Source: a virus
Virus record (IMG/VR): IMGVR_UViG_3300027868_000016
Span: 1-37,705 of that record
Direction: 5' to 3' (one strand)
DNA length: 37,705 nucleotides
In this document: in pieces, positions 1 to 37,705 of the stretch
How positions within the stretch are numbered: the stretch's first letter is position 1
Layout: every line of letters starts with the position of its first letter
The notes under the pieces: generated by a model
What the model saw: the letters and a program-made list of their open reading frames with translations, nothing else
What the model was told of the DNA's origin: nothing
The model's database searches: none
Translations under genes and position numbers: made by a program

Positions 1-3000
1 TCTTTCTCCGGGCCCACGGTGTTCAAACAGGAGATCGAGGGCGATCTGATCGACCAAATGCAACAAGAACTCGACATTGAGTTTGCCGAGGGTGACGAAG
101 TTGTTGAGCGATTCGAGTCAGCTCAGATAAATACCGATCAAGGGCGAATCCTGCGGCTGCTCGGGCCGGTGTTGTACGGCGACATGAACAAAGTTGCTGA
201 AGTCACAGTGAAAGAGCTGTTCCAAAATGCGTTTGATGCCACTCGTACCGCAATTCTGAAAGGACAGATCGAGGACGGCGAGATAACCGTCACGGCAGAT
301 GAGGATTCGCGCACGATAACGGTCACAGACAACGGCGTTGGCATGACGCCTGAAATGATCCGTACCGGCTTACTGACGATTGGTGGAACTGAAAAAGAGG
401 GAGAGATCAATTCCGGCGGGTTCGGCATTGCCAAAATGTTATTTCTTGCTGGCGCAGCATCGACAGTGATCGAAACTGTGAGGGATGGGGTCAAATCGAC
501 CTTATCGACTACGGGCGCGGCGGTGACGCTGAATGCTGATGATCCAGCAAATCCGCTTGATCCTGACCGGCCAGCGGATGAGGCCATTCGGATTCAAGAT
601 ACTACTGAGCCGAACGGCACGAAAATGACTGTCGTTATTCCCGAGAAATTCACTGATGCAAGGGATGGTGTCGAAAAAGAGATCAAATTCGTAGCCAGTT
701 ACAAGGTTAGCGACAACACGAAAGAGCAGATACTTCATCCAAATATCACCGTCAAGCGAGACACTGGTTTTGGGCCGATTACTGAAAAGTCGGGCAAGGA
801 GTTCGAGAACGAGCTATTCACCAAGATTGGCGTTATCGAGTTTGAATGGGGCACCGCTGATTTATTGGTCAGCCGTGAGAAAACCGCTGGCTACCATAGT
901 AACGCTCAGATTAGCGTCAATGGGCTAAAACAATTCGCAAAAACATTTACAAGAAACCCTTTCGAGTTGTTGGCAGCTCCAATCAAACGGACATTTGTCG
1001 TCGATATTCACCCAAATGGCGATCCCGACGATCCTAGTTACCCGTTTACGTTGGATCGTCAAGACTTAAAGCCCCATGCCAATGCCGATATGTTGGAGAT
1101 TCAGAAGTTTCTGGCAATTCGACTAGCGGCAGATATTACTCAGGAAACCGCTAAGGGCTTCGGCAACATTCAGCAGCTCAATGAAGATGGAACGATTGGC
1201 AAGATTATCGAGTTAAAGCCAAAAATTAAAGAGGGCCGCGGGCTTCTGGCTGGTGTCGATCTGGATGCGAAGCTGTCAATTATTGACGGCCGGCTGAGTC
1301 TGGACGGTAAAGAACAAAAATTTAAGCGTAAGGACTTAGGCAAAGTTCTGTTCGAGATAGATGACTTCAAGGTTGATCAAAAGACCCTGCCGCAAGACCG
1401 GCCAATTCTGCATAACTACATGGATTTTGACGGCCCGGACGGAAAGGGTGATCTGATCTCAGTGTTGTATGAACAGTTTGGCGAGGAAAAAGTCAACGGT
1501 TATTTCAAAGAGGTCGGTGACGTTTTCCTGATACTGCGGAACGCTATAGCGTCGTTCGGAGACAAAGCTCGGTTCGAGGACATCGACAACATTGGCGTAG
1601 GTGTCAGTGTGTTGGGAAATAGGTATTACGGTGTGCATACGCACGTGCCGGCGAATTTCATGCTGATAAATCCGGGCTCTGACCCTATGGGTGAGTCAGA
1701 TTCATTTGAGGATTTGGCACCGATTGAACGACATCGACTGATCGCCAGCTCAATGCTCACGACAATGGAGCATGAAGCGGCGCACTTCTCGGAATTCAGA
1801 CATGACGTGCCATTTCTTTTCGCCATGCAGGGAATTACAGCAGTAATCAGCGCCCGCATTGGGTTGCGTGATAATCTGATTTTCAAGCTCGAGAAAGCGG
1901 TAGGAGAAAACATTGACATCTACGACTTTATCAACGAACAGCTCGCTGAAGGAAATATCACAAACCGTAGCCTCTCACTTAAAGATGTCGGCGTCGAATC
2001 TGCGCGAAGCGGAGGTGATATTACTGACGATGCGGGAGAACGCGAGGCTGACACTGAATCCCGAGATACTGGTGAACGGGATGACGGAGTTGTTGGAGAG
2101 GCTACAGCTGAGCCCGGACCTGACGAGCTTTTTGCAGGAGTTAGAGCAAACGGCACAAACGTCCCGAGCGGAAGCGTAAGCCCCAAGGCTGGCGACGGCA
2201 GCCAGCTTAACAAAGTATTTCAACAGGATCGGCGTGGCGAGATCGCCTTCGATGAGGACGGAAACGGGGCCGTCATCCGGCTGACAGAAGCCGCAAACCT
2301 GTCCACCTTCCTGCACGAATCCGGGCACCTGTTCCTCGAAATGGAAAAACGGTTCTTCCTTGATCCGTCAATTCCTGACAGCGCCAAGGCTGACGGTCAG
2401 GCCATCCTGGATTGGCTGGAAGTGGATACATTCGACGACATTGAATCCGAGCACCACGAAAAATGGGCGGTCGGCTTTGAGGCTTATCTTTTCGAGGGTA
2501 ATGCTCCAAGCCTAGAACTGAAGGGCGTATTCCGTCGTTTCGCTGCGTGGCTGGCAAAGGTGTATCAGGGGCTCCGTACCCTGCAAGTGCCGCTCACGCC
2601 TGAGATTCGAGGCGTTATGGATCGAATGCTGGCTACTGACGAACAGATCGCGGAAGTCAAAGGCAAGCTGAAATTCGAGCCGTTATTCAAAACCGCTGAA
2701 GAAGCGGGGATGACGCCTGAGAAGTTCGCGGAGTACCAGAACCAGACACAAGGCACCGCCGAGGAACGGCTACGTAAAAAGGTGCTGGCACAGCTCAGGC
2801 GCACAGCTCAGAAGTGGTGGCAGGAAGAACTCGAAGCCGTCAGAGAGGGCGCGCGAGAAGAACTGGCCGCTGAGCCGCTGTACCGGGCAATCGACTTCAT
2901 GCGTCAGAAGCTGCCACCCGAGGGCTTCATTGAAAACAAGATGGATCGGCGCACCGTCTATGAGCTGCTCGGACTGGCGGTTCCGAAGGAACTGAAAAAG

Positions 3001-6000
3001 GATCGCAACGCGGTTGATCCGTCAGTCGATACGCTGTCTGAGGCAATCGCCAAGCTCGGCGGCCTGGATCGTACCGAGGCCGAGGCACAGGGCGTCGATC
3101 CTGCTCAATGGCGCAACATCAAGGTCACAAAGATCAAAGAGGGCCGGACGGTACGAGTCAGTGTGCCGAATCCTGACAATCTGCCGCTTGGTGTGGGGAA
3201 ACCGTTATTCAGAGCTACCGGCGGTCGCTCATTTGATGGGATGCGCGAGCTGTTATCCGAACTCGGCTACATGGGACAGGATGACACCGAAAGCGCCCTG
3301 CTCGACAGGCTGCTGGCTGATCTTTCCGGCGACACTCAATACTCGAACCTCGTCGATTTCGACAAACTGTTCGAGGATCCGGCCGAGGCTACAGTCGAAA
3401 AACGCAAGGCACCGGGACAGCTGCGTGGCCTGACGAAGTTCGACGGCGCGAGCCCTGACACCATTGCGACTATATTCGGCTTCCGCTCCGGGGCTGAGCT
3501 GGTGCGTCAAATTGTGGAAACGCCGACGCTGAACGAGGCTGCTGACCGGCGGGCTCAGGCCACCATGATCGAGCGACACGGTGACATCCTGAACGACGGT
3601 ACTCTGGAACGCGAAGCCTTGGAGGCTGCACACAATACCGAGCAAGGCAATCAGATTTTGACAGAGCTGCGAGCCCTGGCTGGTCAAACTGATACTGAGG
3701 TAATCAGCGACCGCAAAGCGATCAAGCTGGCAGCCGAGAAAATCATTGGCGGTATCCGTATCAGCGCCCTGCGTCCCGCCATATACCGCAACGCCGAGGT
3801 CAAAGCCGCTCAGGATGCGCGTGAGGCACAAAAGGCCGGTGATCTGGCTGGCGCCCAAGCGGCCAAGGAAAAGCAGTATCTGAATTTCCACCTGTATCGT
3901 GCGGCAATCAGAGCGCGGGACAAGGCTCAGACGTTGAAACGCCGTGGCCGGCAGATGCAAACCAAGAAGTACTCGGACAAGGAAGCTCGGCCGGAATACA
4001 TCACGCGACTGAAGCAGCTGCTGGCGGTCTATGATTTCAAACAGGCCAACAAGGAAGCCCGCGAGAATGCCGCGCTGATCCTCGAAGGCATTAAGAGCTG
4101 GTTACGGGTGCAACAGACTGATCCTGAGTCGCCGGCCAATATCGTCGAGGTCGATACGCTGGATCGTATTGTCCACTACCGCGAAATGACGATTGACCAG
4201 CTCGAAGCGGTCATGGACGTGGCGAAGTCTCTACTGCATGCAGCCCGGAAGAACAGTCAGGCCGAGCGCGAAGCGTTCAAGGAGAACATGAAGGCTATCG
4301 CGGCCAATATCGCAGAGAAGTCCACCACGACCGAATCCCTGCCCGAAGGCGACAGCCCCATGAAATCGGTGAGGGCATGGGGTCGGGCTGCTACCGCCAC
4401 TCACCGCAAAATCGAGTCTCTGGTGCGTCAAGCTGACGGCTTTGTTGACCTTGGACCGCTGTGGCGCAGGGTCATCAAGCCCTTACTGGAAGCGAACAAC
4501 AAGCGGCTTACCATGCAGCTCAAGGCGCACGATGATCTCAACGCAATATTCCTGGGTAATGAGGGGATATTCAATGCACGTCACCGCCACCTGAGTTTCA
4601 CGTTCTCGGACGGTCGCAGCGTCAGTTACAGCCTGAACACTCGCATTGCTATCGCGCTGAATTGGGGCAATCTCGGCAACCGTGAGGCCATGCTGAATCA
4701 GGAGCATGTCGCCTTCACTGAGGAAGATATACAGCAAGTCCTGGACAGCTTGACCGACACCGATTGGGATTTGGTCGAATCAGTGTGGGACTACGTTGAC
4801 TCATTCTGGCCGCAGATAGCGGAGCTGGAAAAGTCATTTACTGGTGTGGTGCCTCGCAAGGTCGATGCCGAGCCATTCCAGACAAAGGACGGCCGCACGA
4901 TCAAAGGCGGCTACTATCCGCTGGTGACTGATGCGCGGCTCAGTTTCCGTGGCCGGCAGGAGGAAATAGAAAAACGAGCTGAACGGCTGCGAGCTGGCGG
5001 GGTGACGCGAGCGACGACGGCGCAAGGCCATACTATCGAGCGGGTAGGATTCAACGGCCGGGACGTTGATCTGTCAATAAATGTCTTGTTCAACCACGTC
5101 GATAACGTGATCCACGATATCAGCCATAGACGCGCTGTAAGCGATTCTGACGGCGTTTTGCGCAACAAGGACATCCGTAAGGCTCTGATCGCTTCCATCG
5201 GCCAGAGCAACTACAGCACGATGCTGGCACGCGTTACGGAGGTTGCGGCCGGTTTCATTCATCCGAACGAATTGGGGGCCATCGAACGCGGCCTCAGATG
5301 GGCTCGGCTGGCGCTGACGTATTCGGCGCTCGGATTCTCCATGAAGTCGGGATTCTCGCAAATGCTTGGCACCGCGACGGCCAGTGCGGAATTTGGCGCT
5401 GCGAACGTCGCTCGGGGATTCATGGATTTCTACAGCGATCCGGTCAAACACGCCGAGTTTATCAACGAGAAGTCGGTATTTATGCGCGACCGGCTGCACA
5501 CTCAGAACCGAGATACCGGCACCATATTGCGGAACCTGAAGGGCAAAACGGCATGGAACGGGCTCAGAGAACGCGCCTTTTTCTTCCTGCTGCAAGGCGA
5601 TTTAGTGGTATCCAGGGCCGTGTGGTGGATGGCCTACAATGACGGCATGGAACGTGCCGCTGATCCGAACAATACCGAGTTCGACACAGAGAATGACGCA
5701 ATCAATTTTGCCGATCGCTCGGTGTCCAGAACGCAGCAGTCCGGTCTGCTCATGGACTTGACGGCGGTGGAGAGTAAGAACGAGTTTGTCAAATTGTGGA
5801 CGGTGATGTATTCAGCGTTCTCAGCGATCTATCAGATTGCCGTCGAACAAACGAAGAAGTACCAGCTCGGCAGAATCAACGCGGTTGAGCTGACATACAA
5901 TATCGTTTGGCTGCTGGTGATCCCCGCGCTATTCGAGGAACTACTGACCGGCCGGGATGAGGATGACGATGAGGACGAACTGCTTGACTTGGTAAACAAT

Positions 6001-6327
6001 CGCTGGACGCGCTCAGTAGCAGCGTTCTCGCTCGGTACAATGGCTTTTATCCGTGAAATCGGGTGGGCCATGAGAACCGGACAGACCAGTGAGTTACCAT
6101 TGCAGCGTGTACTGAGTACGCCGATAGATTTGGCGACACAGATCGAACAAGGTGAATTGGATGCAGCGGCGATCAGATCAGCGACAGCTGTATTGGGTGC
6201 CCTGCATATACCCGGTGGCAGCCAGCTCAATAGATCGTTAAATTACTGGCTGGCATATGAAGAAGGCGACGAGGAATATTTCGACATTTGGGAGTTCCTG
6301 ATTACCGGGCCGAGAGAGGACGAATAA
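1..6327 (+). CDS. Giant polyvalent virion protein with GHKL ATPase and two HExxH motifs (5' partial)
   Basis: The reading frame is open from base 1, and the first possible start (GTG at 19) has no ribosome-binding site, so the true N-terminus is outside the window; 2102 residues follow from 19. Residue numbers count from that GTG. Near the N-terminus are the Bergerat/GHKL ATPase motifs: N-box ELFQNAFDA (66-74), DNGVGM (104-109) and glycine lid GGFGIAKM (133-140), the order seen in Hsp90/histidine-kinase-type ATPases. Two zincin-type motifs follow, HEAAH (585-589) and HESGH (766-770). The middle is charged and helical. From about residue 1760 (RWARLALTYSALGFSM) the protein resembles the C-terminal domain common in phage large polyvalent proteins (LPD38-like, from memory), with a hydrophobic stretch near 1955-1976 followed by an acidic run. 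Such proteins are packaged and delivered with the DNA; enzymatic activity is inferred. Its stop overlaps the next start by one base. Confidence 0.8.
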   Translation, partial: SFSGPTVFKQEIEGDLIDQMQQELDIEFAEGDEVVERFESAQINTDQGRILRLLGPVLYGDMNKVAEVTVKELFQNAFDATRTAILKGQIEDGEITVTADEDSRTITVTDNGVGMTPEMIRTGLLTIGGTEKEGEINSGGFGIAKMLFLAGAASTVIETVRDGVKSTLSTTGAAVTLNADDPANPLDPDRPADEAIRIQDTTEPNGTKMTVVIPEKFTDARDGVEKEIKFVASYKVSDNTKEQILHPNITVKRDTGFGPITEKSGKEFENELFTKIGVIEFEWGTADLLVSREKTAGYHSNAQISVNGLKQFAKTFTRNPFELLAAPIKRTFVVDIHPNGDPDDPSYPFTLDRQDLKPHANADMLEIQKFLAIRLAADITQETAKGFGNIQQLNEDGTIGKIIELKPKIKEGRGLLAGVDLDAKLSIIDGRLSLDGKEQKFKRKDLGKVLFEIDDFKVDQKTLPQDRPILHNYMDFDGPDGKGDLISVLYEQFGEEKVNGYFKEVGDVFLILRNAIASFGDKARFEDIDNIGVGVSVLGNRYYGVHTHVPANFMLINPGSDPMGESDSFEDLAPIERHRLIASSMLTTMEHEAAHFSEFRHDVPFLFAMQGITAVISARIGLRDNLIFKLEKAVGENIDIYDFINEQLAEGNITNRSLSLKDVGVESARSGGDITDDAGEREADTESRDTGERDDGVVGEATAEPGPDELFAGVRANGTNVPSGSVSPKAGDGSQLNKVFQQDRRGEIAFDEDGNGAVIRLTEAANLSTFLHESGHLFLEMEKRFFLDPSIPDSAKADGQAILDWLEVDTFDDIESEHHEKWAVGFEAYLFEGNAPSLELKGVFRRFAAWLAKVYQGLRTLQVPLTPEIRGVMDRMLATDEQIAEVKGKLKFEPLFKTAEEAGMTPEKFAEYQNQTQGTAEERLRKKVLAQLRRTAQKWWQEELEAVREGAREELAAEPLYRAIDFMRQKLPPEGFIENKMDRRTVYELLGLAVPKELKKDRNAVDPSVDTLSEAIAKLGGLDRTEAEAQGVDPAQWRNIKVTKIKEGRTVRVSVPNPDNLPLGVGKPLFRATGGRSFDGMRELLSELGYMGQDDTESALLDRLLADLSGDTQYSNLVDFDKLFEDPAEATVEKRKAPGQLRGLTKFDGASPDTIATIFGFRSGAELVRQIVETPTLNEAADRRAQATMIERHGDILNDGTLEREALEAAHNTEQGNQILTELRALAGQTDTEVISDRKAIKLAAEKIIGGIRISALRPAIYRNAEVKAAQDAREAQKAGDLAGAQAAKEKQYLNFHLYRAAIRARDKAQTLKRRGRQMQTKKYSDKEARPEYITRLKQLLAVYDFKQANKEARENAALILEGIKSWLRVQQTDPESPANIVEVDTLDRIVHYREMTIDQLEAVMDVAKSLLHAARKNSQAEREAFKENMKAIAANIAEKSTTTESLPEGDSPMKSVRAWGRAATATHRKIESLVRQADGFVDLGPLWRRVIKPLLEANNKRLTMQLKAHDDLNAIFLGNEGIFNARHRHLSFTFSDGRSVSYSLNTRIAIALNWGNLGNREAMLNQEHVAFTEEDIQQVLDSLTDTDWDLVESVWDYVDSFWPQIAELEKSFTGVVPRKVDAEPFQTKDGRTIKGGYYPLVTDARLSFRGRQEEIEKRAERLRAGGVTRATTAQGHTIERVGFNGRDVDLSINVLFNHVDNVIHDISHRRAVSDSDGVLRNKDIRKALIASIGQSNYSTMLARVTEVAAGFIHPNELGAIERGLRWARLALTYSALGFSMKSGFSQMLGTATASAEFGAANVARGFMDFYSDPVKHAEFINEKSVFMRDRLHTQNRDTGTILRNLKGKTAWNGLRERAFFFLLQGDLVVSRAVWWMAYNDGMERAADPNNTEFDTENDAINFADRSVSRTQQSGLLMDLTAVESKNEFVKLWTVMYSAFSAIYQIAVEQTKKYQLGRINAVELTYNIVWLLVIPALFEELLTGRDEDDDEDELLDLVNNRWTRSVAAFSLGTMAFIREIGWAMRTGQTSELPLQRVLSTPIDLATQIEQGELDAAAIRSATAVLGALHIPGGSQLNRSLNYWLAYEEGDEEYFDIWEFLITGPREDE
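1274..1288. promoter_or_regulatory. Dispersed palindrome site 1 (TGTCAA-TTA-TTGACG)
   Basis: Copy of the dispersed palindrome GTCAA-N3-TTGAC, with one outer-base mismatch to TGTCAA-N3-TTGACA. It lies inside the giant virion gene, between the ATPase motifs and the first HExxH motif. The function is unknown; see the finding on the dispersed palindrome. Confidence 0.5.
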
Positions 6328-7298
6328 TGACTATCAGCACATTGGTTATACAGTCCGGGCCGTACGCTGGCACTGGCACAACGGACACATTTGCCTACAC
6401 GTTTCGCATCCTCGCAAAAGAGGATTTGGTTGTCGTCGAAACGGACTCGCTCGGCGTTAAAACGACGCTGGTAGTCGATACCGATTACACCGTGACCGGT
6501 GTTGGTGCTGATGCCGGCGGCAACGCGGTGCGGGTAGCCGGCAATCTGCCGACCGGCTCGACGTGGCTAATTACTCGAGACACGCCTCAGACACAGACGA
6601 TTGATTACGGCTCTCAAGCCGCATTCCTACCGCAAACGTGGGAGGACGGTCTTGACAAACTGACGATGCAGGTTCAGGAAGCGGCCGAGGATCTGAAGCG
6701 GGCAATAAAGAGCCCAACAACCGAGGTCACCGTGGACTTACTGTTGCCGTTGGTGGCATCCCGCGCAAGTCAGCTGTTGGAATTTGACGCAGCTGGCTTA
6801 CCAGTGACAAACATCAACGCTATAGCGGCAGCCGCAGCCGTGAGTTCGGCACTGGCGACCGGTGTTGCGATCTCAGCCGATACGTTCACAGGTGACGGCA
6901 CTACGACAGCGTTTGTCATTAGCGTAGCCGCGGCAGCTGTGAACGGTCTGCTGATTACCATAGATGGTGTCGTTCAGCAGCCAACTGCGGATTACACGCT
7001 GGCCGGCACGACAGTCACATTCACCACGGCACCGATCAATCTGACTAAGATCGTGATACGAAACCTTGGCAACGCCAGCAGCGTTATTAACGTCAATCAA
7101 CGCGGTCAGGAAACGCTTGCCATTGGTACAGCAATCGTGACGCTGCCAATTACGCCGCCGGATGCAAACTACCGAGTGGCATTAGGTGGCGACTCGAACG
7201 AGACATTTTTTTGGTCAGGGAAATCGACCACTGGTTTTACGATAAATAGCTCTAACGCTGGCAGTACCGCGAAGGTCGATTGGCTAGTAGCTCATTGA
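6327..7298 (+). CDS. Tail fibre protein with T7 gp17-like N-terminal adaptor
   Basis: 323 residues. The start is ATG 6327, sharing one base with the preceding TAA. Residues 1-130 follow the pattern of the T7 gp17 N-terminal particle-binding domain: a Y-T-F-R strand (24-27), LVVVETD (34-40), DTDYTV (51-56), the L-I-T-R-D-T strand (81-86), TIDY (91-94), and an amphipathic helix ending in QVQEAAEDLKRAIK. Residues of about 190-255 form a second beta-rich module, starting FTGDGTTTAFV and ending in a V-I-R-N-L-G strand, of a kind recurrent in phage appendage proteins. The first domain should dock the fibre on the tail; receptor-binding parts are probably supplied by the following genes. Assignment is by pattern recognition of the family; the C-terminal half is not specifically identified. 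Confidence 0.75.
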   Translation: MTISTLVIQSGPYAGTGTTDTFAYTFRILAKEDLVVVETDSLGVKTTLVVDTDYTVTGVGADAGGNAVRVAGNLPTGSTWLITRDTPQTQTIDYGSQAAFLPQTWEDGLDKLTMQVQEAAEDLKRAIKSPTTEVTVDLLLPLVASRASQLLEFDAAGLPVTNINAIAAAAAVSSALATGVAISADTFTGDGTTTAFVISVAAAAVNGLLITIDGVVQQPTADYTLAGTTVTFTTAPINLTKIVIRNLGNASSVINVNQRGQETLAIGTAIVTLPITPPDANYRVALGGDSNETFFWSGKSTTGFTINSSNAGSTAKVDWLVAH

Positions 7299-7307
7299 GG
7301 AACTGAC

Positions 7308-8039
7308 ATGGTTACGAAAGTAAATCCGAGAATAATGGACGGCTACCTGGGCTACATCGGTCTGGACAAAAACATCAGTTATACGGTAGTCGAAGCGGAT
7401 CGCGGCAAACTGATACGAGCCAGCCAAACGGTAACGATTACCGCTCCAAGTGCTTTTGCTATGGGTGTCGGTTTTGAGTGGGGGGTTGTGAATGTCGGTG
7501 ACGATCTGGTGACGTTAGTTTGGGGTGGCAACGGCTTGCTGATTGGCAAACAACAGCTAACCCTGAATCCGCGGGAATTTATGTTGTTCTCAAATACAGG
7601 CGTCCTTTGGGATTCTATCGCGACGAACATGGCGCTGCCGTCAGATAACTTTACGGGCACCCTGACCGGCTATGCTGCCGGCCCAAGCGGGACACTCAAA
7701 TATTCCATAGTTGGCTCGCGCGCGACCATTTATCTTGACGGTACAGCAATCGAGGGAACCTCGAATGCGAACACGATGACCTTAACCGGCTTACCTTCGG
7801 GGGCGCAATGGTTGAGCCCTGATCGTGATGTGATTGTGCCCTGCATTCTGACTGACAATGGTGGTCTGGTGATCGGCAGCGCCGAGATCACGGTGGCTGC
7901 GCCGACAGTCGCTACGTTCCGTATGGGCTCACCATTAGTGACAACAGGCTTCACGGCTAGTGGCACAAAAGGACTGCCGGCAGATTTCGAGTTTAGCTAT
8001 TTGATGCGAAAACACACGGTGATACCAGCAACGGTCTGA
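7308..8039 (+). CDS. Tail fibre tip / receptor-binding-like protein
   Basis: 243 residues with GAGGA six to seven bases before ATG 7308. The N-terminal part contains short beta strands. The C-terminal half shows the recurring appendage-tip pattern G-T-L-K-Y-S-I-V-G, then GTSNANTMTLTGLPSG, then a strand with DNG and a final FTASGTKGL. I associate this pattern with the terminal beta-sandwich of phage fibres and capsid or tail decorations. It follows the T7-like adaptor gene after a 9-bp gap, so it is likely part of the same host-recognition appendage. No enzymatic motif is visible. A structural role in the virion is likely; direct receptor binding is inferred. Confidence 0.6.
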   Translation: MVTKVNPRIMDGYLGYIGLDKNISYTVVEADRGKLIRASQTVTITAPSAFAMGVGFEWGVVNVGDDLVTLVWGGNGLLIGKQQLTLNPREFMLFSNTGVLWDSIATNMALPSDNFTGTLTGYAAGPSGTLKYSIVGSRATIYLDGTAIEGTSNANTMTLTGLPSGAQWLSPDRDVIVPCILTDNGGLVIGSAEITVAAPTVATFRMGSPLVTTGFTASGTKGLPADFEFSYLMRKHTVIPATV

Positions 8040-8041
8040 CA

Positions 8042-8251
8042 ATGGCAATTTTCCGAAGAACAGATTTAGGGCAACATGAGGCTCTGCACCCCGCGGCCTT
8101 ACGGGCACTGAAGCAACGAGACAGGGATGGCGGTGACGACGATCAGCCGGGTGGACTATGGGGCAATATCAGCGGTCAGATCGACAATCAATCAGACCTG
8201 AAGATAGTCCGAGATAATCTCGAAGCCCTGGCAATGCTGATGGACAGCTGA
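8042..8251 (+). CDS. Small fibre-associated protein with a tail-fibre SDQTDLQ-like segment
   Basis: 69 residues, beginning 2 bp after the previous stop and ending 1 bp before the next GTG. The N-terminus is charged, with a run of acidic and basic residues. The C-terminal half contains WGNISGQIDNQSDLK followed by a short helix. This closely follows the W-G-x-I-x-G-x-(L/I)-x-D/N-Q-x-D-L motif common in fibre and neck-fibre shafts. On its own it is too short to be a fibre, so it may be a linker subunit or a piece of a once-longer fibre gene. Assignment to the fibre cluster rests on this motif and on position. Confidence 0.55.
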   Translation: MAIFRRTDLGQHEALHPAALRALKQRDRDGGDDDQPGGLWGNISGQIDNQSDLKIVRDNLEALAMLMDS

Positions 8252-8252
8252 C

Positions 8253-8579
8253 GTGGCGACCAAGCGAGGCATCCACGGCCAAGCGGCTCCAAGTTCCGCG
8301 GTACTGACAGATATTTATACGGTGGGGGGCGCGAAGAACGCCACTGTCAGAGTCATTATCAGCAATCGTTCGGCCACGGCGACATCGTTCAGGGTAGGGG
8401 TGGCTCCCGGTGCCGAGGCTGATAACGTGAAACACTATATTGCTTACGATACACCGATTGCTGGTAACGACACCGGCTCTACGGTGCCATTCATGGTCGA
8501 TGCTGGCGACGTGATTCGTGTTGAGGCTGCGATTGGCAGTCTTAGTTTTGTCGTGACCGGCTTGGAACAAGATGCATGA
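8253..8579 (+). CDS. Small beta-rich virion accessory protein
   Basis: 108 residues starting at GTG 8253, 1 bp after the previous stop; the stop overlaps the next gene in an ATGA junction. The sequence reads as a single beta sandwich: LTDIYTV, then ATVRVIISNR, FRVGVAPG, a HYIAYDTPI strand and a final FVVTGLEQD. Short proteins of this pattern (a V-x-V-x-x-x-N-R strand followed by FR-V-x-V-x-P-G) are frequent in phage tail-fibre regions. I do not know a defined function. There is no signal peptide, zinc motif or catalytic motif. Its tight coupling to the beta-helix gene suggests co-assembly or a stoichiometric relation. Confidence 0.55.
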   Translation: MATKRGIHGQAAPSSAVLTDIYTVGGAKNATVRVIISNRSATATSFRVGVAPGAEADNVKHYIAYDTPIAGNDTGSTVPFMVDAGDVIRVEAAIGSLSFVVTGLEQDA

Positions 8580-11500
8580 GTTTCATATTAGGCGCAGCTG
8601 GTGGTGTCATTCAGGAAGTGGTCGCGCCACCGCCGGAAACCGCTGATTGGTTTGTATCTAAAACAGGCAATGACGCTAATGGGGGTCAGGCGTCGAACGA
8701 TCCATTTTTGACAATCGGCAAGGCTGTTTCGGTAGTGTCGGCCGGCGAAGTCATCGAGGTGGCAGCTGGCCGCTATGACGAAAAAATAGAGCCAACTACC
8801 AGCGGCACAGATGGTAATGAGATAACCCTTCGCAGCAAACCCGGTGACGCTGTTCGAGTAGTCGCTTCGGGCGAGGCGACAGAAGTCGGCACGTTAGAAT
8901 TTAACGGGCTGAGCTATTGGATTGTGCATGGTGATCCAGCTGACCGCACTCTGCTGAAATTAGGTGACGCTGACTTGACGTGGATTCACGCTGACGGTGG
9001 CCGCTCGGTGACATCGGATGGCAATGTCCATTACATAAACAATACGAATCACATTGATGTGCGGGACGCCACTATTTACGGCGGTCGCAGCCTTGGTGCT
9101 AGTCACCTGAATTGGATGAAACTCGGTTCCCACACGTACCGATTTCTACGAATCAACTGGTTGTTCGGTGGCGATAACAATGACCCTTTGCAAGTCCCAC
9201 CGGCTGAGCGTGGTGATCTGTTTTTTTCGCAGGGCCATACCTGTCTTGTCGACGACTGTACGTTCAAATGGGGCGGCCACGATAACTTCATATTTCACGG
9301 TGAAAATTCCGTCATGCGGAATTGCGACGTTGACGGCGATTGGACGGACTTAGCTACCGGTCAGCCAGGGCAACGACTTGGCTCGTTCTCGACAGCGCGG
9401 GATGATCGTGCCGACGCTCCTTGGGGCCCCGGCATGATTGAGGGTTGCACATTACGTCGCGCCAATGCATCGGGTGATTTGAACGATCAGAACGGCCACA
9501 AGTTTACCGGTGACGGTATTATTTCGCGCCTTAATTATTATTGGGACAACAGGGCTGAGATCATTTCCAGCAGCCCGGTAACTGGTCAAATACTTCAGCC
9601 AAATTCACACCAGAAAAATCGCATTTACCACAACACCGCGTTTAATAACGGTGGTTTTCTACGTGTGAGAGACACCAATCCAGAAACGGTCTTGCACAAA
9701 GAGTATGGGATTAAAAATAATATCAGCGTCAGCATGACCGGTGCGAGCCGCGAGCAAGATGGCGTACATACGTATTGGGACATGACCTCAATCGACCCGC
9801 AAGGCTATCCAGACAACCACATTGGTGCCGAGATCACCGGTAATGTATTTCACGCTACGGGGACAGATTATCAATTCAGGCTGTTGAACTCGGCCACGCT
9901 CTACAACGTGTCAGAAGCGCAGGCCACCTTTCCGTTAGTGTGGTCAGGAAACATAGAAGCAGCTCCCGTTTTTGTTGATGCTGCTGCGAGGACGAAAGCC
10001 GGGTTTAAGCTGGCAAGCGGTAGTGCCGGTGTTAGTGACGCTCAGCCCCTTACCACAATCACAAGCGGATCGAGCGGCAGCGTGCTGACCGTTGGGAGTC
10101 CAGAATATTTCTACGACGGCTTCAACCTCGCGTATTTCGGAGAAGATCAGAAAACCGATTTCATCAAGATAGTGCCGGCGGGGCAAGACCCCGTAACTAA
10201 CGGCAGTATCGTCCGTGTTGCCTATCAGGGCAGGAACGATGCACTCAAGCAACTGACAATCACTACAACGCTGACTGTGATTAACGGGGATGAGATTTAT
10301 TTGGTACTGCAAGATGGCACGACGGTCTGCACTCATTCCGGGGCCGATCAAAACCCGGTGGCGGTTGCTGATTGGTTTGTATCCAAGTCTGGAAGCGATA
10401 CAAACGATGGTCTGACAGAGGGCACCGCGTTTCTAACTATCAGCAAGGCGGTCACTGTCGTATCGGCTGGCGAAATAATCGAAGTCTCAACTGGTCGCTA
10501 TGACGAAACGATTTCACCGGCCGTCAACGGCACAGACGGTAACGAGATAACTTTGCAGGCGAAGCCAGGGGCTCAGGTCCGAATCTCTGCTCTGCTGGAC
10601 GGCGATACTCTCGACTTCGATGGGGTTTCCTACTGGATCGTTAAAGACATTGACGACATTGGCGACGGCGATCTGACGTGGACGCAGGCCAGTGCCGGTA
10701 AGGATGTGACCGCACGTCGCAACATCAATTTTGGTGAGACAACATCGACTCACCATATCGACATTCAAAATTGCTACATTTGGGGTGGATCAGGGCAAGC
10801 CGGCGCGCAGGATCATTGCAATCGAATCTATCGAGTCTGTCACAATATTCGTTTTCTTGACTGCACGCTTGATCTGGCCGGCACTAATAACGATTTGGGC
10901 CTCGGCATAGATTACGGCGACCTCATGCAATCGCGCGGAACCAGCGTCATCTATGAAAATTGTACGATTAGCCACGGCGGTCACGACACGCTCAGGTTAT
11001 TCGGTGCGAAAAGCGTCGTCAGGAATTGTGTTCTTGACGGTAGTTGGGTTGGTAAGGGAACTGGATTCGATGGCTCTCGCTGCATGGCGCTGGCTGCTGG
11101 TGACGCAAGGGGCGCGGCACCTTGGGGCCCACAGCTCGCTGAGAATAATATTTTCAAAAACGCGAACGCCTCGGTTGATTCAGCATTGCAACGCTGCATC
11201 CAGGTAGAGGGCGACGGCCTGATTTTGCGGAGCAATTATTTTTGGGACAATCACGCGGAGATATTGTCAACGGCAATCCTTAATCCGGGCGCTGCGTTCA
11301 GTACGCAGAAGCACAGAATTTATAACAATACGGCGTTCAACAATGGCAACTGGCTGCGCGTTCGAGACACCGATGCACAAAAAGACCTGTACCTAGATCA
11401 TCATTATTTCAACAATATCTCGGTGGACATGACAGGCACATCGAATGAACAGACAGGCGTCCACGTCTATTTCGACGCCAGCACCATCAACGCTCAAGGT

Positions 11501-12052
11501 CAACCGGACAACTGGATCGGGGCTGTGTGGGCCGGCAATATGTTCAAGGACATATCGGCGGCGGTGCAGATACGCCTTCTCAATGGCACGACCTTGTATG
11601 ACGTGGCCGAGGCTGAGACTAATTTCGCACTGGTCTGGACGATTGGCAACACGGAAGAAAATCCGACGTTCGTCGATAGCTCAAGCCGAACGAAAGCCGG
11701 CTTTGCGCTCACCGGGGGTAGTGCAGGGGTCGGTGCAGCTCAGCCAATAACGCACGTCACAAGCGGATCGAGCGGAGCTGTTGTGACGCTGGATGACGTG
11801 CTGTGGATATACGACGGCTTCGATCTGATTTACTTCGGAGAGGATCAGAAAACGGACTACATCAAGATAGTGCCGACTGGATTAGACCCTGCTGCGAATG
11901 GTACGGTTGTTCGAGTAACGTATCAGGGCCGCAACGATGGACTTTCTCAAGTGACCATAGATCAAAGCCTGGTGGTGACGGCCGGTGATGACGTGTATCC
12001 GGTATCGCAGAACGGCGTGACAGTTTGGGACAACAAAGGGGCCGCACAGTAA
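8576..12052 (+). CDS. Tailspike-like protein with two tandem right-handed beta-helix units
   Basis: 1158 residues, ATGA-coupled to the previous gene. Two homologous units follow each other: unit 1 starts at residue 23 (ADWFVSKTGND) and unit 2 at residue 598 (ADWFVSKSGSD), a period of 575 residues. Each begins with the DUF1565/pectate-lyase-like N-terminal cap: a WFVSK strand, N-D-G, F-L-T-I-x-K-A-V, SAGE-x-I-E-V and G-R-Y-D-E. Each continues with N- and D-rich beta-helix turns such as the HNIRF, YENC and VVRNC type, and each closes with a small domain containing YDGF, YFGEDQKTD and YQGRND. The fold suggests a carbohydrate-binding or depolymerising spike, but no catalytic residues can be assigned by eye. 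Phage tailspikes usually carry one such unit per chain, so the internal duplication is unusual. Confidence 0.75.
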   Translation: MSFILGAAGGVIQEVVAPPPETADWFVSKTGNDANGGQASNDPFLTIGKAVSVVSAGEVIEVAAGRYDEKIEPTTSGTDGNEITLRSKPGDAVRVVASGEATEVGTLEFNGLSYWIVHGDPADRTLLKLGDADLTWIHADGGRSVTSDGNVHYINNTNHIDVRDATIYGGRSLGASHLNWMKLGSHTYRFLRINWLFGGDNNDPLQVPPAERGDLFFSQGHTCLVDDCTFKWGGHDNFIFHGENSVMRNCDVDGDWTDLATGQPGQRLGSFSTARDDRADAPWGPGMIEGCTLRRANASGDLNDQNGHKFTGDGIISRLNYYWDNRAEIISSSPVTGQILQPNSHQKNRIYHNTAFNNGGFLRVRDTNPETVLHKEYGIKNNISVSMTGASREQDGVHTYWDMTSIDPQGYPDNHIGAEITGNVFHATGTDYQFRLLNSATLYNVSEAQATFPLVWSGNIEAAPVFVDAAARTKAGFKLASGSAGVSDAQPLTTITSGSSGSVLTVGSPEYFYDGFNLAYFGEDQKTDFIKIVPAGQDPVTNGSIVRVAYQGRNDALKQLTITTTLTVINGDEIYLVLQDGTTVCTHSGADQNPVAVADWFVSKSGSDTNDGLTEGTAFLTISKAVTVVSAGEIIEVSTGRYDETISPAVNGTDGNEITLQAKPGAQVRISALLDGDTLDFDGVSYWIVKDIDDIGDGDLTWTQASAGKDVTARRNINFGETTSTHHIDIQNCYIWGGSGQAGAQDHCNRIYRVCHNIRFLDCTLDLAGTNNDLGLGIDYGDLMQSRGTSVIYENCTISHGGHDTLRLFGAKSVVRNCVLDGSWVGKGTGFDGSRCMALAAGDARGAAPWGPQLAENNIFKNANASVDSALQRCIQVEGDGLILRSNYFWDNHAEILSTAILNPGAAFSTQKHRIYNNTAFNNGNWLRVRDTDAQKDLYLDHHYFNNISVDMTGTSNEQTGVHVYFDASTINAQGQPDNWIGAVWAGNMFKDISAAVQIRLLNGTTLYDVAEAETNFALVWTIGNTEENPTFVDSSSRTKAGFALTGGSAGVGAAQPITHVTSGSSGAVVTLDDVLWIYDGFDLIYFGEDQKTDYIKIVPTGLDPAANGTVVRVTYQGRNDGLSQVTIDQSLVVTAGDDVYPVSQNGVTVWDNKGAAQ
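8642..12052 (+). repeat. 1725-bp tandem duplication inside the beta-helix gene
   Basis: Copy 1 runs from 8642 to about 10366 and copy 2 from 10367 to the end of the gene. The copies align over their whole length at protein level, including the N-terminal cap, the W-G-G-H-D turn, the YYWDN/YFWDN segment, the FNNG(G/N)(F/W)LRVRDT segment and the C-terminal YFGEDQKTD domain. Their DNA has diverged with many synonymous and non-synonymous changes, so the duplication is old rather than an assembly error. Confidence 0.8.
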
Positions 12053-13263
12053 TGGCAGAAATTGGCCATCATCATTTCGAGTCCAACACGATATTTACGA
12101 CTGCCCTAACGACTCCACAGGTGGCTTACACTATTGCGACCGCCGCGCAGCTTGATGCCGCTGGCGATTATATTCTGATTGTCGATGCTGCTTTTGCAAT
12201 GGTAAGCGGTAGCTCCACTGGCAACGCAAGGCGGGTGGCGTTATATGACAATGACGTTGAAATAGGCGTAACGACATCCCGCATCGAGCCGGCTAATGTT
12301 GACGCGACAGCTGGCGACCCGTATCAAGTGGTGATCAGATTCACTAAAGCTGGCTCGGGTGACATCACGCTCAAAGCCTGGAATACCGACTCCGTAAATA
12401 CTTCTGTTTACTGGTGCAATGCTTATCTGATTTTGTTGGATGATCTGGTCGAGGGCACTGATTTTCTTCACGACCTGCACACCGTCCCTGATCCGAATGT
12501 CAGTGCATATACCGATGGCGCGTCCGTCACGCTTCCCGCAGGTGTCTCAGAAACTTGGCTGTGTTTTGGTGGGGTGACTTGGGAAACTGATGCAACCATA
12601 GAGGAAATCCATAAACTCAAGATTGTCGATGACACAACGGATCGAGCGGAAATAGGGCGCGACAACAAGGACGTTCAAGACACCTTCCTAATGGGAACGT
12701 CCTTCCCGATCAGCGGTGCAGCCGGGAGCAAAACCGTCAAGGTGCAGTACGATGCGAATAGTGCAGGCGACTACGAACGCAGCACGATTTTCCTGTTCAG
12801 AACCGGCGTATGTAAGAAATCCGCTGTGTCATCCGGGGGTACGGCGACGGTTGTTGCTGCCAACACGTTTGTAGAGTTAGACACGGTTGGATTCACAGCC
12901 GATCAAACTGGTAATTACTGGATGTTCGGGGGCGGTATTTTCAGTGCTGCCGCTTCTGCCAATCGTCGTGAGCGGCAATTAACATCTGAAATAGGGGCTG
13001 CCGGTGAGGTTCTTCAAGCTGGTCACGCAGACCGTCAAATTCAGACAGACAAAATAGTTGACGAAATCCCGTTTCTACTGATGGGCGAGGCGGCATTCAC
13101 GAACGGCAATGCGCTGACCTTCGATGTAGACGTGGGCGACAAGTCCAACACGACAAATGAGAGCGTCATTCAGGGTTGGATAGCCGCCGGGACATGGGAA
13201 AAGGCTGGTGCAGCTGGACCGCCTACACCGATCTCGGCCGGCGGGATCATTGTGAATCCATGA
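12052..13263 (+). CDS. Virion appendage protein, beta-rich, C-terminal ISAGGIIVNP
   Basis: 403 residues. ATG 12052 shares its A with the TAA of the preceding gene, so an upstream in-frame ATG at 12025 is not preferred. Two similar halves seem present: each has a YILIVDA/YWMFGGG-type strand, an ARRVALYDND or NRRERQLTSE strand and a final strand with an F-x-x-D pattern, consistent with a duplicated jelly-roll-like fold. The C-terminus, ISAGGIIVNP, aligns with the C-termini of the proteins at 14846 and 16100 (ELSAHGMVVVH, ELSAQGMVVIH). It is placed among tail appendage genes and has no enzyme motif. A structural role is likely, but the precise position in the particle is unknown. Confidence 0.55.
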   Translation: MAEIGHHHFESNTIFTTALTTPQVAYTIATAAQLDAAGDYILIVDAAFAMVSGSSTGNARRVALYDNDVEIGVTTSRIEPANVDATAGDPYQVVIRFTKAGSGDITLKAWNTDSVNTSVYWCNAYLILLDDLVEGTDFLHDLHTVPDPNVSAYTDGASVTLPAGVSETWLCFGGVTWETDATIEEIHKLKIVDDTTDRAEIGRDNKDVQDTFLMGTSFPISGAAGSKTVKVQYDANSAGDYERSTIFLFRTGVCKKSAVSSGGTATVVAANTFVELDTVGFTADQTGNYWMFGGGIFSAAASANRRERQLTSEIGAAGEVLQAGHADRQIQTDKIVDEIPFLLMGEAAFTNGNALTFDVDVGDKSNTTNESVIQGWIAAGTWEKAGAAGPPTPISAGGIIVNP

Positions 13264-13577
13264 GCCGTCAAATATTGACACGCCAGGGCGACGGCGCTGG
13301 CTATCACCTGAACGATGACCGCAGTTCTGGCGGCGGCCAGCAAGAACACGATGTCGTGTGTTGCCCTCACTGTCAGGCGGTGATGTTCTTGCAGGATTGG
13401 AGAAAAGAGCGCAGTCTTGGCGGCGGTGGATGGTGCCGCCAGTGTTTTGCGCCGGTATGTGGCCCCTGCCTGGACATAATGCTAGTATCCGGCTGTGTAC
13501 CTTTTATGCAAAAAGTTGAACAGGCGCTTGAAGCTGATATCCGAAAGCGTCAAAACGCGAAAGTCATTGGCATTTAG
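13260..13577 (+). CDS. Zinc-binding Cys-rich protein of the tail-gene cluster
   Basis: 105 residues starting at ATG 13260, which overlaps the previous stop (ATGA). The cysteines are arranged CCPHC (34-38), CRQC (59-62) and CGPC (67-70), with C79 further on, enough for a zinc ribbon or two zinc sites. A glycine-rich stretch separates the first and second pairs, and the C-terminus is a basic, amphipathic helix. Small proteins with C-H-C...C-x-x-C...C-G-x-C spacing recur between phage structural genes, but I know of no assigned function. A dispersed palindrome copy (13266-13280) overlaps the first codons. Confidence 0.6.
   Translation: MSRQILTRQGDGAGYHLNDDRSSGGGQQEHDVVCCPHCQAVMFLQDWRKERSLGGGGWCRQCFAPVCGPCLDIMLVSGCVPFMQKVEQALEADIRKRQNAKVIGI
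13266..13280. promoter_or_regulatory. Dispersed palindrome site 2 (CGTCAA-ATA-TTGACA)
   Basis: Copy of GTCAA-N3-TTGAC with one outer-base mismatch. It begins 3 bases after the ATG codon of the zinc-binding gene at 13260, a place where a bound protein could block early elongation or initiation. No good -10 box follows at the right spacing, so the TTGACA half is probably not a -35 element. Confidence 0.5.
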
Positions 13578-13588
13578 GAGATAAAGAT

Positions 13589-14053
13589 ATGCCCGCTTAT
13601 CAGGCTGCCGTCAGCAACTTCACACCTTCCCTCACTGACGATAATTGGATACTTGAGGGCGATACTGCCGGCGATTACGGGGAAGTGGTCGCTATTGGTT
13701 GGGGTGGAGAACTCACCACGTCAACCGGCTACCGCACTCGATGGGTACGACCCACGACAGCCGGCGTCGGTGCCGGTACTGCCGGCACACCCGAGGATCA
13801 TTCTCCGGGGTATTCAACTCCGCTGGTTTCATTTTTCACGACTTACGCAACCACTCAGCCGGTGCTGCCGGCCGAGCCGATTGCGTTGTTCCTGCAATCA
13901 TGGAACGCGCATGGTGGCTTAGGCTACGTGGCCTTGCCGCTGGCAAGTCCGTGGCTGATTCGCAATGGTCTGCTGGCTGATTCGATTGTCTGTCGCAATC
14001 TGGCCGGCGTGGACGCGGGTGGTTCCAGCTATCAAGTCACTTGGAACGAATGA
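13589..14053 (+). CDS. Hypothetical virion protein
   Basis: 154 residues with a good ribosome-binding site (AGGAG, about 8 bases before ATG 13589). The sequence is rich in Gly, Thr, Ala and aromatic residues and reads as beta strands without membrane segments or a signal peptide. DNWILEGDTAGDYGEV near residues 18-33 and TGYRTRWVRPTTAG near 46-59 look like exposed strands and turns. I do not recognise a family. Composition and location among appendage genes support a structural role; nothing supports an enzyme. Confidence 0.5.
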   Translation: MPAYQAAVSNFTPSLTDDNWILEGDTAGDYGEVVAIGWGGELTTSTGYRTRWVRPTTAGVGAGTAGTPEDHSPGYSTPLVSFFTTYATTQPVLPAEPIALFLQSWNAHGGLGYVALPLASPWLIRNGLLADSIVCRNLAGVDAGGSSYQVTWNE

Positions 14054-14054
14054 T

Positions 14055-14273
14055 ATGGGTGACGGCACAAAGTTAGTCAAAGAGACATTCACCCGCGAGC
14101 AGATCGAGGCAATGGACCCGGACAAACTTCAGAGCTTGCTAAGTCGAGCGGTGAAGATGGAGGGCGTCGGGGTGGTTCGCAAGGCTGATGGCACCATTCG
14201 TTACGACAAGGACGCTAAGCCTGGGGATTACGGTGAGACACCCGAGGAATTGCAGGCTGCGGGAGTAACATGA
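14055..14273 (+). CDS. Small hypothetical protein
   Basis: 72 residues from ATG 14055, 1 bp after the preceding stop. The N-terminal half is helical and charged (KETFTREQIEAMDPDKLQ). The second half contains VVRKADGTIRYDKDAKPGDYGE, a short beta hairpin. No family is recognised. Its position between virion genes, with 1-bp spacing on both sides, argues that it is translated with them; it could be a scaffold, a chaperone or a minor virion component. Confidence 0.45.
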   Translation: MGDGTKLVKETFTREQIEAMDPDKLQSLLSRAVKMEGVGVVRKADGTIRYDKDAKPGDYGETPEELQAAGVT

Positions 14274-14274
14274 C

Positions 14275-14469
14275 ATGGCAAACCCGACACTCGCTGAGCT
14301 GAAGGCTGAACAGGACAAATTAAACGCTCTGTTCCTGAAGAATCAGGCTGCCTTTTTCGAGGCTCAAAAAATCCACAACGCCACAAAGCGGAAGCTGACC
14401 GAGTTCAATGACAGATACGGTCGGGCGCTGAAGTTGTTTACGGAGGTGAGTGATGGCTCTGGCTCTTGA
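14275..14469 (+). CDS. Small coiled-coil protein
   Basis: 64 residues from ATG 14275. Residues of about 5-55 are a continuous amphipathic helix with heptad-like hydrophobic spacing (LAELKAEQDKLNALFLKN and onward), then a short polar tail. The final 17 bases overlap the next gene. No family is recognised. A short helical protein of this kind in an appendage gene cluster could be an oligomerisation adaptor or an assembly chaperone for the adjacent fibre proteins; that is inference. Confidence 0.45.
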   Translation: MANPTLAELKAEQDKLNALFLKNQAAFFEAQKIHNATKRKLTEFNDRYGRALKLFTEVSDGSGS

Positions 14470-14833
14470 AGTAGGTTTACAGAACGCACTCGCTGACGAG
14501 ATTGACAATTTCGTAAATGCGGGCACGGCCCCGGAGCTGGTATTCGAGACATCGGGTGATGTAGCAGTCGCCACGATCATAATGAATGCCACTAATGCCT
14601 TCGGCGCGGCTGCCGCGGGCGTCATCACAATGCAGGATCAGCCGCTCTCAGATACTAATGCGACCGGCGGCGTTGTTGCTCAGTTCTCCATCTATCAGAA
14701 TGTAACGCAGACCAACAAGGTTCTCGAAGGCACAGTGCTGACATCCGGTGGCGACATCAACCTGAGTTCACTGACGGTTGGTGCCACAGATACGGTTGAA
14801 CTGACTACGTTCACGATCACTGTACCTGCTTAA
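14453..14833 (+). CDS. Hypothetical virion protein
   Basis: 126 residues. I prefer ATG 14453 over GTG 14450 because GGAGG at 14442-14446 then has six bases of spacing. It overlaps the previous gene by 17 bases. The N-terminus is helical (ALEVGLQNALADEIDNFV), followed by a beta-rich domain with strands such as VAVATIIMNAT, VVAQFSIYQ and a final VELTTFTITVPA. This resembles small decoration or stopper-type phage proteins only in a general way; no specific family is claimed. Confidence 0.5.
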   Translation: MALALEVGLQNALADEIDNFVNAGTAPELVFETSGDVAVATIIMNATNAFGAAAAGVITMQDQPLSDTNATGGVVAQFSIYQNVTQTNKVLEGTVLTSGGDINLSSLTVGATDTVELTTFTITVPA

Positions 14834-14845
14834 TGGCGGCCCGCC

Positions 14846-16099
14846 GTGGCCGACGTTTGGTATAGAACGGGCACATTTTTAACGCCGGCTTCCGGCACTA
14901 CAGTCATATCCACGCCTGACAATCCCAAGGCGATTCACGTCTGGTTTACTGACGCTAATGCAAATGACACCAACGAAGTCGGCAACAGCTTTGGTCATGG
15001 TTTCGGTGATGGCACCGACGAAATTTCATGTGCCATTGCGGCCCAGGACGGTGCTACCGATACGCGGCGACACGGTATCGGCACCGTTGGCGGCACCGGC
15101 AATCTGATCGGCATACTTGATCCAGCGGCTGACCTGTCGGCCGGCTCGGGAACACTCAAGGTCATTGCGACGACGGCGGCAATGAACGCCTCGGATATTA
15201 CGATCAGTTATTCGACGTTCACCGCCAATATAATCATTCATTACGAGTGTTGGGGCGGCACAGACGTAAACGCCAATCTGTTTGAAATGCCCGATGTCGG
15301 TTCAGCGTCAAGTCCTGACGCTCATGGTCTGAGCAATAAACCAGATTTGGTGATGTTTGTCACAAACGGTCAGGCGCATCCCGCCAACTCCATTCATGCG
15401 TATATGTCGTTCGGTATCGCTCACGATAACGGCGCGTCAATAGATCAATGGGCCTTGTTCAGTTATCTCGGTGACACCGGCATTGGTGACGGACAGGGTT
15501 CGGGTCTTGCGCCGGGATTAAATGCTGGTCAGTACAACATCGACTTCACCAACTGGACGAACACGATCACGGTCATTGATGCGACGAACATCGAGTGGAC
15601 TTCGACTGGTAGTGGCACGACCGATGACATGCTGGTGCTGGCTCTCGACCTCGGCGGTATCGGTGTCGATGTCGGCACGTTCACCAAGTCAACGGGTGGG
15701 GCTCCTGTCTCTCAGTCTTTACCAGACCTCGGCTTTACGCCGCAGGGTTATCACCTGGCGACCGCCAACAAGACTGTGACCACGATCACAGCTGATGACT
15801 CTACCGAGGCATTCCACGGTGCTGTCGATGAAAGCAATAATAGCGGCCACTGTTGCGGCATGGTTGGTGTAACTCAGGCTGATCGAAACAGCCGGTCGAA
15901 GGCAAACGATATTCTATTCGCTGCTGAGGGCTTGGACGGTGGGGTTGATTTCTCCGGGACTCACGCAACGATTAACGACTCGACGCCGAGCATCGAGTGG
16001 AATCCAAATACGGCGGTGGCCTGTCACATTGGGTACTACGCGTTTGAGACTCAGGCGGCACCGGAACTGTCAGCTCACGGTATGGTAGTGGTGCATTGA
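14846..16099 (+). CDS. Virion appendage protein with C-terminal ELSAHGMVVVH
   Basis: 417 residues from GTG 14846. The nearby ATG at 14833 is in another frame and stops after a few codons. Two jelly-roll-like halves can be seen, with strands such as PKAIHVWFTDA and PDLVMFVTNG. A central segment has SFGIAHDNG, and a second pattern starts at GYHLATANK. The extreme C-terminus, ELSAHGMVVVH, is nearly identical to that of the following gene and related to that of the gene at 12052, suggesting a shared docking or trimerisation strand. No catalytic motif was found. It is probably a repeated appendage subunit; the exact role is unknown. Confidence 0.55.
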   Translation: MADVWYRTGTFLTPASGTTVISTPDNPKAIHVWFTDANANDTNEVGNSFGHGFGDGTDEISCAIAAQDGATDTRRHGIGTVGGTGNLIGILDPAADLSAGSGTLKVIATTAAMNASDITISYSTFTANIIIHYECWGGTDVNANLFEMPDVGSASSPDAHGLSNKPDLVMFVTNGQAHPANSIHAYMSFGIAHDNGASIDQWALFSYLGDTGIGDGQGSGLAPGLNAGQYNIDFTNWTNTITVIDATNIEWTSTGSGTTDDMLVLALDLGGIGVDVGTFTKSTGGAPVSQSLPDLGFTPQGYHLATANKTVTTITADDSTEAFHGAVDESNNSGHCCGMVGVTQADRNSRSKANDILFAAEGLDGGVDFSGTHATINDSTPSIEWNPNTAVACHIGYYAFETQAAPELSAHGMVVVH

Positions 16100-17539
16100 A
16101 TGGCTGTCCTTGGTCGATGGTCAGGCGGTGCCACAACCCTGATTCCTGGGACAACTTTCGCTGCCCCTAACGCGCTGTTTCCTACTCAAGATCGTAATGA
16201 CGGCTCGGCCTATACATTCACGTCCAGTACGTCGGTGCTGACGCTGCCGAGTACTGATCTGGCGAACGGTTATCTGATGATCGCCAGAGTTCACTACGGC
16301 GATACCAGTAATGGTCGGTTCAGTTTTGCGGGTCGATTCCAACAGACCGGCGGGACAGGGGATTTCGTCAATCTGCAAACTGGTGGCTACAGCCGGAACA
16401 CATCCGACAATGAAACGTATTTGTGTGCAATGGGATTCGTCAACAATCCGTCTGCCAGCGCCACATTTGCCTTTCAGTGGGAGCGCGAGTCGGACGCGCC
16501 GACCGGGGGCACCGTGAAGTCCTCACTGGATGTCATTCCGATGTTCTACAGCAATCACGGCATTTACAACGGAAGCAATCTGTCACTCATGGGTGGCACG
16601 ACTCGCAATGTTGTGCCTATCGGTTCGACCATAGCTGAATCGGATACCGGTGCAATCGAGCGTGTGACGAATGTCGTTACGGTCAAGGGCGACAACAAGC
16701 GGTACATGGTGATGTCCTCTCAGTGGTATCAAAACCGTGGCGAGCCGGGGACAACCCGAACGCAACGCATCTTCGGTCACGACTATGACGGCTCGGCAGA
16801 TCTGGCAGCACAGTCCTACGCTTACTACCGGCAGGCGACGGCCGACGGTACTGGCGGGTGCATTCACGACCTGATCGAAACGGTTACTGCGGATCGAACC
16901 ATTGAAATGACCTGTTTTCGTGGGCTCGGAATCTCTAACGGTCAGGGTGGTGCTGACGTGGACGGTCAAGCTCCGACGCAGGGTGTCCAGGCGCTTGTTG
17001 TTCTGGAATTGAACGATGAGGCAGAGGTATTCCGAAGGCACGATGCGACAGGCTTGCAGGCTTTCGATGCAGCCTCACCGCCGCACGATCTGAATGCTCT
17101 GAGGACGAATGATTTTACTGATTCAGCGTCTTGGGTGGTGGTTGGCACAGTCGGCATGGAGAACAATACGGGTGCGGCGATAGATGCTTTGACCGGCGCG
17201 AACGTATGGGCGGCATCTACTGACGTTACAAGTGGGACGCGCGGGACTTATGAGGGCCGAATCACTGTTGATGGCACAGAGGACGGTGACATTTTTCATG
17301 GCAATTATATACGAGGTAATCAGGGTGGTGAGGATACGTTCGGCCTAGCGTTTAATCCGGTTGGCTTTGTCGCATTGGCAGACAATGGCGATTTGGGTGT
17401 ATCGGTTTCACAAACGGGCTCGCTTCACGCGGTAGACACTCAAGCTGACACCGTTGGAATGTGGGGGATCAATCTTGATACGATGGAGCCAGCGGGTGTC
17501 GCTGAACTGTCAGCGCAAGGAATGGTAGTGATTCACTAA
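16100..17539 (+). CDS. Virion appendage protein with C-terminal ELSAQGMVVIH
   Basis: 479 residues. ATG 16100 follows the preceding TGA immediately. It is beta-rich throughout: an N-terminal domain with LFPTQDRNDGSAYTF and MIARVHYGDTSNGRF, a central domain with RYMVMSSQWYQNRGE and IEMTCFRGLGI, and a C-terminal domain with SWVVVGTVGMENNTG. The last eleven residues match those of the gene at 14846 apart from H/Q and V/I differences. These two proteins and the protein at 12052 probably belong to one appendage family that diverged in the body and kept a common C-terminal tag. Confidence 0.55.
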   Translation: MAVLGRWSGGATTLIPGTTFAAPNALFPTQDRNDGSAYTFTSSTSVLTLPSTDLANGYLMIARVHYGDTSNGRFSFAGRFQQTGGTGDFVNLQTGGYSRNTSDNETYLCAMGFVNNPSASATFAFQWERESDAPTGGTVKSSLDVIPMFYSNHGIYNGSNLSLMGGTTRNVVPIGSTIAESDTGAIERVTNVVTVKGDNKRYMVMSSQWYQNRGEPGTTRTQRIFGHDYDGSADLAAQSYAYYRQATADGTGGCIHDLIETVTADRTIEMTCFRGLGISNGQGGADVDGQAPTQGVQALVVLELNDEAEVFRRHDATGLQAFDAASPPHDLNALRTNDFTDSASWVVVGTVGMENNTGAAIDALTGANVWAASTDVTSGTRGTYEGRITVDGTEDGDIFHGNYIRGNQGGEDTFGLAFNPVGFVALADNGDLGVSVSQTGSLHAVDTQADTVGMWGINLDTMEPAGVAELSAQGMVVIH

Positions 17540-19905
17540 TGGCTATCTCGTCAGGCTTCAGTTATCAGTCAACGCGCGGCATAGCGACCGGTGTCATTGC
17601 TGCGTCATTCTTGTTCGGCGGGGTCATCCCGCAAAAATTCACAGGTGACGGATCGCCTTCGATAACCAAGCCCACATCGGCCGGCACCGCGGAGATCATC
17701 AAGACAGCGACTGGATCGCCGTCGATCACTAAGCCTACGAGCGCCGGCAATGCGGAGATAATCAAGCCATCATCCGGGGCTCCGTCGATCACCAAGCCTA
17801 CGGCGGCTGGTGTAGCGGAGATAATCAAAACCTCGTCGGGGGCACCGTCGATAACTAAGCCGACCTCGGCCGGCACAGCGGAGATCATCAAGACTGCTTC
17901 GGGCAGTCCATCCATCACTAAGCCGACCTCGGCCGGCACCGCCAGCCTGATCGGGGCTACCCCGCAAGGCAAGCAGCTCGTTACGCAAGCGACGCGCAAG
18001 GCTGAGCCGCCAGCGTCATTCCTACTTGGCACTAATCTCGCTATTGAGGTAGTCCTTGAGCGTGGTGGCCTGCATGTTGGCAGCGCACGTCACAGTGATG
18101 GCGTACAGGCGCTGCAAGGCGTAATGCGGGACATCGTACCGGCTAACGTGTTCACCGCTACAGGCGCACCGTCAATTACCAAGCCGACCTCGGCGGGTAC
18201 TGCCGAGATCATAAAGACCAGCTCGGGCGCTCCGTCGATCACGAAGCCCACAGCTGCTGGCGCTGCCGAGATCATAAAGACAGCTACCGGTGCGCCGTCG
18301 ATTACCAAGCCCACGTCTGCCGGCACTGGCAGCGTTACGCAGATACCCCGCGGTAAGGCACTTATTCAACAGGCTGCCGAGCACAAGGCCGAACCAGCAG
18401 CGTCATTCACGCTCAATAGCCTGCTCTCAGTGGCGCTCACGGCCAGCGGATCGCCGTCGATCACGAAACCAACAGCCGCTGGCACAGCTGAGATCATCAA
18501 GCCGGCTACGGGTGCGCCGTCGATCACGAAACCGACTGCGGCGGGTACTGCTGAAGTAATCAAAGCCGGTACTGGTGGGCCGTCCATCACCAAGCCCACG
18601 GCCGCTGGCGCTGCGGAAATAATCAAGACCGGCTCGGGCGCACCGTCGATTACAAAACCGACTTCAGCCGGCACTGGCAGCGTCGTCGGCATACCGCGTG
18701 GCCAGAGCATCATCCAGCCGGCGGTGGCACGTCGAGCTGAGCCGCCAGCGTCGTTTGTTCACAACTTTAATGGCATTCAGCTGTTACCTGGGGCCGGTGG
18801 GCCGTCCATCACCAAGCCCACGTCTGCCGGTACGGCTGAAATCATAAAGACCGCCTCGGGCGCTCCGTCGATTACCAAGCCGACCTCGGCCGGCAGCGCC
18901 AGCCTGCTCGGTAACTTCCCGATTTCCCAGGGAGCCATGCTTATTGTTCAGGCTGCGCCGATACCGCGGGCTCATGTTTGGTTGCGGGACACAGTACCGC
19001 CGGCCGGCTTGTTCACCGCTACAGGCTCGCCGTCGATCACCAAGCCGACAGCTGCCGGTGCTGCTGAGATCATAAAGACTGCCAGCGGTAGTCCGTCCAT
19101 TACGAAGCCGACAGCTGCCGGTGCGGCCGAGATCGTCAAGACTGCTACGGGTAGTCCGTCAATCACCAAGCCTACGGCAGCCGGGACAGCAGAAGTAATC
19201 AAGCCGAGTACAGGTGGGCCGTCGATAACCAAGCCGACAGCTGCCGGCTCCGCTGAAATAATTAAGACCGCCAGTGGCTCGCCGTCGATCACCAAGCCGA
19301 CCTCGGCCGGTACTGGCTCAGTTAGCAGCGCGTTGGATTTGCCGCAAACGATAATACTGATCGCGTCGGCAGCTCAGGATCGTTTGCAGGGATCACCGCC
19401 GGCCAGCCTGCTGCGTCATTTATTGCCACCGCCTGACGTTGCACCGCCACTAGATAATCCAACTGGCGGCCTGACGGTTGGCTCCGCGCAGCATCGTGCC
19501 GCCTTTGTCCTGGGTCAGTCACTCACGCAAGGGTCGATCACTCGGGATGCTGAAAGGTCGGTTCGATATATTTCCATCACGACCACAGAGCCGGTATCGC
19601 GTGTGCCGCGCTCATTCCTTGTTGGCACTGTCCCGCCACCGGATATACGGGCCGAGCTGTATCGACGCATTATTGTCCAAGCAGAGCCAATCGCTCTGAC
19701 GCCGCCGGTCAGCGTTCTGGTGTCGATTGTTACGCCGCCGGACATACAGGCCGAGCTGTATCGCAATATCATTCACACCGCTGCACCGCTCACGTTGCAG
19801 ACGCCGCAGAGCTGGTTTGTTGATACGGTGCCGCCTGACGATGTAATCTTTGTACCGATAGCCGATCCGTTTACCGGGCGGCACATAACGCCGACCGTCG
19901 ATTAA
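17539..19905 (+). CDS. Repeat protein with nineteen PSITKPT-type 21-residue repeats
   Basis: 788 residues, coupled to the previous gene (its ATG shares a base with TAA). After a short N-terminus comes a 21-residue repeat with core PSITKPT(S/A)AG, then AEIIK and a short T/S/G linker. There are nineteen copies in five blocks of 5, 3, 4, 2 and 5. The blocks are separated by related linkers containing a P-x-G-x-x-L-I-x-Q-A-A pattern, then AEPPASF. The C-terminal 170 residues hold a different repeat around VPPPDIRAELYR. Long stretches of alternating beta and proline residues fit an extended fibre or surface decoration. I know PSITKPT-like repeats only as phage or bacterial low-complexity segments without assigned function. 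It is the last gene before lysis. Confidence 0.6.
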   Translation: MAISSGFSYQSTRGIATGVIAASFLFGGVIPQKFTGDGSPSITKPTSAGTAEIIKTATGSPSITKPTSAGNAEIIKPSSGAPSITKPTAAGVAEIIKTSSGAPSITKPTSAGTAEIIKTASGSPSITKPTSAGTASLIGATPQGKQLVTQATRKAEPPASFLLGTNLAIEVVLERGGLHVGSARHSDGVQALQGVMRDIVPANVFTATGAPSITKPTSAGTAEIIKTSSGAPSITKPTAAGAAEIIKTATGAPSITKPTSAGTGSVTQIPRGKALIQQAAEHKAEPAASFTLNSLLSVALTASGSPSITKPTAAGTAEIIKPATGAPSITKPTAAGTAEVIKAGTGGPSITKPTAAGAAEIIKTGSGAPSITKPTSAGTGSVVGIPRGQSIIQPAVARRAEPPASFVHNFNGIQLLPGAGGPSITKPTSAGTAEIIKTASGAPSITKPTSAGSASLLGNFPISQGAMLIVQAAPIPRAHVWLRDTVPPAGLFTATGSPSITKPTAAGAAEIIKTASGSPSITKPTAAGAAEIVKTATGSPSITKPTAAGTAEVIKPSTGGPSITKPTAAGSAEIIKTASGSPSITKPTSAGTGSVSSALDLPQTIILIASAAQDRLQGSPPASLLRHLLPPPDVAPPLDNPTGGLTVGSAQHRAAFVLGQSLTQGSITRDAERSVRYISITTTEPVSRVPRSFLVGTVPPPDIRAELYRRIIVQAEPIALTPPVSVLVSIVTPPDIQAELYRNIIHTAAPLTLQTPQSWFVDTVPPDDVIFVPIADPFTGRHITPTVD
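17653..19329 (+). repeat. Nineteen 63-bp coding repeats in five blocks
   Basis: The blocks are at about 17653-17955 (5 units), 18166-18342 (3), 18451-18690 (4), 18799-18912 (2) and 19027-19329 (5). The last unit in each block is shortened or altered after the AG residue pair. Protein sequence is strongly kept while codons vary between copies (for example the Ser-Ile-Thr codons). The repeats are therefore maintained by selection on the protein and not by very recent DNA expansion. Confidence 0.85.
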
Positions 19906-19915
19906 GAGGTTTGGA

Positions 19916-20374
19916 ATGCAGCTTAGTCAAAACTTCACTCTCGAGGAATTTCTAGTCTCACAGACGGCTGAGCGCCACGGCATCGACATGACGCCGCCGC
20001 CTGAGATCGTTCACAATCTGGAACAGCTAGTGGTGACGTGCATGCAGCCGCTACGCGACAACCTCGGCGCGACAATTTACATATCGTCCGGCTGGCGACC
20101 GCCGGCACTCAACAGTCTAATCGGTGGTTCTGTGACATCGGCGCACACTGATGGCAGGGCCGCTGACTTCCGGGCAACCGGCTACACGCCGCTCGAAGTG
20201 TGTCAAATGGCGGTTGATCTTGGCCTGCCGCTGGATCAAATCATCCATGAGTTCGGCCGCTGGTCGCATCTTGGAATCGCTGATGCGCCGAGGCGTCAAG
20301 AATTGACAGCGTATCGCACTGGTGGCCGGGTGCAATATGCGAACGGCTTAATTGAAATAGGACAGCTGACATGA
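19916..20374 (+). CDS. Peptidase M15 endolysin (L,D- or D,D-peptidase type)
   Basis: 152 residues; AGAGG precedes ATG 19916. The fold is that of Peptidase_M15_3: N-terminal NFTLEEFLVSQTAERHGI, SSGWRPPALN (57-66), then the metal ligands in SAHTDGRAAD (H77, D84) and a third histidine in WSHLGI (H118). These bind zinc in this family, which cuts peptide cross-links of peptidoglycan. There is no signal peptide, so release should depend on the membrane proteins encoded next. It overlaps the following gene by 4 bp (ATGA). The family also includes virion-bound enzymes, but the lysis-cassette context favours an endolysin. A dispersed palindrome copy sits at 20294-20308 inside the gene. Confidence 0.88.
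   Translation: MQLSQNFTLEEFLVSQTAERHGIDMTPPPEIVHNLEQLVVTCMQPLRDNLGATIYISSGWRPPALNSLIGGSVTSAHTDGRAADFRATGYTPLEVCQMAVDLGLPLDQIIHEFGRWSHLGIADAPRRQELTAYRTGGRVQYANGLIEIGQLT
20294..20308. promoter_or_regulatory. Dispersed palindrome site 3 (CGTCAA-GAA-TTGACA)
   Basis: Copy of GTCAA-N3-TTGAC with one outer-base mismatch, inside the endolysin gene and 62 bp before the next start (20371). No convincing -10 box is spaced for the TTGACA half. Confidence 0.5.
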
Positions 20375-20610
20375 AACTGAACTGGAAATACACGGTGGGC
20401 TGGATCGTCTGGTTGCTTGGCTTCGGAGTCTTGGAGTACCGGGCCATTAAGAACAAGGACAAGGGCGACACGCTCTCGGAACACGTCTGGAAAACTATCG
20501 GTGCTGGCAAGGACAGCCCATCGGTTCTGAATTGGGTGTTCCGTATCGTCTTGGGCGGTGGCATCGTTTGGGCCACGCATCACTTCTACACAATGGGGAG
20601 TCTGTTATGA
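20371..20610 (+). CDS. Small membrane protein, holin candidate 1
   Basis: 79 residues, ATGA-coupled to the endolysin. Two hydrophobic segments are visible: about residues 8-23 (VGWIVWLLGFGVLEYR) and 56-72 (VFRIVLGGGIVWATHHF), separated by a charged loop with GDTLSEHVWK. The T-L-S-E-x-V-W loop is a recurring feature of small phage membrane proteins near lysins. A holin or holin partner that releases the signal-less endolysin is the simplest reading; this rests on topology and position. Confidence 0.6.
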   Translation: MKLNWKYTVGWIVWLLGFGVLEYRAIKNKDKGDTLSEHVWKTIGAGKDSPSVLNWVFRIVLGGGIVWATHHFYTMGSLL

Positions 20611-20786
20611 ACAAACCATCATCGACAATTACAGCGGCGACGCTCGCCGGTATGGGGGCGTCGCTCACATGGGAGCTGGTCGGCACATTTACGGGGGTAA
20701 ATCCGACTCCGGGGCTGGTGGCTGGCTCGGCCGTTTTCGTGGGTAGTCTCGTTGGCTACTGGAAAAAAGAGAACGTGCTGAAATGA
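20607..20786 (+). CDS. Small membrane protein, holin candidate 2
   Basis: 59 residues from ATG 20607, overlapping the previous stop (ATGA). Two hydrophobic segments (about 10-29 and 34-52) are separated by a short turn with N-P-T-P, and the C-terminus is basic (YWKKENVLK). This is the usual shape of a class II-type holin. Since the gene before it is also a small membrane protein, one may be the holin and the other an antiholin or pinholin partner. Confidence 0.6.
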   Translation: MNKPSSTITAATLAGMGASLTWELVGTFTGVNPTPGLVAGSAVFVGSLVGYWKKENVLK

Positions 20787-21085
20787 AATGGCTCCGGACG
20801 GCCGGCATGATACTGGCCGGCATCCTGGTTGCCGTGGGTTTCGCTATCCTTGGCCGTCCAGCTCGTCGGGCTAAGGCTGCCGAACAGCGTACCGAACAGC
20901 TGCTTGCTGACGGCAGCGAACGGGCTTTGAACAAGGCGGTCAAAGAGAGCGCGAAGGCCGATAAACTGAAAGCTGATGCGTTCGATTCAGCGAAGGCCGG
21001 ACAGGCTGCCATTGACCGGATAGGGGCGAACAATGAGGATATGGCAAGCATTCTTGCTGATTGGAATACTGACCGGGTGCAGTAG
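20783..21085 (+). CDS. Inner-membrane spanin (Rz-like)
   Basis: 100 residues, ATGA-coupled to the holin candidate. A short basic start (MKWLR) precedes one transmembrane helix (about 6-24), followed by an Arg/Lys-rich then Ala/Glu/Lys-rich helical periplasmic domain typical of Rz-type spanins (NKAVKESAKADKLKADAF). The 3' end is overlapped by a lipoprotein gene beginning at 21033 in another frame, the classic overlapped Rz/Rz1 arrangement. It should act after peptidoglycan loss to disrupt the outer membrane of a Gram-negative host. No sequence family is claimed beyond this architecture. Confidence 0.65.
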   Translation: MKWLRTAGMILAGILVAVGFAILGRPARRAKAAEQRTEQLLADGSERALNKAVKESAKADKLKADAFDSAKAGQAAIDRIGANNEDMASILADWNTDRVQ

Positions 21086-21458
21086 TACACCGGTCACGCT
21101 GCCGTCGTGGGACATACCGCCGGCAGCGACGGAGGCCCAACAGCCCCTGAGCCTGCCTGAGAGGCCCGTAGCGACGCTCAGTGCATCGGGTAAGGCAGAG
21201 TTCAGTAAGGAGGGGATGAACCAGCTGCGCCGATATACCACAGCCTCAGAGGCGAATTTCGAGATCGCCAAGGCGAATGCGGCAGCCCTCGAAGCACAGT
21301 CCCGCGCTTACAATGCTCTAATCGACGCCGGCAAGATGCAGCGACAGGTGGCTGAGATTCGACAGGAGCTGCTCGAAGCGGAGAGGCGGGATCACTTTAT
21401 TGACAACTGGTTCCATCGAGGACTGATCGCGTTGGGACTGATAGCGGTGGCGTTATGA
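21033..21458 (+). CDS. Outer-membrane spanin lipoprotein with C-terminal membrane segment
   Basis: 141 residues. MRIWQAFLLIGILTGC is a lipoprotein signal with lipobox LTGC (acylated C16), followed by a Pro-rich stretch (VTLPSWDIPPA) as in Rz1. It continues with a long helical region (about 55-120) and ends in a hydrophobic segment (about 128-141, NWFHRGLIALGLIAVAL) at the very C-terminus. A lipoprotein with a C-terminal membrane helix is the architecture of unimolecular spanins such as T1 gp11, yet this gene overlaps an Rz-like gene by 53 bp as an Rz1 would. The protein is much longer than usual Rz1. It overlaps the next gene by 4 bp. Confidence 0.65.
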   Translation: MRIWQAFLLIGILTGCSSTPVTLPSWDIPPAATEAQQPLSLPERPVATLSASGKAEFSKEGMNQLRRYTTASEANFEIAKANAAALEAQSRAYNALIDAGKMQRQVAEIRQELLEAERRDHFIDNWFHRGLIALGLIAVAL

Positions 21459-22069
21459 CGAAACGACGTAGCTTCTCAATGATCTGGTTTATTGTGTTCT
21501 TGGCGCTGATGGTGGCGGTGGCAATCAAGACATCCGAGGCCAGTGATCGGTATGACATTGAACAGGAAACCGATGTCACTCAGACGCTCGGTGACACGAT
21601 AGTTGGTGGTCATTCCTCGAAATCATACGCAGTCGGCATGGGCTCATTCGATGTTGATATAAACCAGTGCCTAGCCAGCGAATCATGGGGCGCGGTGGTG
21701 TTTCAGCGCCAGCGCCTCGTAGAAAATCCGTGGTGTATGGCTGACGGTCTGGATGCGCGCGGTCGGCATGGAGCCGCGGCCGAGGTTCGCTGCAACACTA
21801 AGACACTCAAAGAGATATACCCGGATAAGGCCACTTGCCTTGCAGCCGTCAGATATGTTCCCGATAATCCACAACCGCCGGCCGATGTTAAAGAAGTCAT
21901 CGAGGAACATGAGCAACAGCGGCAGGAACAGGTCGAAGAACGGGAACAGTGGCAGCATCAACAGCAGCAACAGCAGTATGTGATCGACCGCATTGCTCGG
22001 GAACAGCGTGAGCGTGACGATATACGCCAGCGGAAGCTAGATTTGCTACGCGAGGAGTTCGACAAGTGA
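21455..22069 (+). CDS. Membrane-anchored or secreted protein of the lysis cluster
   Basis: 204 residues. A basic start and hydrophobic segment (about 8-24, SMIWFIVFLALMVAVAI) indicate a membrane anchor or signal peptide. The middle domain (about 50-130) has four spaced cysteines in the contexts NQCLASESWG, NPWCMADG, VRCNTKT and ATCLAAV, likely forming disulphides in the periplasm. The C-terminal third is a Gln/Glu/Arg-rich coiled coil. The G-x-x-D-I/V-x-Q-C-L-x-S pattern recurs in phage genes near lysis cassettes, but I know no function. It is ATGA-coupled to the spanin and overlaps the next start by 4 bases (GTGA). A late membrane or envelope role is inferred. Confidence 0.5.
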   Translation: MTKRRSFSMIWFIVFLALMVAVAIKTSEASDRYDIEQETDVTQTLGDTIVGGHSSKSYAVGMGSFDVDINQCLASESWGAVVFQRQRLVENPWCMADGLDARGRHGAAAEVRCNTKTLKEIYPDKATCLAAVRYVPDNPQPPADVKEVIEEHEQQRQEQVEEREQWQHQQQQQQYVIDRIAREQRERDDIRQRKLDLLREEFDK

Positions 22070-22374
22070 ATAGACAAGTCAAGCAAGTTATGGACGCGTG
22101 GCCGTTGTTGCTGGCCGTGGTTGGAATAATGACGGCGTTACTGACTGCCTACGCTCAGATATTCGTCAGCGATATTGTTGACACTAAACTGGCCGCCATT
22201 CCGGCGGTAAATATTTCAGTCGATCCGAAGATTGCCAGCATGGATTTAGCGATTGCGGCCAACACTCTGACCATAGCGAGCCTCGGGACAGGTCAGCAGG
22301 AAATAAAAACGGCGATCAATGATCTGGAAAAAAAGCTCGACCGGACAATCGAGATCATGTTGACTGAGGACTAG
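22066..22374 (+). CDS. Small membrane protein with C-terminal coiled coil
   Basis: 102 residues from GTG 22066, coupled to the preceding stop (GTGA). One transmembrane helix spans about residues 12-33 (WPLLLAVVGIMTALLTAY). A polar linker follows, then a C-terminal helix with heptad spacing (IKTAINDLEKKLDRTIEIM) resembling XhlA-like or spanin-like cytoplasmic/periplasmic helices. It is the last plus-strand gene of the late block and ends in a 4-bp overlap with the convergent minus-strand gene. A lysis-related role is inferred from position only. Confidence 0.5.
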   Translation: MNRQVKQVMDAWPLLLAVVGIMTALLTAYAQIFVSDIVDTKLAAIPAVNISVDPKIASMDLAIAANTLTIASLGTGQQEIKTAINDLEKKLDRTIEIMLTED

Positions 22375-22562
22375 CCCCGGTAGTTGGTTGGATCACCCGT
22401 ACAGCCACAGAACTCACCGTCACACATGACCGGTTTGGAGTCCGGGCAGCGGCAGTCATATTGCGGGTGATGTTGCGAGCCGAGTATGTGAGCAATGGTA
22501 CTGAGCCCGAGCGAGATTACGGCAACGCCGATGACGACAATGGCTTGGTTTAATTTTTTCAT
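22371..22562 (-). CDS. Small Cys-rich membrane protein
   Basis: 63 residues. ATG 22562 follows the exonuclease stop directly, with AGGAGT as ribosome-binding site. One membrane segment (about 6-27) is followed by a soluble tail with five cysteines (C37, C39, C47, C52, C54), enough for a metal site or disulphides. It ends convergent with the lysis cluster. No family is recognised, and why a membrane protein is co-transcribed with recombination genes is not clear from the sequence. Confidence 0.5.
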   Translation of the reverse strand: MKKLNQAIVVIGVAVISLGLSTIAHILGSQHHPQYDCRCPDSKPVMCDGEFCGCTGDPTNYRG

Positions 22563-23249
22563 TCAGACTCCTGCAATTTCGTGGCACTCGCGCATGAAGG
22601 CCAAGCAGCGCAGCTCCATGCGGTCGATTAAATCCTGGTCGCGTGGTATCTCCACGCGGTGAATGAGCCGCTGTTCGCGTCCCTCGAAGTCGTGGCCCTC
22701 GTAGTAGTTGATGAAATACCAGCTCTCGAAGCCGGTCATCCACATGGCACCCTGCACCTGAAAGCGGTTCTCTGCCGGCACCGATTTGAACGGGTCGATG
22801 GCTTCCATCTTCTCGGCCATCCGCACGTACTTGAGATAGGTCTTGTACATGGCGCGGCATTTGATCTCGCCACCTGTGTCACAAATTGACAAGTCGGGTT
22901 TCTGGTCGGCCGGCGGTGGGATGATCTCGAACAGGTCAGGGGATGCGCCGAACCAGTCATATTCCTTGTGGATCAGGAACACGTCGTGAGCAATGTTCAC
23001 GTTATATTCCCACTGGTACTGCCCGAGGGCCCGCGGCTCCTGTTCCTTACCGTGGGCGAACCACGGCGCATCTTCCTCGACCGGCTCGTAGCCGTTCAGC
23101 TCTTGGGCGATCTGCCGTTGCAGCTTCTGGTAGCCCTGAGTCGATGGCTTGGACATCACCACGCCGAGCCGTGAGGCGGTGATGCGACAGCGCCTGAGTG
23201 CCAGCCATTCGTCCGAGCCCTGCTCGACCTCTTTGACGTGGCACTCCAT
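22563..23249 (-). CDS. YqaJ-type phage exonuclease
   Basis: 228 residues. ATG 23249 is chosen because it overlaps the upstream stop (ATGA); an in-frame ATG 33 bp earlier is possible. The YqaJ/lambda-Exo hallmarks are in order: QGSDEWLALRRCRITAS (10-26), HGKEQEP (66-72), GASPDLF with D105, and GEIKCR with E128 and K130, the metal-binding and catalytic residues of this PD-(D/E)xK nuclease fold. QVQGAMW (164-170) provides the usual final motif. It degrades one strand of double-stranded DNA ends to make substrate for the annealing protein encoded two genes upstream, giving a two-component recombinase. Confidence 0.88.
   Translation of the reverse strand: MECHVKEVEQGSDEWLALRRCRITASRLGVVMSKPSTQGYQKLQRQIAQELNGYEPVEEDAPWFAHGKEQEPRALGQYQWEYNVNIAHDVFLIHKEYDWFGASPDLFEIIPPPADQKPDLSICDTGGEIKCRAMYKTYLKYVRMAEKMEAIDPFKSVPAENRFQVQGAMWMTGFESWYFINYYEGHDFEGREQRLIHRVEIPRDQDLIDRMELRCLAFMRECHEIAGV
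22878..22892. promoter_or_regulatory. Dispersed palindrome, near match (TGTCAC-AAA-TTGACA)
   Basis: One inner mismatch to TGTCAA-N3-TTGACA, so it lacks one core pair that all six other copies keep. It lies inside the exonuclease gene and is listed as a probable weaker site. Confidence 0.3.
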
Positions 23250-23608
23250 CAGTGCTTGGGCCCTGCTTCCAGCGACAGGCACTCACAGTAGGCTGAGAAC
23301 AGCATCGTGATCGCTTCCTCTATTGCAATGCCGTCGATCATGGCGATTGCGAACAGCGACTCAGTAGTGCCGACCGCCGGGAAGAACTTGTGGAGATTGT
23401 ACTTCTCGGTTTCCACGTACAGAACTGCTGGCGTGTCGCCTGGGGCTGCGAGGACTTTGAAACCGACCGGCTTGTCGAGCGTGATGGTGTTCGCTTTCTT
23501 GGGGGCTGCGAATATCTGGCCGCCGGCAGCACCGCCGACAGCCAGTACCGGCATGTGTGTTTCGTCGGTATGCACATTCATCTGGTCGAACAGCTCGCGG
23601 AGATTCAC
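23249..23608 (-). CDS. Hypothetical protein between erf and exonuclease
   Basis: 119 residues, ATGA-coupled on both sides. The sequence has an N-terminal helix (NLRELFDQMNVH), a beta-rich middle (MPVLAVGGAAGG, ITLDKPVGFKVL, AVLYVETEKY) and a helical C-terminus with IAIEEAITMLFSAYCECL. No family is recognised. It may be an accessory to the annealing and exonuclease pair, judged only by its obligate position between them. Confidence 0.55.
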   Translation of the reverse strand: MNLRELFDQMNVHTDETHMPVLAVGGAAGGQIFAAPKKANTITLDKPVGFKVLAAPGDTPAVLYVETEKYNLHKFFPAVGTTESLFAIAMIDGIAIEEAITMLFSAYCECLSLEAGPKH

Positions 23609-24309
23609 AGCGGCTCCGCTGGTGGTGCCTCGTCCTGCTCGGGCTCGGGGTCAGGGTCAGCCTTTTTCCCGCCTTTCTTCTTCTTTGCGTTGCCGGCGCC
23701 TGCCTCGGCTTCCCGGTCAGCCTGATTGTTCAGGGCATTCACGGCGTGATCGTAATGCTCAAGCGGGATTTGACTCACATCGTCAACACTGAACAGCTTG
23801 TGACACATGCGGGTGACTTTCGTATCGGCATTGGTGACAAACAGCTTTTTAGCCAGCCAGTGTATGTTGTCAATCTGATCCGGGGCCAGTGTATCGGCTC
23901 CGCTCTTGGTGCCAGCGGTGGCGTCATCGTCCACGCTACCCATGCCTGTGATGCCGGCAATGCAGTAGCGTCGCATGTAGGTCAACACAGAGCCGACGCC
24001 TTGCGGGCCACCTTTCTCCGGTGCTATCGCCATGTCCGAACTGATCCATTGGCCGGTTTCGTGGGCCAGAATGGTGATGAGTTCGATCGTGCCGTTGGTC
24101 GTTTGCTTGGTGGTCTGGATGACAGACAAGCCATTTTTTGACAGCGGCTCGCGTAGCGCATCCAGGTACTGTGAGAGCGTGGCGTACTTGCCCCAATTGC
24201 CCTCGGTGGCAGCCTCGACATCGGACATACTGCCCTGCGCCTTGGCGAGAGATTTGAACAGCTCGTCGACTTCCTCACTTGCGGTAAATGGTCTGAAATT
24301 TTGTGACAT
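23605..24309 (-). CDS. erf: ERF-family single-strand annealing protein
   Basis: 234 residues. AAGGAG lies 5 bases before ATG 24309. ERF features: YATLSQYLDALREPLSKNGL (42-61), a hydrophobic strand IELITILAHETGQWI (75-89) and the conserved GSVLTYMRRYCIAGITG (106-122) followed by DDDA. The C-terminal tail (about 205-234) is Lys-rich and then Asp/Glu/Pro-rich. ERF proteins anneal complementary single strands in phage recombination and pair with a 5'-3' exonuclease, here the YqaJ-type gene of the same operon. It is the first gene of the leftward operon and is transcribed from the divergent control region. Confidence 0.88.
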   Translation of the reverse strand: MSQNFRPFTASEEVDELFKSLAKAQGSMSDVEAATEGNWGKYATLSQYLDALREPLSKNGLSVIQTTKQTTNGTIELITILAHETGQWISSDMAIAPEKGGPQGVGSVLTYMRRYCIAGITGMGSVDDDATAGTKSGADTLAPDQIDNIHWLAKKLFVTNADTKVTRMCHKLFSVDDVSQIPLEHYDHAVNALNNQADREAEAGAGNAKKKKGGKKADPDPEPEQDEAPPAEPL

Positions 24310-24332
24310 GATTGCTCCTTGGTTGGCCGATC

Positions 24333-24350
24333 ATTAAACCACGGTTGAAT
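24333..24350. promoter_or_regulatory. Operator-like dyad OA in the divergent control region
   Basis: ATTAAACC-AC-GGTTGAAT, an 18-bp dyad with one mismatched pair. It covers the -10 box of the leftward erf promoter (24333-24338) and the -35 box of the rightward cro promoter (24345-24350). A regulator bound here could repress both. The Cro-like protein is the obvious candidate. Confidence 0.55.
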
Positions 24351-24362
24351 CAGCCCTGTAAA
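24333..24362 (-). promoter_or_regulatory. Leftward promoter for the erf-exonuclease operon
   Basis: Read on the minus strand: TTTACA at 24362-24357, an 18-bp spacer, and TTTAAT at 24338-24333. Transcription should start near 24326, leaving about 16 bases before the strong AAGGAG site of erf. Confidence 0.55.
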
Positions 24363-24374
24363 GTGTGCTTTAAT
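24345..24374 (+). promoter_or_regulatory. Rightward promoter for the cro-like operon
   Basis: TTGAAT at 24345-24350, 18-bp spacer, TTTAAT at 24369-24374. The predicted start point (about 24381) lies only two bases before the ATG at 24383. The cro-like gene also has no Shine-Dalgarno sequence, which points to a leaderless message. Confidence 0.5.
24359..24372. promoter_or_regulatory. Operator-like dyad OB in the divergent control region
   Basis: TAAAG-TGTG-CTTTA with perfect 5-bp arms. It overlaps the leftward -35 box and the rightward -10 box, mirroring dyad OA, which covers the opposite pair of boxes. Confidence 0.45.
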
Positions 24375-24382
24375 CGCGCTCT

Positions 24383-24565
24383 ATGAAAACAGCCAAAGTA
24401 ATAGAGTTCTTCGGCGGCATAACTCAGACCGCTAAAGCCTTCGATGTGAGTGTTCAAGCGGTGTACCAGTGGAAAGCTGACGGCACCATGCCAAAAGCCA
24501 GGGCCATCGAGGCTCAAGTGCTTTCCTTTAATCATCTGACCTACGAAGCGACCGCATATACATGA
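24383..24565 (+). CDS. cro: Cro-like transcriptional regulator
   Basis: 60 residues. It follows the pattern of small Cro proteins of the P22/YdaS type: a leading helix (KVIEFFGG), helix-turn-helix ITQTAKAFDVSVQAVYQWKA (about 13-32) and a short tail with IEAQVLSF. It starts at ATG 24383 immediately after the control region, without a visible ribosome-binding site, and overlaps the next gene by 4 bp. It probably binds the dyads in the divergent region and balances erf-operon and right-operon transcription. No partner CI-type repressor is encoded beside it; erf occupies that divergent place. Confidence 0.75.
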   Translation: MKTAKVIEFFGGITQTAKAFDVSVQAVYQWKADGTMPKARAIEAQVLSFNHLTYEATAYT

Positions 24566-24990
24566 GATCAATTCTAAAGCTACCGCCGGCCGCTCCGGTG
24601 TGTCCGTACTGCGGCCATTCATCTGAGCTGGCAAACAGCGCCGAAGTCTATCCCCGCGCCTCGCAGGACTACGGCCAGTTCTGGATTTGCTGGCCTTGTG
24701 ATGCGTATGTGGGCTGTCATAAAAATTCACGGCGTCACGCTCCGCTCGGCCGGCTGGCGAATGCGGAGCTGCGCGAGTGGAAAAAGAAAGCTCATGCTGC
24801 ATTCGATCCGCTGTGGCGGGAAAGCGATTGGTCGAGGGGCGAGGGCTACAAGTGGCTGGCAAATTCTATGGGACGTGTCGGTGCGGTTCACATTGGCTTT
24901 ATGGATGTGGCCGAGTGCCGGCAAGTCGTTGACATATGTACGGGAGAAGCGAATGAACGACGCAGTACCAGTAGCACAGCCGCCAATTAA
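24562..24990 (+). CDS. DUF3268-type zinc-finger protein
   Basis: 142 residues, ATGA-coupled to cro. Cysteine pairs CPYC (14-17) and CWPC (43-46) with GCH (51-53) form the zinc site. They are embedded in the conserved SAEVYPRASQDYGQFWIC and DAYVGCH contexts and followed by PLGRLANAELREWKKKAHAAFDPLW. This is the pattern of DUF3268, a small family common in phages and prophages. The function is unknown; the zinc ribbon suggests DNA or protein binding. The C-terminal 38 bp overlap the next gene. Confidence 0.7.
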   Translation: MRSILKLPPAAPVCPYCGHSSELANSAEVYPRASQDYGQFWICWPCDAYVGCHKNSRRHAPLGRLANAELREWKKKAHAAFDPLWRESDWSRGEGYKWLANSMGRVGAVHIGFMDVAECRQVVDICTGEANERRSTSSTAAN

Positions 24991-25918
24991 ATTCAGCCTC
25001 ACGGATGCCGCGCTGGCTGAGCTGGCTGACAAGTACAAGGAGCCCACGGTTCCGACGACACCGGGCGAATACGATGCCCTGAAGGCCGACATTAAGGTGG
25101 TGCGGGACGTTCGTATTGCTGTAGATGGCGAGCGCAGGCTGCAAACCGCGGCTGCTCTGGCGCATCAACGGGCGGTCAATGCCGAGGGCAACCGGATCAT
25201 CGACGCGCTGGTTGCCATTGAACAGCCCATGAAGGACTGCAAGGCGACGGTGGATGAGGCCGAGGAACGCAAGGTCAGGGAAGCCGAGGAAATCGAGCGC
25301 CAGCGGATCACTACTATCGAGGATCGGATCAGGAGAATCGAGTCGCTCGGTCAGATCGGGCTGAACACTACGCTTGAGGCCATCGAGTCTCGAATGACGC
25401 TGATCGACAATCTTGATCCTGGTGACGGCACGTTCGATGAGTTCGCAAAGCGGGCAGCCGACGCCAAGCAGCACGTTCGCAATGATCTGATCACCGCCAA
25501 GGAGCGACTACAGCAGGCGGCCAAGGAACAGGCAGAGCTGGACGAAAAGCGCGAGGCGTTGGAGGCCGAACAAAAAAAACAAAAAGAGGAATCAGATCGA
25601 CTCGCTGCCGAGCGTGAAGCCTTCGACAAGGAAAAGCGCGAAAAAGAGGAAGCCGACGCTGACGCTGAGCGGGTTCGCGTCGAACAGCTCGAAGCCGCGG
25701 CCATCGAGGAACAGACCCGCAAGGATAAGATGGCCGACGCTGAACGCAAAAAGCAGCTCGCGCCTGATCGGGACAAGCTCAATACTTTGGCCGGCAACAT
25801 TCGGGGGCTGGCCGTGATTCAGTTCTCATCCCCGATAGCTCAACAGATTGCCGACGACGTGTACGTAAAACTCGACACGCTGGCAACTGAAACTGAAATG
25901 CTGGCAATGCAGCTGTAG
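24953..25918 (+). CDS. Long coiled-coil protein (DUF1351-like)
   Basis: 321 residues. ATG 24953 is preferred because GGGAG lies about 6 bases before it and family-like sequence begins there (TDAALAELADKYKEP). Residues of about 20-110 show the pattern EYDALKADIKVVRDVRIAV, then EGNRIIDALVAIEQPMK. Residues of about 105-270 are an extremely charged coiled coil rich in Glu, Lys and Arg. Phages often carry such a protein near Erf/RecT and exonuclease genes, where it is annotated as DUF1351 or a recombination accessory. It is likely a cytoplasmic oligomer; a link to recombination is inferred. Confidence 0.6.
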   Translation: MNDAVPVAQPPIKFSLTDAALAELADKYKEPTVPTTPGEYDALKADIKVVRDVRIAVDGERRLQTAAALAHQRAVNAEGNRIIDALVAIEQPMKDCKATVDEAEERKVREAEEIERQRITTIEDRIRRIESLGQIGLNTTLEAIESRMTLIDNLDPGDGTFDEFAKRAADAKQHVRNDLITAKERLQQAAKEQAELDEKREALEAEQKKQKEESDRLAAEREAFDKEKREKEEADADAERVRVEQLEAAAIEEQTRKDKMADAERKKQLAPDRDKLNTLAGNIRGLAVIQFSSPIAQQIADDVYVKLDTLATETEMLAMQL

Positions 25919-25932
25919 CTGCGGGAGAAAAT

Positions 25933-26226
25933 ATGACTAACGAAAAGGGGCCGATGGGCTCAGCGACAATCGGAACAGTGGAAGCGACAGAGATCAATTT
26001 GCGTACTGGTCAGGCTCGCTCTGCCATTGACATTGCAAGGGGCTGTATCGGTAGTCTGAAGGCGCTGAAATTCAGGCTGCTTGGCATTCAAGATGATGAG
26101 CATGAGCAATCTGACACGCCTGAGTGGGTAAGGCAGGAAGTGGAAGAACTGCAATTTCAGCTCGCCACGGTCAATGAATGCCTGTCCGAGATCGACCGCC
26201 ATATCGGTGATCTGCAAAGGCTGTAA
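25933..26226 (+). CDS. Hypothetical helical protein
   Basis: 97 residues with GGGAGAA before ATG 25933. The first 25 residues are polar and the rest is helical: LRTGQARSAIDIARGCIGSL, then VRQEVEELQFQLATVNECL, with heptad-like spacing. No family is recognised. The stop overlaps the next start by one base. Confidence 0.5.
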   Translation: MTNEKGPMGSATIGTVEATEINLRTGQARSAIDIARGCIGSLKALKFRLLGIQDDEHEQSDTPEWVRQEVEELQFQLATVNECLSEIDRHIGDLQRL

Positions 26227-26429
26227 TGGGTAAGCCGGTCACACGAATCGGCAAGTTTGATCACGTCCGGGTCGATGGCGAGGGCCCGGATGTGATGCTG
26301 ACCATGCCGGCACTAACATCCAGGGCTCACTGGACTGACTTCGCTCAGATTGTGAATGCCCTGCAAATTAAGATCGTCGAGGCGCAACAGTGGGAGCGTC
26401 AAAATTTGACACAGGGGCCGGGGCCTTGA
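26226..26429 (+). CDS. Small hypothetical protein
   Basis: 67 residues from ATG 26226, coupled to the previous stop. A beta hairpin (GKFDHVRVDGEGPDVMLTMP) precedes a helix (WTDFAQIVNALQIKIVEAQQWE). No family is recognised. A dispersed palindrome copy (26397-26411) lies in its last codons. Confidence 0.45.
   Translation: MGKPVTRIGKFDHVRVDGEGPDVMLTMPALTSRAHWTDFAQIVNALQIKIVEAQQWERQNLTQGPGP
26397..26411. promoter_or_regulatory. Dispersed palindrome site 4 (CGTCAA-AAT-TTGACA)
   Basis: Copy of GTCAA-N3-TTGAC with one outer-base mismatch. It is 14 bp before the likely TTG start at 26426, a placement like that of site 6 before terS. No good -10 box follows. Confidence 0.5.
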
Positions 26430-26686
26430 TTCCGAAATATGGCTGGTTTAGACGCCTCACTCGCAGCCGGATCAACTGGCATTTGATTGATCGGTTTTAC
26501 GGTGGCCGGTTGTTCAAATTTTATTGGTGGCGGTGCCGGCATCCGTGGATAACTGCGGCCCTTACGAAAATATTGCGCGAGGAAGATGAGAAGCGGATTC
26601 AAGAGCTGGACGCCGAAGCCGCGGAGTTTCTAAAGACTCCCGGCGCGAACCAGCTGGCTCGGGACAGTACGGTGAATGATGGCTGA
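26426..26686 (+). CDS. Small basic hypothetical protein
   Basis: 86 residues if translation begins at TTG 26426, which overlaps the previous stop (TTGA) as in the many coupled genes here. GTG 26390 would give 98 residues and is the alternative. The N-terminal half is basic and aromatic (YGWFRRLTRSRINWHLIDRF, then FYWWRCRHPW), which could lie on a membrane surface or bind nucleic acid. The rest is a charged helix. No family is recognised. Confidence 0.45.
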   Translation: MIPKYGWFRRLTRSRINWHLIDRFYGGRLFKFYWWRCRHPWITAALTKILREEDEKRIQELDAEAAEFLKTPGANQLARDSTVNDG

Positions 26687-26858
26687 GAAAAGAACAATGA
26701 TCTATGAACAAGGGATCAGCCCTCACCCTGATGCTCGGCCGGCCTCGTTTTATGTTCCGTATGCGTCCGATGGGGTGATTGTACGCGAGGGCGAAACTTA
26801 CGAGCTGAAATTGCGGGACGGTCGTTTCACCGTCGAGCGGGTTGAGGCTGTGTCGTGA
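26676..26858 (+). CDS. Small hypothetical protein
   Basis: 60 residues from ATG 26676 (ATG 26679 is equally possible), overlapping the previous gene by 11 bp. The sequence has a short polar start and a beta-rich second half (SFYVPYASDGVIVREGETYELKL is split over two strands). No family is recognised. It is the last gene before the hairpin at 26879. Confidence 0.45.
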   Translation: MMAEKRTMIYEQGISPHPDARPASFYVPYASDGVIVREGETYELKLRDGRFTVERVEAVS

Positions 26859-26878
26859 TTCGGTTACTCTCAAAATTC

Positions 26879-26911
26879 AGAAGGCCCGGAGCTATTAACT
26901 CCGAGCCTTCT
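26879..26911 (+). terminator. Strong hairpin, probable terminator
   Basis: AGAAGGCCCGGAG (26879-26891), loop CTATTAA, CTCCGAGCCTTCT (26899-26911): 13-bp stem with one C/A mismatch. It lies 20 bases after the preceding stop. No U-tract follows on the plus strand; reading the minus strand, GAATTTTG follows. The position fits a partial terminator or an RNA-processing hairpin in the right operon. Confidence 0.55.
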
Positions 26912-27183
26912 CGGGACACGCAGTCCAGTTGCGAATTCCGGCGTACGTTGCGCGACCGCATTATATCGCACAACTCACGCCTCGCCACAACCTCTGCCGC
27001 GTCCTGCGGTGCGAGGCCCTACCGGAAAACAGAGCCAGTCGGGTACAGGAGCCGCTCACGCGGAGATCGAGTTAGCCCACTCGCCATGTACCGGTCAAAC
27101 TGCGGTTCAGGCAGCGACCTAATACGGCCCTGGATGTCTGCGGACACTTATATGGTTGGGCTTTGCCCGAAGGGTGGCAGTTT
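26912..27183 (+). other. Structured stretch without a convincing gene
   Basis: An open frame crosses this region (26855-27193) but its translation is rich in Arg and Ser without protein-like pattern, so I do not call it. A nested stem is visible: GCCTCGC (26979-26985) with GCGAGGC (27011-27017), enclosing CCGC-GTCCT-GCGG (26997-27009). Together with the hairpin at 26879 the region may hold a small RNA or a leader for the next genes. No promoter with good spacing was found. Confidence 0.4.
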
Positions 27184-27408
27184 ATGGCGTTAGATGCGGG
27201 GCCTTATCCAAAAGACTTGCGGCAATGTAAGGCTTGCGACGCTGACATGGTTTTCCTGAAAACAAAAAAAGGTAAGTGGATTCCGGTCAACGTGATCCCC
27301 ACAGATTCAGAGTTTCGCGGGCCGAATGCCGGCGAGACTAAATACAAGCATGGCGAACACCAGCCGCATTTTGTGACGTGTCCGTGTGCAGGAGAGTTCA
27401 GACGATGA
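27184..27408 (+). CDS. Small zinc-binding protein
   Basis: 74 residues from ATG 27184 (AGGGTGG upstream); TTG 27163 in the same frame would add seven residues. CKAC (15-18) and later H59, H62, C66 and C68 can bind zinc. The segment between them, FLKTKKGKWIPVNV, and the end HFVTCPC match a recurring small phage protein in which a zinc ribbon carries a K-G-K-W-I-P-V strand. The function is unknown; nucleic-acid binding is plausible. Confidence 0.55.
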   Translation: MALDAGPYPKDLRQCKACDADMVFLKTKKGKWIPVNVIPTDSEFRGPNAGETKYKHGEHQPHFVTCPCAGEFRR

Positions 27409-27420
27409 AAGGAGAAAGAC

Positions 27421-27684
27421 TTGACACTTAGAACGGAACTGAAAAAGCAGGCCGGCAAGCAGCTGGCCGAAATGCAGGCTGAGATAGTGAAAACAGCCGA
27501 TGCGGTGACTACCGGGAGTAGCCTTTCATCATTTGATCTGATGAAGTCTGCTTGTTCGGGGCGCTCTGCGACAGTCGAAAAAAAAATGATCTCATTGCTG
27601 GTGTCTGACGCCGAAGCGGAGATACTGAAGCAATGGAATGACCAGCAGGAGCTGTTCAAAAAGGAAACTAAGGAAAAGCTATGA
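27421..27684 (+). CDS. Small helical hypothetical protein, TTG start
   Basis: 87 residues. GGAGA at 27411-27415 lies 5 bases before TTG 27421, and no ATG or GTG fits the frame as well, so TTG is the likely start. The protein is helical and charged throughout (TELKKQAGKQLAEMQAEIVK at the start, KETKEKL at the end). It overlaps the ParB-like gene by 4 bp (ATGA). No family is recognised. Confidence 0.5.
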   Translation: MTLRTELKKQAGKQLAEMQAEIVKTADAVTTGSSLSSFDLMKSACSGRSATVEKKMISLLVSDAEAEILKQWNDQQELFKKETKEKL

Positions 27685-28346
27685 AACTTGCCATCGACCA
27701 GATTCTGATATCTGACAAGACGCGGGTCCGGGTCAGAATCGACCCTAAGACCGTCGACGAGTACGCCGAAGCCATGAAGAACGGCGCGATATTTCCGGCG
27801 GTCACAGTGTTTGCCGAACCGAACTCACAGCGGTATTACTTGGCTGATGGCGAAACGAGAATCCTTGCCAAGCTGAAGAACGGCGACCTGACAGTGGGCG
27901 TTGATGTCAAAGAGGGCGACCGTCACGCTGCTTTCGAGTATGCCCTGACCGCTAACACGGCTCACGGTATGCGTCGCAGTAGTGCCGACAAGCATCATGG
28001 CGTGGCGATGGCTCTGGCCGATCCTCACTATGACGATTGGAGCCTGCGGCAGCTGGCTGAGCTGTGCATGGTGTCGCATGAAACGGTACGCAACATCAAA
28101 CAGGAATCATTGTCACCGGACGGAGAACCCGGCGGTAATGTTCGGCCTCGGAAGGCACCCCCCTCGCAAGATGAGGTCGATTTGAAGGAACTGCGGGAGG
28201 CAATGGCCCAAATCAAGGCTTTTCCGTATTCGGGTGTAGGGCTCGTCAAGAAGCTCGGCCTGACTCCTGACGATTATGGCGGCGTTCGTTATTGTCACGA
28301 ATGGTTTGGCGAAGTGATCAAGAGCGTACCGAAGCCCAAAAAATGA
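27681..28346 (+). CDS. ParB/Srx-domain protein with helix-turn-helix
   Basis: 221 residues. The N-terminal ParB-like nuclease domain shows TRVRVRIDPKTVDEYAEAM (14-32), an I-F-P-A-V-T-V-F strand, and YYLADGETR (52-60), the equivalent of the nucleotide-binding box. A helical segment with SLRQLAELCMVSHETVRNIK (121-140) is a helix-turn-helix. Phage ParB-like proteins can bind specific DNA sites, use CTP, or cut or regulate DNA; which applies here cannot be told by eye. It is coupled to the helicase downstream. It is one candidate for the protein that binds the dispersed palindromes. Confidence 0.75.
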   Translation: MKLAIDQILISDKTRVRVRIDPKTVDEYAEAMKNGAIFPAVTVFAEPNSQRYYLADGETRILAKLKNGDLTVGVDVKEGDRHAAFEYALTANTAHGMRRSSADKHHGVAMALADPHYDDWSLRQLAELCMVSHETVRNIKQESLSPDGEPGGNVRPRKAPPSQDEVDLKELREAMAQIKAFPYSGVGLVKKLGLTPDDYGGVRYCHEWFGEVIKSVPKPKK

Positions 28347-29878
28347 CATTTGAGCTGCGCCCTTACCAGCTGACTGATGTCAACTATGCAATGGATCATG
28401 GCATCAATGACCGGCCGATTCATTGCGCGCCGACCGGCTCAGGCAAAACGGTCATCCAGGCTTTCATTGCCAAGCGGGAACTCGACCGCGGCAACCGCAC
28501 CGCGATCCTGACGCCGCGCGAGGAAATCTTTAACCAGACACAAAGCATTCTGAATGCCGTGGTGGGGCCTCAGAACGTCGCCACGCTGCGCGCCGGCCAT
28601 GCGTGGAACGCATACAAGCCGGTGCATATTGTCAGCTGGCCGACACTCACGACTCGCACAAAAAAATCAGATTTGTGGTTCCCTGACGTGGAGCGGGTGC
28701 TGGTCGATGAGGCTCATCTTTCGATGGCTCCGCGGGTGTCCGAGTGTCTGGATTACTACGCCGAACAGGGTGCTGTGATCGACGGCTACACGGCCACGCC
28801 TTCGCGCAAGTCCGGCAAGGGCCTCGGCCGCTATTTCACAGAGATCAAGCACGTTACGTCGGTACGCCAGCTGATTAAAGACGGCTGGCTGGCACCGCTC
28901 GAATATTGGGGGGGTGCAACTGTTGACACGAAGGGCCTAAAAGTTGCAAGGGGTGACTATGAGGTAGGCCGTTTGTCTCAGCGTTGCACTCTCCTGGTTG
29001 GCGACGTGATCGACAACTGGCTCAGGCTGGCCCCGCACCGGCATACGCTGGTCTTTGGTGTGGATATAGCCCACGCGGAGGCACTTTGTGATCGCTTCCT
29101 GAAGGCGAACGTGAACGCCGCCGTGATCCACAACCGGCTCGGGGATGCTGAACGGTTCAGTATCGTCAGCCGTTTCAAATCTCAGGAAATTCAAGTTCTT
29201 TGTAACGTGACGATAGCGAGCTACGGATTCGATTGCCCGGAGATCGACTGCGTGGTGTCAGCTCGGCCGACTAAATCTATGGTGCTGTGGCTTCAGTCTT
29301 TGGGCCGTGGGATGCGTCCCGCGGAAAATAAATCTGAGTGCATGGTGCTGGATCATGCCGGCAACACCGACAAGCTCGGCCAAGCCGAGGACTTGTTTCG
29401 CTGGCGTTTGGATGAGGGCAAAAAGGCGGTCGAAAACTGGACGCGTCAGGAAGCCGGCGAGCGCGAGGAACATACGCACACTTGCGAGACTTGCAAACAT
29501 ATCTTTGCCGGCTCTCGGGTCTGCCCTAAATGCGGCTGGACGGTGCCGTTCAAAAAAGTCGACGTGGCCTCTACTGATGAGGACTTGGTGCCAATCGGGA
29601 ACAACATGGGGAAGCGGCTGCCGGTCGGCTGGCCGTCACATAAAGAGTTTTATCAAATGCTTATCGGTTACGGGGCCTCGAAGCGGTACAAACCTGGATG
29701 GGCCCCGAATCAATTTAAGTCTATGGTCAATGTTTGGCCGGACAATAACTGGATGAATCTGCCGAGCATGGAGCCGGATCAGCGGGTGTTGAACTGGATC
29801 AACAAGCAAAAGCAGAATTATGCGCGGAGAGCGTCATATGCAAAACGAGCTGAGCGAAAAAAGAGAGCAACAGCTTAA
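28343..29878 (+). CDS. SF2 DNA helicase (type III restriction Res-like)
   Basis: 511 residues from ATG 28343, ATGA-coupled to the ParB-like gene. Helicase motifs in order: Q-like start (LRPYQ), Walker A PTGSGKT (30-36), DEAH (122-125), TATP (150-153) and motif VI LGRGMRP in the second RecA-like domain. A zinc ribbon follows, CETC (381-384) and CPKC (394-397). The C-terminal 100 residues contain LPVGWPSHKEFYQMLIGYG, common in phage helicases of this type. It is ATP-driven and acts on duplex DNA, likely in replication or recombination. The end overlaps the next gene by 41 bp. Confidence 0.88.
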   Translation: MTFELRPYQLTDVNYAMDHGINDRPIHCAPTGSGKTVIQAFIAKRELDRGNRTAILTPREEIFNQTQSILNAVVGPQNVATLRAGHAWNAYKPVHIVSWPTLTTRTKKSDLWFPDVERVLVDEAHLSMAPRVSECLDYYAEQGAVIDGYTATPSRKSGKGLGRYFTEIKHVTSVRQLIKDGWLAPLEYWGGATVDTKGLKVARGDYEVGRLSQRCTLLVGDVIDNWLRLAPHRHTLVFGVDIAHAEALCDRFLKANVNAAVIHNRLGDAERFSIVSRFKSQEIQVLCNVTIASYGFDCPEIDCVVSARPTKSMVLWLQSLGRGMRPAENKSECMVLDHAGNTDKLGQAEDLFRWRLDEGKKAVENWTRQEAGEREEHTHTCETCKHIFAGSRVCPKCGWTVPFKKVDVASTDEDLVPIGNNMGKRLPVGWPSHKEFYQMLIGYGASKRYKPGWAPNQFKSMVNVWPDNNWMNLPSMEPDQRVLNWINKQKQNYARRASYAKRAERKKRATA

Positions 29879-30284
29879 AAAATACACCGCATTTCTAGCG
29901 GATCGGCTGGCGTTGGCGCTGACGTTTCTATATGCCATCGACGACGCGGTTGATCCTTTCAGGGCGAAGGATGCCGCCGAATATTCGGACGCGGATTGGA
30001 TCATTGCCGGCCTCGCAATGCTTGGTAAGTCTCAGGTTTTCGCGGAGTATCAATCAGCGTATCCGCCGGCAACGGAGACTTACGAAATCATCAAGGCCGT
30101 TCGGAGCGGCGCGGTTCTCGACATACGGGAAACTGATGTTTACCGCGAGTGCCTTGCCTCAGTCCGTCACATGATCAGGAGATACAATGACGATATCACC
30201 CGCCGAGCTGACGCTGCGCGATCTACGAAATCAGGGCTACCGGGCTCAGGTAGTCGAGAAGTGGAATCCCCACGCCCGCGTTAG
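29838..30284 (+). CDS. Hypothetical helical protein
   Basis: 148 residues from ATG 29838 (an ATG 18 bp earlier is less likely). Residues 1-120 are a helical domain (EKREQQLKKYTAFLADRLAL, then SDADWIIAGLAMLGKSQVF). The last 33 codons are overlapped by the next gene, and there the sequence becomes polar and low in pattern. No family is recognised. It starts inside the helicase gene and is probably coupled to it. Confidence 0.45.
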   Translation: MQNELSEKREQQLKKYTAFLADRLALALTFLYAIDDAVDPFRAKDAAEYSDADWIIAGLAMLGKSQVFAEYQSAYPPATETYEIIKAVRSGAVLDIRETDVYRECLASVRHMIRRYNDDITRRADAARSTKSGLPGSGSREVESPRPR

Positions 30285-30510
30285 ACAAGACCTGTTCGGC
30301 ATTATCGACGTGCTGGCTATCGGTCGGAATGAGACTATCGCTGTGCAGTCCACGACGAAGCACAATCTCAAGGCCAGGATAAAGAAAATCGCTGAATCTG
30401 AGTCCATTGGTGACATTCGAGAGGCCGGCTGGACGGTGCTGGTTCACGGCTGGCACCAGCCCAAAGGCAAGGGCACTCGCTGGCAGCTGGTCGAGGTTGA
30501 CGTATCGTGA
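30187..30510 (+). CDS. Nuclease-fold (PD-(D/E)xK-like) phage protein
   Basis: 107 residues with AGGAG 6 bases before ATG 30187. The arrangement LTLRDLRNQGYRAQVVEKW, RQDLFGIIDVLAI (D41) and TIAVQSTTKHN (Q54, T56) follows the core of restriction-endonuclease-like folds: helix, E24, then D and a strand with Q-x-T in place of E-x-K. The end contains GWTVLVHGWHQPKGKGTRW. The altered final motif leaves activity uncertain. Small proteins of this pattern occur next to replication or recombination genes in phages. It overlaps the previous gene by 98 bp and the next by 4 bp. Confidence 0.5.
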   Translation: MTISPAELTLRDLRNQGYRAQVVEKWNPHARVRQDLFGIIDVLAIGRNETIAVQSTTKHNLKARIKKIAESESIGDIREAGWTVLVHGWHQPKGKGTRWQLVEVDVS

Positions 30511-30728
30511 GCGGCGTCACAGTAACTCAGAAGCGGGGCGACTATGGCAACCGCTGGAACTCTAGCCGGATGCGACCGCTCAGCGCCAAGGCCGGAACTA
30601 TGCAGGGTAATTGGTGGCACCGATCTTTGTCGGCAGCTGACATGGCGGTGCTGATGCGGGGGTGGAAAAGGGGCGAGGCCGAAGCCCCGCCCGATTCTCT
30701 AGCGGTCGATGATCTCCAGGAGCTTTGA
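30507..30728 (+). CDS. Small hypothetical protein
   Basis: 73 residues from GTG 30507, coupled to the previous stop (GTGA). It is basic in the first half with GNWWHRSLSAADMAVLMRGW in the middle and acidic at the end. No family is recognised. The last 30 bp overlap the convergent gene on the minus strand. Confidence 0.45.
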   Translation: MSGVTVTQKRGDYGNRWNSSRMRPLSAKAGTMQGNWWHRSLSAADMAVLMRGWKRGEAEAPPDSLAVDDLQEL

Positions 30729-30902
30729 TGCTGTTTTGTTGGCTTCCTCGAAATGCTGGATCATCTTCCGTTGGACGTAGAAGTGTCGTCCTTTCGGGTT
30801 CCAGCGTTCGGCCAGTACCTTGCCGGACTGTGACGCCTTTTTGATGACTGTGAGGCGGGCTCGGAATTTTGCTAAACTCGGCTTTCCAGTGTTTTCATAC
30901 AT
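30699..30902 (-). CDS. Small basic protein, convergent to the right operon
   Basis: 67 residues; AAGGAAAG lies upstream of ATG 30902. The protein is lysine-rich (LAKFRARLTVIKKASQSGKV) with a helical end (MIQHFEEANKTASKLLEII). It is alone on the minus strand between two plus-strand blocks, convergent with the gene at 30507. A possible promoter on this strand would use the TTGACA half of the palindrome at 31013 as -35 with a weak ATGAAT -10. A small DNA-binding or regulatory role is guessed from basicity and position only. Confidence 0.5.
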   Translation of the reverse strand: MYENTGKPSLAKFRARLTVIKKASQSGKVLAERWNPKGRHFYVQRKMIQHFEEANKTASKLLEIIDR

Positions 30903-30923
30903 TGGGACTTTCCTTGAGTCTTT

Positions 30924-30952
30924 GGCCCTCGTTACAGCGGGGGCCTCTTTTT
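30924..30952 (+). terminator. Intrinsic terminator of the right operon
   Basis: GGCCCTCG (30924-30931), loop TTACAG, CGGGGGCC (30938-30945): 8-bp stem with one G-U pair, followed by TCTTTTT. This is a complete rho-independent terminator on the plus strand. It ends transcripts from the helicase block after they pass the small minus-strand gene. Confidence 0.8.
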
Positions 30953-31012
30953 GGCACGATTGCCAGTGTACATTATCTCATGCCGCGTATTCATTGGGCT
31001 GTAGCCTGTTTC

Positions 31013-31027
31013 TGTCAATTTTTGACA
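31013..31027. promoter_or_regulatory. Dispersed palindrome site 5 (TGTCAA-TTT-TTGACA)
   Basis: Perfect copy, extended by one more pair (C at 31012, G at 31028). It is intergenic, between the terminator at 30924 and the Ref-type gene at 31090, 62 bp before that start. A possible weak promoter, TTGGCA (30951-30956) and TATCTC (30974-30979), lies just upstream, so the site could act as its operator. Confidence 0.6.
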
Positions 31028-31089
31028 GGCGGCAAGCCTTATGGCCCGGTCAATGTTGCGGTGCAATGCGCTATTAGGATCAATCACTT

Positions 31090-31518
31090 ATGGTAGGTAA
31101 AACGCGCAAGGCCACGGCCAAGCAAAAAAAACGCATGGAAACGATCAAAGTCTTGGGCTGCGTGGCCTGTCTTTTGGACGGTGTTCTGGATCGCCATGCG
31201 ACGGTTCACCACATTCTAGCCGGCGGGATCGGCAGCAAGCGGCTCGGTCACGATTTCACTATTGGGCTGTGCGACTGGCATCATCAAGCGACCTGTAACC
31301 GCGGCCTGAGCCTCTCTGCCATGTGTTCGACGTGGGGGCCTAGCCTAGCCCACTCGCCTCGGAAGTTCGTCGAGCAGTACGGCTCTGAGCGGGAATTACT
31401 CGAGATACAAAACTTTATCCTGGGCGCTTTTGAGTCTGAGCCTTGGGCCGACTACACTATGCCGGCATTCATGCGATCTCAGGTAAGGGAATTTTGGATA
31501 ATGGATCAAAAGTCGTGA
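31090..31518 (+). CDS. Ref-type (RecA-dependent) HNH nuclease
   Basis: 142 residues. The layout agrees with the P1 Ref/RecA_dep_nuc family: a Lys-rich start (KTRKATAKQKKRM), zinc pair C24-x-x-C27 and HHI (H40, H41). GIGSKRLGHDFTIGLC (46-61), WHH (63-65) and GPSLAHSPRKFVEQYGSE (83-100) follow. Ref cuts DNA at RecA-made joint molecules, while other phage relatives are general HNH enzymes. RecA dependence is inferred from family resemblance. It is preceded by a terminator and a palindrome, so it is probably a separate transcription unit with the small gene that follows. Confidence 0.78.
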   Translation: MVGKTRKATAKQKKRMETIKVLGCVACLLDGVLDRHATVHHILAGGIGSKRLGHDFTIGLCDWHHQATCNRGLSLSAMCSTWGPSLAHSPRKFVEQYGSERELLEIQNFILGAFESEPWADYTMPAFMRSQVREFWIMDQKS

Positions 31519-31673
31519 GGCTTTCAGACTATCGAACCGCGCTGCGGCGAGCGTCATATCCTCGTCATTTTCACTGGTGCGGTGGGGTGGTTCGGATAGC
31601 TGCGCCTGACCGCCCGCCCGAAATTTGGGAGAACGGTCGCTGGCGCGATTTGGAATTTCAGTCTATCGCCTAA
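31515..31673 (+). CDS. Very small hypothetical protein
   Basis: 52 residues from GTG 31515, overlapping the Ref-type stop (GTGA). It has basic N-terminal residues (RLSDYRTALRRASY), one HFHWC motif and a W-E-N-G-R-W-R strand. No family is recognised. The coupled start is the main support. Confidence 0.4.
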   Translation: MRLSDYRTALRRASYPRHFHWCGGVVRIAAPDRPPEIWENGRWRDLEFQSIA

Positions 31674-31731
31674 TTTGCCGGCGCGATCAGTGGCGCAAGG
31701 TGCCCTCTCCGGCCACCGTCTTGCCCAGAAG

Positions 31732-31750
31732 AGCCTGACCCCTTCAGGCT
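31732..31750. terminator. Dyad between convergent operons, possible weak terminator
   Basis: AGCCTGA-CCCCT-TCAGGCT: 7-bp arms, in the gap between the small plus-strand gene ending at 31673 and the leftward operon ending at 31759. No U-tract follows on either strand, so termination is uncertain. Confidence 0.3.
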
Positions 31751-31758
31751 GCGCCATG

Positions 31759-31959
31759 TTAGGGGCCGCCGGCAGCTCTTTTCAGTTTCACCAGCTCAAG
31801 ACACCGCCACGCAACCGGCGGCATCTTGCGGCTCTCGTTCTTCCAGCAGCGGTAAGTGCTGTAAGGCGCTCCCATTTCGGCAGCCAAAGCTACTGGCCCC
31901 AGGTTTAACTCGTCCTGAGCGGCGGTGAGTGCCTTGTTCTGTTCGTGTCGTCGGCTCAT
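31759..31959 (-). CDS. Small helix-turn-helix protein
   Basis: 66 residues from ATG 31959, which overlaps the stop of the lipoprotein gene (ATGA). The frame stays open far upstream but that part is Arg/Pro-rich shadow sequence. LTAAQDELNLGPVALAAEMG, then APYSTYRCWKNESRKMPP, resembles an XRE-type helix-turn-helix (A-L-A-x-x-x-G as second helix start, S-T-Y-R-x-W in the recognition helix). It is the last gene of the leftward operon and may be a late-acting repressor or a candidate binder of the dispersed palindromes. Confidence 0.6.
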   Translation of the reverse strand: MSRRHEQNKALTAAQDELNLGPVALAAEMGAPYSTYRCWKNESRKMPPVAWRCLELVKLKRAAGGP

Positions 31960-32432
31960 TGCAACAGCTCGACGGTCAACGTGCCGCGTAGCATGGTGAC
32001 GGCACTCTGACAGGTGAACAGCAGCGCGAAGTCTTGCCGGCCGGCATCCAGCCAATATATTCGAGAGTAGCTGATGCTGTCGGTCTGCCCTGATGCGGCA
32101 AAATCCCCGATCGCTCGGCTTACCTGTTGCTGGCTCTGGCGTGTATCGCTTATCACTGGCAGGACGTGGATCACGGCCTTTGGGGCTGCCCGGAAGTTTA
32201 GAAAATAGCTGATTTTCACCGGCTGGCCTTCGGTCTGAACGGTGATACTGGTTTGGAGTCCTGGGACTTGTGTCCACGAATCGAGGCAGGCTGCGCTGTT
32301 TATCGACAGATCGGCTTGTGTCACGGTTGCCGCGGGTTGTGGCGGTATGGCCTGAGCCTGAGCGGCCGGGACGGCACCGCTGCAAGCGTTCAGGGTGTGA
32401 AGTGCGGCCAAGATGAGGGCTATATATTTCAT
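31956..32432 (-). CDS. Lipoprotein of the early leftward operon
   Basis: 158 residues. MKYIALILAALHTLNAC is a lipoprotein signal with lipobox LNAC (acylated C17), followed by an Ala/Pro-rich linker (AVPAAQAQAIPPQPAA) and a beta-rich domain of about 110 residues (TSITVQTEGQPVKISYF, KAVIHVLPVISD, DFALLFTC, GTLTVELLQ) with two further cysteines. Phage lipoproteins made early often mask receptors or block DNA entry of competing phages (superinfection exclusion, as for T5 Llp). This role is inferred from type and operon, not from sequence similarity. It is ATGA-coupled on both sides. Confidence 0.6.
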   Translation of the reverse strand: MKYIALILAALHTLNACSGAVPAAQAQAIPPQPAATVTQADLSINSAACLDSWTQVPGLQTSITVQTEGQPVKISYFLNFRAAPKAVIHVLPVISDTRQSQQQVSRAIGDFAASGQTDSISYSRIYWLDAGRQDFALLFTCQSAVTMLRGTLTVELLQ

Positions 32433-33340
32433 GTTGTCTCCTTGATGCGGGTCAATACGGTATTCGCGGCATATCTGCCGGCCCCGTTAAGGTGGCGCTG
32501 CCATGCGCCGTTGTAGCGGCTCCACCTGAAGCCGTGGCGCTTCAGTATCGTGCGGATCGCGTCGGATGGTTTGCCGGGGAAAATCAGCTGTATTCGATTC
32601 TCGTCGACGTTCTCGACCAGCGTCACGTCACCGTGTTGGCTTTCGCTGCTCTCGGTGGGCGCTTCTTTCAGCTGTTCAATGCGCTGCTTCATGCGCCGTA
32701 TATTGGCGTTGTTATTGGTCAAAACGTAGCCGGCAAAACCGACACGGCCGCAGAAGTCGGGCTCGATCAATGCTCTGGCTTGGGTCTCTGTGCTGCCGAG
32801 TTCAATCAGGGCCGCTATCTGTCCGGCTGCGGTCTTGTTGGCCCTGATGGCCTTGTTGCACTTTTTCATCAATACCTGGTCACGTTCGGCGCGGTCAATC
32901 TTGGCCTGTAACTTGGTCACGGCCTCGGGGTCATCCGCGCTGATCCCTGCTTTGCCTACGCCTGCGGCCTTGCCGCGGTAGTAGGCGGCCTTGTCGTCGG
33001 CCTCGATACTGCGGCGCATGGCATTATCTGAGCGATTCAGTGCTGCCCGGTGGCGCTTTTCGGAGTGGTGGCCTACAAGGATGGGCTGCCCGAATGGAAT
33101 CCCGTCGACTGCGTTCCTGCTTGCTTGGCAGGCGCTCGCGCTCTTGGCGTCGTTGCTATCTGCAAGGTCCAAGTAGCGTTGCCGTCGTGCTTCCTGTTTT
33201 TCCTCATAGTGGTTTGGTGGCTTGTCGAACTCGCCGGCCTCGGTCGGGCCGTTGTATTCGTTGAAGTGCTGAATCTCACTAATGAGTACCGACGTCACAA
33301 TCTCGCCGGTTCGGCTGTCTCTGAATCTTTGGCTTTTCAT
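32429..33340 (-). CDS. DUF3560 protein
   Basis: 303 residues with GGGAGAA before ATG 33340. The DUF3560 pattern is present: HYEEKQEARRQRYLDLAD (44-61), IPFGQPILVGHHSEKRHR (81-98), DNAMRRSI (105-112), DKAAYYRGKA and ISADDPEAV. The C-terminal 60 residues (RIQLIFPGKPSDAIRTILK, then GFRWSRYNGAWQRHL) form the short K-x-x-G-F-R-W domain often attached to polyvalent and plasmid proteins. The family is found on plasmids and phages next to ArdC-like and methyltransferase genes; its function is unknown. It fits the anti-restriction or establishment character of this operon. Confidence 0.75.
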   Translation of the reverse strand: MKSQRFRDSRTGEIVTSVLISEIQHFNEYNGPTEAGEFDKPPNHYEEKQEARRQRYLDLADSNDAKSASACQASRNAVDGIPFGQPILVGHHSEKRHRAALNRSDNAMRRSIEADDKAAYYRGKAAGVGKAGISADDPEAVTKLQAKIDRAERDQVLMKKCNKAIRANKTAAGQIAALIELGSTETQARALIEPDFCGRVGFAGYVLTNNNANIRRMKQRIEQLKEAPTESSESQHGDVTLVENVDENRIQLIFPGKPSDAIRTILKRHGFRWSRYNGAWQRHLNGAGRYAANTVLTRIKETT

Positions 33341-33350
33341 TGGTTCTCCC

Positions 33351-33710
33351 TCAGTAGTTCATGGCTTCTGCGAAGTGGTCGCGTTGGTAGCTCTGGCCCT
33401 CTGTCCAGTACGGGAACATGGCTGGCCGGTCTTTGTATGGGTCGTAGCCGGCATGAAACGTGGCCGGGTTGCTGTCGGCGTATGAGGTGCTGTAGCGTTG
33501 TAGCCGGCCGTCACAGTCTCGGCCGTCGCTTTCGTTCTCTCGCTTCAGTAGCCGGCCATCTGAGCTGAGCGTCCAGCTCTCGGCCGAGCTGCTCCATCCT
33601 TCGTCCGTGGGCCCGCGCTGATAGTGGTGTAGGCTTTGTCCAGGCTTTAGCGTCAATGTCACGTCGTCGCCATTGACAAAGGCCATAAATCTACAATTTT
33701 TGGGTTTCAT
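33351..33710 (-). CDS. Hypothetical protein
   Basis: 119 residues with AGGAG upstream of ATG 33710. The sequence has a beta-rich first half (RFMAFVNGDDVTLTLKPGQ, then WTLSSDGRLLKREN) and a tyrosine-rich C-terminal half (RYSTSYADS, GYDPYKD, QSYQRDHF). No family is recognised. It overlaps the upstream gene by 20 bp. Confidence 0.5.
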   Translation of the reverse strand: MKPKNCRFMAFVNGDDVTLTLKPGQSLHHYQRGPTDEGWSSSAESWTLSSDGRLLKRENESDGRDCDGRLQRYSTSYADSNPATFHAGYDPYKDRPAMFPYWTEGQSYQRDHFAEAMNY

Positions 33711-33885
33711 CAGCTTGTCTCCTGCGGTCGTGTTGTCGTGTGAGGCGCTCGGCGTGTTCCCTGACTACCGGGTGCCATGTTTCGGAAATAGGCTGGCCGG
33801 CGCGGTAATTGTTCTCCGTCCATTTTTGAAAATGGCCTACTTCCTCGTCATTTAGTGTGCGGAATCCGTGGCTAAAGTCTGTCAT
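33691..33885 (-). CDS. Small hypothetical protein
   Basis: 64 residues. ATG 33885 is chosen because it overlaps the stop of the ArdC-like gene (ATGA); an in-frame ATG 33 bp earlier exists. The sequence is helical and charged (LNDEEVGHFQKWTENNYRAG, then VVREHAERLTRQHDRRRQ). No family is recognised. Confidence 0.5.
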   Translation of the reverse strand: MTDFSHGFRTLNDEEVGHFQKWTENNYRAGQPISETWHPVVREHAERLTRQHDRRRQADETQKL

Positions 33886-34397
33886 GTGCAACACCCGCAA
33901 CACGGCGCGTCCTCGCAACGGCCGTTCGCGTTCCGTCGGCCTAGCAGGGAGCCGTCCGAGGCATAAAAGCCGGTCGGGTCGTAGTGGCTGCGGGCGTGGC
34001 CTTCATTATCAAAGCCGTTCACTGGTGCCCGGTGGCCGCGGCCGTTGGTGGCCTGTATCGGCTCGGTCTGCGAGATATGGAACACGGTCGCACCCTTCCG
34101 CCGGCGATAGCTGTCCTTTTCGCCTGTCTCGGGGTTTGCCTGTTTCGATTGGCACGTTATCCACGTTTCAATTCTCACGCCATACTCGCCGCGCTTCACG
34201 TCGGCCGGCCGTTTCTTGACCTGTCGGCCCTTGGCTTTCCATGCGTTGTACGTGAAAACGTTTACCCTGGGTTTGATATCTTCCTCGGGTATGCCTCGCG
34301 CAATGAAGCCCTCGAATATGGCCTCATAGTTGGCGAGTGATTGGCCATTTTCGGCGCGGTCTAACGCGTCAGTTTGTTGCTCGTTTGTTGCTGTCAT
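33882..34397 (-). CDS. ArdC N-terminal-like protein with Cys-rich tail
   Basis: 171 residues. The region of about 40-112 follows the ssDNA-binding ArdC-N pattern: NVFTYNAWKAKGRQVKKRP (46-64), YGVRIETWI (72-80), a variable insert and ATVFHISQTEP (103-113). ArdC proteins protect incoming single-stranded plasmid DNA from restriction; here only the N-terminal DNA-binding part is present, without the metallopeptidase domain. The C-terminus ends in CEDAPCCGCC, a compact cysteine motif that could bind zinc. With the methyltransferase and DUF3560 genes of the same operon it suggests anti-restriction; that function is inferred. Confidence 0.6.
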   Translation of the reverse strand: MTATNEQQTDALDRAENGQSLANYEAIFEGFIARGIPEEDIKPRVNVFTYNAWKAKGRQVKKRPADVKRGEYGVRIETWITCQSKQANPETGEKDSYRRRKGATVFHISQTEPIQATNGRGHRAPVNGFDNEGHARSHYDPTGFYASDGSLLGRRNANGRCEDAPCCGCCT

Positions 34398-34422
34398 TAG
34401 CTTGCCCTCTAATGGTGGGTGG

Positions 34423-34617
34423 TTAAATCGGGAATAGCGGTGACTGACCGCTGGCTAGTACGTGTCCGAGTCCGTGGTTCTTGCCTAAGCACTTGCACTC
34501 GCAATCAGGCCCTCGCGCATATAAGCAGGCGTCATTACATAGGCGCTTGCGTTTGTTACGTCCGGGCCCCGCCGGCATGGCCGGGGATTTGGTGAGCTGT
34601 AGCGGTGGGCGCGTCAC
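34423..34617 (-). CDS. Small Cys-rich protein
   Basis: 64 residues from GTG 34617, which overlaps the upstream stop (GTGA). A basic stretch (RNKRKR) precedes a cysteine cluster C27, C31, C39, C41, C43 with H48 (GPDCECKCLGKNHG). The motif (A-R/K-G-P-D-C-x-C-x-C-x-G-x-N-H-G) recurs in small phage proteins and probably binds a metal. The function is unknown. Confidence 0.55.
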   Translation of the reverse strand: MTRPPLQLTKSPAMPAGPGRNKRKRLCNDACLYARGPDCECKCLGKNHGLGHVLASGQSPLFPI

Positions 34618-34874
34618 TTTGAGCCCCTTACGCGGTAGCCGGCACGATAGGCTGACCGGGCAAAGCGTGTGGCGCATAGCTGACGGCAAAATTCGCCGGG
34701 GCCCTCATAGCTTCCATCCCAGTACCGCGGCCAGCTGTCGAGGGTGCGGCTGACGCTTGTGAAGCCGTCCAACATTACATAGCCGGTCGACGGTCGCATG
34801 TGCCGGCCACAGTACGCGCATGGCGGGCGCTCGCTGACCGGTGGCGGTTTGGGCCCTGTCCAGTGTCGTGTCAT
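34614..34874 (-). CDS. Small zinc-binding protein
   Basis: 86 residues from ATG 34874, coupled to the methyltransferase stop (ATGA). CAYC (19-22) and C63, C67 in EFCRQLC form a likely zinc site, with a long loop of Tyr/Trp/Asp residues between. No family is recognised. Confidence 0.5.
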   Translation of the reverse strand: MTRHWTGPKPPPVSERPPCAYCGRHMRPSTGYVMLDGFTSVSRTLDSWPRYWDGSYEGPGEFCRQLCATRFARSAYRAGYRVRGSK

Positions 34875-35824
34875 ATCAGCTCCAGTTGTAGCGGCTGAGT
34901 GGCCGCGGGTGTTAAGCGTTCGGTGATGCGTCCCCATTGCTCGGCCATTGCTCGCGCAATGCCGGCATAGGTGCGGCTGCGGTCGTGGCCGCGGTCGGCG
35001 CTCGGGCCTCGGCTGTCGGCTCCGCATGGTGACTGATTGGCCCAGCGGTTCACGGTTCGGCCGTCGTAGGTCGTCACGGTGGGCGGTACGTAGTCCGTGG
35101 GCTGCAACGGCGGCAAGCCGTCCAACCATAGGCCGGTACGCTTGCTTACGTCGTGGCCGAACTCGTAGGGCTGTATGTATTGATCAGCCGGCCGGATGGC
35201 TGTGCCGATACGGCCGACCGGGTTCTCAAGTGCGATCTGCGGCACTGGTGCGTCGAGTAGGTCACGCACGAATGCCAAGGCTTCGTCTGATTTGATTTGC
35301 CGCGCTGGATACTCGGCATCGTGTTTGGGCTGGCAGCGCCACAGCTGGCAAGCTGCCAAATATGTGCAGGGCGGGTGCGCGATCATCAAGTGATAACCGT
35401 CCCCAAGTATGTCCCGCACGTCGCCGCGGTAGTGATTGCCCGGTGTCTCGGTGTCCAGAATGTCACAGCTCGTCGCGGAGTGACCGCGGGCTGCGAATTC
35501 GTCCCTGACAGCTCCTGAGAACTCGCAGGCAATCAGAACTCGTGAGAGCTGATAGCCAGCCTTGCGGGCTCTGTCGAATGCGGTACAGGCGTCCTGAGAT
35601 ATATCAGGCCAGCTCCAAGTCGTGCCGAGCTGGTCTGAAATAGCCCCCGCCATAATTTCGTGGGCGTCGTGGTAGTCATGGGCGTGGTCGACCGTGGCGT
35701 CCAGCTCCGCGGCGTTGCGTTCGCGGATGGTCGCCAGCTGGCCGGCGGTGTGGCGCTCCCGCATAGCGGCTGAGAAGTCAGCCGCTAAACGGGTCACGTC
35801 AAGCTGTGGCAAGCGTATCAGCAA
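34871..35824 (-). CDS. DNA cytosine-methyltransferase-like protein
   Basis: 317 residues. From residue 95 the AdoMet-binding fold of C5-type enzymes is visible: RVLIACEFSGAVRDEFAARG (95-114), SCDILDT (119-125), a D-V-R-D-I strand, then AHPPCTYLA (149-157) with the candidate nucleophile C153 and ALENPVG (198-204) in place of the ENV motif. Residues 1-90 are an additional helical segment of unknown role. The protein is short and lacks a clear target-recognition domain, so specificity cannot be proposed. Phages use such enzymes to protect their DNA from host restriction. It overlaps the next upstream gene by 7 bp. Confidence 0.72.
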   Translation of the reverse strand: MLIRLPQLDVTRLAADFSAAMRERHTAGQLATIRERNAAELDATVDHAHDYHDAHEIMAGAISDQLGTTWSWPDISQDACTAFDRARKAGYQLSRVLIACEFSGAVRDEFAARGHSATSCDILDTETPGNHYRGDVRDILGDGYHLMIAHPPCTYLAACQLWRCQPKHDAEYPARQIKSDEALAFVRDLLDAPVPQIALENPVGRIGTAIRPADQYIQPYEFGHDVSKRTGLWLDGLPPLQPTDYVPPTVTTYDGRTVNRWANQSPCGADSRGPSADRGHDRSRTYAGIARAMAEQWGRITERLTPAATQPLQLELI

Positions 35825-36231
35825 CGCTCAAGGCTCCGACAATCGGCCTCGAACTCTACGTCGCGATTAACGTCGACCGCGATATAGACGCCATCAATGC
35901 GTTCGGCTACGCGCTCCTTCAGAGCCTTCTGCATGTTCGGGAATGGCCGGTAACCATGCTCCGACATGCTGAGGTCAGGCCGGCCGAGGGATTCAACGGC
36001 GGCCGTGACGTTCATCAATTTAGCCTCAATGCTGCCGCGGCTACGCTCTTTCAACGGTGCGGTGTTCAGGCCGCTATCAATGGGCCCCGCGTGGTTGTTC
36101 TGAACATGGCGGATCATTGCAGCCTTATTGTATGGCCGGCGGTTTGCGGCACATGCGAGCATCAACAGGTACAGCGATATACCTGCGTCAATTTCGTCAA
36201 GGCCCCAAGGCCCCTTGCTGGTCGTTGTCAT
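35818..36231 (-). CDS. Protein with GSIE-K-x-x-N motif (McrA head-domain-like)
   Basis: 137 residues, ATGA-coupled to the preceding gene. The core RSRGSIEAKLMNVTAAVESL, then GYRPFPNMQKAL, closely follows the R-S-x-G-S-I-E-x-K-x-x-N-I-S-A-V-L and G-Y-x-P-x-x-N-x-Q motif that I know from the N-terminal head domain of ScoMcrA-like HNH restriction enzymes and relatives. No nuclease domain follows here. A stand-alone head domain in an anti-restriction operon could interfere with, or mimic, such enzymes. This is inference; family assignment by eye is moderate. Confidence 0.5.
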   Translation of the reverse strand: MTTTSKGPWGLDEIDAGISLYLLMLACAANRRPYNKAAMIRHVQNNHAGPIDSGLNTAPLKERSRGSIEAKLMNVTAAVESLGRPDLSMSEHGYRPFPNMQKALKERVAERIDGVYIAVDVNRDVEFEADCRSLERC

Positions 36232-36443
36232 AGTGATAGCCTCTCGCGGAATCGAGCCCGCGGTATCGTCAGGAAATGTCCCTCGCCATCGGTCGTGGCG
36301 AGGCCGAAGTTCTGCGCGCTGTCGTCCAGTTCCTGAAACGTGTTACCGCTCCAATCCCGGTTGCTCTCAAGTATTGCGAGAACATCCGAACCGAACGCAA
36401 TAAGCGCGCGATCGTGTGGTGATGTGTACCTTCCGGAACTCAT
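36228..36443 (-). CDS. Small hypothetical protein
   Basis: 71 residues from ATG 36443, with a GGAG site about 10 bases upstream. The sequence has no membrane segment or cysteines. The helix SPHDRALIAFGSDVLAIL is followed by a polar loop and a short beta hairpin (GEGHFLTIPRARF). No family is recognised. Confidence 0.45.
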   Translation of the reverse strand: MSSGRYTSPHDRALIAFGSDVLAILESNRDWSGNTFQELDDSAQNFGLATTDGEGHFLTIPRARFRERLSL

Positions 36444-36447
36444 AATT

Positions 36448-36696
36448 TCATTTGCTCCACCCGTCTTTCCAGTTTACTTCTGGTCGGCGACCGATCGTGC
36501 GTTCGAACGTGTTGCACTTGCCCTGAACGACCTGCTTCAGTAACGGGTAGCATCCGCTATCGTCTATGGTGTAGTAACGATCGCCGCGATGGAAAGATTT
36601 GCCAGATCCGAATCGTTCGTAAACTTCAAGTGTGCGAACTACTGTTTTGCCGGATCCGCGTTTGTCTGTTACATATTTGATGGTTACTGGTGTCAT
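36448..36696 (-). CDS. Small hypothetical protein
   Basis: 82 residues from ATG 36696, overlapping the upstream stop (ATGA). GSGKT near residues 14-18 and GSGKS near 31-35 look like P-loop fragments but lie in a basic beta-rich context (VTIKYVTDKRGSGKTVVRTL) with no hydrophobic strand typical of Walker A, so ATP binding is not claimed. No family is recognised. Confidence 0.45.
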   Translation of the reverse strand: MTPVTIKYVTDKRGSGKTVVRTLEVYERFGSGKSFHRGDRYYTIDDSGCYPLLKQVVQGKCNTFERTIGRRPEVNWKDGWSK

Positions 36697-36866
36697 GCCA
36701 CTGCCATCGGTGCGGTGTTGTATTCATACATGAGTTTTTCTTCAAGCGTTCGCAGTGCCTTAATTTCGGAATCTCTGTCGTTGTTATTCCAAGGATCCAC
36801 TGCTCTTATTTCTCGGCGCACGAGTCCAAGTAGTTTGCCGATCTCTTCGATGGTAAGGTCATTCAT
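36693..36866 (-). CDS. Small helical protein, first gene of leftward operon
   Basis: 57 residues. ATG 36866 has GGGAGAA upstream; an extended open frame toward 37079 runs through the promoter and is not coding. The protein is helical (DLTIEEIGKLLGLVRREI, then EIKALRTLEEKLMYEY). No family is recognised. As the gene closest to the strong leftward promoter it should be among the earliest expressed. Confidence 0.5.
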   Translation of the reverse strand: MNDLTIEEIGKLLGLVRREIRAVDPWNNNDRDSEIKALRTLEEKLMYEYNTAPMAVA

Positions 36867-36918
36867 ATCGTTCTCCCGGTTTGTGTGTTTCAGTGAATGT
36901 ATATTGCTCCGCCTCTTA

Positions 36919-36947
36919 TATATACGCGCGTTGCGCCTATTTGTCAA
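36919..36947 (-). promoter_or_regulatory. Strong leftward early promoter
   Basis: On the minus strand: consensus TTGACA at 36947-36942, 17-bp spacer, TATATA at 36924-36919. The predicted start is near 36912, about 45 bases before the first ATG (36866). It drives the leftward operon down to 31759. The -35 box is not part of a full palindrome copy. Confidence 0.75.
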
Positions 36948-37024
36948 GCTGGCTTGAAAGCCCCGCCACGTAAGGGCTGCGGCCGCGGATTCCAGGGTAT
37001 TCGCTGCCCGGGTCGACATGGCGC

Positions 37025-37030
37025 TATAAT
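37025..37030 (+). promoter_or_regulatory. TATAAT -10 box before terS
   Basis: A perfect TATAAT at 37025-37030. No good -35 hexamer is visible at 17 bp spacing, so an activator or extended contacts may be needed. The palindrome at 37038-37052 begins at the expected transcription start, an ideal place for repression. Confidence 0.5.
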
Positions 37031-37037
37031 CCGGACG

Positions 37038-37052
37038 TGTCAACATTTGACA
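37038..37052. promoter_or_regulatory. Dispersed palindrome site 6 (TGTCAA-CAT-TTGACA), terS operator candidate
   Basis: Perfect copy, eight bases after the TATAAT box and twelve bases before ATG 37065. A protein bound here would cover the transcription start and the ribosome-binding region of terS. Confidence 0.6.
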
Positions 37053-37064
37053 GGATGACAGGCC

Positions 37065-37547
37065 ATGACCGAACGACACGCCACGTACAATGCCGAGCTA
37101 GAATCTCTCCTTGATGACATGACACCAAAGCAGGCTATGTTCTGTCGCGAGTACTTCATCGACCTCAACGCTACCGCCGCCGCCAAGCGCGCCGGATACT
37201 CCGAGCGGTCAGCCTATTCCATAGGCGCCGAGAACATGAGCAAACCTGTAATCATTGCGGCAATCGACCTGTTTTTCGAGCGTAAGTGTGAGGAAATAGC
37301 GATTAGCGCGGACGTGATTGAGCGGGAGTACTGGACGCTATACCGCGAGGCCCGCGACAAGGGCCTACACGCTGTGGCTCGCGCCTGCCTGAAAGATTTG
37401 GGCGAGTATCACGCTATGTTCGTGAAGCAGGTCGCATTCTTGGACGGTGGCCAGCTGGCCGAGCGGCTGACCGGTGGCAGGGCCCGCATGAACAGCGACC
37501 ACGCACTATCCCCGGACGGCCGGCCAGCCCGCGACCGCATGAACTGA
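37065..37547 (+). CDS. terS: Terminase small subunit
   Basis: 160 residues from ATG 37065. The Terminase_2 signature is clear: MTPKQAMFCREYFIDLNATAA (19-39) followed by AKRAGYSERSAYSIGAENM (40-58) and SKPVIIAAI, the helix-turn-helix that recognises the packaging site. A helical middle (SADVIEREYWTLYREARD) serves ring assembly, and a polar tail ends the protein. It should form the ring that loads the large terminase; that gene is expected just outside the window. Expression probably depends on the TATAAT box at 37025 and on the palindrome at 37038. Confidence 0.88.
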   Translation: MTERHATYNAELESLLDDMTPKQAMFCREYFIDLNATAAAKRAGYSERSAYSIGAENMSKPVIIAAIDLFFERKCEEIAISADVIEREYWTLYREARDKGLHAVARACLKDLGEYHAMFVKQVAFLDGGQLAERLTGGRARMNSDHALSPDGRPARDRMN

Positions 37548-37633
37548 GCGCCATGCGCCTAACCGAGCGTAGGCCACACCATGCAGACAGCCAGCACATC
37601 ACACAGAACACACGACCACGACCGGCCGGCCGA

Positions 37634-37698
37634 CCCCCCGAGGGGGGGCACAGTGTATAAATCTGCGTGTGTGGGCCCCCCCGTTTCCCCATTTTTCT
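37634..37698 (+). other. C6 / G7 / C7 run structure after terS
   Basis: CCCCCC (37634-37639), GGGGGGG (37642-37648) and CCCCCCC (37676-37682) follow each other. The G run can pair with the upstream C run (tight hairpin) or with the downstream C run (27-base loop). The second form is followed by GTTTCCCCATTTTTCT. It could be a switchable terminator, part of a packaging site, or simply intergenic. A 35-codon frame from ATG 37553 crosses the start of this region and is not called. Confidence 0.4.
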
Positions 37699-37705
37699 AT
37701 GGAAT

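Follow-up and report, generated by a model that had tools for sequence, protein, structure and literature searches.

Garlands around tail fibers have been described in two contractile-tailed phages of Agrobacterium. In phage 7-7-1, whose tail-fiber model is PDB 9RKV, the garland protein is gp014, 36 homodimeric proteins being placed round the distal fibers; the virion also bears flexible capsid fibers, to which the structure paper (PMC12796354) assigns no protein. The garland dimers of phage Milano are likened to the connectors T4 gp8 and A511 gp105, those of A511 being arranged as beads on a string; the paper names gp126 as a possible string of the garland without settling on one, and leaves some density unassigned (PMC10811340). 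A second point of comparison is Bordetella phage BPP-1, in which the giant gene bbp10 is followed by bbp9 (fiber), mtd, avd and brt and, further on, by the endolysin gene bbp2. In Cobetia phage Carin1 the gene following the bbp10 homologue encodes the depolymerase Dpo31.

The window (the whole stretch of DNA analyzed here, a 37,705-base virus record from IMG/VR) has elements of both: a homologue of bbp10, a small virion protein that is garland-like by sequence profile (hereafter the partner) and, past two intervening genes, a gene for a protein built of 21-residue repeats.

Genome neighborhood of the repeat gene

The principal genes are:

19..6327, + strand: giant virion gene, homologue of bbp10 of Bordetella phage BPP-1 (phrog_9880), 2,102-residue ORF
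6288..7298, + strand: T7-type tail-fiber N-terminal anchor protein, start of the tail-fiber cluster
8576-12052: beta-helix protein with two DUF1565 stretches
14450..14833, + strand: partner, small virion protein of 127 aa, phrog_3758 family, garland-like by profile
14846..16099, + strand: intervening gene, 417 aa, no family match
16100..17539, + strand: intervening gene, 479 aa, no family match
17539..19905, + strand: repeat protein gene (ORF), 788 codons, 788 aa
19916..20374, + strand: M15 peptidase endolysin, with which the lysis genes begin

The repeat gene sits between the bbp10-like gene plus fiber anchor and the endolysin, in the order fiber anchor, beta-helix protein, smaller genes, partner, two genes, repeat gene, M15 endolysin. 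The contig begins at or within the bbp10-like gene, the ORF of which is matched by 45 cultured records; the homologous giant gene of BPP-1 is 31% identical over 85% of the query, and its place ahead of the lysis genes is also shared. The window phage looks short-tailed and BPP-1-like, whereas garlands are known from the contractile-tailed 7-7-1 and Milano.

Where the window has the stretch with the repeat gene, BPP-1 has its diversity-generating retroelement and Mtd. No reverse transcriptase – the neighbor by which an Mtd-like retroelement target would be recognized – was found near the repeat gene in the one record (0/1, compared to 3/14 control rings; the record is possibly incomplete). In the BPP-1 stretch, none of the ORFs shows a period of 21 residues. 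The slot of the repeat gene is that of bbp9–mtd in BPP-1 and of Dpo31 in Carin1, which speaks for a role in attachment.

Several proteins of this neighborhood have features of their own. The bbp10-like protein matches histidine-kinase/HSP90-like ATPases close to the N terminus (residues 61-167, E 1.8e-7), the beta-helix protein (8576-12052) reads as two similar halves of ~570 residues each, and the two genes preceding the repeat gene (14846-17539) encode near-identical C-terminal peptides (ELSAHGMVVVH and ELSAQGMVVIH). The BPP-1 tail-fiber protein bbp9 (L031 17845-19398) has a strong 10-residue period (z 12.1).

Organization of the array and selection on its units

The initial annotation described nineteen 21-residue PSITKPT units in five blocks, each closed by an altered unit, and this description was confirmed for 19 of 19. 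The repeat ORF, whose ATG overlaps the stop codon of the gene before it, contains 19 units of 21 residues with PSITKPT in every one; unit starts (the Gly preceding S/A/G-PSITKPT) run from 17650 to 19276, and the final unit ends at 19338. The blocks hold 5, 3, 4, 2 and 5 units, the spacing within them being exactly 21 residues in 14/14 cases. The 14 full units follow the pattern G(S/A/G)PSITKPT(S/A)AG-x-AE(I/V)(I/V)K-x-x-x; the 5 block-final units, or closers, are altered from residue 14 onward (AEIIK to ASL or GSV). The 21-residue periodicity is far from chance: self-match of the repeat ORF gives z = 21.5 (computed on L034, from the same virus population), and Tandem Repeats Finder reports a period of 63 in the DNA. 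The parts of the array are:

17650..17964, + strand: block 1, 5 units, the final one a closer
17941..18162, + strand: linker S2 between blocks 1 and 2, including the altered end of the closer (shuffle test)
18163..18351, + strand: block 2, 3 units, the final one a closer
18328..18447, + strand: linker S3 (shuffle test)
18448..18699, + strand: block 3, 4 units, the final one a closer
18676..18795, + strand: linker S4 (shuffle test)
18796..18921, + strand: block 4, 2 units, the final one a closer
18898..19023, + strand: linker S5 (shuffle test)
19024..19338, + strand: block 5, 5 units, the final one a closer
19315..19902, + strand: C-terminal region, 196 aa, with one or more additional, degenerate copies of the linker element

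As judged by alignment scores, the inter-block segments are repeats of each other: the scores of S2-S3, S2-S4, S2-S5, S2-C and S3-S4 were reached by 0/300 shuffles. The modular character claimed for the protein is thus upheld and extends to a second level of modules, the mutual repetition of these segments having been overlooked. In another phage (L013) the segments preceding blocks 1 and 2 are related to each other, in L016 several linkers are mutually related, and in L083 arrays and mutually similar linkers are likewise evident by eye: together with the window, these indicate that arrays are joined by within-protein homologous linkers in several phages. Likeness of linkers between phages was found for S5 alone, which resembles two L016 linkers (0/300 shuffles), and homology of linkers between phages is not claimed.

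The units, almost identical in protein and differing in codons, were said to be kept so by long-standing selection on the protein. The counts bear this out. The 14 full units give a dS of 1.86 and a dN of 0.13 (ratio 0.072), and pN exceeds pS in 0/91 pairs; when all 19 units are compared over their first 13 codons, dN/dS is 0.080, with pN above pS in 0/171 pairs. Over the last 8 codons of the closers the ratio is 0.835, and pN exceeds pS in 5/10 pairs. L002, another assembly of the window's population, differs from the window at 3 of 12,594 aligned bases: all three differences (18750, 19383, 19389) fall within the repeat gene – 19% of the stretch aligned – and all are synonymous, the expected synonymous share of random point changes in this gene being ~28%. 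Purifying selection acts on the units at the protein level.

Gene conversion or recent tandem duplication, rather than selection, might also produce units as alike as these, whose mean protein identity (0.85 over 14 residues) is the highest of 13 loci compared (others 0.51-0.77); pN/pS in the window, 0.16, is the lowest of the 13. Such an origin is nonetheless extremely improbable given the state of the synonymous sites. Codon identity between units is 0.44, close to that of random draws (0.40 from the units' own usage, 0.31 from phage-wide usage), which places synonymous sites near saturation. Adjacent units share synonymous codons at 0.433 compared to 0.442 in column shuffles, a value equal to or above that observed being reached by 1267/2000 shuffles: neighbors are no more alike than distant units, and no sign of duplication or conversion in the recent past is seen. 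As recent events, both processes are refuted, and the units are old.

The further claim, that length varies by gain and loss of units, holds only over long divergence, unit number among relatives ranging from 1 (L018) to 46 (L005), but finds no counterpart in recent duplication within the window. Unit number is the same in two pairs of relatives: L017 and L022 (75% protein identity) have 22 units each, with two 23-residue spacings at matching places, and L011 and L012 (98%) have 17 each. In the alignment of L083 with L096 (73% identity) there are many gaps, the longest of 62 residues.

The unit family and its linkage to a garland-like partner

Neither the window repeat protein nor the repeats of its relatives match a curated family (Pfam, PHROGs). 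Scans of IMG/VR found the unit in 15 other contigs, re-fetched loci being merged and the window's own population excluded. A profile recovered 227 units over 11 proteins (the window's and 10 others), spaced by 21 and less often by 23 residues, with conserved Gly1 (99%), Pro3 (93%), Pro8 (79%), Thr9 (86%), Gly12 (96%), Ala14 (86%) and Ala20 (71%); position 5 is I or V in 83%. The window shows the family pattern G1, P3, P8-T9, G12, A14, A20 at 21-residue spacing. Repeat windows were aligned non-overlapping; sliding windows fell out of register.

Two variations of the array were seen among the relatives. In L004, L005 and L011 the arrays are interrupted by a common insert of ~64 residues (WPKVYLNT...GATEMTVTA...), giving spacings of 87-88, and in L013 (5539-7245) a single protein combines the array with a tail-terminator domain (phrog_179, E 1.8e-14).

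When the window, L003 and L016 repeat proteins were searched against those of cultured phages, no match was returned, a result in which low-complexity filtering may mask true matches. The matches of two other relatives were taken as chance (L028: only tape-measure and tail proteins, E 0.03 or worse; L029: a single match, E 4), as were weak unit-profile matches to designed Pizza beta-propellers (best E 0.023); the match of L013 is due to its C-terminal tail-terminator-like domain. In bacterial/archaeal genome scans, which are of limited sensitivity and do not imply absence from prophages, 0/69 and 0/345 pattern matches were confirmed. A hydrophobic C-terminal peptide seemingly common to repeat proteins was dropped (7/306 downstream compared to 5/355 upstream ORFs), as was a second C-terminal pattern (2/306 compared to 1/355). 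Literature searches on 21-residue phage repeats, tail-fiber repeat number and beta-solenoid tail fibers yielded no relevant paper.

The partner belongs to a family with described members. The family phrog_3758 ('virion structural protein') is matched by 42 of 48 partner relatives at E 0.001 or better and, weakly, by the window partner itself (E 0.0021). A profile of the 48 members matches PDB 9rkv_A (E 5.9e-5), the 9rkv_A residues printed by HMMER being those of 7-7-1 gp014; searched against the 7-7-1 genome it finds gp012 (E 2e-13) and gp014 (E 2e-6), and hhalign of the partner with gp012 gives a probability of 72 (E 3.5e-5). A match to PDB 44nx (E 0.0099), to which no identity is attached, was set aside.

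The partner precedes the repeat gene in the same orientation in L013, L025, L023, L026, L021 and L028; with a weaker match in L029 (E 6e-11) it is present in 7/15 unit-bearing contigs. For five of the other eight (L003, L008, L012, L014, L022) the fetched contig starts within the repeat ORF. The partner was not found in the 2.3 and 1.8 kb upstream that L011 and L005/L024 hold, nor in the stretch searched (L030) around the single-unit gene of L018, the contig of which carries a partner-and-repeat pair elsewhere (L042).

A scan of IMG/VR with the partner alignment confirmed 132 loci, the best 80 of which were used to survey linkage. Tandem units were detected by the unit profile in 18 of these 80, always downstream and on the same strand. 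A test blind to the unit (self-match at lags 10-60, z >= 6) identified 115 of the 2,893 ORFs in the same 80 loci, and for 107 the best lag is 20-23 or 42-44; the 107 include 56 antisense frames, and some frames overlap on the same DNA. Linkage was counted for same-strand ORFs within 4.5 kb that have a period of 20-23 (or double), in loci with at least 4 kb downstream. Among the best 80 of 132 loci, a periodic protein is found downstream of the partner in 33/56 (30/51 after dereplication, and 23/43 when loci known for repeats are also removed) compared to 1/56 upstream (1/52 and 1/45, respectively); residue-shuffled controls gave 0. Partner and repeat protein are thus linked over many phages. 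The period is absent from 21/51 dereplicated loci (again from the best 80 of 132), and the partner can therefore occur without a recognizable repeat protein.

The linkage lies outside the stretch described by the initial annotation and is of more interest than the repeats alone: the unit has no Pfam or PHROGs model, yet in over half of the testable loci proteins of the same period trail a single small virion protein. The pairing provides a handle on proteins that are now annotated as hypothetical. In Vibrio phages K354 and 501E54-1 the gene following the partner has period 21 (z 12.8 and 9.7). In Sphingopyxis phage VSN-002 (L115, MZ127829.1) the partner is followed by an open frame of 489 codons (5953-7419) that has no annotation in the record; the frame is glycine-rich and then has a 23-residue period (z 8.7). 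The sole upstream same-strand ORF in the period class (L112; lag 44, z 6.8) has 1,546 residues and spans 5201 to 564 bases upstream of its partner.

The described garland phages show a similar arrangement: in 7-7-1 and Milano a small garland-type protein near the tail-fiber gene is followed by structural proteins. Two and three genes past gp012 of 7-7-1, gp010 and gp009 have a best lag of 21 (z 5.8 and 5.4), the value for gp010 falling under the survey cut-off of 6. The 2012 virion mass-spectrometry table (PMC3517404) lists proteins of 14,237, 14,221, 52,046 and 37,504 Da, which agree within 20 Da with the computed masses of gp014, gp012, gp011 and gp010. The last, called gp108 in that paper, was seen with 3 unique spectra and 13.5% coverage; the computed mass of gp010 being 37,522, gp010 was thus detected in 7-7-1 virions; gp009 is absent from the table. 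In Milano, Milano_002 has a best lag of 41 (z 5.3) and Milano_003 of 21 (z 4.4); Milano_001 and Milano_002 are virion-associated according to the record. Profile comparison of the window unit with 7-7-1 gp010 or the K354 protein detected no homology, and common descent of the three repeats is therefore not claimed: position and period alone tie the window unit to them. With this reservation, a module of garland-type virion protein and 21-23-residue repeat protein recurs over many phages.

Function and fold of the array

The explanation to which we lend somewhat more belief than doubt is that the repeat protein acts in the virion as a fiber-like attachment protein, together with a garland-type connector, in a short-tailed, BPP-1-like phage. 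A role in the receptor-binding complex at the tail is likely. In that complex, at the tip of the tail, the connector would hold the repeat protein, and the array would space or present the binding parts. We infer that the protein is present in the window virion, that it contacts the partner, that it contributes to host attachment and that it has a fold of the kind outlined below. The occurrence of similar repeat proteins beside a garland-like protein in many unrelated phages suggests an overlooked two-part attachment device.

An alternative, which we consider unlikely, gives the array a more direct part in the garland: it would be a chain threaded with garland-type dimers, each unit or block docking one, and the units would stay identical because each is a docking site. 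This would suit the strong gene linkage, the near-identity of units at near-saturated synonymous sites and the weakness of single-chain AlphaFold2 models, as well as the likeness of Milano garland dimers to connectors (T4 gp8, A511 gp105) aligned on an extended chain, for which the Milano authors could not name the string (PMC10811340). However, the same authors name gp126 as a possible string, 21/51 partner loci lack a recognizable repeat protein and the units of relatives are less uniform than those of the window.

A broader version – that phages of different tail types share a two-gene device, a phrog_3758 dimer threaded on a string of 21-23-residue repeats – is speculative and on balance improbable. 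If true, how long the garland is and how far it reaches would depend on the numbers of units and blocks; the device would explain the density left unassigned at the Milano garland edge and supply a candidate for the flexible fibers of 7-7-1. In the cryo-EM maps of 7-7-1 and Milano, relatives of the partner are visible and parts of the garland and capsid fibers remain unassigned, which makes this reading checkable on existing maps; gp009-gp013 are not mentioned in the 7-7-1 structure paper (PMC12796354).

The same flexible capsid fibers, to which that paper assigns no protein, raise the further alternative that the array is a capsid-anchored flexible head fiber and not a tail-tip part, and some relatives of the repeat gene do adjoin terminase, portal or scaffold genes. 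The fiber and garland genes of 7-7-1 are, however, also near terminase and portal, so that location is no argument for the head; in the window the neighbors are tail-fiber and lysis genes, and the solved relative of the partner is at the tail. We regard a head fiber as decidedly improbable.

On the favored reading, a fiber-like attachment protein, each 21-residue unit probably contributes a single turn or hairpin to an extended beta structure, and arrays of 2-5 identical turns joined by the homologous linker element would form a jointed, fiber-like rod. Short two-strand repeats build a thin rod in the triple beta-spiral shafts of adenovirus, in which the repeat is shorter than that of the window and has another motif. 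The extended structure proposed at the outset is plausible, and the predicted fold of a block lends it little weight: AlphaFold2 gives pLDDT 45 and pTM 0.31 for a window block and pLDDT 56 and pTM 0.50 for seven units of L017, the latter with one regular long strand per unit. The low value for the window block, with a composition rich in Pro, Thr, Ser and Ala, could also be expected of a tether that has no fold of its own. Position-specific conservation over 227 units and the fixed 21-residue spacing argue against an unfolded spacer, as does the strand that both low-confidence models place around residues 13-19 of every unit, and we think it unlikely.

Foldseek searches of PDB or BFVD gave no match at E 0.001 (first row E 0.22), and no sequence relation was found between the unit and right-handed beta-solenoid proteins. 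Among Foldseek's own 123 chains, the low-confidence L017 model superimposes on the beta-solenoid 1rwr with Z 11.1 (rmsd 2.8, 138 residues aligned); on 2odl the values are Z 9.9 (rmsd 2.5, 143 aligned) and on 3ljy Z 8.6 (rmsd 2.8, 130 aligned). A right-handed beta-solenoid of the kind seen in PDB 1rwr, 2odl and 3ljy is a lead suggested by the models, not a result.
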